The notes beneath the pieces were generated by a model. That model searched no databases. It saw only the letters and a program-made list of their open reading frames with translations, and was not told the DNA's origin. 64,000 bases of DNA from Caldimonas thermodepolymerans (GTDB lineage Bacteria > Pseudomonadota > Gammaproteobacteria > Burkholderiales > Burkholderiaceae_C): contig NZ_CP064338.1 of NCBI RefSeq assembly GCF_015476235.1, positions 248,001-312,000 on the forward strand, read 5' to 3'. Both the position numbers and the translations under genes were made by a program. Below, piece after piece: positions 1-64,000 of this stretch (position 1 is the first letter of the stretch; the number at the start of each line of letters is the position of its first letter).

Positions 1-583
1 GCCGCGAGCGCGCCAGCGACGAGACGATGGCCGCGGTCACCGCGGCTTCCACCGCCATCACCGGCAGGTGCGCGACGATCACGGTGCCGATCAGCGGCAG
101 GAACGCGCGGCCGCCGGCCAGCCACAGCGCCAGCGCCATCAGGGCCGTGCCCAGCGCGATCGCCAGCGCGCCGCACAGCGCGCCGCGCCAGGCCGCCGCG
201 CGCACGCCGGCCGGCTCGCCGCCGAGCCGGTACAGCAGCGCGCAGGCCAGCGCCGGGGCGGCCATCACGACGGTGTTGACGCCCAGCGTCGTGAGCCCGC
301 CGTAGCCGAAGAACAGCGACTGCATCAGCAGCGCGACCAGGATCACCGGCACCGCCGCCCAGCCCAGCAGCACGCCGCACAGGCCGTTGAGCACCAGGTG
401 CACGCTGCCCGCGCCCACCGGCAGGTGGATCAGCGAGGCCACGAAGAACATCGCGCACAGCAGGCCCGCCAGCGGGATGCGCTCGTCGGGCAGCCGGCGC
501 AGGCCCACGGCCACGCCCGCGGCCGCCAGCAGCGCGCCGCCGCCGAGCACGGGCAGGGTCAGCACACCTTCGGCCAGATGCAT
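1..583 (-). CDS. nikM: Nickel/cobalt ECF transporter transmembrane subunit, CbiM/NikM family (3' end outside window)
   Basis: Reading the minus strand from an ATG at 583 gives an uninterrupted frame to the window edge. It begins MHLAEGVLTLPVLGGG and carries repeated hydrophobic segments, including LAGLLCAMFFVASLIHLPVG and a GSVHLVLNGLCGVLLG stretch. The N-terminal Met-His pair and the P-G-S-V-H-L-x-L motif are typical of the CbiM/NikM S-component, whose N-terminal Met-His loop binds the metal in the membrane. It starts 1 bp after nikL ends, so the two are co-transcribed. About 194 residues are visible. The remaining residues and the NikQ/NikO (permease/ATPase) genes would lie beyond the left edge. 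Nickel rather than cobalt is inferred from the NikK/NikL neighbours. Confidence 0.85.
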   Translation of the reverse strand, partial: MHLAEGVLTLPVLGGGALLAAAGVAVGLRRLPDERIPLAGLLCAMFFVASLIHLPVGAGSVHLVLNGLCGVLLGWAAVPVILVALLMQSLFFGYGGLTTLGVNTVVMAAPALACALLYRLGGEPAGVRAAAWRGALCGALAIALGTALMALALWLAGGRAFLPLIGTVIVAHLPVMAVEAAVTAAIVSSLARSR

Positions 584-584
584 C

Positions 585-1106
585 TCAGGCTCCTTCGCGT
601 CCGTCGCGGCGCGCCGCCTGCGCGCGCCACCAGGCGGCCACGCCGGCCAGCCCGGCGATCAGGCCCAGGCCACCCAGCACCTCGCCCAGGCGCACGCGCT
701 GCTCGTAGCGCTGCACCTCCTCGCGCAGCGCGCGCAGCTCCTCGCGCAAGGCGGCGAGTTCGGGCGGGGCCGCCGCGGGGGCGGTGGCCGCGGCGACCGC
801 GAGTGCCGACTCGACGCGGTGGCCTTCCTCGCCTTCGGCGACCAGCCGCCAGTCGCCGGCGCCCACCCCGGCAAACACGAAGCGGCCGGTGGCGTCGCTG
901 CGCACCCGCTGCACCGTGGTGCCCTCGCGCGTCTGCAGCTCGACCCACTCGCCGGTGGCGGGCGTCTCGTCGGAATAGAACAGGTGGCCGTGGATGCGGC
1001 CGTCCGCGGCGGTCGCGGTCAGGCGCAGCGCGTGCGCCCAGGCGGCGGCCGGCAGCAGCGCGGCGGCCAGCAGCGGCAGCAGGGTCCGGGCCAGCGCGGG
1101 GATCAC
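585..1106 (-). CDS. nikL: NikL-like periplasmic accessory protein with C-terminal membrane anchor
   Basis: A GTG at 1104-1106 opens a 173-residue protein that overlaps the nikK stop by 4 bp (GTGA), a sign of translational coupling. It has a signal peptide (residues 1-25, ending AAAWAHA), a carboxypeptidase-regulatory-like beta domain (about 26-100), a Pro/Ala-rich linker, a short Glu/Arg-rich coiled coil (about 115-140) and a C-terminal transmembrane helix (about 142-162) followed by basic residues. This layout matches NikL, described as the accessory component of NikKLMQO-type nickel transporters in proteobacteria. It is followed by nikM. The assignment rests on architecture and neighbours rather than on a strong family motif. 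Confidence 0.7.
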   Translation of the reverse strand: MIPALARTLLPLLAAALLPAAAWAHALRLTATAADGRIHGHLFYSDETPATGEWVELQTREGTTVQRVRSDATGRFVFAGVGAGDWRLVAEGEEGHRVESALAVAAATAPAAAPPELAALREELRALREEVQRYEQRVRLGEVLGGLGLIAGLAGVAAWWRAQAARRDGREGA

Positions 1107-1807
1107 GGGGTGCTCAGGCGCAGGTTCGCGGCCAGGTTGTCGCGCTCGGCCTCGGGGCCGGGGTAGGGCACGCTGTGGCCCACCGTCACCAGCTGCACGC
1201 CGCGCCGCAGCGTCACCGTGGCACGGCCCTGCGCGTCGGTGGTCGCCGCCGGGCCATCGTGGGGGCGGTCGCCTTCGACGACCACCTTGGCGCCCGGCAG
1301 CGGCCGGCCCTCGAACAGCACCTGCACCGGCAGCGCCTGCCCGGCCGCCGGGGCGCGGGTCGCCAGCGGCACGATCTCCAGCCGCTGGCCGACGGGTTTC
1401 GCGACCTGCTCGCCCCAGGCCAGCACCGTCTTGCCGAACTTCAGCGCCCGCGACGAGGACTCGACCGGCCCCTGCACCGCGGTGCGCGGCACGTTGCGCG
1501 ACTTGCCGTCCTGGCGCACCCAGAAGCCGTTGTCGAACTCCACCGCCCACAGCGCGGCGGGGCCGCCCTCGGCCTCGACCTGCACGCCCTGCGCGCCGGC
1601 GCGGGTGCGCACCGCCAGCGCCTGGCCGGCGGCGTTCCATGCGCGCACCTGGCGCACCTTGCTCACGTCATAGGGTTCGCCCTGGCCGTCGTGGCCGAAC
1701 ACCACGGCGTGCGGCGGGCCTTGCAGCTCGATCCAGGCGTCGTGGGCCCAGGCCGGGGCCGCGCACAGCAGCAGGGCCAGGGGCAGGGGCAGGGGCAGGC
1801 GTCTCAT
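1103..1807 (-). CDS. nikK: DUF4198 family periplasmic protein of nickel uptake (NikK-like)
   Basis: This 234-residue secreted protein starts at ATG 1807. Its signal peptide (MRRLPLPLPLALLLC, cleavage near AWAHDAW) leads straight into an N-terminal His-Asp-x-Trp, as is common in DUF4198 proteins, where the exposed N-terminal histidine is thought to bind metal. The body contains the family's VVFGHDGQGEPYD, a LVTVGHSVPYPG stretch, and a bacterial Ig-like segment rich in Gly and Pro. It is first in the nikK-nikL-nikM operon and overlaps nikL by 4 bp. The signal-peptide codons include a (GGGGCA)n hexamer tract (1779-1799). An alternative upstream start at 1909 is unlikely because it would add a non-signal N-terminus. 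Confidence 0.75.
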   Translation of the reverse strand: MRRLPLPLPLALLLCAAPAWAHDAWIELQGPPHAVVFGHDGQGEPYDVSKVRQVRAWNAAGQALAVRTRAGAQGVQVEAEGGPAALWAVEFDNGFWVRQDGKSRNVPRTAVQGPVESSSRALKFGKTVLAWGEQVAKPVGQRLEIVPLATRAPAAGQALPVQVLFEGRPLPGAKVVVEGDRPHDGPAATTDAQGRATVTLRRGVQLVTVGHSVPYPGPEAERDNLAANLRLSTP

Positions 1808-1848
1808 CGCGGGTCTCCGTCGGGCTGGGCGGCAGGCGGGCTGCCGCA

Positions 1849-1880
1849 TTGTGATGAAGTTTTCGAAAAACTTCATACAA
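1849..1880. promoter_or_regulatory. Palindrome upstream of nikK, candidate metal-regulator operator
   Basis: A 32-bp near-perfect inverted repeat is seen: the left arm TTGTGATGAAGTTTTC and the right arm GAAAAACTTCATACAA differ only by one-base shifts. It is AT-rich in a very GC-rich region and lies 42-73 bp before the nikK start. The outer TGATGA/TCATAC half-sites with a spacer of about 15 bp resemble the E. coli NikR consensus GTATGA-N16-TCATAC, so nickel-responsive repression is plausible. It could instead be a hairpin terminator of the MFS gene that ends at 2013, but there is no T-tract. Confidence 0.45.
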
Positions 1881-2012
1881 GTTCCATGCCACGGCGCCAG
1901 CCCGCCCACGGCGCGGCACCGGGGTGCGCGCGCTGCTCACGGCGCTTGCGGCGGCGCCGCGTTGCCGCACAGGAGGTTTGCAGGGGGATACCCGGAGGGA
2001 CCGGGGGCCGGG

Positions 2013-3230
2013 TCAGGCGCTCGGGGCGGTGGCGGTGCGCCGCGCCGGCGGGCGCATCGGCCAGGCCAGCACCAGCCAGGCCAGCATCATCACCGCGCAG
2101 GCCTGGAACACCGCGGCCGGCCCCCAGTGCGCGGCGATCTGGCCGCCCAGCGCACCGCCGGCGAACAGGCCCAGCGACTGGCAGGTGTTGAACACCCCCA
2201 GTGCCAGCCCCTTGGTGGCGGGCGAAGTGACGCGCGAGACCAGCGAGGGCAGGGTTGCTTCCAGCAGGTTGTAGCCGACGAAGAAGGCCAGCAGCGCGCC
2301 GATCAGCCAGGCGGGCCGGGTCCAGCCGTAGCCCAGCGCGGCCTCGGTCAGGGCCAGCAGCGCGATCGCGCCGAGGAACACCGCGCGCACGCGGCCGCGC
2401 CGCTCGCTCCACAGCATCACCGGCACCATCAGCACGAAAGACACCAGCACCACCGCCAGGTACACCCAGCCGTGCTGCTGCACCGGCAGGCCGACATGCT
2501 CGGCCAGCGCCACCGGCACGACCACGAACATCGCCATCTGCGCCATGTGCAGCACGAAGATGCCGCCGCACAGGCGCTGCAGCTCGGTGTCGGCCAGCAC
2601 GCGCGACCACGGCGGGCGCGCGCCCGGTTGCGGCTGCGCGGCGGCGGGCACCGGCGGCAGCCCGCGCGTGACCACCGCGATCGCGCCCAGCGCCAGCAGC
2701 CCGGTCAGCGTGAACAGCCCGCCCATGCCGATGTGCGTGTACAGCCAGGGCGCGAGCGCCAGCGACAGCGCGAACGACAGCCCGATCGAGCCGCCCACCA
2801 TCGCCATCGCGCGGGTGCGCACCTCGTCGCGGGTGTGGTCGGCGATCAGCGCGGTCACGGCCGCCGAGATCGCCCCGGCGCCCTGCAGCGCGCGGCCGGC
2901 CACGACCAGCCACAGGTGGTCGGCCAGCGCCGCGACGAAGGAACCGAGCGCGAACACCAGCAGCCCAGCGACGATCACCGGCCGCCGGCCCAGCCGGTCG
3001 GACGCCGCGCCGAAGGGGATCTGCAGCACCGCCTGGGTCAGCCCGTAGATGCCGATGGCCAGGCCCACCAGCCCGGTCTGCTCGCCGCCGGGCATGCCGC
3101 GGGCGTGCAGCGCGAACACCGGCAGGATCAGGAACAGCCCGAGCATGCGCAGACCGAACACGCCCGCCAGCCAGAGGCTTGCGCGGCGCTCGGCGGCGGT
3201 CATGCGCAGGGACACGGAAGAATCGCTCAC
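2013..3230 (-). CDS. Major facilitator superfamily transporter (drug/proton antiporter type)
   Basis: This 405-residue membrane protein has 12 predicted hydrophobic segments. The loop 2-3 MFS signature is visible as [16 protein letters not shown] (about residues 73-88), and helix 4 contains [14 protein letters not shown], the antiporter-type motif. It resembles the DHA1/YajR group but lacks the C-terminal YAM domain of E. coli YajR. The first codon of the frame is GTG at 3230; an ATG at 3203 (residue 10) is an alternative, and neither has a clear ribosome binding site. It is divergent from recQ across a 115-bp spacer. The substrate cannot be inferred. Confidence 0.85.
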
Positions 3231-3345
3231 GTTCGATCGGGGAAAACCGCTATTGTCGCCGGTTGCACGATCGCGTGCCGGGCCGGGCAGGGCACCCCGC
3301 CCGGCGGGGGTGGCATCGCGAAACGGCTACCATCCGTGCCTCGCC

Positions 3346-5253
3346 ATGCCCGCAGACACCGCCACGCCGCCCCGCCCCGCCGCCCCCAGCCGGCACCCGC
3401 TCGACATCCTGCGCGAGGTGTTCGGCTACGACAGCTTCCGCGGCCAGCAGGCGGCGATCGTCGAGCACGTCACCGCCGGCGGCGACGCGCTGGTGCTGAT
3501 GCCCACCGGCGGCGGCAAGTCGCTGTGCTACCAGATCCCGGCGATCGCGCGCCACCGCGGCGGGCGCGGCGTCACGGTGGTGGTCTCGCCGCTGATCGCG
3601 CTGATGCACGACCAGGTCGGCGCGCTGGAGGAGGTCGGCGTGCACGCGGCCTTCCTCAACTCCACGCTGTCGCTGGAGGAGGCCCAGCGCGTCGAGCGCG
3701 AGATGATGGGCGGGCGCCTGACCCTGCTGTATGCCGCGCCCGAGCGCGTGACCACGCCGCGCTTCCTCGCCCAGCTCGATTCGCTGCACCAGCGCGGGCT
3801 GCTGAGCCTGTTCGCGATCGACGAGGCGCACTGCGTCTCGCAGTGGGGGCACGATTTCCGCGCCGAGTACCTGGCGCTCAACGTGCTGCACGAGCGCTAC
3901 GCCGACGTGCCGCGCATCGCGCTGACCGCCACCGCCGACGAGCACACCCGCGCCGACATCATCGAGCGGCTGCAGCTGCAGGACGCACGCGTCTTCATCA
4001 GCAGCTTCGACCGGCCCAACATCCGCTACACCATCGTCGAGAAGGACAACCCGCGCGCCCAGCTGCTGCGCTTCATCCGCGACGAGCACGAGGACGAGGC
4101 CGGCATCGTCTACTGCCAGTCGCGCCGCAAGGTCGAGGAGACCGCCGCCTGGCTGACCGCCGAGGGCATCCCGGCGCTGCCCTACCACGCCGGGCTGGAC
4201 GCCGAGGTGCGCCAGCGCCACCAGGATCGCTTCCTGCGCGAGGACGGGCTGGTGATGGTGGCCACGATCGCGTTCGGCATGGGCATCGACAAGCCCGACG
4301 TGCGCTTCGTCGCGCACCTGGACCTGCCCAAGAACATCGAGAGCTACTACCAGGAAACCGGCCGCGCCGGCCGCGACGGCCTGCCCGCCGAGGCCTGGAT
4401 GGCCTACGGCCTGGCCGACGTGGTCAACCAGCGCCGCATGATCGACGAGAGCCCGGCCAGCGACGAGTTCAAGCGCGTGCAGCGCGGCAAGCTCGACGCG
4501 CTGCTGGCGCTGGCGGAAACCCACGAGTGCCGCCGGGTGCGGCTGCTCGGCTACTTCGGCGAGGCCAGCCAGCCCTGCGGCAACTGCGACAACTGCCTGC
4601 ACCCGCCGGCCACCTGGGATGCCACCGAGGCCGCGCGCAAGCTGCTGTCGTGCATCTACCGCTTCCAGCAGCACGGTGCGCACGTCGGGCCGCGCGCCTT
4701 CGGCGCCGGGCACCTGATCGACGTGCTGCGTGGCAAGCGCACCGAGAAGGTCGCGCAGTACCAGCACGAGGCGCTCAGCACCTTCGGCATCGGCGCCGAC
4801 CTGTCCGAGGCGCAGTGGCGCTCGGTGCTGCGCCAGCTGGTCGCGCTGGGCCACGTGGTCGCCGAAGGCGAGTACAACACGCTGCGCCTGACCGAAAGCG
4901 CGCGCACCGTGCTGCGCGGCGAGGTGCGGCTGCAGCTGCGCGAGGCGAGCGAACCCGCGCGGCGCGGCCGGACGGCCCGCTCGCGCGGCGCCGACGGCGG
5001 GCGCGCCCGCGCCGTGCCGGCCGACCTGGATGCCGACGCGCTGGCGCGCTTCGAGGCGCTGCGCGCCTGGCGCTCCGAGGTCGCGCGCGAGCACAACCTG
5101 CCTGCCTACCTGGTGTTCAACGACGCGACGCTGGCCGAGATGGCGCGCGTGCACCCCGGCACGCTGGGCGAGCTGGCCGGGATCAGCGGCGTCGGCGCGA
5201 AGAAGCTGGAAGCCTACGGGCAGGAGATCCTGCGCGTGCTGGCCGGCCGCTGA
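3346..5253 (+). CDS. recQ: ATP-dependent DNA helicase RecQ
   Basis: This 635-residue protein (E. coli RecQ is about 609) unwinds DNA 3' to 5' in recombination and fork repair. Walker A MPTGGGKS lies at about residues 52-59, the DEAH box with aromatic-rich loop ([15 protein letters not shown]) at about 158-172, and helicase motif VI as [11 protein letters not shown]. The zinc-binding cysteines follow ([12 protein letters not shown], then CGNCDNC), then a winged helix, and a C-terminal HRDC domain (about 555-632) ending in [16 protein letters not shown]. The ATG at 3346 was chosen because the frame upstream (from 3049) encodes only Pro/Arg-rich nonsense. A basic low-complexity linker rich in Arg and Ala separates the winged helix and HRDC. 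It converges on the hypothetical gene ending at 5263. Confidence 0.96.
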
Positions 5254-5262
5254 GCCGCGGGT

Positions 5263-5625
5263 TCACTGCAGGGGCCGGTCCCACAGCCGGCGCAGCACCT
5301 CGGCCGCCCAGGCCGGCAGCGAGTCGCCGAACGGTTCCTCCTGGCCGTAGTCGTCGCCCGCGATCACCGCGCTGTGCGTGAGCGTGCCGCGGCCGGCGAC
5401 GGTGAACGTGAGCCAGCCGCGCGGGCCGGCCTCCCAGGTCAGCGACACCTGTCCGTCGGGTTCCACCTGCACCTGCGGCGGCGGCCAGCCGGCACCGACC
5501 AGCGCGAGCAGCCGCCGGGCCTCGGCGAGCGTGGCCGCGTCGGGCAGCTGCCAGGCGCGCTGCTGCGCGAGGGCACGCACTTCCTCGATCGCGGCGGCCA
5601 GCGGGGGCGGGAGGTCGTTCCACAT
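5263..5625 (-). CDS. Hypothetical protein
   Basis: This 120-residue protein has no family I recognise. It begins MWNDLPPPLAAAIEEVRALA, with an amphipathic N-terminal helix, and ends in a compact alpha/beta segment rich in Trp. No signal peptide or membrane segment is seen, so it is likely cytosolic. The start is ambiguous: a 27-bp direct repeat (5613-5639 and 5673-5699) contains both the ATG at 5625 and an in-frame ATG at 5685. Using the outer ATG would add 20 residues and repeat the MWND tetrapeptide. It converges with recQ, the stop codons being 10 bp apart. Confidence 0.7.
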   Translation of the reverse strand: MWNDLPPPLAAAIEEVRALAQQRAWQLPDAATLAEARRLLALVGAGWPPPQVQVEPDGQVSLTWEAGPRGWLTFTVAGRGTLTHSAVIAGDDYGQEEPFGDSLPAWAAEVLRRLWDRPLQ

Positions 5626-5639
5626 GCGACGGATTGTCC
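5613..5639. repeat. 27-bp direct repeat, copy 1
   Basis: This stretch is identical to 5673-5699, exactly 60 bp away. It spans the ATG at 5623-5625 (minus strand) of the hypothetical gene and about 14 bp upstream of that codon. Confidence 0.9.
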
Positions 5640-5672
5640 CACCCTCGGGCCCGGCTCCTTCTCCACCCTCGT

Positions 5673-5699
5673 GGTCGTTCCACATGCGACGGATTGTCC
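5673..5699. repeat. 27-bp direct repeat, copy 2
   Basis: This is an exact second copy of 5613-5639. It carries an in-frame ATG at 5683-5685 and so duplicates the translation-start region in frame (60 bp = 20 codons). Confidence 0.9.
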
Positions 5700-5814
5700 A
5701 CGCCCCGGCATGGCCCTGGCGCGCCCGGGGCCCTGGCCGCCGGCCGGAACGACACCGGGCCCGGGTGGCGTGAACCCGGCCCCGTGCAGGCGCGCGCGGG
5801 CGCTGCGCGGGAGA

Positions 5815-6477
5815 TCAGAAGCGGTAGCTGACGCCGATGCTCAGCTGCGGCACGAAGCGGACCTTGCCGACCCCGTCGCGCAGCTCGTCCAGTTCCTTGC
5901 GGAAGTCTTCCTGCGCCGCGGGGTTGTCCAGCGTCGGGCCGGTGGCCTTGCCGCGCACCTTGGCCTTGCCGATCGAGGCGCCCAGGTCGGCCACGAAGCC
6001 CCAGCCGGTGCCTTGCGGCTGGTGGCCCCAGCCGATGCCGATGTACGGCGTGACGGTCGGAAACTTGACGCGCACGTCCAGGCGGTCGTCGGCCGACAGC
6101 ACGTAGTCGGTGTCGCCGATGTGCACGGTCTGGCCGCTGCCCTGGGCGCGCAGGTTGATGCGCATGTCGTTGATGGTGATGCCGCCGGTCAGGCGGAAGC
6201 CGCCCGAGCCGAACACGAACCAGTCGGCGAACAGGCCGGCGCGGTTCAGGCGCGCCTTGCCGTCGTACTCGATGCCTTCCTCGCGTCCGTCGGCGCTGAT
6301 CGAGCCGATGCTGGCCACGTCGGCACGCAGCGTCAGGCGGTCGTTGACCGCGTGGGCATAGCCGATCATCAGGCCGGGCAGGCCGATGTTGCCGTACACC
6401 TCACCGGCATGGGAGGCCGTGCTGAACGCCAGGGCGGCGGCCGCCAGGGCCGGGGACAGGACAGTGCGGACGGGCAT
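5815..6477 (-). CDS. Outer-membrane beta-barrel protein
   Basis: This 220-residue protein has a cleavable signal peptide (MPVRTVLSPALAAAALAFSTASHA) followed by alternating-hydrophobicity beta strands. It ends in VSYRF, the aromatic C-terminal signature recognised by the BAM outer-membrane assembly machinery. Strand pairs such as RLTLRADVASIG, FRLTGGITINDMRINL and PYIGIGWGHQP suggest an 8-stranded barrel of the OmpW/OprF-like porin size class. An acidic helix-prone insert (AAQEDFRKELDELRDGVGK) precedes the last strand. No specific substrate can be named. It stands alone, with a comparatively AT-rich 207-bp region upstream (6478-6684). Confidence 0.75.
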   Translation of the reverse strand: MPVRTVLSPALAAAALAFSTASHAGEVYGNIGLPGLMIGYAHAVNDRLTLRADVASIGSISADGREEGIEYDGKARLNRAGLFADWFVFGSGGFRLTGGITINDMRINLRAQGSGQTVHIGDTDYVLSADDRLDVRVKFPTVTPYIGIGWGHQPQGTGWGFVADLGASIGKAKVRGKATGPTLDNPAAQEDFRKELDELRDGVGKVRFVPQLSIGVSYRF

Positions 6478-6684
6478 GGAGGGCTCCGAAAGGCAGGACG
6501 AGTTTGTGAATAACGAAACAAAATGTGTCAGAACTTTACAGAGTCCACCGCACTGGCCGCGAGGAAGAAATGAACATTCCCGTGCAGGTGTTGTACGCGG
6601 CCGACAGGGGGCGGCCGCGAGGCCTGGGGGCGAATCACGGCGGGGCGGGCGCCGGCGGGCGCACCCGCGCGGGGCGGTGCCGGC

Positions 6685-7092
6685 TTACGGCTGCACCGTC
6701 ACGGTGACCGTCGGGCTCTGGCCGCGGTTGCCCCATTCGTCCCAGGCGCGGGCCTGGTACCGCACCGCGGTGGGCTCGGTCACGGTCGGCGCGCGCACGG
6801 TCAGGCGAAACGGCCGGTCGAGGTCCGAGCCAAGCAGCACGCGCGCGCCGTTGTCGTCGACCCGGTAGAAGCGCACCTCGACCACGCTGCCGACGCCGCC
6901 GCTGGCGCCGGCCTGCAGCTCCAGCGTCTCGCCGGAGCGCACCACCTCGGGCTGCGCGGCGAGCTCGACGTCGGGCTCGTCGTCGCCACCGATGCTCCAG
7001 TAGACGCCCCCGCCGCAGCCGGCGAGGATGAGGGCGGCGGCCAGGGCCGCGGCGTGCATGCGACTTGCAGGGAAACGGCGGTCGGTGCGCAT
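6685..7092 (-). CDS. Putative lipoprotein with an Ig-like domain
   Basis: This 135-residue protein has a basic N-terminus, a hydrophobic stretch and a lipobox LAGC (about residues 23-26), so it is probably a lipid-anchored protein. The mature part looks like one immunoglobulin-like fold of about 85 residues ([18 protein letters not shown], then [18 protein letters not shown]), similar to Ig/cadherin-like domains that bear Thr/Val-rich strands. It is divergent from uvrA with a 95-bp spacer. ATG 7092 is preferred because it supplies the arginines a signal peptide needs; an internal ATG at 7059 would leave no charged n-region. The function is unknown. Confidence 0.7.
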
Positions 7093-7187
7093 GCCCGCGA
7101 TGCTACGCGGTTCTGCCGCGCTGGATGCGCGCCGGCCATCATCACTATGATGGTGGGTTTTCCCGTTCGATCCCAGGCCGTTCCCGC

Positions 7188-10109
<2,922 letters not shown>

Positions 10110-10110
10110 G

Positions 10111-10137
10111 CTGCCCGTCCCGGGCAAGCGGGTTTTC
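10111..10137 (+). terminator. Possible uvrA terminator
   Basis: Just after the uvrA stop, TGCCCG and CGGGCA form a 6-bp stem with a 3-nt loop, followed by AGCGGG and TTTT. The short stem and weak T-run make this only tentative. Confidence 0.3.
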
Positions 10138-10221
10138 CCGGGGGGCCCGGGCAATCCGGCCGCGCCGGCAAGGCGCGCGCAACGGGGCTAGACTGCGCCG
10201 CAGCAAGAAGGGAGCCTGCCT

Positions 10222-10827
10222 GTGAGCCTTGCAGTCGATTACTACTTTGCGCCGCAGTCGCCGTATGCCTACCTGGGCCACGAGCGCTTCTGGAACCTGG
10301 TCCGCAAGTACGGCGCGACGCTGCGCGTGCGTCCGGTGGACCTCGGGGGCAAGGTGTTTCCGGTCTCCGGCGGCGTGCCGCTGAACAAGCGCGCGCCGCA
10401 GCGCCAGGCCTACCGGCTGCTCGAGCTGCGCCGCTTCGGCGAATATCTCGGCCTGCCGATCAACGTCGAGCCGCGCTTCTTCCCGGTCAACGGCGACGAC
10501 GCGGCCAAGCTCATCATCGCGGTGGACATGAAGGACGGCACCGAGGCCGCGATGAAGATCGCCGGCGCCGTCATGCGCGCCGTGTGGGTCGAGGAACGCA
10601 ACATCGCCGACGAGGCGGTGCTGGTCGCGCTGCTGGCCGAGACCGGGCTGCCCGCCTCGCGCATCGAGGACGCGCACAGCCAGGCCGCGCACGAGCGCTA
10701 CGAACTCGACACCGAACTGGCGATCGAGGCCGGCGTCTTCGGCGCGCCGACCTACGTCATCGAAGGCGAGCTGTTCTGGGGCCAGGACCGGCTGGACTTC
10801 GTCGAGCGGCGGCTGGCGAAGGGCTGA
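10222..10827 (+). CDS. 2-hydroxychromene-2-carboxylate isomerase family (DsbA-like) protein
   Basis: This 201-residue protein with a GTG start at 10222 is preceded by AAGAAGGGAG. The thioredoxin-fold kappa-class GST/HCCA-isomerase family is shown by the N-terminal VDYYFAPQSPYAYLG (Ser-Pro in place of a CXXC motif, Ser about residue 13) and the C-terminal GVFGAPTYVIEGELFWGQDRL. The mid segment KVFPVSGGVPLNKRAPQRQAY is the variable helical insert. Characterised members isomerise 2-hydroxychromene-2-carboxylate in naphthalene breakdown, but most genomic copies are not in such pathways and none is seen here. It follows uvrA on the same strand. Confidence 0.85.
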   Translation: MSLAVDYYFAPQSPYAYLGHERFWNLVRKYGATLRVRPVDLGGKVFPVSGGVPLNKRAPQRQAYRLLELRRFGEYLGLPINVEPRFFPVNGDDAAKLIIAVDMKDGTEAAMKIAGAVMRAVWVEERNIADEAVLVALLAETGLPASRIEDAHSQAAHERYELDTELAIEAGVFGAPTYVIEGELFWGQDRLDFVERRLAKG

Positions 10828-10857
10828 GCCTGCTGGGAACCGGCCGTCATCGCCGTC

Positions 10858-10900
10858 GAAAACCCCCGCCGGCCTGCAGCGCAGCGGCGACCGGAGGGTT
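10858..10900 (-). terminator. Probable terminator of the rml-ugd operon
   Basis: On the minus strand directly after the ugd stop codon, AACCCTCCGG can pair with CCGGCGGGGGTT across a GC-rich loop, and TTTTC follows. It would end the leftward rmlBDAC-ugd transcript just before the converging isomerase gene. Confidence 0.4.
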
Positions 10901-12072
10901 CAGCTGTCCCTGCCGAACAGGTCCCGCGTGTAGACCTTGTCGGCCACGTCGTCCAGCTCGGGCGTGCGCCGGTTCGCCACGATCACGTCGGCGAGCTGCT
11001 TGAACTCGGCCAGGTCGCGGATGAGCCGTGAGCCGTCGAAGGCGTCTTCCTTCAAGACCGGTTCGTAAACGACCAGTTCCACGCCCCGGGCCTTCAGCCG
11101 CTTCATCACGCCCTGGATGCTGCTGGCGCGGAAGTTGTCGCTGCCTGCCTTCATGATCAGGCGGTAGATGCCCACGACCTTCGGTTGCCGGCGCAGCACG
11201 TCCTCGGCCACGAAGTCCATGCGCGTGGTGTTGGACTCCACGATGGCCCGGATCAGGTTCTGCGGGACGTCCTTGTAGTTGGCCAGCAGCTGCTTGGTGT
11301 CCTTGGGCAGGCAGTAGCCGCCGTAGCCGAACGAGGGGTTGTTGTAGTGGCCGCCGATGCGCGGGTCCAGGCAGACGCCCTCGATGATCTGGCGCGAGTC
11401 TAGCCCGTGGATGGCGGCGTAGGTGTCCAGCTCGTTGAAGTAGGCCACCCGCATCGCGAGGTAGGTGTTCGCGAACAGCTTGATCGCCTCGGCCTCGGTG
11501 TTGTCCGTCAGCAGGACGGGCACGTCCTTGCGCAGCGCGCCTTCGCGCAGCAGGTCGGCGAAGGCCTGCCCGCGCTCCGAACGCTCGCCCACCACGATGC
11601 GCGAGGGGTGCAGGTTGTCGTACAGCGCCTTGCCCTCGCGCAGGAATTCCGGCGAGAAGATCAGGTTGTCGCAGCCCAGCTGCTGCTTGAGCCGCTCCGT
11701 GAAGCCCACCGGCACGGTCGACTTGATGATCATCACCGCGCGCGGGTTGATCGCCAGCACGTCGCGCACCACCGCCTCGACCGAACGGGTGTTGAAGTAG
11801 TTGGTCTCGGGGTCGTAGTCGGTGGGCGTGGCGATGATGACGAAGTCGGCGCCCTCGTAGGCCTCGCGCTTGTCGAGCGTGGCACGCAGCTGCAGCGAAC
11901 CGCGCGCGAGGTAGGCCTCGATCTCGGGGTCCGCGATCGGCGAGCGACGCGCGTTGATCGTCTCGACCTTCGCGGCATCGATGTCCAGCGCCACCACGGC
12001 GTGATGCTGCGACAGCAGGACGGCATTGGACAGGCCCACGTAGCCTGTGCCGGCGACGGCAATCTTGTACAT
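10900..12072 (-). CDS. ugd: UDP-glucose 6-dehydrogenase, copy 1
   Basis: This 390-residue enzyme oxidises UDP-glucose to UDP-glucuronate with two NAD+. The N-terminal Rossmann motif is [14 protein letters not shown], the catalytic-region signature is [12 protein letters not shown] (Cys in the [10 protein letters not shown] loop), and the C-terminal UDP-binding segment ends at [12 protein letters not shown]. The start is ATG 12072 (MYKIAVAG). It is last in the rmlBDAC-ugd run, 7 bp after rmlC. A second copy at 19147-20319 is almost identical; by eye about ten bases differ over 1173 bp, giving a few conservative changes (for example ESNTTRM here, ESNITRM there). Confidence 0.97.
10900..12072. 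repeat. Long direct repeat, ugd copy 1
   Basis: This 1173-bp unit is about 99 % identical by eye to 19147-20319, at a constant offset of 8247 bp and in the same orientation. Flanking sequences do not match. Confidence 0.93.
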
Positions 12073-12079
12073 GTATGAC

Positions 12080-12631
12080 TCAGGCAAACAGTTCGGCTTC
12101 GACCAGCCTCGTTCCAGCCAGATCCTTGGCCGACAGCTGCGGTTCGACGTCGATCGGTGGCCAGGCAATGCCGATGTCGGGATCGTCCCAGCGGATGCAG
12201 CGGTCCGATTGCGGCACGTAGTATGCCGTGGCCTTGTAGAGGACGTCCGCGTGCTCGCTCAGCACCATGAAACCATGGGCAAAGCCGGGTGGGACCCACA
12301 GCTGGCGGCGGTTGGCCTCGCTCAGCTCCGCGCCGACCCACCGGCCGAAGGTCGGGCTGCTGCGGCGGACGTCGACGGCCACGTCGAAGACCCGGCCGCG
12401 GGTTACGCGCACCAGCTTGCCCTGGGCATGAGGAGCCAGCTGGTAGTGCAGGCCGCGCACCACGCCCTTGCGGGAACGCGAGTGGTTGTCCTGCACGAAC
12501 TCGTGGTGCTGCCCCACGGCGTCGTCGAAGATTCGCTGGTTGAAGCTCTCCATGAAGAAGCCGCGGGTGTCCTCGAACACGTGCGGTTCCAGGATCAGCA
12601 CCCCGGGGATGTCGGTCGGGATGACGTTCAT
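12080..12631 (-). CDS. rmlC: dTDP-4-dehydrorhamnose 3,5-epimerase
   Basis: This 183-residue cupin performs the third step of dTDP-L-rhamnose synthesis. Signatures include [39 protein letters not shown] (with the catalytic His of the RGLHYQ motif), [10 protein letters not shown] and the C-terminal [11 protein letters not shown]. It starts at ATG 12631, overlapping the rmlA stop by one base, and ends 7 bp before ugd copy 1, so the genes form one leftward operon. The length equals that of typical RmlC proteins. Confidence 0.96.
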
Positions 12632-13515
12632 CAGAACAGTCTTTCCTTGAGCAGGCGCTGCAGGTAGTGCCCGTAGCTGCTTTTGTCCAGCGACTGCGCG
12701 AGTGCGAGCAGCTGCGCGTCGTCGATCCAGCCTTGGCGCCAGGCGATCTCTTCCGGGCAGCAGATCTTCAGGCCCTGGCGTTTCTCGATCGTGCGGATGA
12801 ACTGGCTCGCCTCGAGCAACGAGTCGTGCGTGCCCGTGTCCAGCCACGCATCGCCGCGGCCGAGCAGCTGCACGTCCAGCTCGCCGGCGTCCAGGTACAG
12901 GCGGTTGAGGTCGGTGATCTCCAGCTCGCCGCGCTCGCTGGGGCGCAGCGTGCGCGCGAAGGCGACGGCGCGCTCGTCGTAGAAGTAGAGGCCGGTCACC
13001 GCGTAGCGGCTCTTCGGTTGCGCCGGCTTTTCCTCCAGCGACCGCACGCGGCCCTGGGCGTCGAGCTCGACCACGCCGTAGCGCTGCGGGTCCTGCACCG
13101 CATAGGCGAAGATGGTCGCACCCCGCGTCCTGGCGTTGGCCGCCGCCAGCCGGCGCGACAGGTCGTGCCCGTAGAAGAGGTTGTCGCCCAGCACCAGGGC
13201 GCTGGGCGCGCCGTCCAGGTAGTCCGCGCCGACGAGAAAGGCCTGCGCCAGCCCGCCCGGTTCGGGCTGCACCGCATAGCGCAGCGACAGGCCCCAGGCG
13301 CTGCCGTCGCCCAGCAGCTGCTCGAAGCGCGGCGCATCCTGCGGCGTCGAGATCACCAGGATGTCGCGGATGCCCGCGAGCATCAGCACGCCCAGCGGGT
13401 AATAGATCATCGGCTTGTCGTACACCGGCAGCAGCTGCTTGCTGACGGCAAGCGTCGCCGGGTACAGGCGGGAGCCGGTGCCACCGGCGAGGATGATGCC
13501 CTTGCGTGTGTGCAC
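12631..13515 (-). CDS. rmlA: Glucose-1-phosphate thymidylyltransferase
   Basis: This 294-residue enzyme makes dTDP-glucose from dTTP and glucose-1-phosphate, the first step of dTDP-rhamnose synthesis. The nucleotide-binding motif [15 protein letters not shown] is at residues 5-19, followed by [16 protein letters not shown], the metal-site motif [13 protein letters not shown] and [13 protein letters not shown]. The start is a GTG at 13515 with AAGGAAG about 10 bp upstream. It sits between rmlD (15-bp gap) and rmlC (1-bp overlap). Confidence 0.97.
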
Positions 13516-13530
13516 GGTCGTCTTCCTTCG

Positions 13531-14454
13531 TCAGTGCCCGGCATCCTGCGCCGGGCCGAGCCGTTCGTCCAGCAGCCGCTCCACGCCCGCCTCCCAGGGC
13601 GGCAGGTGCAGGCCGAACGCAGCGCGAAAGCGCGTCGTGTCCAGCCGCCCGTTGAGCGGCCGCCGCGCGGCGGCCGGCCAGGCGCTGCTCGGGATGGGCT
13701 CCACCGCGTCCGGCGTCACGCGCAGCGCGAACCCGCGGCGCCGTGCGCCGTCGAACACCCGCAGCGCATAGCCGTGCCAGCTGGTCCAGCCGCTCGCGGC
13801 CGCGTGGTAGGTGCCGGCCAGCGCCGGTTGCTGCATCGCCGCGCGCAGCGCATGGGCGCTCAGGTCCGCGACGAGGTCCGCGCCGGTGGGCGCGCCGACC
13901 TGGTCGGCCACCACCTGCAGCCGCTCGCGCTCGGCACCCAGTCGCAGCATGGCCGAGACGAAATTCTCGCCGCGCGCCGCGTGCAGCCAGCCGGTGCGCA
14001 GGATCAGGTGCCGGCAACCGCTGGCGCGGATGCGTTCCTCGCCTTCGAGCTTGCTGCGTCCGTAGGTGTTCAGCGGCGCCGGGGGGGCGGTCTCGTCGAA
14101 CGGGTGCTCGCCCGAGCCGTCGAAGACGTAGTCCGTGCTGTAGTGCAGCAGCCAGGCGCCGAGCTGCGCCGCGGCACGCGCCAGCGCCGCAGGCGCCTCT
14201 GCATTGCAGCGCATCGCGAGCCCGGGCTCGCGTTCGGCGCGGTCGACGTCGGTATAGGCCGCGGCGTTGACGATCGCGTCCGGACGCAGCGCCTCCACGG
14301 TGCGGGCCAGCGCGACGGGCTGCGTCAGGTCGCCGCACCACCCGCGCACCGGATCGCCGCGGCGGTCCAGCGCGATCACCTCGCCCAGGGGCGCGAGCGC
14401 GCGTCGCAGCTCCCAGCCGAGCTGGCCATGGGGACCCAGCAGCAGCAGCTTCAT
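13531..14454 (-). CDS. rmlD: dTDP-4-dehydrorhamnose reductase
   Basis: This 307-residue short-chain dehydrogenase/reductase does the last step, giving dTDP-L-rhamnose. It has the glycine motif [13 protein letters not shown] (residues 4-16), [10 protein letters not shown]-type segment [14 protein letters not shown], and the catalytic YGRSKLEGE (Tyr about residue 131, Lys 135) after [11 protein letters not shown] 14454 overlaps the rmlB stop by 4 bp (ATGA), so translation is probably coupled. Length is normal for the family. Confidence 0.96.
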
Positions 14455-15515
14455 GCCGTCCCCGGGGCGTAGTGGCGCGCAATCCAGGCCTGCCAGGCCT
14501 CGTCCTTGGCCCGGGTGATCCAGTCCGGATGGTCCAGGTACCACTGCACGGTCTTGCGCAGGCCGGTGTCCAGCGTTTCCCGGGGCTGCCAGCCGAGCTC
14601 GCGGCGCAGCTTGCCTGCATCGACCGCATAGCGCCGGTCGTGGCCCGGGCGGTCGGCCACGAAGCGGATCAGCCGCGCATGCGGGCCGGCCGCATCGGGC
14701 CGCAGCTCGTCGAGCAGCGCACAGAGCCGCTGTACCAGCTCGAGGTTGCCGAGCTCGTTGCCGCCGCCGACGTTGTAGGTGGCGCCCGGCTGCCCGGATG
14801 CCAGCACGGCGCACAGCGCGCGGCAATGGTCCTCGACGTACAGCCAGTCGCGCACATGGCGGCCGTCGCCGTAGACCGGCAGCGGTTCGCCGGCCAGCGC
14901 GTTGACCAGCACCAGCGGGATCAGCTTCTCGGGGTACTGGAACGGCCCGTAGTTGTTCGAGCAATGCACGGTCAGCACCGGCAGCCCGTAGGTGTGGTGC
15001 CAGGCGCGCACCAGGTGGTCGCTCGCCGCCTTGCTGGCGGCGTAGGGGCTGTTGGGGCGGCAGGGCGACGCCTCGGTGAACGGCGCGGCGTCGGGCTCCA
15101 GCGATCCGTACACCTCGTCGGTCGAGACGTGCAGGAAGCGGAAGGCGCGCCGCTCCGTGTCCGGCAGCCGCTGCCACCAGGCGCGCGTGGCTTCGAGCAG
15201 CGTGAAGGTGCCTTCCACATTGGTGCGCAGGAAGGCCTCGGGCCCGTGGATGGAGCGGTCGACGTGGCTTTCGGCCGCGAAGTGCACGATGGCGCGCGGG
15301 CGGTGCTGCGCCAGCAGCCGGTCGACGAGGGCGCGGTCGAGGATGTCGCCGTGGACGAAGACGTGGCGCCGGTCGTCGCGGATCGCCGCGAGGTTGTGCG
15401 GGCCGCTGGCGTAGGTGAGCGCGTCGAGGTTGACGACGGGCTCGCCATGCTCGGCCAGCCAGTGCAGCACGAAGTTGCTGCCGATGAAGCCGGCGCCCCC
15501 GGTCACGAAGATCAT
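14451..15515 (-). CDS. rmlB: dTDP-glucose 4,6-dehydratase
   Basis: This 354-residue extended SDR enzyme does the second step of dTDP-rhamnose synthesis. It has the Rossmann motif [13 protein letters not shown] at the N-terminus, [12 protein letters not shown], the catalytic [19 protein letters not shown] (Tyr-x3-Lys) and the later [16 protein letters not shown]. It starts at ATG 15515 and is first in rmlBDAC-ugd. The start codon lies inside a 12-bp perfect inverted repeat (see separate entry), which also contains an alternative in-frame ATG at 15548 that would add 11 residues. Confidence 0.97.
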
Positions 15516-15551
15516 GGTTCGTCCGCTCAGGAAAGCGAAACGAACCATGAT
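15511..15551 (-). promoter_or_regulatory. Inverted repeat enclosing the rmlB start codon
   Basis: The plus-strand arms ATCATGGTTCGT (15511-15522) and ACGAACCATGAT (15540-15551) are exact reverse complements around a 17-nt loop. In the leftward mRNA the rmlB AUG at 15515 would be in the stem, so the hairpin could hold back translation of the rml operon. It could instead be a protein-binding operator. Confidence 0.5.
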
Positions 15552-15555
15552 AGCG

Positions 15556-15608
15556 CGCGGCCGCCCTGGTGGCGGCCGCGAGTCAGGACGAGTGGGGCGA
15601 AACGCCCC
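15556..15608 (-). terminator. Tandem hairpins downstream of csbD
   Basis: Two perfect stems follow the csbD stop: a 6-bp stem (15594-15599 with 15603-15608, loop AAA) and a 10-bp stem (15556-15565 with 15571-15580, loop of 5). No T-tract follows. They may end the csbD transcript before the rml operon begins. Confidence 0.4.
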
Positions 15609-15617
15609 TGCGGTGCA

Positions 15618-15818
15618 TCACATCAACCGGTCCGACCAGTCGCGCACCTGCCGGTCCGCCTCGTCGCGGGTGATGCCGTAGGCCTCCTGGATGCGGCCGA
15701 CCAGCTGTTCGCGCTTGCCTTCCATGCGGTCGAAATCGTCGTCGGTGAGCTTGCCCCACTGTTCGATCGCCTTGCCCTTGAATTGGCGCCAGTTGCCCTC
15801 GATGCGGTCCCAGTTCAT
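15618..15818 (-). CDS. CsbD-like stress protein
   Basis: This 66-residue protein matches the CsbD/YjbJ family. It starts MNWDRIEGNWRQFKGKAIEQ and has the repeated W-x2-L-T-D-D-D/E-G-K-R-E-Q-L-V-G-R-I-Q segment. CsbD genes are general-stress (RpoS or SigB) targets of unknown molecular role; the proteins are small, charged and cytosolic. ATG 15818 follows a GGAGCA ribosome binding site. The gene lies alone between the rml operon and the GNAT gene and has no evident link to polysaccharide synthesis. Confidence 0.92.
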   Translation of the reverse strand: MNWDRIEGNWRQFKGKAIEQWGKLTDDDFDRMEGKREQLVGRIQEAYGITRDEADRQVRDWSDRLM

Positions 15819-16065
15819 GACGTGCTCCTTTGCGTTGGGTGAGTGAGCGGCCGGCATGGCCGGCCCGCCTTGGCAGTCCTGCAGGCGCTAGGCCTGTGCT
15901 GCTGGGTACAGCCTACGGGGAGCGCACGTCGCTTCCTGCCGGACGGGGAGCCTCATGCGTGTCGGCCCTGTCCTACCAGGGGTGCACCGCGCGCAGCCGC
16001 GGGCGCCGGGGTATAACCGCGTGGCCGCCCCCCCGGGGCCGGGCCCAGTTGAACGGAGGCATCCC

Positions 16066-16563
16066 ATGACGCCCCACCTCATCGTCGAGCCGCTGGCCGA
16101 CCATGCCGGGTTGTGCCCGGTGGTGGCGCAGTGGTTCCGCAACGAATGGCCGCGGTGGTACGGGCCGGGAGGGCCGGGCGACGCCGACGCGGATGCGGCG
16201 GCGTATGCCGCATCGCGGACCCGGCTGCCGGTCGGGGTGATCGCGTTCGAGCGCGGGGTCCCGGTGGGGCTGGCGGCCCTCAAGGCCGAAGGCCTGCCGA
16301 CCCATCCGCACCTGACGCCCTGGGCGGCGGCGGGCTACGTGGTGCCGTCACGGCGCGGGCGGGGCATCGGCGCTGCCTTGCTGCGGGAGCTGGTGCGGCT
16401 GGCCGGGACGCTGGGGTTTCCGCGGGTCTACTGCGGCACCGCCACGGCCGTGCGCCTGCTGCAGCGCGAGGGCTGGCAGCAGATCGACACGGTGCGGCAC
16501 GACGGCGAGGCGCTCGCCATCTTCTGCACCTCGGCCGTGCCGGTTCAGACCGAAAAGCCGTAG
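16066..16563 (+). CDS. GNAT family N-acetyltransferase
   Basis: This 165-residue acetyl-CoA-dependent acyltransferase shows the GNAT motif A as VVPSRRGRGIGAALLREL (about residues 91-108), which carries the R/Q-x-x-G-x-G/A pyrophosphate-binding loop. Upstream are strands VGVIAFERGVPVGLAALKAE. The start ATG 16066 has GGAGG 7 bp upstream. The acceptor is unknown. Its 3' end overlaps the converging xth gene by 19 bp. Confidence 0.88.
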   Translation: MTPHLIVEPLADHAGLCPVVAQWFRNEWPRWYGPGGPGDADADAAAYAASRTRLPVGVIAFERGVPVGLAALKAEGLPTHPHLTPWAAAGYVVPSRRGRGIGAALLRELVRLAGTLGFPRVYCGTATAVRLLQREGWQQIDTVRHDGEALAIFCTSAVPVQTEKP

Positions 16564-17336
16564 TCGACGGTCAGCGGCGCGTGGTCGGAGAAGCGCTCGT
16601 CCTTGTAGACGGCCGCCGAGCGGGCCGTTTCGGCCAGCGCGGGCGTGGCGATGTGGTAGTCGATGCGCCACCCCACGTTCTTGGCCCAGGCCTGGCCGCG
16701 GTTGCTCCACCACGTGTAGGCCTCGCCGGTGTGGTCCGGGTGCAGGCGGCGGTACACGTCCACCAGCCCGATCTCGTCGAGCATGCGCGTGAACCAGGCG
16801 CGTTCCTCGGGCAGGAAGCCGCTGTTCTTCTGGTTGCTCTTCCAGTTCTTGAGGTCGATTTCCTGGTGGGCGATGTTCAGGTCGCCGCACAGGACGAACT
16901 CCCGCTCGGCCTTGAGCCGCTGCAGGTGCGGGAAGAACGCGTCGAGGAAGCGGTACTTGGCCTGCTGGCGCTCCTCGCCGCTGGAGCCGCTCGGGAAGTA
17001 GCAGCTGATCACCGACAGCTTGCGGCCCGGCCGGTCGTAGCGGGCCTCGAGGTAGCGGCCTTCGCTGTCGAACTCGCCGCCGTCGAAGCCGACGACCAGG
17101 TCGCTCGGCTCGCTCTTCAGGTACAGGCCGACGCCGGAATAGCCCTTCTTCTGCGCGCAATGGAAATGGGACTTGAAGCCGTCCACGGTGCGCATCGCCG
17201 GGGTGATGTCGCCTTCGTGGGCCTTGATTTCCTGCACGCAGACGAAGTCGGCGGTCTGCTTCTCGAGCCAGGGGAGGAACCCCTTGTTGACGGCGGACCG
17301 GATGCCGTTGAGGTTGACGGTGATGATGCGGGTCAT
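16545..17336 (-). CDS. xth: Exodeoxyribonuclease III (AP endonuclease, ExoA/Xth family)
   Basis: This 263-residue exonuclease-endonuclease-phosphatase enzyme repairs abasic sites. Motifs: TVNLNGIRSAV (Asn7-type metal ligand), CVQEIKA (catalytic Glu), VISCYFPSGS, LCGDLNIAHQEIDLKNWKSN (Asp/Asn pair), and the C-terminal WRIDYHIATP and DERFSDHAPLTVDY (catalytic Asp-His). Start ATG 17336. It lies 40 bp downstream of kpsS on the same strand, so capsule-operon readthrough into xth is possible. In Pseudomonas the homologue crc sits beside pyrE; here 12 kb of capsule genes separate xth from pyrE. Confidence 0.96.
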   Translation of the reverse strand: MTRIITVNLNGIRSAVNKGFLPWLEKQTADFVCVQEIKAHEGDITPAMRTVDGFKSHFHCAQKKGYSGVGLYLKSEPSDLVVGFDGGEFDSEGRYLEARYDRPGRKLSVISCYFPSGSSGEERQQAKYRFLDAFFPHLQRLKAEREFVLCGDLNIAHQEIDLKNWKSNQKNSGFLPEERAWFTRMLDEIGLVDVYRRLHPDHTGEAYTWWSNRGQAWAKNVGWRIDYHIATPALAETARSAAVYKDERFSDHAPLTVDYGFSV

Positions 17337-17376
17337 GGGGTGCGAGTGTAGTGCGCACCGCCGGCACCGGCCCGCC

Positions 17377-18762
<1,386 letters not shown>

Positions 18763-19146
18763 CAAAAAAATCAACGGCACCTGGCTGCGGGCGCCCGGGG
18801 GTCGTCTGACCCGAAGCGGTGCACAGGGCTGGGTGCCAAGCCCGCTATTGTGACGCAGACCGACAGCCGCACTTCATATGCCAGAGTGCAGCGAATCCGC
18901 AATTGTGTGCTCGCTGCCACAAAACCAGGTGCTACCTGAGTCGGGCGTGCGGGTGGAGGCGGTTGCCGTAGCCGTGAATCCCATCCCCGACAAATCCGTT
19001 CAGGTTGAAACTGAAGTGAGTGGTTGCAAATATTTCCTGCGACGCCATTGGCTGGCGATACGCCGAAACAGGCCGGCGAGCCGGCGGGGCCGGCACGGTG
19101 CATGTGCCGACTTTCGCTCGCAAGAAGGAACTGCCTTCGGGACGAT
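18763..19146. other. Non-coding gap between ugd copy 2 and kpsS
   Basis: This 384-bp stretch has no convincing gene in any frame. A hairpin at 19089-19111 (8-bp arms with one G-U pair, 7-nt loop) lies just after ugd copy 2 and may weaken or end transcription. The rest is less GC-rich than the flanking genes. A promoter for kpsS could lie here but no clear -35/-10 pair was found. Confidence 0.6.
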
Positions 19147-20319
19147 TCAGGCGTCCCTGCCGAACAGGTCCCGCGTGTAGACCTTGTCGGCCACGTCGTC
19201 CAGCTCGGGCGTGCGCCGGTTCGCCACGATCACGTCGGCGAGCTGCTTGAACTCGGCCAGGTCACGGATGACCCGTGAGCCGTCGAAGGCGTCATCCTTC
19301 AAGACCGGTTCGTAAACGACCAGTTCCACGCCCCGGGCCTTCAGCCGCTTCATCACGCCCTGGATGCTGCTGGCGCGGAAGTTGTCGCTGCCTGCCTTCA
19401 TGATCAGGCGGTAGATGCCCACGACCTTCGGTTGCCGGCGCAGCACGTCCTCGGCCACGAAGTCCATGCGCGTGATGTTGGACTCCACGATGGCCCGGAT
19501 CAGGTTCTGCGGGACGTCCTTGTAGTTGGCCAGCAGCTGCTTGGTGTCCTTGGGCAGGCAGTAGCCGCCGTAGCCGAACGAGGGGTTGTTGTAGTGGCCG
19601 CCGATGCGCGGGTCCAGGCAGACGCCCTCGATGATCTGGCGCGAGTCCAGCCCGTGGATGGCGGCGTAGGTGTCCAGCTCGTTGAAGTAGGCCACCCGCA
19701 TCGCGAGGTAGGTGTTCGCGAACAGCTTGATCGCCTCGGCCTCGGTGTTGTCCGTCAGCAGGACGGGCACGTCCTTGCGCAGCGCGCCTTCGCGCAGCAG
19801 ATCGGCGAAGGCCTGCCCGCGCTCCGAACGCTCGCCCACCACGATGCGCGACGGGTGCAGGTTGTCGTACAGCGCCTTGCCCTCGCGCAGGAATTCCGGC
19901 GAGAAGATCAGGTTGTCGCAGCCCAGCTGCTGCTTGAGCCGCTCCGTGAAGCCCACCGGCACGGTCGACTTGATGATCATCACCGCGCGCGGGTTGATCG
20001 CCAGCACGTCGCGCACCACCGCCTCGACCGAACGGGTGTTGAAGTAGTTGGTCTCGGGGTCGTAGTCGGTGGGCGTGGCGATGATGACGAAGTCGGCGCC
20101 CTCGTAGGCCTCGCGCTTGTCGAGCGTGGCACGCAGCTGCAGCGAACCGCGCGCGAGGTAGGCCTCGATCTCGGGGTCCGCGATCGGCGAGCGACGCGCG
20201 TTGATCGTCTCGACCTTCGCGGCATCGATGTCCAGCGCCACCACGGCGTGATGCTGCGACAGCAGGACGGCATTGGACAGGCCCACGTAGCCTGTGCCGA
20301 CGACGGCAATCTTCTTCAT
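19147..20319 (-). CDS. ugd: UDP-glucose 6-dehydrogenase, copy 2
   Basis: This is a 390-residue protein, the same length as copy 1 and nearly identical to it (about ten base differences by eye). The Rossmann motif here is [14 protein letters not shown], and [14 protein letters not shown] is unchanged. It starts at ATG 20319 (MKKIAVVG) and ends DLFGRDA. It sits inside the capsule operon between kpsC and kpsS, where it would supply UDP-GlcA for the polymer. Sequence identity to copy 1 stops within a few bases of both the start and stop codons, so the two copies share only the coding region. Confidence 0.97.
19147..20319. repeat. Long direct repeat, ugd copy 2
   Basis: This is the partner of 10900-12072. 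The pair brackets the rml genes, csbD, GNAT, xth and kpsS and could support recombination between them. Confidence 0.93.
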
Positions 20320-20558
20320 TCGGTAAAGCCCATGGTCTTGCGCCGCGCATTCATGTCCGTGACCGTTGCTCCTGTGCCGTTTCCTGTGACGACGAGGCTT
20401 GTCTGGCATCGGTCGACCGGATGCGCATGCATGCGCAGGCGGGCGGCATCAGTCTAGCAACTGCCTGCCTTGCGGGAGCCCGGCGAGCGTTGGGCATTCC
20501 GCAGGGCCGTCGGATCAGGCCATCTCTCCTGGCACGCGGTGCTCCGGTGCACCACTGC

Positions 20559-22571
20559 TCAGCGTTTGCGCAGGCTCAATACCGCCCGCAGCAGCTTGCG
20601 CCACAGCGGCATCGTGCTCGGACCCTGCTCGCGCCAGGCCAGCAGCTCGTCCAGTGCGCGCTCCGGCGTCGTGAACGCCCCGGTGATGCGGCTGACGTAC
20701 GTGGGATACAGGATCAGTGCCCCCGCCACCAGCTCGTCCAGCGTCAGCCGGCGGGTCCGGCGTTCGCACCGGTGGGCGTCGGTGGTCAGCCCCCAGCCCG
20801 CATAGAAAGGCAGCCCCTGGCAGCGCACCGGTTTGCCACGCAGCAGCGCCTCAAAGCCTGCGAGTGAGGTGAGCACGTGCAGTTCATCGACCTCGGCGAG
20901 CAGCGCGTGCATCGGCGCGTCGATCACGATCTCGTCGCACAGCTGTGCGGCTTCGGATTCTCCCTGCCCCTGCTTGCGCAGCCCGGCCACCACGTCCGGA
21001 TGCGGCTTGTAGACGAGGTAGGCGTCAGGCGCGGCCCGGCGGGCGGCGCGCAGCAGGTCGATGTTGGTCCGCACGCCCGGGGCGCCGTAAGCGATCGAGG
21101 CATCCGACTCCACCTGCCCGGGCACCAGCACCACCTTGCGGGCTGCCGAAGGGCGGCGCCAGCTGCCCGCGCCGACGTTGTACTTGGTCAGGCCCGCGCC
21201 GACGATGCGCTCGCGCAGCGCACGGGCGCGCTCGAGCATGGCGCCGTCGAAGGTCGCGGTCTGCAGCAGCGTCTCCAGGTCCGAAGGGCGCGTGGCGTCG
21301 TAGTACATGCCGGTGCGGTCCATCACCCATGACAGCGGCCGCACCAGGTCGGCCCCCAGGCCCACCGAGCGCAGGAAGCCGTCTTCCAGGCGCACGAGCG
21401 ACGGGGCGGGCGAGGCGGGCAAGGCCGGTTCCTTGCGGCCCCATACCGCCAGGGTCGAGCCCCCCGGCACCTGCGCCGGCTTGCGCACGAAATGCACGTC
21501 GCTGCCGGAGAAGAACGCACGCACGATGGGCTTCTTCCAGCGCGAGAACGCGAGGGCATGCACCCGCGGCGGAAAGCGTCCGCGCATGCGACGCTGCAAG
21601 GCCATCCAGTCCATCAGTCGTTCCGGCTCGCAGCGCCGCAGGGTCTCCGGATCGATGTAGCGGGGGTACTCGATCAGCGCGCCGTGGACCAGATCGTCCA
21701 GCGTCGCCGGGTGCCGGCGCCCGGGCGCCGGCAGCTCGTCGGTGGTCAAGCCCCAGCCTGCATAGAACGGCATCCCGAAGCAGCGCACCGGGCGGCTCCA
21801 CAGCAGCGCCTCGAAGCCCATCTGTGACGTGACCGTATAAACCGCGTGCGCTGCTTCGAGCAGATTGCACGGGTGCGCGTCGCTGCCCAGCACGTGCACC
21901 CGTGCGGCCTGCCCGGGGGTGAGGGCATCGAAGTGCCCGCGCTTGCGGCCGGCGACCACATCGGGGTGCACCTTCAGCAGTACCGGCAGCTGCGGGTGCT
22001 CGTCCAACGCCGCTTCCAGCATGCGTGCGAAGCTGGTCGCATCGGCTGCGCCATAGCGGATCGACGCGTCGCCGAAGGTCTGGTCGACGACCAGCACGTA
22101 CGGGCCTTCCAGGGGCGGCGCCGCTTCTCGCGCATGGTTGTACTTGGACAGGCGCCCGGCACACCACCGCTGGCGCAGCGCGGCGGCGCGTCTACGCTCG
22201 TCCTCGCTGTGCTGGCGGGCAATGAGCGCCTCGATGCGCGACGGCCCCGAGGCGTCGTAGTAGATGCCCTGGTCGTCGAGCACGATGGACAGGGGCGGGT
22301 CCTGGTTGCCCAGGCCGACCGAACGCAGGAAGCCATCTTCGACGCACCACACGGGCAGACCGTGTCTAGTGGCAAAAGCCTCAGCTATACGAGCGCTGGG
22401 CTTGCGGCCCCAAGCAAGCACGGCCCTGCAGTCCCTCGCCTGCTTTCCGCTGGGGCGAACAAGCTGGGCGTCATCTAGCAGCGACGACAGCGTGGAAACT
22501 CTTCCGATACCTGCAGTAACGATTGCAAGAAACAAAGTGGAGGCTGAAGAAGGAAGTTGAGTTGATTTCAC
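20559..22571 (-). CDS. kpsC: Capsule polysaccharide beta-Kdo transferase KpsC
   Basis: This 670-residue protein extends the Kdo primer on the lipid acceptor. It is an internal duplication, as in all KpsC: each half has an EDGFLRSVGLG motif, an IYYDA-P-S segment, an LTKYN/LSKYN motif, VLVVDQTFGDASI or VLVPGQVESDASI, a KxHPDVVAG motif, and GFEALL...PVRC..PFYAGWGLTTD. The second half repeats this from about residue 345. The start is uncertain: the frame opens with a GTG at 22571 without a good ribosome binding site, and the E. coli-like core begins at LFLAIVTAGIGR about 12 residues later. It lies between the glycosyltransferase gene (134-bp gap) and ugd copy 2. Confidence 0.93.
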   Translation of the reverse strand: MKSTQLPSSASTLFLAIVTAGIGRVSTLSSLLDDAQLVRPSGKQARDCRAVLAWGRKPSARIAEAFATRHGLPVWCVEDGFLRSVGLGNQDPPLSIVLDDQGIYYDASGPSRIEALIARQHSEDERRRAAALRQRWCAGRLSKYNHAREAAPPLEGPYVLVVDQTFGDASIRYGAADATSFARMLEAALDEHPQLPVLLKVHPDVVAGRKRGHFDALTPGQAARVHVLGSDAHPCNLLEAAHAVYTVTSQMGFEALLWSRPVRCFGMPFYAGWGLTTDELPAPGRRHPATLDDLVHGALIEYPRYIDPETLRRCEPERLMDWMALQRRMRGRFPPRVHALAFSRWKKPIVRAFFSGSDVHFVRKPAQVPGGSTLAVWGRKEPALPASPAPSLVRLEDGFLRSVGLGADLVRPLSWVMDRTGMYYDATRPSDLETLLQTATFDGAMLERARALRERIVGAGLTKYNVGAGSWRRPSAARKVVLVPGQVESDASIAYGAPGVRTNIDLLRAARRAAPDAYLVYKPHPDVVAGLRKQGQGESEAAQLCDEIVIDAPMHALLAEVDELHVLTSLAGFEALLRGKPVRCQGLPFYAGWGLTTDAHRCERRTRRLTLDELVAGALILYPTYVSRITGAFTTPERALDELLAWREQGPSTMPLWRKLLRAVLSLRKR

Positions 22572-22705
22572 GGGATGAATCCCCCGCCCGACTTGTGCAG
22601 CAGAGCCCTGTCAGGGGAAAGGGTAAACCCCGTGCATCACCCGACTTGTGCTGCAGAGCCGAGCGCATCCGCCAACCTGTCCGACAACGCATCTTCGAAC
22701 CCCAT

Positions 22706-24928
22706 TCACCGCCGCGGAAAAGCAAAACGCAGTGGCCGGAGGAATTGAACTCTTGAATCTCCAAAGAACGCATGCGGGTCACGAAACAACTTCCGAAGCT
22801 TTGCCGCCCACTTATCCTTCCTGCGAGTTACTGCAGTTTCTCGGACTGCAATCTTCTCGCGGTTTCCCTCCTGCTCGAGATCAAGCCTGAACCTCTCAAA
22901 CAAGGGCGAGCCCGTTGAGATTCTTCTTTCTTCCGGACGCTGGTAGATCACAGGATGCATGCCCGGTATTCTGATTTCATAGAAATCGATGCCCGTTGTG
23001 ATGTTGCGCAGAGATCCATCTTTCTCCTGCCGGATCTTGGTGCTGGGTCTCCCGAACGAGTAGAAGTCATTTCTCAGATAATGAATGAACTGGTAGACCC
23101 GCTCCATATCAACCGTGTATGATGAAGTCACCTGACTGCAGAAGGCTGCCGGATCAACCGCCGACGCGCACTGATTGATGCCCTGAAACGCATAGAACGC
23201 GTTTCCGAATACATAGCATGGTTTTCCCATCATCGCGGCATAAACACCAACGCCGGAGTTGATTACAGCGACTGCATCCGCCAATTCGAGCAAGTCTATG
23301 AAATGAGTATCATCGGGCACGAGCTGAGCGTGCTGCAAGGTCGGAACTTCTGATTCCAGAGGATGTTTCTTGCAGAGGACGACCCAACCGCGACGATTGA
23401 GCTTTTCCGCCGCTTCATCAATGAATTCAAGAAACGCCTCTTGCGACCCTACCCCCCCTGCGAAGTGACGGATGACGGTGTCGCTGGGTCGCTGCAGCGG
23501 AACGAACAACACCTTCCGTCCACCGACCCTTAGTTTTGCGGCCAACCCCTCACCACTGATGCGCAATCCTTGCCTTTCAAGGGTATTCGCCCCCGTCAGG
23601 ACCTCATTGATGTATCGAATGACAGCGCTTCTCTCATCGGAAGTGAGGTCCCTCTGCCAGTTCTGCTCCGCGTAACTGGCCGAATCAAAGTTGAATCCCC
23701 TGTTGTCGAAGAACCAGCTATCGGGCAAAGCCCCTCTCTCCCAACAGAGATAGGGGAATCCGGTCCGACGGCACCAGTCGTAAACTTCAAGACGCGCTGG
23801 ATTGGCATAGGGGTTGGGGAAAAGCATGGCCTGCACTCCGTGCTGCTCGATGAGCGCGGCAAGATCCGCATCCAGCAGGCGCATCTCATCGTCCACGAAA
23901 TCCTGCTCGTTCACGAAGAGGACTTCGCCGAGAATGGGAAGCACGTCCTTCAAGCAGTCCGCCGGAGCCGTGCGCGGTTTGCCGAACATGATGAACTTCC
24001 CGAACCGCGCCCCGGTGGATACCAGAGGCGACGGATGCTGCCTGTTGCTATCGAACTTCCTGAAAAATTCCAGCCAGATCTCCCTGTTGGCTGCCAAGTT
24101 GGCGTAGAAGGAATTGGACCTTGGCCTGGGATGCCACAGATGAATCACGAAGATGTTCGCCATCATGGCATGGCGTCCAAGCAAGGAGAGCTGAGAACGG
24201 AATCCACGATAGGTCGCCGTATCCCAGGTTTTTGTGTCGTGGTAATAGTCACGCGCCCGCGGAAGCGCCCCTTCCTCAACCATGAGTCTATGGTAAAGCT
24301 CGAAATCCTCGTATCCGTGTCCGCGAAACTCCGGTCGGTGCCCGCCCACCGAAAGATAATGCAGCCTGTCAACAACCATCACGGAAGAACAGGGGGCCAT
24401 ATTCTGTATGGCGTGATTGTCTCCATCGAGCCAACGCAGATAGAAATCCAGCATGCGCTGATCTTCGCATGACGCAAGAAACTCGTCAGTGCCCTCCTGC
24501 GTCAGGTAGAGACAGGGGACGGTGAAGAATTTCTTCTTTTGCCTCGAAATTCCATAAGACGACATGAACCGCACCAGACGATCGAAGAAATCGTCTGAGA
24601 AGCGAAGATCCACATCGAGGAATGTTACCGCACGACCTGTTGCGTGCGTGACACCATAGTCGCGCGCAGCGCCAATTGAAAAGACCTGGCCCGCGGTATC
24701 ATGATGGATGTATCTCACCCCGTTCTCTTCGCAGATGCTCGAGATGTTCTTGCGAAGTTCGGTTGGCGATCCTGAGTCAATCACGATGAACTCAACTTCT
24801 CGAGTATTCTTGAAGCACTTGCACAATCCTTCAAGCCGTTCCACCAGGTAAGGGGAACTCGGGTCAGCCCTGAACGGAACGATGACGCTGAGTTGCGTGC
24901 TCGCGGGGGAGTGGACGAGGTCTTTCAT
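22706..24928 (-). CDS. Two-domain glycosyltransferase: GT2 domain fused to a capsule-synthesis (KpsS-like) domain, candidate capsule polymerase
   Basis: This 740-residue protein is the only non-Kdo transferase in the capsule operon. Residues 13-250 form a GT2 (GT-A) domain: LSVIVPFRADPSS, FIVIDSGSP, the metal-binding FLDVDLRFS (DVD about 105-107), and GGHRPEFRGHGYEDFELYHR (about 196-215), the glyco_transf_7C-type motif also found in chondroitin and heparosan-type synthases. Residues about 320-640 resemble the capsule-synthesis family of KpsS/KpsC: VLFVPLQRPSDT, VLCKKHPLESEVP, AVINSGVGVYAAMMGKPCYV and FGNAFYAFQGI. A basic C-terminal tail of about 50 residues may touch the membrane. Base composition is close to 50 % G+C, well below its neighbours, indicating recent transfer. 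Polymerase function is inferred from position; which sugars it joins is unknown. Confidence 0.75.
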   Translation of the reverse strand: MKDLVHSPASTQLSVIVPFRADPSSPYLVERLEGLCKCFKNTREVEFIVIDSGSPTELRKNISSICEENGVRYIHHDTAGQVFSIGAARDYGVTHATGRAVTFLDVDLRFSDDFFDRLVRFMSSYGISRQKKKFFTVPCLYLTQEGTDEFLASCEDQRMLDFYLRWLDGDNHAIQNMAPCSSVMVVDRLHYLSVGGHRPEFRGHGYEDFELYHRLMVEEGALPRARDYYHDTKTWDTATYRGFRSQLSLLGRHAMMANIFVIHLWHPRPRSNSFYANLAANREIWLEFFRKFDSNRQHPSPLVSTGARFGKFIMFGKPRTAPADCLKDVLPILGEVLFVNEQDFVDDEMRLLDADLAALIEQHGVQAMLFPNPYANPARLEVYDWCRRTGFPYLCWERGALPDSWFFDNRGFNFDSASYAEQNWQRDLTSDERSAVIRYINEVLTGANTLERQGLRISGEGLAAKLRVGGRKVLFVPLQRPSDTVIRHFAGGVGSQEAFLEFIDEAAEKLNRRGWVVLCKKHPLESEVPTLQHAQLVPDDTHFIDLLELADAVAVINSGVGVYAAMMGKPCYVFGNAFYAFQGINQCASAVDPAAFCSQVTSSYTVDMERVYQFIHYLRNDFYSFGRPSTKIRQEKDGSLRNITTGIDFYEIRIPGMHPVIYQRPEERRISTGSPLFERFRLDLEQEGNREKIAVRETAVTRRKDKWAAKLRKLFRDPHAFFGDSRVQFLRPLRFAFPRR

Positions 24929-25056
24929 TTCTTGGTTCTGGTTTCTATTTGCAGCTGTGTCGCTACATTCTGGTAGTCGGACGTTGGATGTCCAACAATT
25001 ACGACTTTTTTCATGCGCCTTTGTGACTGGATTGGCGGAGTCAAAAGCTCTCTTGA

Positions 25057-26847
25057 TCAGAGGCCAAGAAGTACTTTGGCGGACACAGCAATCTGGTAAA
25101 GAATCTGCGTGATGCCGCGCGTCAGCTCGACGCTCTTGGTCTCGATCTTGGGCAGCACCATGATCTCGTCCCCGGGGTTCAGGCGGGTGCCGTCGGTCGC
25201 CGGGACCACCAGCCCGTTCTGACGCACGACGATCAGCCGCGCCTTGTCGGCGCCCTGGTTGTAGCCGCCGGCCTGGGCGATGTAGTCGTCCGGGGTCGCC
25301 TGGGGGTGGTAGACCAGCGCGTTGGGGAACAGCACCTCGCCGCTCACGAGCACCAGGTTGCTGGTCTCGGGCACGAAGACGACGTCGCCATCCTCCAGCA
25401 GGGTCTCGCCGGCATCGCCCTGCTCGGGCAGCACCACCTGGCCGCGCGGTTGCACGGCGCGGGCGCGGTCGACGAACTTCAGGATCTGCTCGGCTTCCCG
25501 GGTACGCAGCGCCGCTTCCTCGCTGGTGGCGCTGCGCGCCGTCAGCGCGTAGGTTTCGAGGCTGCGCAGCGAGGCCTCGAGCATCTCCCGCTGCCGTTGC
25601 GCCACCGACTTGCGGAACAGCTGCAGGGCCGCGACGTTGGCCTGCGGGGCGGGCTGCAGGCGCTGGATCACGTCCTTCAGGCGCGCGCCGTAGGGCAGCA
25701 CCACGCTGCGCGGGCCCAGGTGAGCGCCCTCGATGCGGACCAGGATGGTGCCGGGGTACTTGTCCGCGGTGATCGTGACCTCGTCGCCGTTCTGGATCAT
25801 CACGTCATCGGCGGCCGACAGCGGGTGGTACTCGCTGCGGCGCTCCGGGCCGACCTTGCGCACGATGCTGATGTGGGTGGCGCCGGGCTTGGGCCGCGCC
25901 ACGGCCAGCACGGTGCTCGCCGGCACCTGCTGTTCGCCGAACTCGAAAACGTAGGGGTTGAGCACCTCGCCCGAGACCTGCACGGTGTACTTGCGCGGGT
26001 AGGCGACGATGGTGTCGCCGTCCTGCAGCTGGATGTGCTCGATCTGGCCGTCCAGCAGGAAGCGGTACAGGTTGAACTTCGCGCGCACCTGCCCGCCGCG
26101 CAGCACGTCCACTTCCAGGTAGCTGCCGCGGTCGGGGTCGATGCCGCCGGCCTGGTCCAGGTAGTAGAGGATCGAATCCGACGACAGCCCGCCGTACAGG
26201 CCCGGCGCCTTCACGAAGCCCGTCACGTAGACCTTGACCGGCTGTGCCGCGGCCAGCGTGGCGTAGACGCCGACGTTGGAGCGGAACACGCGCTTGATCT
26301 GCGCCTCGACCTGGGCGTTCAGGTCGGCGTTGCGCACGCCGAGCACGCGCACCGGCCCGACATTGGGGATGAAGATGTTGCCCTGGGCGTCCACCGGTTG
26401 GGCAGCTTCGAAGTTGAACGCGCCCCACATCCGCACGTTGATGCGGTCGCCGACGGCGATCTGGTAGTCGGGGTTGAAGCCGGTGAACGGCACCGCCCCG
26501 AAGCGCCCGGTGAAGATCTGCGAGCCGAACACCACCGGCTGGTCGGCCGTGGCCGGGTTGGGGGGCAGCGGCGCCTGCAGCGCCGGTTGTGCAGGGGCGG
26601 CGGCATTGGCCGCGTTGCCGGTGACGGACGGTGCCAGGCCGGCCGGGGCGTTGCCGTTCTTCGGCTCGGCGGCGCGCTCCTGGGCGCTGGGCGCGTCCGT
26701 GAGGCCACGCGGGCTGGTGCTGATCGGGTCGTTGAAGGCCTGGGCCTGCACGTGGGACGAGAGCAGCGCCCCGCAGCACAGGACGGCGAGGGCGGGCTCG
26801 CGCAGGACGGCGAGCAGGCGGCGGAGCAGGGAAAGGCGTGCACGCAT
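25057..26847 (-). CDS. kpsD: Polysaccharide export protein KpsD (outer-membrane/periplasmic)
   Basis: This 596-residue protein has a signal peptide (basic n-region, then LAVLREPALAVLCCGALLSSHVQAQA), a Pro/Ala-rich linker, then the polysaccharide-export domain (GFNPDYQIAVGDRINVRMWG, about 125-144) and several SLBB-type repeats (KVYVTGFVKAPGLYGGLSSD, YTVQVSGEVLNPYVFEFGE, LVLVSGEVLFPNALVYH). It is the export-channel part of ABC-dependent capsule secretion. ATG 26847 has AGGA at a good distance; a TTG at 26856 would overlap the kpsE stop by 4 bp but its spacing to AGGA is wrong. A 128-bp, less GC-rich gap separates its stop from the glycosyltransferase start. Confidence 0.93.
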   Translation of the reverse strand: MRARLSLLRRLLAVLREPALAVLCCGALLSSHVQAQAFNDPISTSPRGLTDAPSAQERAAEPKNGNAPAGLAPSVTGNAANAAAPAQPALQAPLPPNPATADQPVVFGSQIFTGRFGAVPFTGFNPDYQIAVGDRINVRMWGAFNFEAAQPVDAQGNIFIPNVGPVRVLGVRNADLNAQVEAQIKRVFRSNVGVYATLAAAQPVKVYVTGFVKAPGLYGGLSSDSILYYLDQAGGIDPDRGSYLEVDVLRGGQVRAKFNLYRFLLDGQIEHIQLQDGDTIVAYPRKYTVQVSGEVLNPYVFEFGEQQVPASTVLAVARPKPGATHISIVRKVGPERRSEYHPLSAADDVMIQNGDEVTITADKYPGTILVRIEGAHLGPRSVVLPYGARLKDVIQRLQPAPQANVAALQLFRKSVAQRQREMLEASLRSLETYALTARSATSEEAALRTREAEQILKFVDRARAVQPRGQVVLPEQGDAGETLLEDGDVVFVPETSNLVLVSGEVLFPNALVYHPQATPDDYIAQAGGYNQGADKARLIVVRQNGLVVPATDGTRLNPGDEIMVLPKIETKSVELTRGITQILYQIAVSAKVLLGL

Positions 26848-26852
26848 GGGCT

Positions 26853-27965
26853 TCAATCCTGGTGATCACGGATGGTCGCCACGACGAGGCTGACCACTCC
26901 ATAAATAAGGCAGCACACGACCAGCAGGGTCGCGAGGTTGTACCAGCGGCGGGGGTATTCCGCGATCTCGGGCAGCACCGGGGGCTCCACCACCACCAGG
27001 CTCTTGAGCTTGCGGGTGGCCTCGATGCGCGCGCTCTCCACGGCCGCCAGTGCCAGCTTGTACGCGTCCTCCGCAAAGCCGACCTGCAGTTGCAGGTCGT
27101 GGAACTCGGCCGCTACCGCGTTGATCCGGTCGCCGTTCTTGCCGGCCGTGGCGCGCAGGCGTTCCTCGTCGATCTGCTGGCGCAGGGCGTTGATCTGGCT
27201 GCGCAGTGCCTTGACCTGGTAGGAGTCCTCGTTCAGGTAGGTCAGCGCGTTGCGCAGTTCGGCCTCCTGCCGGGTGAGCGCGGCCTGCAGCTCCGCGGTC
27301 AGCGTGCCGGTGGCCTGGGCCTGGGCCAGCGGGTCGAGCAGCTTGTGCTTGGCCTGGAAGGCGATCAGCTGGCGCTTGGCTTCCTGCAGGCGGGCGGTGG
27401 CGCGCTCGAGCTCGGCCTCGGCGAACTGACCCTGCTCGCGCGCCATGCGGTGCGACAGCTCGTTCACGAAGCGCTCGCTCTCCTCGAGGATGGCGCGGTT
27501 GAGCGCCTGGGCGAACTCGGGCTCGAAGCCCTGTACCCGCACCGTCAGCAGGCCGGAGATGTCGTCCATCAGCACTTCGACGCGGCTGCGGTAGTACTCG
27601 AGGAACCACTCCTGGCTGGTGCCGCCCCACAGGCGGAACAGCGGGTCGCGCAAGGGGGTGCCGAAGTGCTCGCGCAGCTTGAGCTGCTGGTCGAGCTTTT
27701 GCAGCAGGCCCATCGAGTGGATGTAGGTCTGCAGGTACAGGGTGTCCTCCCGCGAGGCGGGCGTCAGGCCGGCCAGCAACAGGGCCGCGCCGGACATGCC
27801 CCCGGTCGGCGCGTTGGAACTGGTCTGCCGGACGGTGATGACGGATTCGCTGACATAGCGGTCGGCGGAAAAGACCAGGAAATACACCGTCGCCACCAGC
27901 ATGGGCAGGTACACCAGCGCCCACTGCAACCGCTTTGCGGTGAGACGGGAAACGAGCTTCATCAT
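26853..27965 (-). CDS. kpsE: Capsule polysaccharide export inner-membrane protein KpsE
   Basis: This 370-residue polysaccharide co-polymerase-type protein bridges the ABC transporter and KpsD. One transmembrane helix is near the N-terminus (WALVYLPMLVATVYFLVFSA) and one near the C-terminus (LATLLVVCCLIYGVVSLVVA). The periplasmic part between is long and alpha-helical with coiled coils (QFAEAELERATARLQEAKRQ). The start overlaps the kpsT stop as ATGATGA, so either ATG 27965 or 27962 may be used. The C-terminal EYPRRWYN precedes the last helix as in KpsE homologues. Confidence 0.93.
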   Translation of the reverse strand: MMKLVSRLTAKRLQWALVYLPMLVATVYFLVFSADRYVSESVITVRQTSSNAPTGGMSGAALLLAGLTPASREDTLYLQTYIHSMGLLQKLDQQLKLREHFGTPLRDPLFRLWGGTSQEWFLEYYRSRVEVLMDDISGLLTVRVQGFEPEFAQALNRAILEESERFVNELSHRMAREQGQFAEAELERATARLQEAKRQLIAFQAKHKLLDPLAQAQATGTLTAELQAALTRQEAELRNALTYLNEDSYQVKALRSQINALRQQIDEERLRATAGKNGDRINAVAAEFHDLQLQVGFAEDAYKLALAAVESARIEATRKLKSLVVVEPPVLPEIAEYPRRWYNLATLLVVCCLIYGVVSLVVATIRDHQD

Positions 27966-28642
27966 GGTTTTGCCGCCGCCTTCTTGAGACTGCCTTGATA
28001 AGCCGCGATACCGGCCTCGACGTCTTCGTACAGCGTCGCCTGGCCTTGGTCGACGAGCACGACGACGTCGCAATATTCCTTGATGTCGTTCATGTTGTGG
28101 GAGACGAGGATCATGTTGGCCTGGCCGACCCGGCTGTCGAAGACGGCCCTGCTCTTGGCCCGGAACTGGGCATCGCCCACGGCCATGGCTTCGTCGATCA
28201 GGTAGTAGTCGAAATCGAACGCCATGCTGAGCCCGAAGGCCACCCGCGAGCGCATGCCGGAGGAGTAGGTCTTCATCGGCAGGTCGAAGTGCTCGCCGAT
28301 CTCTGCGAATTCCTCCACGAAGCGCACCTTCCTGAGCATGTCTTCATGCGAGGTGCCGTAGATCCGGCAGACGAACTTGACATTCTCCCGCGCGGTCAGC
28401 GACCCCTGGAACCCGCCGGACAGCCCCACCGGCCAGGAGATGCTGACGTCGGTGACCACCTCGCCTTCGTTGGGCGCCTCGATGCCGCCCAGCAGGCGCA
28501 TCAGCGTGGACTTGCCGGCGCCGTTGCGCCCGATCAGGCCGATGCTGACGTCGTCCGGGAAGCGGAAGTTGAGGTTGCGGAACACGTAGCGGCGCCCATG
28601 GGGCGTCGGGTACCACTTGGTGAGGTTGCGCAGCTCGATCAT
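27962..28642 (-). CDS. kpsT: Capsule polysaccharide ABC transporter ATP-binding protein KpsT
   Basis: This 226-residue ABC ATPase powers capsule export. Walker A is GRNGAGKST (38-46), the signature is YSSGMRSRVAF (about 126-136), and Walker B is YYLIDEAMAVGD. The Q-loop region reads GGFQGSLTARENV. The short length and SSGMRSR signature are typical of polysaccharide exporters (KpsT/Wzt without the C-terminal carbohydrate domain). Its ATG at 28642 lies 2 bp after the kpsM stop and its stop overlaps kpsE. Confidence 0.96.
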   Translation of the reverse strand: MIELRNLTKWYPTPHGRRYVFRNLNFRFPDDVSIGLIGRNGAGKSTLMRLLGGIEAPNEGEVVTDVSISWPVGLSGGFQGSLTARENVKFVCRIYGTSHEDMLRKVRFVEEFAEIGEHFDLPMKTYSSGMRSRVAFGLSMAFDFDYYLIDEAMAVGDAQFRAKSRAVFDSRVGQANMILVSHNMNDIKEYCDVVVLVDQGQATLYEDVEAGIAAYQGSLKKAAAKP

Positions 28643-28644
28643 CG

Positions 28645-29448
28645 CTACACCACCGAGGCCAGCTGATGGCGGCGCAGCCGGTACAGCATCAGCGCCAGGA
28701 ACAGGCTGAGAAGGGCAAATCCGGCCGGGTAGGCGAGGTTGATGCCCTGCAGCACGCGGTACTGCGGGAAGAAGCTGGCGCGCGACAGCTCGATCAGGTG
28801 CAGCACGGGATTGAGCTGCAGCAGTGGCAGGTACTGCGGTGGGATGGTATGGACCGGAAAGATCACGCCGGAGACGAAATACAGCGGCAGGAGCGAGATG
28901 CGCACGATGGCCCGCGCCTGCGGTATCTCGTTGGTGACCACCGCAAAAAACAGCCCGAGGGAGGCGCCCAGCATGATCAGGACGGCGCTGACGCCAGCCA
29001 GTTCCAGTGCTCGCACCGGCAGGAAGTGGAACCCCAGCCAGCCCAGCGTGCCCAGGGCGATCAGGTAGACGATGCTTTGCAGGGAAATTTCCAGCATCGC
29101 CCGCGCGATGACGGTGTCGATCGGCTTGACCTGCCGGTAGGCGAACAGGCCCCGGTTCGAGTCGATGGCCTCCATCAGCCGGGTCACCAGCCCGCGGAAC
29201 ATGAAGAACGGGATCAGCCCGGTGATCAGGAACACCGGGTATTCGATGCTGGGCATGGCGGCGCGGTGCGCCAGGCTGAACAGCGTGGTCATCACCGCGA
29301 TGTGCGCCACGGGTTCCAGCAGCACCCAGAACACCCCCAGCCACCGTCCGCCCAGGCGGGTCTTCAGCTCGCGCAGGAACAGGGCGAAGAGGACGGCCTG
29401 CTGGATCTGCCACGGGCTGCGTTTGACGCGCGGCGAGCGCTCACTCAC
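28645..29448 (-). CDS. kpsM: Capsule polysaccharide ABC transporter permease KpsM
   Basis: This 267-residue ABC-2 type permease has six hydrophobic segments. The conserved N-terminal part is QQAVLFALFLRELKTRLGGRWLGVFWVLLEP, described here by its key motif LRELKTRLGG, which is shared by KpsM/Wzm proteins. The last loops include SGVIFPVHTIPPQYL and NPVLHLIELSRASFFPQY. The start is a GTG at 29448 with AGGAGG 6 bp upstream. It is the first gene of the kpsMTED-GT-kpsC-ugd-kpsS operon. Confidence 0.95.
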   Translation of the reverse strand: MSERSPRVKRSPWQIQQAVLFALFLRELKTRLGGRWLGVFWVLLEPVAHIAVMTTLFSLAHRAAMPSIEYPVFLITGLIPFFMFRGLVTRLMEAIDSNRGLFAYRQVKPIDTVIARAMLEISLQSIVYLIALGTLGWLGFHFLPVRALELAGVSAVLIMLGASLGLFFAVVTNEIPQARAIVRISLLPLYFVSGVIFPVHTIPPQYLPLLQLNPVLHLIELSRASFFPQYRVLQGINLAYPAGFALLSLFLALMLYRLRRHQLASVV

Positions 29449-29548
29449 AGCCAGCCTCCTGAGGCGTGCGGCCCTCCGGGCGGGCGTGCGGCAATGCCGT
29501 GCGGGATGCCGCGGCCGACGGATGAACCAGATGCATGTGAATGATGTA

Positions 29549-29577
29549 CTACCGGCGCCATGCGCATGAAACCAGAG
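29549..29577 (-). promoter_or_regulatory. JUMPstart/ops-like element in the capsule leader
   Basis: On the minus strand, CTCTGGT (29577-29571) is followed 14 nt later by GCCGGTAG (29556-29549). The enterobacterial JUMPstart has CTCTGGT followed 15 nt later by the ops core GGCGGTAG. One mismatch in the core and a one-base spacing change make this only a candidate site for RfaH-type antitermination. It is about 100 nt upstream of kpsM, a plausible leader position. Confidence 0.3.
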
Positions 29578-29805
29578 AACCAGCCCGCAAGGGCCGCGAC
29601 GCCGGGTGGAAACTGTCGCCCGCGGAGGACGACCTCAGCGGCCCGGAGCACGTAGCCGGCACCGGGCCAAGCCGGGATGAAATTGTACGGGCGACATGCG
29701 CCAGGGCATGTGTCGGATACCGCACGACGTCTCCTCTTGGCGGGAAACGGGGCGTAACGGGTCGGGTCGCCGTCGCCCCGCCCGGCCTGCTGGCAGGGCC
29801 TGACC

Positions 29806-29823
29806 TAGAATCGCACGATTCTA
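29806..29823. promoter_or_regulatory. 18-bp palindrome overlapping the pyrE promoter
   Basis: TAGAATCG and CGATTCTA are exact reverse complements around CA. The left arm TAGAAT resembles a Burkholderiales -10 element, so the palindrome is either the pyrE promoter itself or an overlapping operator. It lies 55 bp before the pyrE ATG. Confidence 0.5.
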
Positions 29824-29877
29824 CGTAAGTGCCTGCCCACCACGGCGCCGGGCCCGCGCCGGGCCGGGAACATACCG

Positions 29878-30561
29878 ATGACTGTCTCCACCACCTCCTC
29901 GACCGACACCCTGTCGCAGGACTTCGTCCGCTTCGCCGTCGAAGCGGGCGTGCTGCGCTTTGGCGAGTTCAAGACCAAGGCGGGGCGCCTGAGCCCCTAT
30001 TTCTTCAACGCCGGCCTGTTCAACGACGGTGCCCGGCTGGGCCGGCTGGCCGAGTTCTATGCGCAGCGGCTGATCGCCTCGGGGCTGGAGTTCGACATGC
30101 TGTTCGGCCCCGCCTACAAGGGCATCACGCTGGCGGCGGCGGTGGCCGTGGAGCTGGCCCGGCGGGGGCGCAACGTCCCGTTCGCCTACAACCGCAAGGA
30201 AGCCAAGGACCATGGCGAGGGCGGGGTGCTGGTCGGCGCGCCGGTGCAGGGCCGGGTGCTGATCATCGACGACGTGATCTCGGCCGGCACCTCGGTGCGC
30301 GAGTCGATCGCGATGATCCAGGCGGCCGGCGCCACCCCCTGCGGCGTGGCGATCGCGCTGGACCGACAGGAAAAGGCGACGGAAAACGGCAACGATGCGC
30401 CATATTCGGCAGTCCAGTGGGTCGAACGGCAGCTCGGCTTGCGCGTCTGCGCGATTGCCACCCTCTCGGACTTGTTGCAGTATCTGCAGTCCACCGCCGA
30501 TCCGCAGCTGGGCACGCATTTCGCTAGCGTGGCCGCCTACCGCGACCGCTATGGAGTGTGA
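29878..30561 (+). CDS. pyrE: Orotate phosphoribosyltransferase
   Basis: This 227-residue enzyme converts orotate and PRPP to OMP in pyrimidine synthesis. The PRPP-binding motif [18 protein letters not shown] is at about residues 123-140, the flexible-loop [14 protein letters not shown] at 103-116, and [14 protein letters not shown] at 77-90. The N-terminus includes the usual [17 protein letters not shown]. It is divergent from the capsule operon and is followed after 33 bp by a DUF4124 gene. Confidence 0.97.
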
Positions 30562-30594
30562 GGCGGCGCGACCCCACAACGACCAGACACGCCA

Positions 30595-31284
30595 ATGAAC
30601 CAGGCCGGGTTGACGAGAAGACTCTTGACGCTGGCCGCTGCCATGGGCGCCGTCGCTGCGAGCTGGCCCGTGGCGGCCCAGGGCATCTACACCTGCACCG
30701 ATGCGCGGGGGCGCAAGCTCACTTCGGATCGCCCCATCATCGAATGCCTCGACCGTGAACAACGGGTGATGAACAAGGACGGCTCCACGCGCAGCGTGCT
30801 GCCGCCCAGCCTCACGGCCGAGGAGCGCGCCGAGCTCGAGGCCAAGGAACGCCGCCGCGCCCAGGAGCGCCTGGCGCAACAGGACGCGGTCCGCCGCGAC
30901 CGCATGCTGCTGACGCGCTACCCCACCGAGGCGGACCACCAGCGCGCCCGCGAGGTGGCGCTGGACGACGTGCGCAAGGCCATCGAGAACTCGCACCAGC
31001 GCATCGCCGAGCTCGAGAAGGAGCGCAAGCCGCTGCTGGACGAGGCCGAGTTCTACAAGGGCAAGCCGCTGCCCCCGAAGCTCAAGCAGTCGCTCGAGTT
31101 CGTCGACGTGGCGGTGGAGGCGCACAAGACGCTGATCGCCAACCAGGAAGCCGAGCTGCGCCGCATCAACGACCTGTTCGACCAGGAACTGGAGCGCCTG
31201 CGCAAGCTGTGGGCCGGCGCCAAGCCCGGCACCCTGCCGTTGCAGGCGGACGACGCCGGCGCGCGCGGCACCACGCTGCGCTGA
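30595..31284 (+). CDS. DUF4124 domain-containing exported protein
   Basis: This 229-residue protein has a signal peptide (RRLLTLAAAMGAVAASWPVAAQ) followed directly by the DUF4124 segment GIYTCTDARGRKLTSDRPI, which has the Y-x-C-x-D-x-x-G pattern of the family. The rest is mostly helical and charged (AERAELEAKERRRAQERLAQ, then RINDLFDQELERLRKL), indicating coiled coils. It is probably periplasmic; the function is not known. The 33-bp gap suggests co-transcription with pyrE. It converges on the peptide-binding-protein gene with 12 bp between stops. Confidence 0.85.
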   Translation: MNQAGLTRRLLTLAAAMGAVAASWPVAAQGIYTCTDARGRKLTSDRPIIECLDREQRVMNKDGSTRSVLPPSLTAEERAELEAKERRRAQERLAQQDAVRRDRMLLTRYPTEADHQRAREVALDDVRKAIENSHQRIAELEKERKPLLDEAEFYKGKPLPPKLKQSLEFVDVAVEAHKTLIANQEAELRRINDLFDQELERLRKLWAGAKPGTLPLQADDAGARGTTLR

Positions 31285-31296
31285 GGCGGCGCCCGC

Positions 31297-33111
31297 TCAG
31301 TCCCCGCCCGCGGCCGGCGCCAGCGAGCGGTCGATGTCGACGTAGCGCCAGAAGTCGCGCGCGAACGGGTGGCTGCGGTAGCCGATCACCCACGGATGCA
31401 CCAGCGTCGTCGTGATGCGGTGCGTGTGGATCTTGTAGGGCATGTACGCGACCAGCAGCTTCTTGGCCCGGGTCATCAGCTCGAAGCGCTCCGGGCCGTC
31501 GGGCAGGCGCTGCTGGCGCTCGTAGATCCGGTTGAACTCGGGCAGGTCGAAGCGCGCGTGGTTGCCCGAGCCCTTGTTGGGACCGTAGGCCAGCGCGAGG
31601 AAGTCGTCGCCGTCGGGCACGGTGGCGCTGTAGCCCACCCCCCACATCATCAGCTTGCCGGCACGCGAGAGCTTGAGCTGCTCGGGCCACTTGGCGTAGC
31701 GGAACACGATGCGCACGTTGATCGCGTCCATGTTCTTCTTCCACAGCTCGTTGAACTCGCGCGCCAGGGAGTCCGGGCCGGAGGCCAGCTCCAGCACCAG
31801 CGGCGAGCCGTCGGGCAGGTCGCGCCAGCCGTCGCCGTCGCGGTCCACGTAGCCGTACAGGTCCAGCAGCGCGCGCGCCTTGGCGCGGTTGAACTCGCCC
31901 ATCTCGCTGCGGAAGTCCGGGTCGTAGCCGTAGGTCATCGGCGGGATGCTGGACTGCGCCGGGATGGCCTGGTGGCGGCGCGCCAGGCGGATCTCCTGGT
32001 CGACGTCGACGGCCAGCGCGATCGCGCGGCGCAGCGCCACCTTCTCGGGCGTGTAGCCGCCGACCACCGGGTGCTCCATCTGGAAGTAGGTCAGCGTGAT
32101 GTCGGGCGACAGCGAGCGGTCCATGCGGATGCCGCGGCGCGCCAGGTGCGGGGCCAGCTCGCCGTTGGGCACCGCGAGGGTGGCGAACTCCAGCGGCACG
32201 CCGACCAGGTCGATCTCGCCGTTGAGGAAGGCCAGCCAGCGTGGCTGCGACTGCTCGATGATGGAGATCTCGACCCGGTCCACCAGCGGCAGGCGCTTGC
32301 CCTGCAGGCGGCGCGCGATCTCCTGCCCGACGGGGTCGTCCGGCGCCGGCTGGGCGCTGAACACCTCTTCGCGGTAGCCGGGGTTGCGCTCCAGCACCAT
32401 CATCGACGAGCGGCGCCACTGCACCAGCCGGAACGGCCCGGTGCCCACCGGGTGCTCCATGATCGCGTCGCCGTAGGCCTCGACCACCTCGCGCGCCACC
32501 GCGCCCATGACGCTGGGGTCGGACAGCAGGAAGTGGAAGCGCGGGCCGGGCTCGGCCAGCCGGATCCGGAAGGTGTAGCGATCCAGCGCGCGCAGGCCCT
32601 CGACCTCGGTGTCGTAGGGGAAGGGCCGGCCCTGTTCCAGCACCTTGGCGCGCAGCTCGGACAGGCCCAGGATCTTCGCGTTCTCGAGCGCGTACAGGCT
32701 CGGGCTCTTCCAGCGCGGGTCGTAGTGGCGCTTGATCGAGTAGACGTAGTCGTGCGCGGTCAGCTCGCGGCGCCGGCCCTGGAAGGCCGGGTCGTCGGCG
32801 AAGTAGATGCCGGGCCGGATGCGGAACGTGAAGGTGGTGAAGTCGTCCGAGATCTCCGGCATCGCGGCCGCGGTCTGCGGCACCAGCCTGGCCGGCCGGG
32901 CCAGGTAGTCGTAGGTCAGCGGGGCCTCGAAGATGTGGGCGGCGACGATGCGCGAGTACAGATCGGAAATCTGCGCGGGGTCGAAGCCGGTCTCGGCCAC
33001 CGGCAGCGCGTAGCGCAGCACTTTCGGCGCGGCGGCCACCTGGGCATGCGCGAGCGGGACCGCCGCCAGCGCGGCGGCCAGCAGCAGCCCTTGGAACCAT
33101 CGTCGCAGCAT
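31297..33111 (-). CDS. Oligopeptide-type ABC transporter substrate-binding protein (SBP family 5)
   Basis: This 604-residue protein has a Sec signal peptide (LQ-rich hydrophobic core LLLAAALAAVPLAHAQ) and the family 5 fold. Recognisable parts are FDPAQISDLYSRIVAAHIFE, the FTFRIRPGIYFADDP substrate-cradle strand, TAHDYVYSIKRH, GTGPFRLVQW and the C-terminal MPYKIHTHRIT. The long form and sequence type resemble YejA/heme-binding or antimicrobial-peptide importers. It is divergent from the permease genes (115-bp spacer) and encodes the binding protein for that transporter. The start is ATG 33111. Confidence 0.9.
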   Translation of the reverse strand: MLRRWFQGLLLAAALAAVPLAHAQVAAAPKVLRYALPVAETGFDPAQISDLYSRIVAAHIFEAPLTYDYLARPARLVPQTAAAMPEISDDFTTFTFRIRPGIYFADDPAFQGRRRELTAHDYVYSIKRHYDPRWKSPSLYALENAKILGLSELRAKVLEQGRPFPYDTEVEGLRALDRYTFRIRLAEPGPRFHFLLSDPSVMGAVAREVVEAYGDAIMEHPVGTGPFRLVQWRRSSMMVLERNPGYREEVFSAQPAPDDPVGQEIARRLQGKRLPLVDRVEISIIEQSQPRWLAFLNGEIDLVGVPLEFATLAVPNGELAPHLARRGIRMDRSLSPDITLTYFQMEHPVVGGYTPEKVALRRAIALAVDVDQEIRLARRHQAIPAQSSIPPMTYGYDPDFRSEMGEFNRAKARALLDLYGYVDRDGDGWRDLPDGSPLVLELASGPDSLAREFNELWKKNMDAINVRIVFRYAKWPEQLKLSRAGKLMMWGVGYSATVPDGDDFLALAYGPNKGSGNHARFDLPEFNRIYERQQRLPDGPERFELMTRAKKLLVAYMPYKIHTHRITTTLVHPWVIGYRSHPFARDFWRYVDIDRSLAPAAGGD

Positions 33112-33225
33112 CCGGGTCTCCTTCGCGATTGCGCGCCGCCTAGCATACGGCGATGCCGCCGCGCCGGGCGCGGTTAGACTGCCCGGCACACCGTCTTGCA
33201 CGTGCACGAAGGACCTGCGCCGCCC

Positions 33226-34164
33226 ATGGCTGCCTACCTGCTGCGACGCCTCTGGCAGATGATCCCGACCCTGGCGGGCGTGATCCTGCTGGTGTTCTTC
33301 CTGTTCAAGGGCTTCGGCGGCGACCCGGCGGAGATCCTTGCCGGCCTGGCGGCCACGCCCGAGCAGATCGCCGCGATCCGCCAGCAGCTGGGGCTGGACC
33401 GGCCGCTGCCGGAGCAGCTGTGGATCTTCGTCAGGCAGATCCTCACCTTCGACTGGGGCCGCAGCTGGGCCACCAACGAACCGGTGGCGTCGTTGTTCGC
33501 CAGCCGGCTGCCGGCGACGCTGACCATCATGCTGCCGCTGCTGGTGCTGGAAGTGACGCTGGCCATTCCCCTCGCGCTGGCCGTGGCCGCGGTGCGCGGC
33601 AGCCTGACCGACCGCGCCATCGTGATCGTCACGACGGTGGCGATGTCGATCTCCTTCCTCGTCTACATCATCGTCGGCCAGTGGCTGTTCGCCTTCAAGC
33701 TGGGATGGTTCCCGGTGCAGGGCTGGTCGGACTCGCCGTGGACCAACCTCGTCACCTACGCGCCGCTGCCGGTGCTGCTCGCGGTGGCGGTGTCGCTGGC
33801 GCCGCAGACGCGGCTGTACCGCAGCTTCTTCCTCGACGAGATCGGCCAGGACTACGTGCGCACCGCCCGCGCCAAGGGGCTCAGCGAGCCGGCGATCCTG
33901 CTGCGCCACGTGATGCGCAACGCACTGATCCCCATCCTCACCAACATCGGCGCCGGGCTGCCGGGCGTGTTCGTCGGCTCCTTCCTGATCGAGGTGTTCT
34001 TCTCGGTCCCCGGGCTGGGGCGGGAGGTGCTGCTGGCGGTCAACCGCAGCGACTACCCGGTGATCCAGGCGGTGACCATCTACCTCGCGGTGCTGACCAT
34101 GGTCATCAACCTCGCCACCGACCTGCTCTACAAGTGGGTCGACCCCCGGGTGGTGCTCAAGTGA
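33226..34164 (+). CDS. Oligopeptide-type ABC transporter permease, DppB/YejB-like
   Basis: This 312-residue inner-membrane protein has six hydrophobic segments. Characteristic parts are the N-terminal YLLRRLWQMIPTLAGVILLV, GGDPAEILAG, the EAA loop YVRTARAKGLSEPAILLRHV and the C-terminal LATDLLYKWVDPRVVLK. The ATG at 33226 was chosen because it starts directly at the first membrane helix. Its stop overlaps the next start by 4 bp (GTGA). Confidence 0.93.
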   Translation: MAAYLLRRLWQMIPTLAGVILLVFFLFKGFGGDPAEILAGLAATPEQIAAIRQQLGLDRPLPEQLWIFVRQILTFDWGRSWATNEPVASLFASRLPATLTIMLPLLVLEVTLAIPLALAVAAVRGSLTDRAIVIVTTVAMSISFLVYIIVGQWLFAFKLGWFPVQGWSDSPWTNLVTYAPLPVLLAVAVSLAPQTRLYRSFFLDEIGQDYVRTARAKGLSEPAILLRHVMRNALIPILTNIGAGLPGVFVGSFLIEVFFSVPGLGREVLLAVNRSDYPVIQAVTIYLAVLTMVINLATDLLYKWVDPRVVLK

Positions 34165-35212
34165 GCACGGCGGCCGACACGCCCGTTTCCATGCCGCCCG
34201 CGCGCTCGCCGGGCGTCTGGCAGCTGGCCTGGCGGCGTTTCCGCGCCGACCGTGTGGGCATGGTCTCGCTGGTCGTGGTGCTGGCCTTCTTCGTGATGAT
34301 CGCGCTGGCGGCGTTGGGCTGGATCGCCGGCGACTGGCAGGCCGAGGTGGGCGAGCCCTACGCGCCGCCGTCCTGGCTCGGGGCGCCGCCTGCCCAAGCG
34401 CCGGCGCAGGCGCTGCCGGTGCCGCAGGGGCCGCCGGTGGACCTGTCCGACGTCGACCCGCTGGCGCCGCGCTATGCCGAATGGGCCGAGCGCACCGCGC
34501 AGGTCGCCAGCCATGAGCCGCCACGCGCGCGCACGCTGCCGCTGGGCGGCGACCGCCTCGGGCGCGACGTGCTGGCCAAGGCAATCAAGGGGGCGCAGGT
34601 CTCGATCCTCGTCGGCGTGCTGGCCGCGGTCGTGGCCACCGCGATCGGCACGCTGCTGGGGGCGCTGGGCGGCTACTTCGGCGGCAAGGTGGGCGACTTC
34701 CTCGAGTGGGTCTACAACGTCTTCACCTCCATCCCCGGCATCCTGCTGATCTTCGCCTTCGCGGCGGTGCTGGGCCGCGGCGTCGACACCGTGGTGTGGA
34801 TCCTGGGGCTGACCGGCTGGACCGGCGTGTATCGCCAGATGCGCGCCGAGTTCATCAAGCATGCGGTGCGCGAGTACGTGCGTGCCGCGCAGGCCATCGG
34901 TGCCGGGCGCTGGTCGCGCATGTTCCGCCACATCCTGCCCAACGTCAGCCACGTGGTGCTGGTGCAGCTGTCGCTGCTGGTGGTGGGCTTCATCAAGGCC
35001 GAGGTGATCCTGTCCTACCTGGGACTGGGCGTGCCGGTCGACCAGGTGTCCTGGGGCACGATGCTGGGCGAGGCGCAGAACGAGATGCTGCTCGGCCACT
35101 GGTGGCAGCTGGCGGCGGCGACTGCCTTCATGGCGGTGTTCGTCACCGCCTTCTCGCTGCTCACCGATGCGCTGCGCGACGCGCTGGACCCGAGGCTGCG
35201 GGGGCTGGAGTG

Positions 35213-35213
<1 letters not shown>
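34161..35213 (+). CDS. Oligopeptide-type ABC transporter permease, DppC/YejE-like
   Basis: This 350-residue permease starts at a GTG at 34161 that overlaps the previous stop. It has an N-terminal helix (SLVVVLAFFVMIALAALGWI), a long Pro/Ala-rich periplasmic insert (about residues 70-115) typical of YejE proteins, the GGDRLGRDVLAKAIKGA signature and an EAA loop (YVRAAQAIGAGRWSRMFRHI). Its stop overlaps the ATPase gene by 1 bp. The N-terminal 15 residues lack homology and may be flexible. Confidence 0.92.
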
Positions 35214-36913
<1,700 letters not shown>

Positions 36914-36978
36914 GCGTGCGCCGTGCATTGGCATGGCGCTTGCAGCGATGGCCCGTCCTGCTTGCCACGGAGGCTGTC

Positions 36979-38178
36979 ATGCACGAAGCTGGTGCAGCGA
37001 CCCCGTCCGCCGCGCGTGCCGTTCCTGCACCGGGCCGTCTCTGGGAGGACCGGCTGCGCCTGCTGCTCGAGTCCACCGGCGAAGGCATCTACGGCGTGGA
37101 CGTGACCGGCCGCTGCATGTTCATCAACCGCGCGGGGGCCCGCATGCTGGGCTACGAGCCGCACGAGGTGCTCGACCGCGACATGCACCAGCTGGTGCAT
37201 CACACGCACGGCGACGGCACGCACTACCCCAGCGAGGACTGCCCGATCTACAACGCGTTCCGCCGCGGCGTGCCGTGCCGCGTCGACGACGAGGTGCTGT
37301 GGCGGCGGGACGGCAGCTGTTTCTATGTCGAGTATTCCTCCTATCCCATCTTCGAGGGCGGCCAGGTGCAGGGCGCCGTGGTCACCTTCGTCGACATCAC
37401 CGAACGCCGTCGCGCGGCCGAGCTGCTGCGCCAGACCAACGACGAGCTGGAGTGCCGCGTGGCCGAGCGCACGCGCGAGCTGAGCGACGCGCTGGCGCAG
37501 CTGCGCAAGCTGTCGGCCTACCTGGAGCGCGTGCGCGAGGACGAGCGCACCCGCATCGCCCGCGAGATCCATGACGAGCTGGGCAGCCTGCTGGTGGCGC
37601 TCAAGATGGACGTCGCCTGGCTGGCACGCCGCGTCGAGGACCGCCCGCCGCTGCACGCCAAGTGCGGCGCGATGTCCTACCTGATCGAGACGGCGGTCGA
37701 GAACGTGGGGCGCATCATCACCGACCTGCGCCCGTCCATCCTCGACCACCAGGGCCTGTGGGCCGCGCTCGAGTGGCAGGCGCAGGAGTTCGCGCAGAAC
37801 TGCGAGCTGCAGTGCGACTGGCGCATCGACGTCGAGTCCGGGCTGCCGCCGCTGCCGCAGCAGCTGGCCAACGCGGTGTTCCGCATCTTCCAGGAACTGC
37901 TCAGCAACGTCGCGCGCCACGCGCAGGCCAGCGCCGTGCGCATCCGCATCGAGGCGCGCGGCGGCTGCCTGCGCCTGGAAGTGGCCGACAACGGGCGCGG
38001 CGCGCCGGTCGAGGCGTTCGAGAGCGCGCAGGCCTATGGCGTGCTCGGCATGCGCGAGCGCGCCGGCCACCACGGCGGGCGCCTGCGCATCGACAGCACC
38101 CCGGGGCAGGGCACGCGCGTCGAGCTCGTGCTGCCGCTGCCCGGCACCACCCTGTCCGACTTCGCCCGCCTGTCATGA
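36979..38178 (+). CDS. Sensor histidine kinase with PAS domain
   Basis: This 399-residue cytosolic sensor has a PAS domain (about 25-145; YGVDVTGRCMFINRAGARML and VVTFVDITERRRA), a coiled-coil linker (to about 190), a HisKA_3 dimerisation domain with the phospho-acceptor His about 198 in RIAREIHDELGSLL, and a HATPase_c domain (RIFQELLSNVARHA, VADNGRGAP, GVLGMRERAGHHGG). No membrane segment is seen. The PAS segment HHTHGDGTHYPSEDCPIYNA, with its His and Cys residues, may bind a ligand. The start is ATG 36979; a stop-free frame continues upstream inside the transporter gene but encodes nothing conserved. It overlaps the response regulator by 4 bp. Confidence 0.9.
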   Translation: MHEAGAATPSAARAVPAPGRLWEDRLRLLLESTGEGIYGVDVTGRCMFINRAGARMLGYEPHEVLDRDMHQLVHHTHGDGTHYPSEDCPIYNAFRRGVPCRVDDEVLWRRDGSCFYVEYSSYPIFEGGQVQGAVVTFVDITERRRAAELLRQTNDELECRVAERTRELSDALAQLRKLSAYLERVREDERTRIAREIHDELGSLLVALKMDVAWLARRVEDRPPLHAKCGAMSYLIETAVENVGRIITDLRPSILDHQGLWAALEWQAQEFAQNCELQCDWRIDVESGLPPLPQQLANAVFRIFQELLSNVARHAQASAVRIRIEARGGCLRLEVADNGRGAPVEAFESAQAYGVLGMRERAGHHGGRLRIDSTPGQGTRVELVLPLPGTTLSDFARLS

Positions 38179-38810
38179 TCGACGTGCTCATCTGCGACGA
38201 CCACTGGATCGTCCGCCAGGGCCTCAAGCAGACGCTGGAAGACGCGCCGGACATGCGCGTGGCCGGCGAGGTGCCCGACGGCCCCTCGTGCGTGGCGCGC
38301 GTGCGCGAGGGCGGCGTCGACGTGGTGCTGCTCGACATCGCGATGCCCGGGCGCGACGGGCTGGACGTGCTGCGCCAGCTCAAGGGCGAGCACCCGCGCC
38401 TGCCGGTGCTGATGCTCAGCACCTACCCCGAGCGCCATTACGCGGTGCGCTGCCTCAAGCTGGGCGCGGCGGGCTACCTCAACAAGAGCGCCGACCCGGA
38501 GGCGCTGCTCGCGGCGATCCGCAAGGCGGCCTCGGGTGGCGTCTACGTGACGCCCTCGATCGCCGAGGCGCTGGCGACCTCGCTCAGCGACACCGCCGGC
38601 AAGCAGGTGCACGAGATCCTCTCGCACCGCGAGTACCAGGTGTTCCGCCTGATCGCGCAGGGCTGCAGCGTGAGCCAGATCGCCGAGCAGCTGCACCTGT
38701 CGCCCAACACCGTGAGCACCTACCGCGCGCGCATCCTCGAGAAGACCGGCACGCGCAACGACGTCGAGATCGCGCTCTACGCGGTCCAGCAGGACCTGAT
38801 GCCGGTCTGA
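38175..38810 (+). CDS. LuxR/NarL-type response regulator
   Basis: This 211-residue protein has a receiver domain with DD at residues 8-9, phospho-acceptor Asp54 (VVLLDIAMPGRDG), conserved Ser/Thr and Lys (MLSTY, YLNKSA) and a C-terminal helix-turn-helix of the NarL type (HREYQVFRLIAQGCSVSQIAEQLHLSPN... key part SQIAEQLHLSPNTVSTYRARI). ATG 38175 overlaps the kinase stop. It lies immediately before the cyanate operon, with a palindrome in between that could be its target. Confidence 0.93.
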   Translation: MIDVLICDDHWIVRQGLKQTLEDAPDMRVAGEVPDGPSCVARVREGGVDVVLLDIAMPGRDGLDVLRQLKGEHPRLPVLMLSTYPERHYAVRCLKLGAAGYLNKSADPEALLAAIRKAASGGVYVTPSIAEALATSLSDTAGKQVHEILSHREYQVFRLIAQGCSVSQIAEQLHLSPNTVSTYRARILEKTGTRNDVEIALYAVQQDLMPV

Positions 38811-38820
38811 GCCGCGCGCC

Positions 38821-38840
38821 GTGTAGGGCTGGTACTACAC
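38821..38840. promoter_or_regulatory. Inverted repeat between the response regulator and the cyanate operon
   Basis: GTGTAG and CTACAC form 6-bp arms around GGCTGGTA. The site is 10 bp after the response-regulator stop and 106 bp before the cyanate-transporter start. NarL-type regulators bind short inverted repeats, so this is a candidate operator. The arms are short. Confidence 0.35.
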
Positions 38841-38945
38841 GCTGTCCCCGCCAGCCCCACAGCGGGATCGTGGCGGGCGCGATGCCGCGGAACGTGCCGC
38901 GTTCCTAGAGTTCCCCTGACGCCCCTGGTCGGAAAGGAACCCCAG

Positions 38946-40334
38946 ATGTCTCGCTACTTCGACCCCTACGACGCCGATCGCCCGCTGGTGATGCGCTGCA
39001 GCTGCGGCCGCCACCGCACGCCCGAGGAGCACACCGCCGAGCAGGCCGCCTCCGCGCTCAAGCGCCGCGCGGCGGAGATGGACTTCCAGCAGTACGCCAG
39101 CGACTACATCGAAGCCACGGTCGTCAAGGCACTGTTCCCGCGCGACGCGGTGCGGCGCCGCTTCCTGCGCGCGGTGGGCAAATCCGCCGCGATGGGAGCG
39201 ATCGCGAGCGTCGTGCCGATCACCAGCCTGCAGGCCATGGCGCAGGAGCGCGGCCCGCTGGAGAAGAAGGACCTCAAGGTCGGCTTCATCCCGATCACCT
39301 GCGCGACGCCGCTGATCATGGCGCACCCGCTGGGCTTCTACGCCAAGGAAGGGCTCAACGTCGAGGTCGTCAAGACCGCCGGCTGGGCGCTGATCCGCGA
39401 CAAGATGCTCAACAAGGAATACGACGCGACGCACTTCCTGTCGCCGATGCCGCTGGCGATGTCGCTGGGCGCGGGCTCGAACGCGGTGCCGATGCGCGTG
39501 GCGACGATCCAGAACACCAACGGCCAGGCCATCACGCTGCACGTCAAGCACAAGGAGCGGCGCGACCCGAAGGACTGGAAGGGCTTCAAGTTCGCGGTGC
39601 CCTTCGAGTATTCGATGCACAACTTCCTGCTGCGCTACTACCTCGCCGAGGCCGGGCTGGATCCGGACCGCGACGTGCAGATCCGCGTCGTGCCGCCGCC
39701 CGAGATGGTGGCCAACCTGCGCGCCGGCAACATCGACGGTTACCTGGGCCCGGACCCGTTCAACCAGCGCGCGGTGTACGAGGAGGTCGGCTTCATCCAC
39801 GTGCTGAGCCGCGACCTGTGGAACGGCCACCCCTGCTGCGCGTTCGGCACCTCGGCCGAGTTCATCCAGCAGCACCCCAACAGCTTCGCCGCGCTGTTCC
39901 GCGCCGTGCTGACCTCCGCCGCGATGGCGCGCGAGGCGCGCAACCGCGAGCTGATCGCCAAGGTGATCGCGCCCCAGGCCTACCTGAACCAGCCCGAGGT
40001 GGTGCTGCGCCAGGTGCTCACCGGCCGCTTCGCCGACGGCCTGGGCAACATCCGCAACGTGCCCGACCGCGCCGACTTCGACCCCATCCCGTGGCAGTCG
40101 ATGGCGGTGTGGATGCTCACGCAGATGAAGCGCTGGGGCTACCTCAAGGGCGACGTGGACTACCGCCAGCTGGCCGAGCGCGTGTTCCTGCTCACCGACG
40201 CGAAGAAGCACATGAAGGAACTGGACCAGAAGGTGCCGGATGGCGCCTATCCGAAGTTCCGCATCATGGGCCGCGAGTTCGACCCGACGCAGCCCGAGGC
40301 CTACCTGCAGGGCTTCGCGATCCGGCGCAGCTGA
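38946..40334 (+). CDS. Cyanate (nitrate/bicarbonate-family) ABC transporter substrate-binding protein
   Basis: This 462-residue CmpA/NrtA/CynA-type protein has an AAGGAA ribosome binding site before ATG 38946. A twin-arginine signal is seen at about residues 69-90 (RRRFLRAVGKSAAMGAIASV), preceded by an unusual 65-residue charged leader that contains a CSCGRH motif. The mature part starts VGFIPITCATPLIMAHPLGF, with RDKMLNKEYDATHFLSPMPL and GNIDGYLGPDPFNQ as family marks. Cyanate is inferred from the cyanase gene at the end of the operon. The anchor is uncertain because no lipobox is present. Confidence 0.85.
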   Translation: MSRYFDPYDADRPLVMRCSCGRHRTPEEHTAEQAASALKRRAAEMDFQQYASDYIEATVVKALFPRDAVRRRFLRAVGKSAAMGAIASVVPITSLQAMAQERGPLEKKDLKVGFIPITCATPLIMAHPLGFYAKEGLNVEVVKTAGWALIRDKMLNKEYDATHFLSPMPLAMSLGAGSNAVPMRVATIQNTNGQAITLHVKHKERRDPKDWKGFKFAVPFEYSMHNFLLRYYLAEAGLDPDRDVQIRVVPPPEMVANLRAGNIDGYLGPDPFNQRAVYEEVGFIHVLSRDLWNGHPCCAFGTSAEFIQQHPNSFAALFRAVLTSAAMAREARNRELIAKVIAPQAYLNQPEVVLRQVLTGRFADGLGNIRNVPDRADFDPIPWQSMAVWMLTQMKRWGYLKGDVDYRQLAERVFLLTDAKKHMKELDQKVPDGAYPKFRIMGREFDPTQPEAYLQGFAIRRS

Positions 40335-40347
40335 AGGAACCTGCCGC

Positions 40348-41217
40348 ATGAAGCGTCTTGCCGTGTCTTCGGCGCTGGCGCCGGCCCTGCTGTCGGCGCT
40401 GCTGCTGGCGGTGCTGGTCGGCGTCTGGCACCTGGCCACGCTGCCCTCGGGCGGGGCGGCCGCCCCCCTCACGCCCGAGCAGCTCGAGTACCTGGAGCTG
40501 ATGGGCAAGGCGCCGGGCGACGGGGGCGGTGCCCGCTCGGGCTTTCCGACCCCGGCCGAGATGGGCCGCACCATCGTGCAGCACCTGTCGCAGCCGTTCT
40601 ACGACAACGGGCCGAACGACAAGGGCATCGGCCTGCAGCTGCTGTACTCGCTCGGCCGAGTCGGGCTGGGCTACCTGATCGCTGCCTGCGTGGCGATCCC
40701 GCTCGGCTTCGTGATCGGCATGTCGCCGCTGGTCTACCGCGCGCTGGACCCGTTCATCCAGGTGCTCAAGCCGATCTCGCCGCTGGCCTGGATGCCGCTG
40801 GCGCTGTACACGATCAAGGACTCGTCGGTCTCGGGCATCTTCGTGATCTTCATCTGCTCGGTCTGGCCGATGCTGATCAACACCGCCTTCGGCGTGTCCA
40901 CCGTGCGGCGCGACTGGCTCAACGTGGCCCGGACCCTGGAGGTGAAGCCGCTGCGCCGCGCCTTCGAGGTGATCCTGCCCGCGGCCGCGCCGACCATCCT
41001 CACGGGCATGCGCATCTCGATGGGCATCGCCTGGCTGGTGATCGTCGCGGCCGAGATGCTGGTCGGCGGCACCGGCATCGGCTACTTCGTCTGGAACGAG
41101 TGGAACAACCTGTCGCTGACCAACGTGATCTTCGCGATCCTGGTCATCGGCGTGGTCGGCATGCTGCTGGACCTGATGTTCGCGCGGCTGCAGAAGGCGG
41201 TGTCGTATGTCGAGTGA
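40348..41217 (+). CDS. Cyanate/nitrate-type ABC transporter permease (NrtB/CynB-like)
   Basis: This 289-residue integral membrane protein has about six hydrophobic segments. An extended periplasmic loop follows the first helix (LPSGGAAAPLTPEQLEYLEL, FPTPAEMGRTIVQHLSQPFY). The EAA-type region is LNVARTLEVKPLRRAFEVIL, and KPISPLAWMPLALYTIKDS is characteristic of NrtB/TauC/SsuC permeases. It starts 13 bp after the binding-protein stop and overlaps the ATPase gene by 11 bp. Confidence 0.9.
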   Translation: MKRLAVSSALAPALLSALLLAVLVGVWHLATLPSGGAAAPLTPEQLEYLELMGKAPGDGGGARSGFPTPAEMGRTIVQHLSQPFYDNGPNDKGIGLQLLYSLGRVGLGYLIAACVAIPLGFVIGMSPLVYRALDPFIQVLKPISPLAWMPLALYTIKDSSVSGIFVIFICSVWPMLINTAFGVSTVRRDWLNVARTLEVKPLRRAFEVILPAAAPTILTGMRISMGIAWLVIVAAEMLVGGTGIGYFVWNEWNNLSLTNVIFAILVIGVVGMLLDLMFARLQKAVSYVE

Positions 41218-42100
41218 ATCCCGTCCCTTCCTGCAGGTCGAGGGCCTGGCCAAGCGCTACCCCGGCGCCGGCGAACCCGTCTTCGAGGGCGTCAACTTCA
41301 CGGTCGAGCGCGGCGAGTTCGTCTGCATCATCGGGCACTCCGGCTGCGGCAAGACCACCATCCTCAACGTCCTGGCCGGGCTGGAGTCGGCCAGCGAGGG
41401 CCATGTCTTCATGGACGGACGCGAGGTGGTCGGCCCGAGCCTGGACCGCGGCGTCGTGTTCCAGGGCCATGCGCTGCTGCCGTGGCTGAGCGTGCGGCGC
41501 AACATCGCCTTCGCGGTGCGCTCGCGTCGCCCGCACGCCTCGCGCGCCGAGATCGACGCCGAGGTCGAGAAGTACGTCGCGCTGGTGGGCCTTGGCCACG
41601 CGATCGACAAGAAGCCGGCGCAGCTGTCCGGCGGCATGAAGCAGCGCGTCGGCATCGCACGCGCCTTCTCGATCCAGCCCAAGATGCTGCTGCTGGACGA
41701 GCCGTTCGGCGCGCTGGATGCGCTCACGCGCGGCACCATCCAGGACGAGCTGCTGCGCATCTGCGCCGAGACGCGCCAGACCGTGTTCATGATCACGCAC
41801 GACGTCGACGAGGCGATCCTGCTGGCCGACAAGATCCTGCTGATGAGCAACGGCCCGCGCGCGCGCATCGCCGAGATCGTCGAGAACCCGCTGCCGCGTC
41901 CGCGGCACCGCGCCGACCTGCACTACCACCTGGACTACTACCCGCTGCGCAACCACCTGGTCGACTTCCTGGTGCTGCGCGCGGCGGGGCTGGCACACGG
42001 CAAGGCACCCGAGCGACCGCGGGTGGTGCGGCCCGGCGCCGAGCCGGCGGCGCCGCAGGCCGGCGAGGGCGCACGGGCGCCGCTGCAGCGCATCGCCTGA
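41207..42100 (+). CDS. Cyanate/nitrate-type ABC transporter ATP-binding protein (NrtD/CynD-like)
   Basis: This 297-residue ABC ATPase has Walker [10 protein letters not shown] (43-51), the Q-loop [12 protein letters not shown], signature [12 protein letters not shown] and Walker [13 protein letters not shown], followed by the H-loop [11 protein letters not shown]. The C-terminal extension [20 protein letters not shown] is typical of NrtD/CynD. It overlaps the permease by 11 bp and ends 10 bp before the DUF1348 gene. Confidence 0.93.
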
Positions 42101-42110
42101 GGGCCGCGCG

Positions 42111-42539
42111 ATGGAACCTGCCCGACCGCCCCTGCCGCCCTTCACGCCCGAGACGGCCGCGCTCAAGGTGCAGCTGGCCGAGGACGCCTGGAACAGCCGC
42201 GACCCGGGGCGCGTCGCGCTGGCCTACGCCGAGGACGCGGTGTGGCGCGACCGCACCGCCTGCGGCCGCGGGCGCGACGCGATCCGCGAGTTCCTGCGCC
42301 GGCAATGGGCGCGCGAGCTGGACTGCCGGCTGCGCAAGGAGCTGTGGAGCTTCACCGGCTGCCGCATCTCGGTGCGCTTCGAGTCCGAGTGGCACGACGC
42401 CGCCGGGCGCTGGTTCCGCTCGCACGGCAACGAGCAGTGGGAGTTCGACGAGCGCGGGCTGATGCGCTACCGCGAGGCGAGCGTCAACGACCAGCCGATC
42501 GACGTCTCCGAACGCAAGTTTCTCTGGCCGCGCAGGTGA
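42111..42539 (+). CDS. DUF1348 (SnoaL/NTF2-like) protein
   Basis: This 142-residue protein matches the DUF1348 family of NTF2-like folds. Family parts are [55 protein letters not shown] and [20 protein letters not shown]. Most members are uncharacterised small proteins; a few lie near nitrogen or oxidoreductase genes. It is inside the cyanate operon, between the ATPase (10-bp gap) and cynS (29-bp gap), which hints at a role with cyanate or its products. That link is inference only. Confidence 0.88.
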
Positions 42540-42568
42540 GGCCGCATTTTCAACAGGAGCCGAGCAAC

Positions 42569-43012
42569 ATGAGCAGACTGGAAGTGACCGAGAAGATCGT
42601 GGCCGCCAAGGTGGCCAAGGGCCTGAAGTGGGCCGACGTGGCCGCCCGCGTGGGCATGAGCAAGGAGTGGACGACCGCCGCGTGCCTGGGGCAGATGACG
42701 ATGACGGCCGAGCAGGCCCGGGTCGTCGGCGAGCTGTTCGACCTCAGCGAGGAAGAGTGCAAGTGGCTGCAGGTGGTGCCTTACAAGGGCTCGCTGCCCA
42801 CCGCCATCCCGACCGACCCGCTGATCTACCGCTTCTACGAGCTGGTCAACGTCTACGGGACCACCTTCAAGGAGCTGATCCACGAGGAGTTCGGCGACGG
42901 CATCATGAGCGCCATCGACTTCAAGATGGACCTCGCGCGCGAGGAAGACCCCAAGGGCGACCGCGTGCGCATCGTGATGAGCGGCAAGTTCCTGCCGTAC
43001 AAGACCTACTGA
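42569..43012 (+). CDS. cynS: Cyanate hydratase (cyanase)
   Basis: This 147-residue enzyme turns cyanate and bicarbonate into ammonia and CO2 (via carbamate). The N-terminal helix-turn-helix-like domain (KGLKWADVAARVGMSKEWT) and the C-terminal domain with the catalytic triad Arg88, Glu91, Ser114 (IYRFYELVNVYG... MSAIDF) have the same spacing as E. coli Arg96, Glu99, Ser122. The closing FLPYKTY is typical. It is the last gene of the cyanate operon and gives the transporter its likely substrate. Confidence 0.97.
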   Translation: MSRLEVTEKIVAAKVAKGLKWADVAARVGMSKEWTTAACLGQMTMTAEQARVVGELFDLSEEECKWLQVVPYKGSLPTAIPTDPLIYRFYELVNVYGTTFKELIHEEFGDGIMSAIDFKMDLAREEDPKGDRVRIVMSGKFLPYKTY

Positions 43013-43058
43013 GCCGCAAGCGGGCGGGGCGTCGCGCGCCCCGCCGCGGCAGGCGCGG

Positions 43059-43640
43059 TCAGCGCAGGTCCGACTGCTTCTCGATGATGCGGCCGACCAG
43101 GCCATAGTCCAGCGCCTCCTCGGGCGACATCCAGCGGTCGCGCTCGATGTCGGCCATCACGCGCTCGAAGGGCTGGCCGGTCTCGCGCGCAATCGTGCGG
43201 GCCACGCGTTCGCGCGCCTTGATGATCTCCTTGGCCTGGATCGCGATGTCGGTGGCCTGGCCGCCGGCGCCGCCGCTCGGCTGGTGGATCAGGAAGCGGG
43301 TGTTGGGCAGGCAGAAGCGGCGCTCGCGCGGCACCGACAGGTACACGTGCGTCGCGGCGCTGCCGACCCAGCCGGTGCCGATCATGTTGACCGGCGCGGA
43401 GATGAAGCGCACCACGTCGTGGATGCTGTCGCCCGACTCGAGGTGGCCGCCGGGCGAGGACACCAGCATGTCGATCGGGGCGTCCGACTCCGCCGACAGC
43501 GCGATCAGGCGCCGCACGATGTCCTGCGCGACGCTGTCCGTGATCGGGCCGAACAGCAGGACGGTGCGCGCCTTGAAGGCCTTTTCCTCGAGGAACGAGG
43601 TGCGGGGATCGATGGAGGGGGTGGGCGTCGGAGTTTCCAT
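43059..43640 (-). CDS. ClpP-like serine protease
   Basis: This 193-residue protein of the ClpP/crotonase fold shows the catalytic triad: Ser about 95 in GWVGSAATHVYL, His about 119 in RFLIHQPSGG, and Asp about 168 in IERDRWMSPEEALDYGLV. The oligomerisation Gly-rich segment SSPGGHLESG is present. The nucleophile loop (WVGSAAT) differs from the usual QAASMG of housekeeping ClpP, so this is a divergent paralogue of the ClpP family; a matching ClpX/ClpA gene is not in this window. ATG 43640 was chosen after a Thr-rich N-terminus. Confidence 0.85.
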   Translation of the reverse strand: METPTPTPSIDPRTSFLEEKAFKARTVLLFGPITDSVAQDIVRRLIALSAESDAPIDMLVSSPGGHLESGDSIHDVVRFISAPVNMIGTGWVGSAATHVYLSVPRERRFCLPNTRFLIHQPSGGAGGQATDIAIQAKEIIKARERVARTIARETGQPFERVMADIERDRWMSPEEALDYGLVGRIIEKQSDLR

Positions 43641-43696
43641 GGTCGTCAACCTTTCGCGGATCGGGCCGATCTTAGTGCGGACCGCGCGCGGGCGCG

Positions 43697-44350
43697 TCAC
43701 GAGCGGTCGGCGCCGGAGGACCAGCCGGGCAGCGTGTAGCCGGTCAGCAGCGCTGCCACGCGCAGCGCCGCCGCGGTGAAGGCGCCCAGCAGCAGGCTGG
43801 CCTCGTGGCCCAGGCCCCAGTGCTGCGCCGCCCACAGCACCCAGCCGCCGGCGAAGGCGCACACCGCGTACGGCCGGTGGTCGCGCAGCGCGGTCGGGAT
43901 CTCGTTGCAGACGATGTCGCGCAGCACGCCGCCGAAGGTGGCGGTGATCACGCCCATCAGCACCGCGACGATGCCGGGCAGGTCCTGCGCCAGCGCAAGC
44001 TGGGTGCCGGTGGCGCTGAACAGGCCCAGCCCCAGCGCGTCGGGCCACTGCATGGCCCGCTCGGTCGGCTCGAAGTGCCGCGTGCGCAGGAATACCATCG
44101 CGGCGGTGCACAGCACCAGCAGCACCCACAGCCATTCGCTGTGCGACACCCACACGAACGGGCGCCGGTCCAGCAGCACGTCGCGCAGCGTGCCGCCGCC
44201 GAAGGCCGCCAGCCCGGCCACCAGGCAGACGCCCACGGCGTCCAGGCGCTTGCGCGCCGCCTCGAGCAGGCCTGACAGGGCAAAGGCCAGCGTGCCGCAG
44301 GCTTCGACGGCGGTCAGGGCCAGGGAAAGCAGGGGGGTGTTCGACGACAT
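43697..44350 (-). CDS. TRIC-type cation channel family protein (YicG/UPF0126)
   Basis: This 217-residue inner-membrane protein has about seven hydrophobic segments and the two family motifs FGGGTLRDVLLD and FGGVLRDIVCNEIP, which mark the internal duplication of TRIC (trimeric intracellular cation) channels. The start is ATG 44350; upstream in-frame codons encode only Gly/Pro filler. It is divergent from the tetR gene, with the tetR promoter/operator in between. Confidence 0.9.
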   Translation of the reverse strand: MSSNTPLLSLALTAVEACGTLAFALSGLLEAARKRLDAVGVCLVAGLAAFGGGTLRDVLLDRRPFVWVSHSEWLWVLLVLCTAAMVFLRTRHFEPTERAMQWPDALGLGLFSATGTQLALAQDLPGIVAVLMGVITATFGGVLRDIVCNEIPTALRDHRPYAVCAFAGGWVLWAAQHWGLGHEASLLLGAFTAAALRVAALLTGYTLPGWSSGADRS

Positions 44351-44405
44351 GGGCCCCATTGTCCCTGCTGGCGGTGTGGCGCCGCTCGTCGGCCCGGCTT
44401 GCAAC

Positions 44406-44423
44406 TTCGCACGACCGTGCTAA
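44406..44423. promoter_or_regulatory. TetR operator 1 (autoregulatory)
   Basis: TTCGCACGACCGTGCTAA is an imperfect 18-bp palindrome, 10 bp before the tetR start. It matches the perfect palindrome at 45115-45132 in all but two bases, as expected for one regulator acting on its own gene and on the operon after it. Confidence 0.75.
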
Positions 44424-44433
44424 ATTGATCCGC

Positions 44434-45066
44434 ATGGAAGCCAAGACCGGCCGCAGCGAGCTCACCCGCGCGGCGATCATCGATACCGCCTTGCTGATGG
44501 CCGCCGCCGAGGGGCTGGAAAGCCTCACGATCGGCGAAGTCGCCAAGCGGCTGGGCATGTCCAAGAGCGGCGTGTTCTCGCGCGTGGGCTCGCGCGAGGC
44601 GCTGCAGGCGGCGGTGATCGAGGAATACGACCGGCGCTTCCTGCAGGACGTGTTCGTGCCGGCGATGCGCGAGCCGCGCGGCCTGCCGCGCCTGAACGCG
44701 ATCGTGCGGCTGTGGCTCAGGCGCGTCGACGCCGTCGAATCGCGCCTGGGCTGCATCTACTGCGCCGGCGCCTTCGAGTTCGACGACCGCGACGGGCCGC
44801 TGCGCGACCTGCTGCTCGACGGCGTGATGCGCTGGCGCGCGACGCTGCGCCGCACCGTGCTGCAGGCGGTCGAGCAGGGACACCTGCGGCCCGAGACCGA
44901 CGTCGACCAGCTGGTGTTCGAGATCGACGGCCTGTTCATCGCGCTGATGCGCGACGCCCGCTTCCTGCGCGACCCGCGCGCCGCCGAGCGCGCCTGGAAA
45001 GCCTACGAGCGCCTGATCCGCGGCTGCCTGGCCACCCCGGCCGACGCCGCCTTGCCCCGGGACTGA
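44434..45066 (+). CDS. TetR/AcrR family transcriptional regulator
   Basis: This 210-residue protein has an N-terminal helix-turn-helix (ALLMAAAEGLESLTIGEVAKR then LGMSKSGVFSRVGSREALQA, about residues 20-62) and a C-terminal ligand domain of the TetR_C_13 type, with the CIYCAGAFEFDDRDGPLRDL segment. The two cysteines in LGCIYC may be involved in sensing, which is only a guess. It starts at ATG 44434. Palindromes before its own gene and before the small peptide/hydrolase genes predict repression of both. Confidence 0.9.
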   Translation: MEAKTGRSELTRAAIIDTALLMAAAEGLESLTIGEVAKRLGMSKSGVFSRVGSREALQAAVIEEYDRRFLQDVFVPAMREPRGLPRLNAIVRLWLRRVDAVESRLGCIYCAGAFEFDDRDGPLRDLLLDGVMRWRATLRRTVLQAVEQGHLRPETDVDQLVFEIDGLFIALMRDARFLRDPRAAERAWKAYERLIRGCLATPADAALPRD

Positions 45067-45114
45067 CCCCATGCGTTTCCCGCCGCACGCCGTCGGTCCG
45101 TTGTCGTCCTCAAC

Positions 45115-45132
45115 TTCGCACGATCGTGCGAA
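45115..45132. promoter_or_regulatory. TetR operator 2
   Basis: TTCGCACGATCGTGCGAA is a perfect 18-bp palindrome directly upstream of the ribosome binding site of the 37-residue peptide gene. It is nearly the same as operator 1. Confidence 0.8.
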
Positions 45133-45145
45133 ATAGGAGATTGCC

Positions 45146-45259
45146 ATGTTGATCGCCCTGGTCCTGGTCGTGGCCGTCACCGCGCTGCGCGTGGGTGTCA
45201 TGGTGGCCGCCATCGTCGAGTCGGTGCCGCGCCGCAACGAGGATTTCGCGCCGCTGTGA
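45146..45259 (+). CDS. 37-residue membrane peptide in TetR-controlled operon
   Basis: This short frame starts at ATG 45146 with AGGAGA 5 bp upstream and encodes a single hydrophobic segment (LIALVLVVAVTALRVGVMVA, about residues 2-21), then a charged tail (SVPRRNEDFAPL). It is immediately after the TetR operator palindrome. Its stop overlaps a GTG at 45256 that is in frame with the next gene. No homologue is known to me. A single-pass inner-membrane peptide is the natural reading. Confidence 0.6.
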   Translation: MLIALVLVVAVTALRVGVMVAAIVESVPRRNEDFAPL

Positions 45260-45294
45260 GCCGGCGCCTGCTGCCCTTTCGCAAAGGAACCCCC

Positions 45295-46179
45295 ATGACC
45301 GACGCCACCGCCCTGGCTGCGCCCGCCGCCCGCAGCTTCACCGCCCACCGCCTGTACCCGATGCTGCGCGCCGGACTGCGCACCGCGGAGACGCTCGCGC
45401 CGGTGTCCGTGGCGGCGCGGGTCGCCGCGCGCGTGTTCTGCACCCCGGTGCCGACCAAGCTCGCGACCCGGCACCTGCCTCCGCCCGCCGGCGTCGCGGT
45501 CGAGTCGCTGCCCTTCGAGGACGCCTCGCTGACGCTGTACCGCTGGTTCGCCGCGCCGCAGGCGCCGGTGGTGCTGCTGACCCATGGCTGGGGCGGCTGG
45601 GCCCTGCAGATGTCGGCGCTCGCCGAAGCGCTCGCCGCGCGCGGGCTGGCCGTCGTCGCGGTGGACCAGCCCGCCCACGGGCGCAGCGCCGGCTGGCGGA
45701 GCAACCTGGCCCAGTTCACACGCGCCCTGGGCTACCTGGGCGGCCGGCTCGGGCCGCTGCGGGCGGTGGTCGGCCACTCGGCCGGCGGCGCGGCGGTGAC
45801 GGCGGCGCTGGCACGCGGCCTGGCGGCCGAGCGCTGGGTGGCGATCGCCGCGCCGACCGACCCGGTGCAGGTCACGCGCGACTACGCTGCGGCGTTCGGG
45901 CTGCGCGAAGCCACGCGCGAGGCCATGGTGCGCCACCTGGAGGCGCGCGAGGCGATGGTGTTCGAGCAGCTGGCCGCGCGCCATGGCGCGGACCGCCTGA
46001 GGCAGCCGGCGCTGCTGGTGCACGACCGCGGCGACACCGTGGTGCCGGTGGTGGAGTCGCTCAAGCTGCAGGCCCTGGTGCCCCAGGCCGAGTTGATGCT
46101 GACCGAAGGGCTGGGCCACCGGCGCCTGCTCAAGGACCCCGAGGTGGTGCGGCGGGTGGCGGCGTTCGTCGCCGCCTGA
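45295..46179 (+). CDS. Alpha/beta hydrolase
   Basis: This 294-residue hydrolase has the nucleophile elbow VVGHSAGG (Ser about 162), oxyanion segment LLTHGWGGWA (about 94-103), the acid-loop VVAVDQPAHGRS and HDRGDTVVP (Asp), and LGHRRLL (His near the end). It resembles esterase/thioesterase-like hydrolases of unknown substrate. The start ATG 45295 has AAAGGA at good spacing; an in-frame GTG at 45256 overlapping the small-peptide stop is an alternative. The gene is probably co-repressed with the peptide by the TetR regulator. Confidence 0.85.
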   Translation: MTDATALAAPAARSFTAHRLYPMLRAGLRTAETLAPVSVAARVAARVFCTPVPTKLATRHLPPPAGVAVESLPFEDASLTLYRWFAAPQAPVVLLTHGWGGWALQMSALAEALAARGLAVVAVDQPAHGRSAGWRSNLAQFTRALGYLGGRLGPLRAVVGHSAGGAAVTAALARGLAAERWVAIAAPTDPVQVTRDYAAAFGLREATREAMVRHLEAREAMVFEQLAARHGADRLRQPALLVHDRGDTVVPVVESLKLQALVPQAELMLTEGLGHRRLLKDPEVVRRVAAFVAA

Positions 46180-46180
46180 A

Positions 46181-46687
46181 CTACCACCACAGCCAGGCGG
46201 CGAAGAAGAGCCCGATCATCAGGAAGGCCAGCACCACCTTGACCACCGTGGCGACCAGCAGGCCGATCCAGGTCGCCAGCCCGACCCGGGTGGCGCGCTG
46301 CGCGTCGCGCCGGGCCCAGTATTCACCGGCCATCGCGCCGGCCAGCGGCATGAACAGCAGGCCGACCAGCCCGGTGAAGATGCCCAGCACCGTGCCGAGC
46401 GCCGCCCCGGCCAGGGCCAGCGGGCTGGCGCCGGCCTTGCGCGCGCCCAGCACCGCGGCGACGTAGTCCGCCACCCAGGCGAGCAGCGCCAGCACGGTGA
46501 TGACGCCGACCGTCCAGCCCGAGACGCGCACGAAGCCGTCGATCCAGGCCCCGATCACGATGCCGGCCAGCACGAGGATGGTGCCGGGCAGCACGGGCAG
46601 CACGGTGCCGAGCACGCCCAGGCCCATCAGGCCGATGGCGACGATCCACCAGACGGTGGGCGGGGCGATGAGGCCGAGTTCGGTCAT
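46181..46687 (-). CDS. DUF456 family membrane protein
   Basis: This 168-residue protein has about five hydrophobic segments and the DUF456 hallmarks LGVLGTVLPVLPGTILVLAG (N-terminal) and GAALGTVLGIFTGLVGLLF, with the GxxxGxxxP repeats of the family. It ends in a hydrophobic Trp-rich tail. The role is unknown. It converges on the hydrolase gene, the stops being one base apart. Confidence 0.9.
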   Translation of the reverse strand: MTELGLIAPPTVWWIVAIGLMGLGVLGTVLPVLPGTILVLAGIVIGAWIDGFVRVSGWTVGVITVLALLAWVADYVAAVLGARKAGASPLALAGAALGTVLGIFTGLVGLLFMPLAGAMAGEYWARRDAQRATRVGLATWIGLLVATVVKVVLAFLMIGLFFAAWLWW

Positions 46688-46972
46688 GGGCAGGCTCTTC
46701 GGGGCGACGGCGATGCACCGATGATGCCCCCTGCCGCGCCACCCGTGAAATCCTTCTCGGATCGCCGCGCGGGGCTTGACACAAGACGGGAGCCGGGGGC
46801 GTGCGGTGCCGTTTTGCGTCTGACGAATCCCGCCATAAATGCAACCAAATGTATTGGCGTGCGGGTGGGCCTCCCTGGGAGAACGCCGCGGGAACGGGGA
46901 TTTTCGTTACGGATCGGCGCGCTGGCACGAAAGCTGCGCTGCAAGGGCCGTCATCCGGAAAACGCAAGCCCT

Positions 46973-47236
46973 ATGCCACACCAGTCTTCCAAACGCCGTC
47001 CGGGCTCCCTGTCGATGGTCGGCCTGGTGGCGCGCCGCAGCCGCTCGCAACTGTCGGCCGCGGTCGCGATGCATGGCCGCGGCGGGCGTTCGTCGCTGCT
47101 GCGCCTGACGCCGGCGCAGGTCGAGGAGGGACAGCGCAGCCGCTGGCCGACGCTGTCCAAGCTGTTCAGGACGCCGAGCCGCACGCCGGCCTTCCTGTGC
47201 ACCGATTTCGCACCCAGCCAGTGGTTCCAGCCATGA
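46973..47236 (+). CDS. Small hypothetical protein
   Basis: An 87-residue frame from ATG 46973 encodes a basic, Ser/Arg-rich protein (MPHQSSKRRPGSLSMVGLVA; later MHGRGGRSSLLRLTPAQVEE) with no domain I recognise. Its stop overlaps the ATG of the next small frame by 4 bp, which supports both being translated. There is no strong ribosome binding site, and codon use cannot decide between coding and chance in such GC-rich DNA. Confidence 0.35.
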   Translation: MPHQSSKRRPGSLSMVGLVARRSRSQLSAAVAMHGRGGRSSLLRLTPAQVEEGQRSRWPTLSKLFRTPSRTPAFLCTDFAPSQWFQP

Positions 47237-47418
47237 AACAGTTTGCCGCTTCTGCGAGTGCCTCCACCGTCCTGGCCCAGCACGTGGCCGCCCAGCAGCA
47301 ACGGCAGCAGCGCCCCGCGACGCTGCCGTCCGGGACGACGACAGGCCTGCGTCAGTACCAGGTGCTGCAATCCCGCGTCGAGCCCGCGCAACGCACGCTG
47401 GCGCTGCGGATGCGCTGA
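47233..47418 (+). CDS. Small hypothetical protein
   Basis: A 61-residue frame from ATG 47233 overlaps the preceding stop by 4 bp. It encodes a Gln/Ala-rich protein (LAQHVAAQQQRQQRPAT) with a basic C-terminus. No family is recognised. Confidence rests only on the overlapping arrangement. Confidence 0.35.
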   Translation: MKQFAASASASTVLAQHVAAQQQRQQRPATLPSGTTTGLRQYQVLQSRVEPAQRTLALRMR

Positions 47419-47791
47419 ACCTGCGAAGCAGGCAACGAACGAGCAGTCCCCAGGAAATCTGCAACAAGTTCTGGGACGTCGAGGGAGAGGGCGGCGGTCG
47501 GGGCAGGTGAGAGCGAGAGCCCCAGCCCTCCGTCTTCGCTGAGGGAGCGCCGCCGTACCGGGAGCCACTGCCCGGCGGCGGACGCGATCGGCGGCTGCAG
47601 CGCCTGCTGTGCCGTCGAGACGCCGGGCGGCACCCATCGGGCCGCCGGCACCATGGGCGGGGCGCACGCATGCGAATGCGTGCGCCCCCCGTGCTTTCCG
47701 CGGTTCCGATCCCGCCCGAAACTCCTACACTGCCGGGCGCGCTGCCCACGCGCGGTGCGGCAGCTGTTCCACAACGACAGGAGTTTCCTTC
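47419..47791. other. Leader region of the NCS2 permease gene
   Basis: No gene is convincing in this 373-bp stretch. It contains a strong 13-bp stem hairpin (47659-47688), listed separately. The segment CCTACACTG (about 47725-47733) may belong to the permease promoter, but this is uncertain. Confidence 0.5.
47659..47688 (+). terminator. Strong hairpin upstream of the NCS2 permease
   Basis: GGGGCGCACGCAT and ATGCGTGCGCCCC pair perfectly (13 bp) around GCGA, followed by CCGTGCTTT. It can end the small-ORF transcript or act as an attenuator in the permease leader, about 104 bp before the start codon. Confidence 0.5.
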
Positions 47792-49063
47792 ATGAGTCTG
47801 TTCCCGCAATGGCGCGAGAAAACCGAGGGGATCGTCGCGCCGGACGAACGGCTGCCCTGGCCCCAGACGCTGGCGATGGGCGTGCAGCACGTCGTCGCGA
47901 TGTTCGGCGCGACGGTGCTGGCGCCGCTGCTGATGGGGTTCGACCCCAACGTCGCGATCCTGATGAGCGGCATCGGCACGCTGATCTTCTTCTTCATCGT
48001 CGGCGGCAAGGTGCCGAGCTACCTCGGCTCCAGTTTCGCCTTCATCGGCGTGGTGATCGCCGCCACCGGCTACGCCGGGCAGGGGGCCAACCCCAACCTG
48101 GGCGTCGCGCTGGGCGGCATCATCGCCTGCGGCGTGCTCTACACGCTGATCGGCCTGGTCGTGATGGCGGTGGGAACGGGCTGGATCGAGCGCTTCATGC
48201 CCCCGGTGGTCACCGGCGCGGTGGTGGCGGTGATCGGGCTGAACCTGGCGGCCGTGCCGATCAAGAACATGGCGCCCACGCCGTTCGACGCGTGGATGCA
48301 GGCGGTGACCTTCGTCAGCGTCGGTGCGGTCGCGGTGTTCACCCGCGGCATGGTGCAGCGCCTGCTGATCCTGGTGGGCCTGATCGTCGCCACCGTCATC
48401 TACGCGGTGCTCACCAACGGCCTGGGCCTGGGCCAGCCGATCGACTTCTCCAAGGTGGCCAACGCCCCGTGGTTCGGCATGCCGGGCTTCGCCTCGCCGG
48501 TGTTCGACGCCAACGCGATGCTGCTGATCGCGCCGGTGGCGGTGATCCTGGTGGCGGAGAACCTGGGCCACATCAAGGCCGTCAGCGCCATGACCGGGCG
48601 CGACATGAACCCGTACATGGGCCGCGCCTTCGTCGGTGACGGCATCGCCACCATCGTCTCGGGTGCCTCGGGTGGTACCGGCGTGACCACCTACGCCGAG
48701 AACATCGGCGTGATGGCCGCCACCAAGATCTACTCGACGGCCATCTTCGTGGTCGCCGCGCTGATCGCCATCGTGCTGGGCTTCAGCCCCAAGTTCGGCG
48801 CGCTGATCCAGACCGTGCCGGTGGCGGTGATGGGCGGCGTGTCCATCGTCGTGTTCGGCCTGATCGCCGTGGCCGGCGCCAAGATCTGGGTCGACAACCA
48901 GGTCGACTTCAGCAACAACACCAACCTGATCGTCGCCGCGATCACGCTGATCCTGGGCACCGGCGACTACACGCTGCGCCTGGGTGAATTCGCGCTGGGC
49001 GGCATCGGCACCGCGACCTTCGGCGCCATCATCCTCTACGCCCTGCTGAACCGCTCGAAGTGA
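47792..49063 (+). CDS. NCS2 family nucleobase permease (uracil/xanthine type)
   Basis: This 423-residue inner-membrane symporter has about 14 hydrophobic segments. NCS2 marks are the PWPQTLAMGVQHVVAMFGATVL N-terminal segment (key QH motif), LGSSFAFIGVV, PPVVTGAVVAVIGLNLA and the substrate-site helix VAENLGHIKAV plus the TTYAENIGVMA motif. These match the UraA/RutG uracil group more than the purine group. Start ATG 47792 follows CAGGAG. Its neighbours give no pathway link, although a deaminase/oxidase cluster lies 10 kb away. Confidence 0.9.
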   Translation: MSLFPQWREKTEGIVAPDERLPWPQTLAMGVQHVVAMFGATVLAPLLMGFDPNVAILMSGIGTLIFFFIVGGKVPSYLGSSFAFIGVVIAATGYAGQGANPNLGVALGGIIACGVLYTLIGLVVMAVGTGWIERFMPPVVTGAVVAVIGLNLAAVPIKNMAPTPFDAWMQAVTFVSVGAVAVFTRGMVQRLLILVGLIVATVIYAVLTNGLGLGQPIDFSKVANAPWFGMPGFASPVFDANAMLLIAPVAVILVAENLGHIKAVSAMTGRDMNPYMGRAFVGDGIATIVSGASGGTGVTTYAENIGVMAATKIYSTAIFVVAALIAIVLGFSPKFGALIQTVPVAVMGGVSIVVFGLIAVAGAKIWVDNQVDFSNNTNLIVAAITLILGTGDYTLRLGEFALGGIGTATFGAIILYALLNRSK

Positions 49064-49120
49064 GCGTCCACTGCCGGCGCGGCGAACCTTGTCCCTGCGC
49101 TGGCTCAAGGTCTTCGCCGG

Positions 49121-49144
49121 GCGGGCAGGCAAAAACCTGCCCGC
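49121..49144 (+). terminator. Hairpin after the NCS2 permease
   Basis: GCGGGCAGG and CCTGCCCGC form a perfect 9-bp stem with a 6-nt A-rich loop, 58 bp after the permease stop. It is a likely terminator despite lacking a T-run, or the first of two hairpins in a leader. Confidence 0.45.
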
Positions 49145-49160
49145 TGCGCTAGAGTGGAGG

Positions 49161-49184
49161 CTGCGGTGCCGTCTTGCACCGCAG
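49161..49184 (+). promoter_or_regulatory. Leader hairpin directly before a micro-ORF ribosome binding site
   Basis: CTGCGGTGC and GCACCGCAG pair perfectly (9 bp, 6-nt loop). The very next bases are AAGGAG, then ATG at 49198. The structure could control translation of the 51-residue frame. Confidence 0.5.
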
Positions 49185-49197
49185 AAGGAGAGACCCC

Positions 49198-49353
49198 ATG
49201 TTGACACCCGCCAGCATTGGCGGGCGTGACGCAAGGCGACTCCTGCCTCGTGTCTACGCCCTCAAGCGTCGCAACGACGCCAACTGCATGCGCCTGGCAT
49301 GCATCGAGCGCCGCATCGTCCGCCGCTCGGCCTTCAGCATCCCCGACCGTTAG
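49198..49353 (+). CDS. 51-residue basic micro-protein
   Basis: ATG 49198 has AAGGAG 7 bp upstream. The product is Arg-rich (MLTPASIGGRDARRLLPRVY, then LKRRNDANCMRLACIERRIV) and contains two cysteines. No family is recognised. A TAGAGT (49151-49156) upstream could be a -10 element. The strong ribosome binding site and leader hairpin argue for real translation, but length is small. Confidence 0.5.
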   Translation: MLTPASIGGRDARRLLPRVYALKRRNDANCMRLACIERRIVRRSAFSIPDR

Positions 49354-49514
49354 GTTCCTTCGGTCCTGCACCGCGCGCGGTGGGCGTCGTCGCGCCGCTG
49401 CGCCACGCAACCGCTTCCCGGCCACCTGGTCTCCGGCTTCGCCATGTCGAGCCGGTCGCCTGCGTTCGCCTTGAAGCACCCGAAACGCAACCTCAACTCC
49501 AGGAGATGCAGATC

Positions 49515-49649
49515 ATGTCGTTCCGTGAATCCATCCGTACCCCGCTGCTGGTGATCAAGCACTGGCAAGCGCCCGACGTCGTCATCGAAGCCGTGAAGTT
49601 GCTGCTGCCCTACGTGGCGGCTGGCGCCGTGCTGCTCGGCGCGGCGTGA
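49515..49649 (+). CDS. 44-residue membrane micro-protein
   Basis: ATG 49515, with AGGAG about 10 bp upstream, opens a 44-residue frame: MSFRESIRTPLLVIKHWQAP then a hydrophobic C-terminal helix (AVKLLLPYVAAGAVLLGAA). A second ATG at 49506 is in frame. It is a probable single-pass inner-membrane peptide and follows the Arg-rich micro-ORF by about 160 bp. No homologue is recognised. Confidence 0.5.
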   Translation: MSFRESIRTPLLVIKHWQAPDVVIEAVKLLLPYVAAGAVLLGAA

Positions 49650-49997
49650 GGTGCGACGCCGTCTCACGGTTGCGGCCGCCTCGCTGAGGCGGCCTGCGGT
49701 CGGATGCACCACGGCAAGACTTTCCGGCGATCCACTGTCCCGAGTCGCCTCCGAGTCGGCGTCCGGCTGGCATTGGCGGCCTGATCCCCCGAGGCCCCGG
49801 GGGGCCTGCCTGTTCCCCGCTTTCCTCGGCTGCATGCCGTGGCCCAGGTAAGCGCAGTCCACCTGGTCGCGGCCTGAGCGTGCGCCGTGCGCTCGCCACA
49901 TGCCGGGCACTGTTTTCTTCCTGCGCGGTTTCCGCACGCGGCCTTCCCAGCAAGGCCGCGCGGCTTGCCGTATGGTGGCGGCCAGAGGAGACAAGAC
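49650..49997. other. Hairpin-rich gap before the LysR gene
   Basis: No convincing gene in 348 bp. A perfect 9-bp stem (49674-49682 with 49686-49694, loop GCT) follows the micro-ORF stop by 24 bp and may be its terminator. Another perfect 9-bp stem (49937-49945 with 49952-49960) lies just before lysR. The lysR promoter must be in this stretch. Confidence 0.5.
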
Positions 49998-50978
49998 ATG
50001 AAGGACGATCGCCTGGTGGAGATGCGCATCTTCAAGGGTGTGGCGGAGACGGGCGGCTTCACGGCGGCGGCCGTGCGGCTGGGGGTGAGCCAGCCGGTGG
50101 TGAGCAGGGCCATCGCCTCGCTCGAGGCGCGCCTGGGCTGCAAGCTGCTGCACCGGTCCACCCGCATCCAGCGCCTGACGCAGGAAGGCGAGCGCTACCT
50201 GGCGCTGTGCACCCGCGTGCTCGACATGCTGGAGCAGGCCGAAGCCGAGATGCGCGCCGACGATCCGGTGGGCACGCTGCACGTCAGCGCGCCCCTGGCG
50301 TTCGGGCTGGACCAAGTCGTGCCCTGCCTGCCGGGCTTCCTGCAGGCCTACCCCCGGCTGTCGGTACACGTGTCGCTGACCGACGCGGTCGTGAACCTGA
50401 TCGGCAGCCACGTGGATGTGGCGATCCGCATGGGGCGCATCCACGACGGGACGCTGGTCAGCCGCAAGCTGTGCCACCTGCACCGCATCATCGTGGCCTC
50501 ACCTGCCTACCTCGCGCGCCACGGCACGCCCGTGACGCCGGCCAGCCTGGAGAGCGGCCAGCACAACTGCCTGCTGTGGGACGGCATGCACAAGCACCTG
50601 AACCGCTGGCCGCTGCGCATCAACGGGCGCATCGAGCACTTCGAGGCGCGCGGCAACTTCCACACCGACAACGGCAGCACGCTGTACCAGATGTGCGTGG
50701 CCGGCATGGGCATCATGCGCTTGGCCGAGCACCTGGCCCTGCCGGCATTGCGGCGTGGCGAGCTGGTGGAGATCCTGGCCGACTACAACGTGCGCGACGA
50801 TTCCTCGGCCATCCATGCCGTCTACCTGCACGGCAACCGCAACGCGCCGCGCGTGCGCGCCTTCGTGAACCACTGCGTCGAGTACTTCGCGAACCCCCCG
50901 TGGCTGCGCGACACGCCTCCGCCGGCAGCCGCCGGAGCCGCGATGTCGCGGGCGGTTGTCGAGGTGGCGTCGACCTGA
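49998..50978 (+). CDS. LysR family transcriptional regulator
   Basis: This 326-residue regulator has an N-terminal winged helix (FKGVAETGGFTAAAVRLGVS then QPVVSRAIASLEARLGCKLL, residues about 13-51) and a C-terminal substrate-binding domain. The start ATG 49998 follows AGAGGAG. It lies on the same strand and 146 bp ahead of the aldolase/TRAP genes, so it probably senses their substrate. The C-terminal tail is longer than usual and rich in Ala/Pro. Confidence 0.92.
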   Translation: MKDDRLVEMRIFKGVAETGGFTAAAVRLGVSQPVVSRAIASLEARLGCKLLHRSTRIQRLTQEGERYLALCTRVLDMLEQAEAEMRADDPVGTLHVSAPLAFGLDQVVPCLPGFLQAYPRLSVHVSLTDAVVNLIGSHVDVAIRMGRIHDGTLVSRKLCHLHRIIVASPAYLARHGTPVTPASLESGQHNCLLWDGMHKHLNRWPLRINGRIEHFEARGNFHTDNGSTLYQMCVAGMGIMRLAEHLALPALRRGELVEILADYNVRDDSSAIHAVYLHGNRNAPRVRAFVNHCVEYFANPPWLRDTPPPAAAGAAMSRAVVEVAST

Positions 50979-51124
50979 CGTCGCTCCCCCGCGTCCCTGG
51001 CGCGGACGCAGCCATCCATTCTGGCTGCGCATAAATGTTATCGGTGCCGCCGTATTGGTCCATGTCAAGGTCGTACCTATCGTCTGCACCTGACATCCAT
51101 CAACAACAAAGCAGGAGCACGACG
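50979..51124 (+). promoter_or_regulatory. Promoter region of the aldolase-TRAP operon
   Basis: This 146-bp spacer contains ATAAATGTTAT (51031-51041), a small inverted repeat resembling the T-N11-A LysR-binding pattern, in a locally AT-richer part. AGCAGGAG precedes the aldolase start. Assignment is tentative. Confidence 0.35.
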
Positions 51125-51970
51125 ATGACCGAGAACCTTGCCCGCGCGCCCGTGACCGCCGTAAAGCTCGCTGGCCGTGAATCGATCTATCAACCCGAGC
51201 AGCCGGGGTTGAAGTTCCCGAGCATCCCGACCTTCGAGACCAAGGCACAGCAGCGCCAGTACCTCAAGGAACGCCTCGTGGCGGCCTGCCGGGCGTTCGC
51301 GCAGCACGGTCTGGACTACGGCTTTGCCGGCCACCTGACAGTGCGCGATCCGGAGTTCCCGGAGCTGTACTGGACCAACCCGATGGCGGTGCACTTTGCG
51401 CAGGTCAAGGTGAGCAACTTGATCCTGGTCGACCACAAGGGCAAGGTGCTCGAAGGCGGCTATGCGGTCAACCGTGCCGGCTTCGTGCTCCACGCCGCGG
51501 TGCATGCCGCCAACCCGGACATCGTCGCGATGTGCCATGCGCACACGGAGTACGGCACGGCGTTCGCCGCGCTGGGCAAGCCACTCGCGCCGCTGTCGCA
51601 GGACGCTGCCGCCTTCTTCGAGGACCATGTCGTGATCCGCGAGGAAGCCGGCCAGGTGGCCGTGGAGACGCAGGCCGGCAGCTCGGTGTGCGACAAGTTC
51701 CGCGGCGTGAAGGCGGCCATCCACCAGAACCACGGCCTGTTCACGGTGAGTCGCCACAGCATCGACTCGGCCGCGTTCTGGTTCATCGCGCTGGAGCGTT
51801 GCTGCAAGCAGCAGCTGATGATCGAGGCCACGGGCCAGCAGCCGGTGCTGGTGTCGCCCGAGCGCTCGCGCTACAGCCGCGAGCACGTCGGCAGCGAGTA
51901 CATCGGCTGGCTGCACTTCCAGCCGATCTACGAGCACCTCGCGGCCACCCAGCCTGACATGTTCGAGTGA
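51125..51970 (+). CDS. Class II aldolase/adducin family protein
   Basis: This 281-residue protein has the aldolase II fold, which uses a divalent metal. Family marks are YGFAGHLTVRDPEFP, YWTNPMAVHFAQV, the metal ligands His-x-His in MCHAHTEYG and a later NHGLF. Such enzymes cleave or decarboxylate phosphosugars or 2-keto acids; many related proteins with this longer N-terminus are uncharacterised. It sits between a LysR regulator and the DctQMP genes and so likely acts on the acid brought in by that transporter. Confidence 0.87.
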   Translation: MTENLARAPVTAVKLAGRESIYQPEQPGLKFPSIPTFETKAQQRQYLKERLVAACRAFAQHGLDYGFAGHLTVRDPEFPELYWTNPMAVHFAQVKVSNLILVDHKGKVLEGGYAVNRAGFVLHAAVHAANPDIVAMCHAHTEYGTAFAALGKPLAPLSQDAAAFFEDHVVIREEAGQVAVETQAGSSVCDKFRGVKAAIHQNHGLFTVSRHSIDSAAFWFIALERCCKQQLMIEATGQQPVLVSPERSRYSREHVGSEYIGWLHFQPIYEHLAATQPDMFE

Positions 51971-52061
51971 CGGCCACGACGCGGTTTTCCCATAACAACA
52001 AGGCGCAACCTCGATTGCGCCGGGGCGGCCGGCCCGAGTGGCCGGCCTGCAAGGAGACGCT

Positions 52062-52643
52062 ATGCAAACCATCGTCAGGGGCTGGTTCCGCCTCCTGAAC
52101 ATCACCCTCGTGGCCTGCCTGGGCGCCATGGTGGTCCTGGTGTTCGGCAACGTTGTGTTGCGCTACGCCTTCAATTCCGGACTGGAAGTCTCCGAGGAGC
52201 TGTCGCGGCTCCTGTTCCTGATCAGCACCTTCCTTGGCGCCATCGTCGCGATGCGCGAACGCCTGCACCTGGGCGTGGACAGCCTGGTGCGCCGGCTGGG
52301 CCACCGCGGGCGCATCGCATGCCTGGTGCTGAGCCAGCTGGGCATGCTGGGCTGCACCGGCCTGCTGCTGGTGGGCAGCTGGCAGCAGATGGTGATCAAC
52401 CTCGACACGACGATGCCGGTGACCGGCGTCTCGATGGCGATCTTCTACGGCACCGGCGTCGTGTTCGGCATCTCCGTCGGGTTGATGCTGCTGCATGACC
52501 TGTACCGGGCGCTGACCGGTCACCTTGCCGAGGACGAGGCGGTGATCGTGCAGGCCAGCGAGGACGGCGACATGGACGCCCTCGCACAGGCATCGGCGGC
52601 CAAGGCCGGCGGAGGGGTGGTCAAGCAGGAGGCCCTGTCATGA
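52062..52643 (+). CDS. dctQ: TRAP transporter small membrane subunit DctQ
   Basis: This 193-residue protein has four hydrophobic segments and the DctQ marks VFGNVVLRYAFNSGLEVSEELS and LHLGVDSLV. A charged C-terminal tail of about 45 residues is extra. ATG 52062 has AAGGAG 7 bp upstream. Its stop overlaps the dctM start (ATGA). Confidence 0.94.
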   Translation: MQTIVRGWFRLLNITLVACLGAMVVLVFGNVVLRYAFNSGLEVSEELSRLLFLISTFLGAIVAMRERLHLGVDSLVRRLGHRGRIACLVLSQLGMLGCTGLLLVGSWQQMVINLDTTMPVTGVSMAIFYGTGVVFGISVGLMLLHDLYRALTGHLAEDEAVIVQASEDGDMDALAQASAAKAGGGVVKQEALS

Positions 52644-53923
52644 TGGTGCTGGCGATGTTCCTCGGGTCCCTGCTGGTGCCCATCGCGCTGGGCATGCCCA
52701 TCGCGTATGCCCTGCTGATCAGCGGCGCGACGCTGATGTGGCACCAGGACATGTTCGATGCGCAGATCGTCGCGCAGAACCTCATCAACGGGGCGGACAG
52801 CTTCCCGCTGATGGCGGTGCCCTTCTTCCTGCTGGCCGGCGAGATCATGAACGTGGGCGGCCTGTCGCGCCGCATCGTCGACGTCGCGATGGCCCTGGTG
52901 GGTCACATCCGCGGTGGGATGGGCTACGTGATCATCGTGGCCGGCTGCATGCTGTCCGCGTTGTCGGGCTCGGCGGTGGCCGATGCGGCGGCGCTGTCGG
53001 CCCTGATGCTGCCGATGATGATGCGCGCCGGCTACGACAAGGCCTCCACCGGCGGCCTGATCGCCGCCACCAGCATCATCGGGCCGATCATCCCGCCGTC
53101 GATCGGCTTCATCATCTTCGGCGTGACCGGCGGGGTTTCCATCACCCGGCTGTTCCTCGCCGGTATCGTCCCGGGCCTCGTGATCGGCATCGCGCTGGCC
53201 GCCGCTTGGTACTGGCAGACCCGCGGCACCGCCCTGAGTCCGATGCCGCGCCAGCCTTGGGCGTCCGTCGTGAAGGCGGTGATCAGCGGGTTCTGGGCCC
53301 TGCTGCTGCCGGTGATCATCGTCGTGGGCCTGCGCTTCGGCGTGTTCACGCCGACCGAGGCGGCGGTGGTCGCGGCCGTGTACGCGCTCCTGGTCTCGGT
53401 GCTGGTATACCGCGAGATGGACATGAAGGCGCTGGTCCACGCGATGCTCGCCACGGCCAGGATGAGCGCAACGGTGATGTTCCTGATCGCCGCGGCGATG
53501 GTGGCGGCGTGGATGATCACGGTGGCCGAGCTGCCGGACATCGTGGTGGAGCTGCTCGCACCGCTGATCGGCTCGCCGCGGCTGCTGATGCTGGCCATCG
53601 TCACGCTGCTGCTGGTCGTCGGCATGGCGATGGACATGATCCCGATGATCCTCATCCTGACGCCGGTACTGCTGCCGGTGGTGAAGCAGGCCGGCATCGA
53701 CCCGGTCTACTTTGGCGTGGTCTTCATCGTGGCCTGTTCGATCGGCCTCATCACCCCGCCGGTCGGATCGGTGCTCAACGTGGTGCGCAGCGTCTCGCGC
53801 CTCGACATGGAGGAGATCGTCAAGGGTGTCTGGCCTTTCCTGATCGTCGAGGTCGCCGTGCTGTACCTGCTCGTGTTCTTCCCTGGACTGGTCACCGTGC
53901 CGGCGCGCTGGTTCGCGGGTTGA
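52640..53923 (+). CDS. dctM: TRAP transporter large membrane subunit DctM
   Basis: This 427-residue protein has about 12 hydrophobic segments and DctM marks (PLMAVPFFLLAGEIMNVGGL, GSAVADAAALSALMLPMM, IGPIIPPSIGFIIFGV and SIGLITPPVGSVLNV). With DctQ it forms the secondary transporter driven by Na+. It starts at ATG 52640 overlapping dctQ. Confidence 0.96.
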   Translation: MMVLAMFLGSLLVPIALGMPIAYALLISGATLMWHQDMFDAQIVAQNLINGADSFPLMAVPFFLLAGEIMNVGGLSRRIVDVAMALVGHIRGGMGYVIIVAGCMLSALSGSAVADAAALSALMLPMMMRAGYDKASTGGLIAATSIIGPIIPPSIGFIIFGVTGGVSITRLFLAGIVPGLVIGIALAAAWYWQTRGTALSPMPRQPWASVVKAVISGFWALLLPVIIVVGLRFGVFTPTEAAVVAAVYALLVSVLVYREMDMKALVHAMLATARMSATVMFLIAAAMVAAWMITVAELPDIVVELLAPLIGSPRLLMLAIVTLLLVVGMAMDMIPMILILTPVLLPVVKQAGIDPVYFGVVFIVACSIGLITPPVGSVLNVVRSVSRLDMEEIVKGVWPFLIVEVAVLYLLVFFPGLVTVPARWFAG

Positions 53924-53960
53924 TCCTTCCTCCACATTCCAAACCATGAAGGAGACTTGC

Positions 53961-54980
53961 ATGAAGAAGTTGTTGAAGACCCTGGCCCTGGGCATGCTCC
54001 TGCCGGCGTTCATGGCTGCGAGCCAGGTCCATGCCGCGGACATCAAGAACCGCACGCTGCGCTTCTCGCACGTGCAGCCCAAGGAAAGTCACATGGGCTA
54101 TGGCGTGGAGCAGTTCGCCAAGCGCGTGCGCGAGAAGAGCGACGGCAAGATCAACATCCGCATCTTCCACAACGGCACGCTGGGCGGCGACATCCAGACC
54201 CTGTCTGCGCTGCAGGGGGGCACGATCGACATGACAACCATGCCGCCCGGGCTGATGGTGGGCCTGTCGGCCGAATACGGCGTGTTCGACATCCCCTTCC
54301 TGTTCCAGGACTTCCGCGAGGCCGACGCGGTGCTGGATGGCCCGCTGGGCAAGAAGATGATGGAGCGCCTGCCGCGTGGCCTGGTCGGCCTGGCCTACTG
54401 GGACCACGGCTTCCGCAACCTGTCGAACAACAAGCGCCCGATCGCGAAGCTGGAGGACATCCAGGGCCTGAAGCTGCGCGTGCTGCAGGCCCCGCTGATG
54501 CTCGACACCTTCAAGGCGCTGGGTGCCAACGCGGTGCCGCTGCCATTCACCGAGCTGTTCACGGCGATGGAGACCAATGCGGTGGACGGGCAGGACAATC
54601 CCATCGTTGCCTTCGAGACCAACAAGTTCTACGAGGTGCAGAAGCACCTGTCCAGCACCCGCCACGTCTACAACCCGCTGATCGTGCTGGTCTCGCAGGC
54701 GAGCTGGAACAAGCTGACGCCGGACGAGCAGAAGCTGCTGCGCGAGGCGGCAGAGGAAGTGCGCGCCGACCAGCGCAAGGTCTCGCGCGAGATGGAGGCC
54801 AAGGCCATCGAGAAGGCAAAGCAGCACGGCACCATCTACACCGACATCACTCCGCGGGAGCGCGCGCGCATGGCGCAGGCGGTCGCGCCGGTGATCGCGC
54901 AGCACAAGCAGCAGATCGGCGCCGCGCTGGTCGACGAGTTCCTCGCCGAAGTGGCGAAGGTGCGCCAACAGCAGCAGTGA
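53961..54980 (+). CDS. dctP: TRAP transporter substrate-binding protein DctP
   Basis: This 339-residue periplasmic protein has a signal peptide (KKLLKTLALGMLLPAFMAAS, cleaved near VHAAD) and the DctP fold. Marks are FSHVQPKESHMGYGVEQFAK, FHNGTLGGDIQTLSALQGG, LKLRVLQAPLMLDTFKALG (Arg that binds the carboxylate) and AVDGQDNP. The carboxylate substrate is not known; neighbours (class II aldolase) suggest a sugar acid or hydroxy acid. ATG 53961 follows AAGGAG; an in-frame ATG at 53946 is less likely. Confidence 0.94.
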   Translation: MKKLLKTLALGMLLPAFMAASQVHAADIKNRTLRFSHVQPKESHMGYGVEQFAKRVREKSDGKINIRIFHNGTLGGDIQTLSALQGGTIDMTTMPPGLMVGLSAEYGVFDIPFLFQDFREADAVLDGPLGKKMMERLPRGLVGLAYWDHGFRNLSNNKRPIAKLEDIQGLKLRVLQAPLMLDTFKALGANAVPLPFTELFTAMETNAVDGQDNPIVAFETNKFYEVQKHLSSTRHVYNPLIVLVSQASWNKLTPDEQKLLREAAEEVRADQRKVSREMEAKAIEKAKQHGTIYTDITPRERARMAQAVAPVIAQHKQQIGAALVDEFLAEVAKVRQQQQ

Positions 54981-55059
54981 CCAGGTCGTGACCCGGTGGA
55001 CCGGGCGAGGCCGGCAGCGCGCCGTGCCGTCGCCGGTCCCGCAGGCCGTGGACGTCGGT

Positions 55060-55590
55060 TCAGAATAGCTGGTCCACGGCGCGCCGGATCCCGCCGTACC
55101 CCGTGCAGCGGCACAGGTGGCCGCACAGCAGCTCGCTGGCCTCGCTGGCGCTGGGCCGCGGTTGCTGCTGGTGCAGGTGGGTCAGCGTCATCACGAAGCC
55201 GCCGGTGCAGTAGCCGCATTGCAGGCCGCCACAGGTGGCCAGCGCCTCGCGCACCGGCGCGCTTTCGGGGCGCTGCGCGACCGCCTCGATGGTCGTCACG
55301 CGCCGGCCCGCCAGCTGCCAGGCCATCACGAGGCAGGCGTTGGCCGGCACGTCGTCCAGCCACACCATGCAGGCGCCGCAGCGGCCGACCTCGCAGCCGG
55401 GCTTGGCGCCGGTGAGGCCGAAGTCCTCGCGCAGCAGCGACAGCAGCCGGCGCGTCGGCGCGCAGCGAACGTGCACTGCCTGCCCGTTCAGTTCGAAGGA
55501 CACCTCGACCTCGGCCGGGGTGTCGGACTCGCCTGCCGTGGCGGTACCGGGGGCTTGCGATGCGGGCTCGGTGAGCGTCGCGGTGGTCAT
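55060..55590 (-). CDS. Molybdenum hydroxylase [2Fe-2S] subunit
   Basis: This 176-residue protein of the xanthine-dehydrogenase small-subunit type carries two iron-sulfur clusters. The N-terminal ferredoxin cluster ligands are Cys66, 71, 74 and 86 (KPGCEVGRCGACMV), and the C-terminal cluster is bound by CGYC (about 125-128) and HLCRCTGY (about 160-162). It is the last gene of the operon and overlaps the large subunit by 4 bp. A Thr/Ala/Ser-rich N-terminus of about 25 residues precedes the domain. The reductase partner chain is complete with the FAD and Mo subunits. Confidence 0.94.
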   Translation of the reverse strand: MTTATLTEPASQAPGTATAGESDTPAEVEVSFELNGQAVHVRCAPTRRLLSLLREDFGLTGAKPGCEVGRCGACMVWLDDVPANACLVMAWQLAGRRVTTIEAVAQRPESAPVREALATCGGLQCGYCTGGFVMTLTHLHQQQPRPSASEASELLCGHLCRCTGYGGIRRAVDQLF

Positions 55591-57875
55591 GGGTTTTGCT
55601 CCAGGTAATCCAGCACGGTGTCGGGCCTGATGGGCAGGCGGTCCACCGGCATGCCGATCGCGGCGGTCACGGCGTTGGCGACCGCCGGCGCGGCGATGTT
55701 GACGCTGATCTCGCCGGCGCCGCGCGGGCCGATCTCGTCGCCCTCCATGAGGTTCTCGATCGCGGTGACGTCGTAGCGCGGGGCGTCGGCCAGCGTGGGC
55801 ACGAGGTAGCCGTCGAGGTTGCGCGCCAGGTAGCGGCCCTCGCGCGTCGGCAGGTCCTCGGTCGTCGCCAGTCCCTGGCCCATCAGCGCACCGCCTTCCA
55901 TCTGGCCGAGGAAACCCATGCGCGAGGCGACCGGGCCGAGCGCAGCGGCGATCGCGAGGTGCTCGACGCGCACCGCGCCGGTCCAGGTGTCCACGCAGAC
56001 CTGCGCGGCGGCGGCGCAGGCGCCGAACACGTAGTGCGCGGCGTCGATCGCGCTGGGCGTTTCCTCGCCGGGCAGCTCGATCTCCAGGTGCGGCAGTGGC
56101 GTGCCGGCGGCGGCAAGGCGCTGTGCCAGCTCGGCGTAGCGCAGCACGCAGGCTTGGCCCGCATGCCAGCCGCCAGGGCCCCAGCGCAGCGTCTGCGCCG
56201 GCACGCCCAGCACGTCGGCTGCCAGCGCGGTCAGGCGCGCGGCCCAGTCCGGGCCGTGGCGGTGCAGCGCGCGGTGCACCAGCGTGGTCGAGCGCGAGGC
56301 CGAGGCCGGACCGGTGTCGGGGGCCTGCGCCGAGTCGCCCAGCACCGGGCGCACGTCGTCCTCGCTGCAGCCGAGCTGCCGCGCGACGATGGCGCGCGTG
56401 GCGCCCAGCAGGTTCTGCCCCATCTCGGTGAGGCTGGCGCGCAGCTCGATGCGCCCGTCGGCACCGAGGGCCAGCGCCAGGCGCGCGCCGTTGGGGCCAC
56501 CGCGGCCGAAGCCGTCGCTGCGGTGCACCAGGGCCAGGCCCACTCCCCGGCGGAAGCGTGCGTCGGCGGCGGGGTCGGCCGCGCGTTGCGCCGCCTCGCG
56601 CCACAGCGGGTGCTGCGCGATCACGTCCAGCGCGCGGTGCGGCCCGTCGAAGGGCGCGACCACCTGGCCCATCGGGCCCGGCGCGTCGGGGGCGGCGAGG
56701 TTGCGGCGGCGGAACTCGACCGGCCCCAGGCCGCTGGCGCGCGCGAGCCGGTCGATCTGCTGCTCGAGCGCGAACTGCACCTGCACCGCACCGAAGCCGC
56801 GGAAGGCGCCGGCGATGCCGTTGTTGGTGTAGGCCAGCCGCCCCTGCACCTCGACCGCGTCGTAGGCATAGGGGCCCACCGCGTGTTCGATGGCCGCGTC
56901 CAGCACCTCGGGGCCGTGCGTCGCGTAGGCGCCGGTGTCGGCGAGGATGTCGACCTGCTGGAAGCGCAGCCGCCCTTCGGCATCGCAGCCGGTGCGCATG
57001 CGCATGCGCATCGGGTGGCGCTTGACGCCAAGGTCGGTGGAGGCCGGGCGGCTCAGGTGCAGGCGCACCGCGCGGCCGCTCTTCCACGCCAGCAGCGCGG
57101 CGATGGGCTGGATGGTCAGCTCGTCCTTGGCGCCGTAGGAGCCGCCCACCGGCATGCCGACCGCGCGCACCTTGTCGGGCGGCAGGCGCAGCATCGCGGC
57201 GATCACCTGCCGGTCGCGCTCGGGGTTCTGGCAGCCGAAGTACAGGGTCAGGCCGCCTTGCCCGTCCGGCTCGGCCACGCCCCCTTCGGTTTCCAGCGTC
57301 ACGTGCATCTGGCGCGGGCTTTCGTAGACGGCCTCGACGACATGCACGCAGGCGGCCTGCGCCGCGGCCAGGTCGCCGCGCTGCAGGCGCGCGGCATGTA
57401 GCAGGTTGCCGTTGGCGCGGTCCTCGTGCAGCTTCGGTGCCTCGGGCGCGAGCGCAGCCTCGGGGTCGTCGACCACGGGCAGCGGTTCGAGTTCGAGGCG
57501 GATCGCGGCCAGCGCCGCACGGGCGATCTCGGGGGTCTCGGCCGCGACCGCGGCGATGGGGTCGGCGATGCAACGCACCTTGTCGGCACACAGCACGGGG
57601 CGGTCCACGTGGCGCAGGCCGTAGTGCGTGTCGCCGGGGATGTCGGCCGCGGTGACGACCGCGTGCACGCCGGGCAGCGCGCGCGCGGCCGAGACGTCCA
57701 GCGTCACGATGCGCGCATGGGGCAGCGGGCTGCCGAGGATGGCGCCGTGCAGCTGGCCCGGCGCGATGCGGTCGGTCAGGTAGCCGGGATGGCCGGTGAG
57801 CTTGGCCGCGGCGTCGGGGCGCGGCTCGCGGGCGGCGACCAGCGCCGCATGGTCGAGGAGTCGGTGCGGCGTCAT
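55587..57875 (-). CDS. Molybdenum hydroxylase large subunit (xanthine-dehydrogenase family, Mo-cofactor)
   Basis: This 762-residue protein has the N-terminal hammerhead domain (AKLTGHPGYLTDRI, GQLHGAILGSPLPHARIV) and the Mo-cofactor domain (MPVGGSYGAKDE, GAFRGFGAVQVQFALE). The catalytic glutamate is in EIGPRGAGEISVN near the C-terminus. The substrate is not clear from sequence: xanthine, hypoxanthine, nicotinate and related N-heterocycles are all oxidised by this family, and the substrate-pocket arginine could not be assigned reliably. It overlaps the FAD and FeS subunit genes by 4 bp each. Confidence 0.92.
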   Translation of the reverse strand: MTPHRLLDHAALVAAREPRPDAAAKLTGHPGYLTDRIAPGQLHGAILGSPLPHARIVTLDVSAARALPGVHAVVTAADIPGDTHYGLRHVDRPVLCADKVRCIADPIAAVAAETPEIARAALAAIRLELEPLPVVDDPEAALAPEAPKLHEDRANGNLLHAARLQRGDLAAAQAACVHVVEAVYESPRQMHVTLETEGGVAEPDGQGGLTLYFGCQNPERDRQVIAAMLRLPPDKVRAVGMPVGGSYGAKDELTIQPIAALLAWKSGRAVRLHLSRPASTDLGVKRHPMRMRMRTGCDAEGRLRFQQVDILADTGAYATHGPEVLDAAIEHAVGPYAYDAVEVQGRLAYTNNGIAGAFRGFGAVQVQFALEQQIDRLARASGLGPVEFRRRNLAAPDAPGPMGQVVAPFDGPHRALDVIAQHPLWREAAQRAADPAADARFRRGVGLALVHRSDGFGRGGPNGARLALALGADGRIELRASLTEMGQNLLGATRAIVARQLGCSEDDVRPVLGDSAQAPDTGPASASRSTTLVHRALHRHGPDWAARLTALAADVLGVPAQTLRWGPGGWHAGQACVLRYAELAQRLAAAGTPLPHLEIELPGEETPSAIDAAHYVFGACAAAAQVCVDTWTGAVRVEHLAIAAALGPVASRMGFLGQMEGGALMGQGLATTEDLPTREGRYLARNLDGYLVPTLADAPRYDVTAIENLMEGDEIGPRGAGEISVNIAAPAVANAVTAAIGMPVDRLPIRPDTVLDYLEQNP

Positions 57876-58705
57876 GCGGAATGCGGCAGGCGTCGGTTCA
57901 GGTGCCCCAGCAGCAGGCGCGCGGCCAGGCGCACGCGCTGCGGGTCGGTGTCGTCGTGCAGGTCCTGCTGCAGCGCGGCGCGCAGGTCCCCGGCCCGCGC
58001 GGGCAGGCTGCGGCAGTCGGCGCCATCCAGCACCGCCTCCGCCCTTGCCAGGCGCCGTGCCGGCAACGCCGCGGCCGTGGCCGCCAGTCGCAGCCCGTGC
58101 AGCCGGCCGTGCGCCAGCTGCGCGCGGATCGCGAGCGCCAGCCGCGACGGGCTGAAGGCCGCGCGGGCGCCGACCTTCTCGTAGACGGCGACCGGCGCGG
58201 CGGCCGGCAGCGGCACGCGCACCGCGCGCACCAGCGGCAGCACGGGGCGGCGCAGCACCTCGGCGAGCGGCCGCGGCACGGGGTCGGTGTCGACCTCGGC
58301 TTCGGCGTCCAGCGCCAGCAGCGCGGCCAGGGTGTCACCCCAGCGCCAGCCGATGTTGCCGCCCAGCGTGGCCAGGTGCCGCACCGACAGCGCGCCGAGC
58401 GCATCCAGCGCCTGCGCGAGCAGCGGCGCGTGCGCGCGCACCCGCGCATCGGTGCGCAGCGCCTCCAGGCGCGTCGCCGCACCCAGGTGCAGCATGCCGT
58501 CATGCAGCGCGACACCCGCGGGCACCGCGCCCTGCGTGACATCGATCAGCGTCATCGCGGGGGGCGGCTGCTCCACGCCCCAGGCCAGCTGCAAGGCGGT
58601 GCCGCCGCCGACATAGGCGACGGGCACTGCAGAAGGCGCCTGCCGCCAGGCCACCGCCAGCGCGGCGGTGGGCGGCACCTTCACGGCGGGAGTCGACACG
58701 GACAC
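57872..58705 (-). CDS. Molybdenum hydroxylase FAD-binding subunit
   Basis: This 277-residue protein has the FAD-binding PCMH-like fold of xanthine dehydrogenase subunits (VAYVGGGTALQLAWG, about 28-42; SVRHLATLGGNIGW, about 106-119) and the CODH-type C-terminal domain. The start is a GTG at 58705 (MSVSTPAV). It is followed by a 4-bp overlap with the large subunit and preceded by 13 bp from the deaminase gene. The acceptor may be NAD+ or a quinone; this cannot be told. Confidence 0.92.
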   Translation of the reverse strand: MSVSTPAVKVPPTAALAVAWRQAPSAVPVAYVGGGTALQLAWGVEQPPPAMTLIDVTQGAVPAGVALHDGMLHLGAATRLEALRTDARVRAHAPLLAQALDALGALSVRHLATLGGNIGWRWGDTLAALLALDAEAEVDTDPVPRPLAEVLRRPVLPLVRAVRVPLPAAAPVAVYEKVGARAAFSPSRLALAIRAQLAHGRLHGLRLAATAAALPARRLARAEAVLDGADCRSLPARAGDLRAALQQDLHDDTDPQRVRLAARLLLGHLNRRLPHSA

Positions 58706-58718
58706 GGCGGCCTCCGTC

Positions 58719-59231
58719 TCAGCGCCGTGCCCAGAAGGCGCGCTGCAGGCTGACGATCTCGGGCACCACCTCGGGCACCGGGCCGATCAGCTCCACCGGC
58801 TTCTGGCAGTGGTCGAAGACGTAGCGCGAGGACACGCTCATCGTCGGGTTCTCCGCGTGGTCGCCGGTGGCTTCCAGCAGCATGGCCTCGGTCATGCCGT
58901 ACACCACGCGGCCGATGTTGGCCCAGTACGCGGTGCCCGAGCACATGCAGCAGGGCTCGACCGAGGTGTAGAGCGTGCAGGTCCAGAGGAACTCGGGCGT
59001 GTAGTTGGTCGCGGCGATGCGCGCCAGCGTCGATTCGGCGTGGTTGACCGTGTCGATGTTGCACTGCTCGAGCAGCACGGTCTCGTGGTCGGGGCCGACC
59101 AGGATCGCGCCGAACGGATGGTGGCCGAGCGCGACGGCACGCTGGGCGACTTCGTTGGCGCGCCGCAGGTGCCTGACGATCTGCTCGCGCGTCGGCGCGG
59201 TGCGGGCGGCGGCGGTGAGGGTCTGGGTCAT
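58719..59231 (-). CDS. Guanine-deaminase-like nucleobase deaminase
   Basis: This 170-residue zinc enzyme of the cytidine/deoxycytidylate-deaminase superfamily has the zinc ligands His64 with catalytic Glu66 (TVNHAEST) and Cys94/Cys97 (VEPCCMCSGTAYWA). The surrounding sequence resembles GuaD-type guanine deaminases more than tRNA deaminases. Guanine would give xanthine, a possible substrate for the oxidase encoded next to it, but the actual base is not proven. It is 24 bp downstream of the permease gene in the same operon. Confidence 0.87.
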   Translation of the reverse strand: MTQTLTAAARTAPTREQIVRHLRRANEVAQRAVALGHHPFGAILVGPDHETVLLEQCNIDTVNHAESTLARIAATNYTPEFLWTCTLYTSVEPCCMCSGTAYWANIGRVVYGMTEAMLLEATGDHAENPTMSVSSRYVFDHCQKPVELIGPVPEVVPEIVSLQRAFWARR

Positions 59232-59255
59232 GGCGGTGGAATCAGTCAGTCGGGG

Positions 59256-60005
59256 TCAGGCGCTCCAGGAGAAGAAGCGCTTGTGCACGCCGACGATCAG
59301 GCCGTAGAGCGCGAGGCTGCAGCTCACGAGGATGGCCAGCGACGCGAACGCCACGGGCACCTTGAACGACGAGGTGGCGAACAGGATCAGGTAGCCCAGG
59401 CCCTTCTCGGCGGCGACGAACTCGGCCACCACCGCGCCGATCACCGACAGCGTGATCGCCACCTTCAGCGACGAGAAGATGTAAGGCACCGCGTAGGGCA
59501 CGCGGATCTGCGTGTATTCGCGGATGCGCGGCGCGCGCAGCGTGCGCGACAGCTCGATCAGCTCCGCGGGCACCGAGGCCAGGCCGGTGGCGGTGGAGAT
59601 CACGATGGGGAAGAAGGCGATCAGCGTCGTGATGACCACGCGCGGCAGCGTGCCCGCGCCCAGCGTGACGACGATGATCGGCGCGATCGCGACGATGGGG
59701 GTGGACTGGATCACCACCAGCCACGGCAGCAGCGTGCGCGACAGCAGCGGAGACTTGGTGATGCCCACCGCCAGCGGCAGGGCGATGGCGATGGCCACCA
59801 GGTAGCCGGAGATGGCCACCTCCAGCGTGGCGAGCAGGTGTTCGAGCCAGCGCGCCACGCCCAGCTCGCGCGCTGCGCTGGCGATGGCGCTGGGCGCGGG
59901 CAGCACGTAGACGGGCAGCTGGAACGCGCGGGCGGCGATCTCCCACAGCAGCAGCACGAGGAGGAAGGCCCACAGCGAGGCGTATCGGGACAGGAAGGCG
60001 CGCAT
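59256..60005 (-). CDS. NitT/TauT-type ABC transporter permease
   Basis: This 249-residue permease has six hydrophobic segments with the SsuC/TauC marks VLPAPSAIASAA, VVIQSTPIVAIAPIIVV and the EAA loop ELSRTLRAPRIREYTQIRVP. It starts at ATG 60005, 27 bp after the ATPase stop. With the ATPase and binding protein it forms a complete importer for the operon's substrate. Confidence 0.93.
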   Translation of the reverse strand: MRAFLSRYASLWAFLLVLLLWEIAARAFQLPVYVLPAPSAIASAARELGVARWLEHLLATLEVAISGYLVAIAIALPLAVGITKSPLLSRTLLPWLVVIQSTPIVAIAPIIVVTLGAGTLPRVVITTLIAFFPIVISTATGLASVPAELIELSRTLRAPRIREYTQIRVPYAVPYIFSSLKVAITLSVIGAVVAEFVAAEKGLGYLILFATSSFKVPVAFASLAILVSCSLALYGLIVGVHKRFFSWSA

Positions 60006-60032
60006 GGTGGATCAGGCGAAGGGCGTGCGGGG

Positions 60033-60881
60033 TCAGGCCGGCTTGCGGGTGAAGACCTTGAGGCGGATCTCGTTGGCCAGCTCGTTGAACACGGGGTCGT
60101 TGAGGGTCGCGAGGCTGCGCGGGCGCGGCAGCGGCACGTCGATGATCTCGGCCACGCGCCCCGGGCGCGCGCTCATCACGACGATGCGGTCCGACAGCAG
60201 CAGCGCTTCCTGGATCGAGTGCGTGACGAACACCACGGTCTTGGGGCGTTCGCCCCAGATGCGCAGCAGCTCGAAGCTCATCTCGTCGCGCGTGAGCGCA
60301 TCCAGCGCCGAGAACGGCTCGTCCATCAGCAGGATGTCCGGGTCGTGCAGCAGCGAGCGCGCGATCGCGACGCGCTGCTGCATGCCGCCGGACAGCTCGG
60401 TCGGCCGCTTGTGGCCGAAGTCCTTGAGCCCGATCATCTGCAGCAGCTCCTGCGCGCGGGCCTGGTCGCGGGCGTCGACGCGGCCGTACTTGTGCCGCAT
60501 CGGGAAGGTGATGTTGTCCAGCACGCTGAGCCACGGCAGCAGCGTCGGCTTCTGGAACACCATGCCCAGCTCGTCGCGCGGCTCGGTGACTTCCAGGCCG
60601 AAGATCGACACCCGGCCCTCGGTGGGGCGCAGCAGCCCCGAGATCAGGCGCAGGATGGTCGACTTGCCGCAGCCCGACGGGCCGATCAGCGAGACGAACT
60701 CGTGGCGGCGCAGCGCGAGGTTGACGCCCTGCAGCGCCTGCACGCGGCTGCCGTCGCTGGAATGGAAGGCCATGCCGACGTCCTGCAGCTCGATCACGCG
60801 CGCCTCGGGCGCCGGGGCGGCGGGCGCGTGCTGCGCGGGCAGGTCCAGGTCAAGGGGCTTCACGGAAACAGGGGCCAGCAT
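60033..60881 (-). CDS. NitT/TauT-type ABC transporter ATP-binding protein
   Basis: This 282-residue ATPase has a Pro/Ala-rich N-terminal extension, Walker A GPSGCGKST (about 68-76), Q-loop MVFQKPTLLPWL, signature LSGGMQQRVAIA and Walker B LLMDEPFSALDAL. It resembles SsuB/TauB and ThiZ. Start ATG 60881 lies 46 bp after the binding-protein stop. Confidence 0.94.
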   Translation of the reverse strand: MLAPVSVKPLDLDLPAQHAPAAPAPEARVIELQDVGMAFHSSDGSRVQALQGVNLALRRHEFVSLIGPSGCGKSTILRLISGLLRPTEGRVSIFGLEVTEPRDELGMVFQKPTLLPWLSVLDNITFPMRHKYGRVDARDQARAQELLQMIGLKDFGHKRPTELSGGMQQRVAIARSLLHDPDILLMDEPFSALDALTRDEMSFELLRIWGERPKTVVFVTHSIQEALLLSDRIVVMSARPGRVAEIIDVPLPRPRSLATLNDPVFNELANEIRLKVFTRKPA

Positions 60882-60927
60882 GAACCATCCAATCCAGGGA
60901 AAACGAAACGGGCGAAGCGGGAACGGC

Positions 60928-61914
60928 TTACTTGCTCAGGAAGCGGCGGTCGACGAGGGTCTCGGGGTCGACCTTGTCCTGCGGGTAGTTCATGGACTTG
61001 GCCACCCAGGTCCAGGTCGCGGCCAGCAGCTTGGGCTCGAAGGTGCCCAGGCCGTCGCGCTTGGAGATCTCGTTGTCGATCAGCGGGATCGAGGAACGGA
61101 ACTCGGCCGCGATCACGGCCGGATCGGATTCGGGCACCAGCGCCTTGTGGTCCTCGGCCGCCTTCTCGGGGTTGGCGATCGCGAACTGCAGCGACTTCTG
61201 CAGCGCACGCAGGTAGCGCTTGAGCACCTCGGGGCGCTCCTTGATCATCCTGTCGCTGGCAAAGGCCGACCAGCCGTAGCCGTCCAGGCCCGCGGCCGAC
61301 CACGGCAGCACGTTCAGTTCCTTGCCGGCCTGCTTGAGCACGCTCTCGGCGGCCGGGCCGACGGTGACCCAGTTGATCGTCGCATCCACGCGGCCCTGCG
61401 CGAGCATGGGCGCGAGCGTGGCCGGGTCGACCTTGAGCAGCTTGACCTTGGACGCGTCGATGCCGTTGGCCTCCAGGATCACCGGCCACAGCGTGTTGCT
61501 CGACGAGAAGGTCGAGGTCGCGACGGTCTTGCCGACCACGTCCTTCAGGCTCTTGATGCTGCTGCCCTTGGTCGTGAAGATCGCGTCGGGCTGCTTGGCG
61601 TAGATCGACATCACGGCCTTGACCGGCACGCCGCCTTCGGCTGCGGCCATCATCAGCGCGGAGATGCCGCCGAAGCCGACGTCGGCCGAGCCGGAGGCGA
61701 TCTTGGTGACCGCATCGGCCGAGCCGCGGCCCGGCACGATGGTGACCTCCAGGCCTTCGGCAGCGAAGAAGCCTTCCTTCACGCCGGCATAGACGAACGA
61801 CTTGTCGCCGCCGGGCAGCCAGTCGAGCTGCACCGTGACCTTGTCGGCAGCGTGGGCCGTCCAGGCCGCAGCCGACAGCAGCAGGGCAACGAGGGTGCGA
61901 GCGGGAGCTTTCAT
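60928..61914 (-). CDS. NMT1/THI5-like ABC transporter substrate-binding protein
   Basis: This 328-residue periplasmic protein has a signal peptide (ARTLVALLLSAAAWTAHAAD). The mature part starts VTVQLDWLPGGDKSFVYAG and has EGFFAAEGLEVTIVPGRGSA, the family marks of NitT/TauT and thiamine-pyrimidine binding proteins. Related proteins bind nitrogen heterocycles such as pyrimidines, which fits the deaminase and oxidase genes of the operon. Start ATG 61914; an ATG at 61929 is in frame. A perfect tandem 13-bp repeat lies just upstream (61968-61993). Confidence 0.93.
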   Translation of the reverse strand: MKAPARTLVALLLSAAAWTAHAADKVTVQLDWLPGGDKSFVYAGVKEGFFAAEGLEVTIVPGRGSADAVTKIASGSADVGFGGISALMMAAAEGGVPVKAVMSIYAKQPDAIFTTKGSSIKSLKDVVGKTVATSTFSSSNTLWPVILEANGIDASKVKLLKVDPATLAPMLAQGRVDATINWVTVGPAAESVLKQAGKELNVLPWSAAGLDGYGWSAFASDRMIKERPEVLKRYLRALQKSLQFAIANPEKAAEDHKALVPESDPAVIAAEFRSSIPLIDNEISKRDGLGTFEPKLLAATWTWVAKSMNYPQDKVDPETLVDRRFLSK

Positions 61915-61967
61915 CGAACTTTCCTTCAATCGAGACTAAGAGGGGGGCGGGTCAGCAGGTCGAATCC

Positions 61968-61993
61968 GAGGGGTTCAGTCGAGGGGTTCAGTC
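61968..61993. repeat. Tandem 13-bp duplication between two operon genes
   Basis: GAGGGGTTCAGTC occurs twice in direct succession, in the 95-bp spacer between the hydrolase and binding-protein genes. Confidence 0.9.
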
Positions 61994-62009
61994 AGCAGGG
62001 CGCCGTGCG

Positions 62010-62843
62010 TCAGGCGGCATCACGGGCGAGCGCGGCATCGGCCGCGACCCACCCGTCCAGCAGCGGCAGCAGCCGCGCGGAGAGCTCAGCCGGCGCGGCG
62101 AGCTGGGGCACGTGGCCGCAGTCCAGCGTGATGCGCACGGCGCCTGGCGTGAGCGCCTGCATCTTTCTCTGCAAGGTCAATGCCACCGAGCGGTCCTGCG
62201 TGCACTCGACGTACGCACGTCGCACCTTTCCGGCGCGCTGCGGAGTCCACACCGGGTGCATCGCACGCCCGCTTTCGGGCTGTGCGCACAACAACGACGC
62301 AGCGCGCTGCGCGGCCTGCGCCTCGCAGTCGTGCAGGAAGATCTCCAGCGCCGCCTCGGGGGGCACGCGGCTGGCGCTGCGCGCCTCGTTCCAGACCAGG
62401 TGCGGCGCGATGCCCGAGAAGTCGCGCCCGGGCTGTTCGCCCTCGCAGGCGCGCAGCACGTCGCGGTAGGTCCAGCGGGAGGGCAGCATCATCCCGGCGA
62501 GGTAGACCACGCCGCTCAGGCGCTCGGCCAGTTCCTCGGCGACCTGGGTCGCGGTGATGCCGCCGCCGCTGTGGCCGAGCACCACGATGGGGCCTGCGAG
62601 CGGGCGTATCACCTCGCACACGTGCGCCACATAGGTGCGCAGGCCGGGCGATGCCTCCTGTTGGGGCGAATGTGCGCTGCCCGGCAGGTCGACCGCGTGC
62701 ACGGTCCAGCCGTCGGCCTCCAGGTACGGCCGCCAGGCGTCGAAGGCCCAGCTGCCTTGCCAGGCGCCGTGGATCAGCACGAGGTGCTTCGCGGCCGTCG
62801 GATCGATGCGGGAGGGCATGGCGAGGGCGTTGCGTTTAGCCAT
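62010..62843 (-). CDS. Alpha/beta hydrolase (esterase type)
   Basis: This 277-residue enzyme has the oxyanion/His-Gly segment LVLIHGAWQGSWAF, nucleophile elbow VVLGHSGGGI (Ser about 92), acid near WTPQRAG... and His about 244 in CGHVPQL. It resembles small-molecule methylesterases and hydrolases rather than lipases. Its start overlaps the oxygenase gene by 8 bp, so the two are translated together. It is probably a catabolic hydrolase for a product of the operon's pathway. Confidence 0.85.
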   Translation of the reverse strand: MAKRNALAMPSRIDPTAAKHLVLIHGAWQGSWAFDAWRPYLEADGWTVHAVDLPGSAHSPQQEASPGLRTYVAHVCEVIRPLAGPIVVLGHSGGGITATQVAEELAERLSGVVYLAGMMLPSRWTYRDVLRACEGEQPGRDFSGIAPHLVWNEARSASRVPPEAALEIFLHDCEAQAAQRAASLLCAQPESGRAMHPVWTPQRAGKVRRAYVECTQDRSVALTLQRKMQALTPGAVRITLDCGHVPQLAAPAELSARLLPLLDGWVAADAALARDAA

Positions 62844-63798
62844 AGGTGCGCCGGTAGCAGTCGCGCTGGTGCTGCTCCACCGTCACCGGCGGGTACTTGG
62901 GCGATTCGCCTTCCTTCAGGCAGCCGGGCAGGCAGGACACGACATGCGCCAGGTTGCCGGTGAAGAAGAACGGGATGGAGTGCCGCTCGCGCCCCGAGGT
63001 GTTGATCACGCGGTGCAGCGTCGAGCGGTAGCGGTCGTTGGTCCAGCGCCCGAACAGGTCGCCGATGTTGACCACGTAGCAGCCCGGCAACGGCGGCGCG
63101 TCGATCCAGCGGCCGGCGCGCGCGTCCCACACCTGCAGGCCGCCGCAGTCGTCCTGCGCCAGCAGCGTGATGCCGCCGAAGTCGGTGTGCGCGCCGCAGC
63201 CCTTCTCGCCGGGCGCGGGGTTGGGCGGCTGCGGCGGGTAGTGCAGCAGGCGCAGCGTCGCGGCGCCGTCGGCCAGGTAGTCGTCGAAGTAGCCCTCGGG
63301 CAGCTCCAGCGAGGCGCCCAGCGCGCGCACCACGTCGGCGGCCAGCGCGTAGGCGGCGTCGAAGTAGGCCGTCATCACGGCGCGGAAGCCGGGCAGGCCC
63401 TCGGGCCAGAGGTTGGGGCCGGTGTTGAAGCGGCCGGCCCGCACGCGCGGGTCGTCGGGCGGCACCTCGCGGCCGATGTAGAAGCTTTCCTTCAGGTCCG
63501 GCGGCGCGCCGGCCTCCAGCACCTGCGCGCGCAGCGGCTCGTAGCCGCGGTTGCAGGGCGAGCGCGACTTGTCCACGCGCAGCTTGGCCTGCATCGGCTG
63601 GTCGAAGAAGGCCTGCGACTGGGCGAAGGCCTCGGCCAGCAGGTCGGCCGGGATGCCGTGGTGGCGCAGGTAGAAGAAGCCGTGGTGTTCGCAGGCGGCG
63701 CGCAGCGCGGCAGCCACGGCGCGGCGCGCGTCGGGGCGGTCGCTGTACCACCCGGCAAAGTCGATCACCGGCAGCGAGGCAGAGGCGAAGTTCGTCAT
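62836..63798 (-). CDS. 2-oxoglutarate/Fe(II)-dependent oxygenase (isopenicillin-N-synthase-like family)
   Basis: This 320-residue enzyme (from ATG 63798) has the DIOX_N domain ([32 protein letters not shown]) and the 2OG-FeII_Oxy domain. The iron ligands are His204, Asp206 and His262 ([16 protein letters not shown]) and the 2-oxoglutarate-binding Arg is in RHS (about 272-274). ATG 63798 is preferred because it puts LPVIDF at the usual distance; in-frame ATG 63810 and GTG 63834 are alternatives. It is the first gene of the leftward nine-gene operon. Members of this family hydroxylate varied small molecules; fungal thymine 7-hydroxylase is one precedent for a nucleobase substrate. Confidence 0.88.
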
Positions 63799-63801
63799 CG
63801 T

Positions 63802-63834
63802 GTGAAGCATCAACGAGGGGCGTCGATGCTTCAC
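63802..63834. promoter_or_regulatory. Inverted repeat at the oxygenase start
   Basis: GTGAAGCATC (63802-63811) and GATGCTTCAC (63825-63834) are exact reverse complements around a 13-nt loop. It is immediately upstream of the preferred start codon 63798 and overlaps the alternative starts. It may be an operator or a leader hairpin. Confidence 0.55.
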
Positions 63835-63880
63835 TCTAAGGAGCCGTGCGTGATCGCGATAGCAGAGAATTCTGCGCGGG

Positions 63881-63901
63881 GTGATGCCGAAACGGCATCA
63901 C
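63881..63901. promoter_or_regulatory. Perfect palindrome upstream of the oxygenase/oxidase operon
   Basis: GTGATGCCG and CGGCATCAC flank AAA in a 9-3-9 perfect palindrome, 83-103 bp before the preferred start. A dimeric regulator, perhaps encoded just beyond the right edge, would be its natural user. The inner half GATGC/GCATC recurs in the second palindrome at 63802-63834. Confidence 0.55.
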
Positions 63902-64000
63902 TTCACCAGGCTTGTGCAGGGTGTGCCGGCCTGGTGCCGGGATGTGCGCAGGCACGCCCGTGCATGCGCCTGGGCGGTGCATGCGCGCGGCAGATCGCAC

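Follow-up and report, generated by a model that had tools for sequence, protein, structure and literature searches.

A LysR-linked nine-gene operon of Caldimonas thermodepolymerans that may serve to take up and oxidize a guanine-type purine base

Nine tightly packed leftward genes (55060–63834, minus strand) were found in a 64,000-nucleotide stretch of the Caldimonas thermodepolymerans genome (contig NZ_CP064338.1, positions 248,001 to 312,000; hereafter the window) and, judged as a whole from their sequences, they are on balance likely to form a LysR-linked operon through which a guanine-type purine base is imported and oxidized. It is proposed more tentatively, as a possible rather than a probable version, that the base is a modified guanine (e.g., methylguanines from RNA/DNA turnover) and that a 2OG/Fe(II) oxygenase and an alpha/beta hydrolase (ABH) provide the front end of a so far undescribed pathway. 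We infer the exact substrate, what the oxygenase and the hydrolase do and the sequence of steps as follows: a NitT importer would take up the purine base, the 2OG oxygenase would oxidize the modification (e.g., an alkyl group) on guanine and the hydrolase would finish its removal to leave guanine, which the deaminase would turn into xanthine and a PucCDE-like molybdenum enzyme into urate, to join the genome's own urate pathway. The purine substrate class, the guanine-type deaminase, the PucD-like molybdenum enzyme and the genomic urate pathway are supported by both sequence and gene neighborhood.

All nine frames exist on the minus strand, a hexamer gene caller trained on this DNA calls each of them coding, and their labels match Pfam and NCBIfam families; the unbroken, tight leftward set and the gene identities given by the original prediction are thereby borne out. 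It had extended the cluster to 63901, whereas the first of the nine genes starts at 63834 (GTG) or 63810 (ATG). This gene (62836..63834, 332 aa) encodes the IPNS-like 2OG/Fe(II) oxygenase and is followed by those for the alpha/beta hydrolase (62010..62843, 277 aa), the periplasmic NMT1/THI5-like binding protein (60928..61929, 333 aa; PF09084, 152 bits), the ABC ATPase (60033..60881, 282 aa), the NitT/TauT-type ABC permease (59256..60005, 249 aa), a CDA-fold deaminase, probably acting on a guanine-type base (58719..59231, 170 aa), and the FAD (57872..58705, 277 aa, PucC-like), Mo (55587..57875, 762 aa, PucD-like molybdenum hydroxylase) and FeS (55060..55590, 176 aa, [2Fe-2S], PucE-like, starting at 55590) subunits. 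The binding-protein gene has a TTG start with an ATG five codons in. The spacing across the nine genes is operon-like: neighbors overlap by 4 bp at both FeS/Mo and Mo/FAD and by 8 bp at ABH/2OG, and the remaining gaps measure 13, 24, 27, 46 and 80 bp. By family profiles, the importer unit is complete (NMT1-type binding protein, BPD permease and ABC ATPase, as in a NitT/TauT importer). A LysR gene on the same strand, part of the conserved unit, lies upstream just beyond the window end (10005–10946 of locus L007, which holds the operon). As predicted, xdhC is absent from the nine genes, as is any formaldehyde-handling gene of the kind that demethylation might need; a gene judged XdhC-like by eye lies at 11375–12208 of locus L163, adjoining the genome's xdhAB.

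The original prediction proposed a search for the neighborhood in other genomes. Among the 80 best deaminase loci, 10 have the same order, LysR-2OG-ABH-SBP-ATP-Perm-(Deam)-FAD-Mo-FeS-(Deam) (in L099 the contig ends after the FAD gene, and L093 is without LysR), and so does genome G146. The cluster is thus present in about a dozen proteobacteria from several families, and this recurrence of gene order is beyond chance. The FAD and Mo subunits are fused in loci L155 and L170. Partial units were also found: LysR-2OG-ABH-BMP in L186, ABH-Deam in five loci, importer-Deam in seven Buttiauxella and one Halotalea, and importer-FAD-Mo-FeS in L191, where the deaminase is absent, so that not every case requires the deaminase step. 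Such partial clusters suggest modules centered on guanine and xanthine. The hydrolase is probably a pathway enzyme, since none of the 11 other clusters seen lacks it and it is paired elsewhere with the 2OG oxygenase (L186) or the deaminase (the five loci above); its solved relatives span a broad range that includes pyrethroid hydrolase, plant esterases and hydroxynitrile lyases, and the best match on a plasmid has 37% identity.

Gene neighborhoods tie the cluster to purines. Deaminase relatives with 72–86% identity lie near BMP transporters and XdhAB (also CodA/Upp, as read by eye), those with 58–61% identity sit among urate genes, and plasmid-borne ones adjoin NCS2 permeases or co-occur with hpxO and BMP genes. 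LysR relatives paired with a 2OG gene are found on plasmids of Pseudomonas putida (51% identical, with hpxO next), Acinetobacter (44%, with hpxO in the same region) and Moraxella (44%, with hpxO absent from the stretch seen). Among full clusters, L077 is flanked by a xanthine-riboswitch gene set on one side and a urate operon on the other, and in L059 such a set begins about 4.6 kb after the cluster. The RF03054 aptamer model does match in relatives, these two full clusters having xanthine-riboswitch genes within 5 kb. It gave nothing at threshold beside the window operon, in five other cluster loci searched or in L103 (L046, L089 and L099 were outside the search), and a genome-wide search of the window genome was likewise without hits at threshold, its controls also being silent. 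Riboswitch control of the window operon was rejected, no aptamer having been found there.

The deaminase keeps the zinc motif HAE...PCxxC of the CDA fold, invariant across 34 aligned rows, and is probably a guanine-type base deaminase; its structural model has a mean pLDDT of 92. Its nearest solved structure is Msmeg3575, first in both comparisons, which is not a guanine deaminase and was solved with triazine and azapyrimidine ligands; GuaD (1wkq) ranked lower in one comparison and NE0047 in both. This likeness would fit the degradation of an N-heterocycle other than a purine (HMP or another pyrimidine, a pterin or a compound resembling s-triazine), as would the resemblance of the binding protein to ThiY/THI5 and of the oxygenase to thymine 7-hydroxylase (T7H), but purine genes neighbor the deaminase, the LysR-2OG pair and whole clusters, and the NMT1/THI5-like annotation is misleading as to thiamin (Yu and Breaker, 2020; PMC7373994), which leaves such a substrate unlikely. 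Of the purine- or pyrimidine-type heterocycle originally predicted, the purine class stands as likely while the neighborhoods speak against a pyrimidine; similarly, the binding protein does have the thiamine-pyrimidine/NitT family resemblance noted earlier, although its hint at the substrate gives way to the same purine neighborhoods.

The three molybdenum-enzyme subunits do not reach the Puc equivalog cut-offs (PucC, TIGR03199, 91 of 306 bits; PucD, TIGR03196, 631 of 784; PucE, TIGR03198, 165 of 254). The active site was compared with xanthine dehydrogenases, as had been proposed, in Rhodobacter capsulatus XdhB numbering and with pieces of one Bacillus subtilis PucD copy as reference. All 11 cluster sequences have Asp at the Glu232 column and Ala at the Arg310 column, where the PucD pieces have Asp and Phe; the PucD-type residues (Asp at Glu232, no Arg at 310, Phe344 and Glu730) are found in 11 of 11, the XdhAB-type signature of Glu232 with Arg310 is absent, and the Phe459 column holds Phe in the cluster and Leu in the PucD piece (read by eye). 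By these residues, the Mo subunit is PucD-like, with the active-site pattern of PucD and not of XdhB. The missing Glu232 and Arg310 were considered as an argument against xanthine, which was dropped because B. subtilis PucD also lacks both.

Outside the operon, a profile search of the genome gave above-cut-off matches to GuaD, XdhA, XdhB, PuuE and urate oxidase, and the operon would be a second purine route because canonical guanine deaminase, XdhAB and a urate pathway are encoded separately. Replacement of urate oxidase and HIU hydrolase by the 2OG oxygenase and the hydrolase was rejected because the genome has urate oxidase, an HIU hydrolase family match, OHCU decarboxylase and PuuE. The original prediction held that a Mo subunit and deaminase fitting only xanthine and guanine would make this ordinary purine catabolism, and both do look xanthine-/guanine-type; the canonical enzymes are nevertheless elsewhere, and plain guanine catabolism does not explain the oxygenase and hydrolase. 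A redundant guanine-to-urate route, in which the 2OG enzyme would offer an alternative way to hydroxylate xanthine (or hypoxanthine) and the hydrolase would be accessory, is accordingly rated doubtful: the deaminase and molybdenum enzyme would be enough for it, a same-clade oxygenase adjoins hpxO on the P. putida plasmid and shares a region with hpxO on the Acinetobacter plasmid (no Mo-hydroxylase gene being annotated in either stretch), and purine action has been suggested for such dioxygenases (Yu and Breaker, 2020; PMC7373994), yet guanine deaminase and XdhAB are already provided by the genome, two xanthine hydroxylases within one operon would be odd, and the hydrolase is probably a pathway enzyme in its own right.

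The oxygenase itself keeps the Fe triad and the 2OG-binding Tyr/Arg/Ser of T7H-type nucleobase oxygenases, along with the base-stacking Phe292 of T7H, an aromatic residue at 217, Asn87 and Arg190; Glu122 and Asn294 of T7H are not conserved (Tyr119 and Thr292 here). Its relatives split into two clades, and it shares that of the hpxO-adjacent P. putida plasmid enzyme. Relatives within plasmid-borne ndm-like sets of P. putida and Klebsiella, and others adjoining Rieske genes on a plasmid of P. caffeinilytica, raise the idea of methylxanthine (caffeine-type) catabolism akin to alkylxanthine clusters; the ndm-associated enzymes, however, belong to the other clade, no L007 gene matches the one Rieske oxygenase compared (L150), the nine genes being of other families, and methylxanthines require no deaminase, so that this explanation is very improbable. 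For the favored guanine-type purine operon, the value lies in tying a relative of the IPNS-like 2OG dioxygenases to a deaminase, Mo hydroxylase, hydrolase and importer, which makes its reaction testable with few purified proteins and gives a widespread, uncharacterized kind of oxygenase a place in a purine pathway. If the modified-guanine version were true, it would reveal a way in which certain bacteria exploit bases released from methylated nucleic acids.

A close parallel in logic is the puc system of B. subtilis, which leads from guanine to urate by way of a CDA-fold guanine deaminase and the PucCDE xanthine dehydrogenase; the window operon is alike in its CDA-fold deaminase and in a PucD-like Mo subunit whose key residues are identical to those of PucD at all columns but two, Phe459 and Arg310 (at the latter, Ala in the operon and Phe in PucD), whereas its subunits fall below the Puc cut-offs and it adds a NitT importer, an oxygenase of the 2OG type and a hydrolase, all within one operon with a LysR gene. 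The plasmid LysR-2OG pairs of Pseudomonas, Acinetobacter and Moraxella are likewise adjacent (LysR 44–51% and 2OG 48–55% identical; hpxO nearby in the first two) but carry NCS2 and OmpK instead of a NitT importer and, unlike the window operon, have no Mo enzyme or deaminase annotated within the stretches seen. Plasmid sets similar to the alkylxanthine (ndmABCDE) clusters hold related 2OG and purine uptake genes, although they use Rieske N-demethylases and a 2OG enzyme of another clade. NdmH, an N2,N2-dimethylguanine hydrolase (PMC13054789), is an instance of bacterial enzymes dedicated to a methylated guanine and leading to xanthine, but it belongs to the amidohydrolase family and acts by one-step hydrolysis, and no such gene is among the nine. 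No named pathway for this gene combination was found in the one open-access library searched, in keeping with the original prediction, although a partial precedent exists: the genes that Yu and Breaker (2020; PMC7373994) place downstream of the xanthine riboswitch (NMT1 RNA, RF03054) include those for IPNS-like dioxygenases, NMT1/TauA transporters and, in rare cases, tadA-like deaminases. According to the same authors, no function had been established for such dioxygenases near purine genes as of 2020. The family mix is common to both, whereas the window operon has other 2OG and deaminase paralogues and an extra Mo enzyme and hydrolase, with no riboswitch found, in comparison with those riboswitch-associated sets.

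The nine leftward, tightly spaced genes of the original prediction are present on the minus strand (window 55060-63834), and the families read there agree with the assignments found. Profile searches place the deaminase and the ABC components securely at family level; the top-scoring models for the Mo, FAD and FeS subunits are PucD, PucC and PucE, yet the scores lie under those models' cut-offs. The next gene, just beyond the window end, encodes a LysR regulator (10005-10946 of L007, the operon locus extended past the window), directly upstream of which lies a PAS/histidine kinase/receiver protein of 960 aa (L007 10956-13838). On the opposite strand, LysR, class II aldolase-like and TRAP transporter genes, named by eye, adjoin the operon (window 49998-54980).

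Bacillus subtilis PucD serves xanthine oxidation. In the Mo subunit alignment, which leaves out L099 (no Mo gene in reach there), the columns of Rhodobacter capsulatus XdhB Glu232 and Arg310 carry Asp and Ala in 11/11 cluster sequences, Glu and Arg in four XdhB sequences, and Asp and Phe in the B. subtilis PucD copy, which was read in pieces. Asp without Arg at these columns, as in PucD, makes the enzyme PucD-like: the comparison with xanthine dehydrogenases proposed with the original prediction gives a PucD-like and not an XdhB-like pattern, and the differences from XdhB do not argue against xanthine.

Scanning for relatives of the deaminase gave 336 coding places, and the best 80 were retained. 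The nine-gene neighbourhood, for which a search in other genomes had been suggested, was recovered, with the remaining cluster genes in identical order, at 10 of these 80 loci (L046, L052, L059, L067, L077, L089, L091, L093, L099 and L103), L099 being counted although its contig stops after the FAD gene and L093 lacking LysR; an eleventh locus (L155) lies in genome G146. The carriers among the ten are Stutzerimonas, Variovorax, Parazoarcus, two Ideonella, Verticiella, Corticibacter, Comamonas, Herbaspirillum and Cupriavidus, and the deaminase gene is found between the permease and FAD genes or 3' of FeS (L046, L059, L093). The distribution is sparse. Of 399 genomes of the order, at least 4 have the binding protein (E <= 1e-90), and of 300, at least 3 have the hydrolase (E <= 1e-45), the window genome included each time; both are lower bounds, as only part of the first-look candidates per genome was scored.

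Among the same best 80 of 336, importer and deaminase occur together in seven from Buttiauxella and one from Halotalea, and hydrolase and deaminase in five from Pseudacidovorax. In the other 57 loci no second member of the nine-gene set reached 50% identity within the stretch examined; below that level, L057 for example has FeS at 47% and Mo at 35%, and L098 has the 2OG oxygenase at 41%. Elsewhere, LysR-2OG-hydrolase accompanies a BMP binding protein (L186), and importer-deaminase-FAD/Mo lies on a contig cut at both ends (L192). In L191, importer-FAD-Mo-FeS stands with none of the deaminase, 2OG, hydrolase and LysR genes, which shows that importer and Mo enzyme can occur in the absence of the deaminase. 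FAD and Mo form a single reading frame in L155 (5351-8755), L192 (2993-4981) and L170 (8245-11217), a 45% relative. These partial clusters may represent modules for a single compound or for the products formed from it step by step.

The neighbourhoods of the deaminase relatives are of purine type. The BMP binding-protein family is present at 27/80 loci (first clustering), and XdhB matches were seen in four of 21 loci (L047, L068, L092, L095) out of 25 hand-picked ones, the set of genes compared covering only those 21, which is not a rate. An 8-oxoguanine deaminase scoring above its cut-off adjoins the deaminase in L100, where by our reading CodA and Upp also occur. On plasmids, relatives at 51-72% identity adjoin NCS2 permeases, and one at 71% is accompanied by BMP, Rieske and hpxO genes; relatives at 58-61% stand among urate genes, named by eye, in L150, L158 and L166. 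The full cluster of L077 has urate genes on one side; on the other is a set flanked by riboswitches that comprises a second deaminase, a binding protein and another 2OG. A set of this kind lies ~4.6 kb downstream of the full cluster in L059. The neighbourhoods of cluster and deaminase thus agree with the predicted N-heterocycle (purine or pyrimidine type) as substrate class, on its purine side.

The window genome also groups a BMP binding protein, guanine deaminase (503 bits, cut-off 375), XdhA (614/467) and XdhB (1168/850) at L163, and carries, at L160, a HIU hydrolase family match together with urate oxidase, PuuE and OHCU decarboxylase. The operon would therefore be the genome's second route of guanine/xanthine type, an argument for a specialised substrate, though the route may be plainly redundant. 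A second 2OG, 53-54% identical to that of the operon, lies at L161 (2741-14844) with a NitT-like importer, a TPP decarboxylase-like enzyme, an aldehyde dehydrogenase and an amidohydrolase nearest to 8-oxoguanine deaminase but below cut-off, possibly another purine-type pathway. Two more 2OG genes are found at L162 (5897-10551), one ahead of ABC transporter genes that are sugar-type by eye.

At the level of sequence, the families, their order, conservation and purine neighbourhoods are established. The deaminase would probably act on guanine and the Mo enzyme on xanthine, with urate the likely product; more conjecturally, the 2OG oxygenase and hydrolase may first strip a modification from guanine. 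The 2OG-hydrolase and hydrolase-deaminase pairs are compatible with removal of a modification before deamination. Bacterial NdmH enzymes convert N2,N2-dimethylguanine to xanthine, according to PMC13054789.

The xanthine riboswitch RF03054 was found upstream of binding protein-2OG pairs in L150, L151, L152 and L156 and of a Rieske gene in L153; searches returned none at L157, L161 or the operon locus L007, and it was absent from 5/7 loci of the search set containing L059 and L077 and from 7/7 of another. Binding protein, 2OG and a glyoxalase-like protein recur as a set in L150-L153, L156 and L157, with xanthine riboswitches at 5/6 of these loci and sometimes a Rieske oxygenase or second deaminase close by; the L150 Rieske protein is a relative of NdmA and NdmB. 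According to PMC7373994, this riboswitch neighbours genes for IPNS-like dioxygenases and NMT1/TauA transporters and, rarely, tadA-like ones, and the functions of the dioxygenases are not established.

In a 33-row tree of 2OGs including 10/12 from clusters (L067 and L091 left out), these ten fall into one group with L186, the second copy of the window genome and the LysR-paired plasmid 2OGs (15 rows, support 98/96), and further plasmid 2OGs and the binding protein-2OG sets form a separate one (11 rows, 100/99); the ten cluster rows by themselves group weakly (88/60). Identity to the operon's LysR is 44-51% for the LysR proteins adjoining the plasmid 2OGs; nine other LysRs that gave a match reach 23-29%. 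hpxO is next door to LysR-2OG in Pseudomonas putida and within the same region in Acinetobacter; none is annotated within the stretch examined in Moraxella. Gene sets of purine or alkylxanthine type lie on plasmids L173, L174, L175, L176 and L180 (Pseudomonas, Acinetobacter, Moraxella and Klebsiella); in those of the first three genera, 2OGs from two or three separate clades lie near one another.

The predicted structure of the operon 2OG (pLDDT 90) matches IPNS-like enzymes including thymine 7-hydroxylase (T7H); its top match is a reconstructed ethylene-forming enzyme, and T7H is therefore not the nearest. The window 2OG matches the T7H residues for Fe and 2OG, the two aromatic stackers, and Asn87 and Arg190, and does not match Glu122 and Asn294 (roles as given in PMC4787775).
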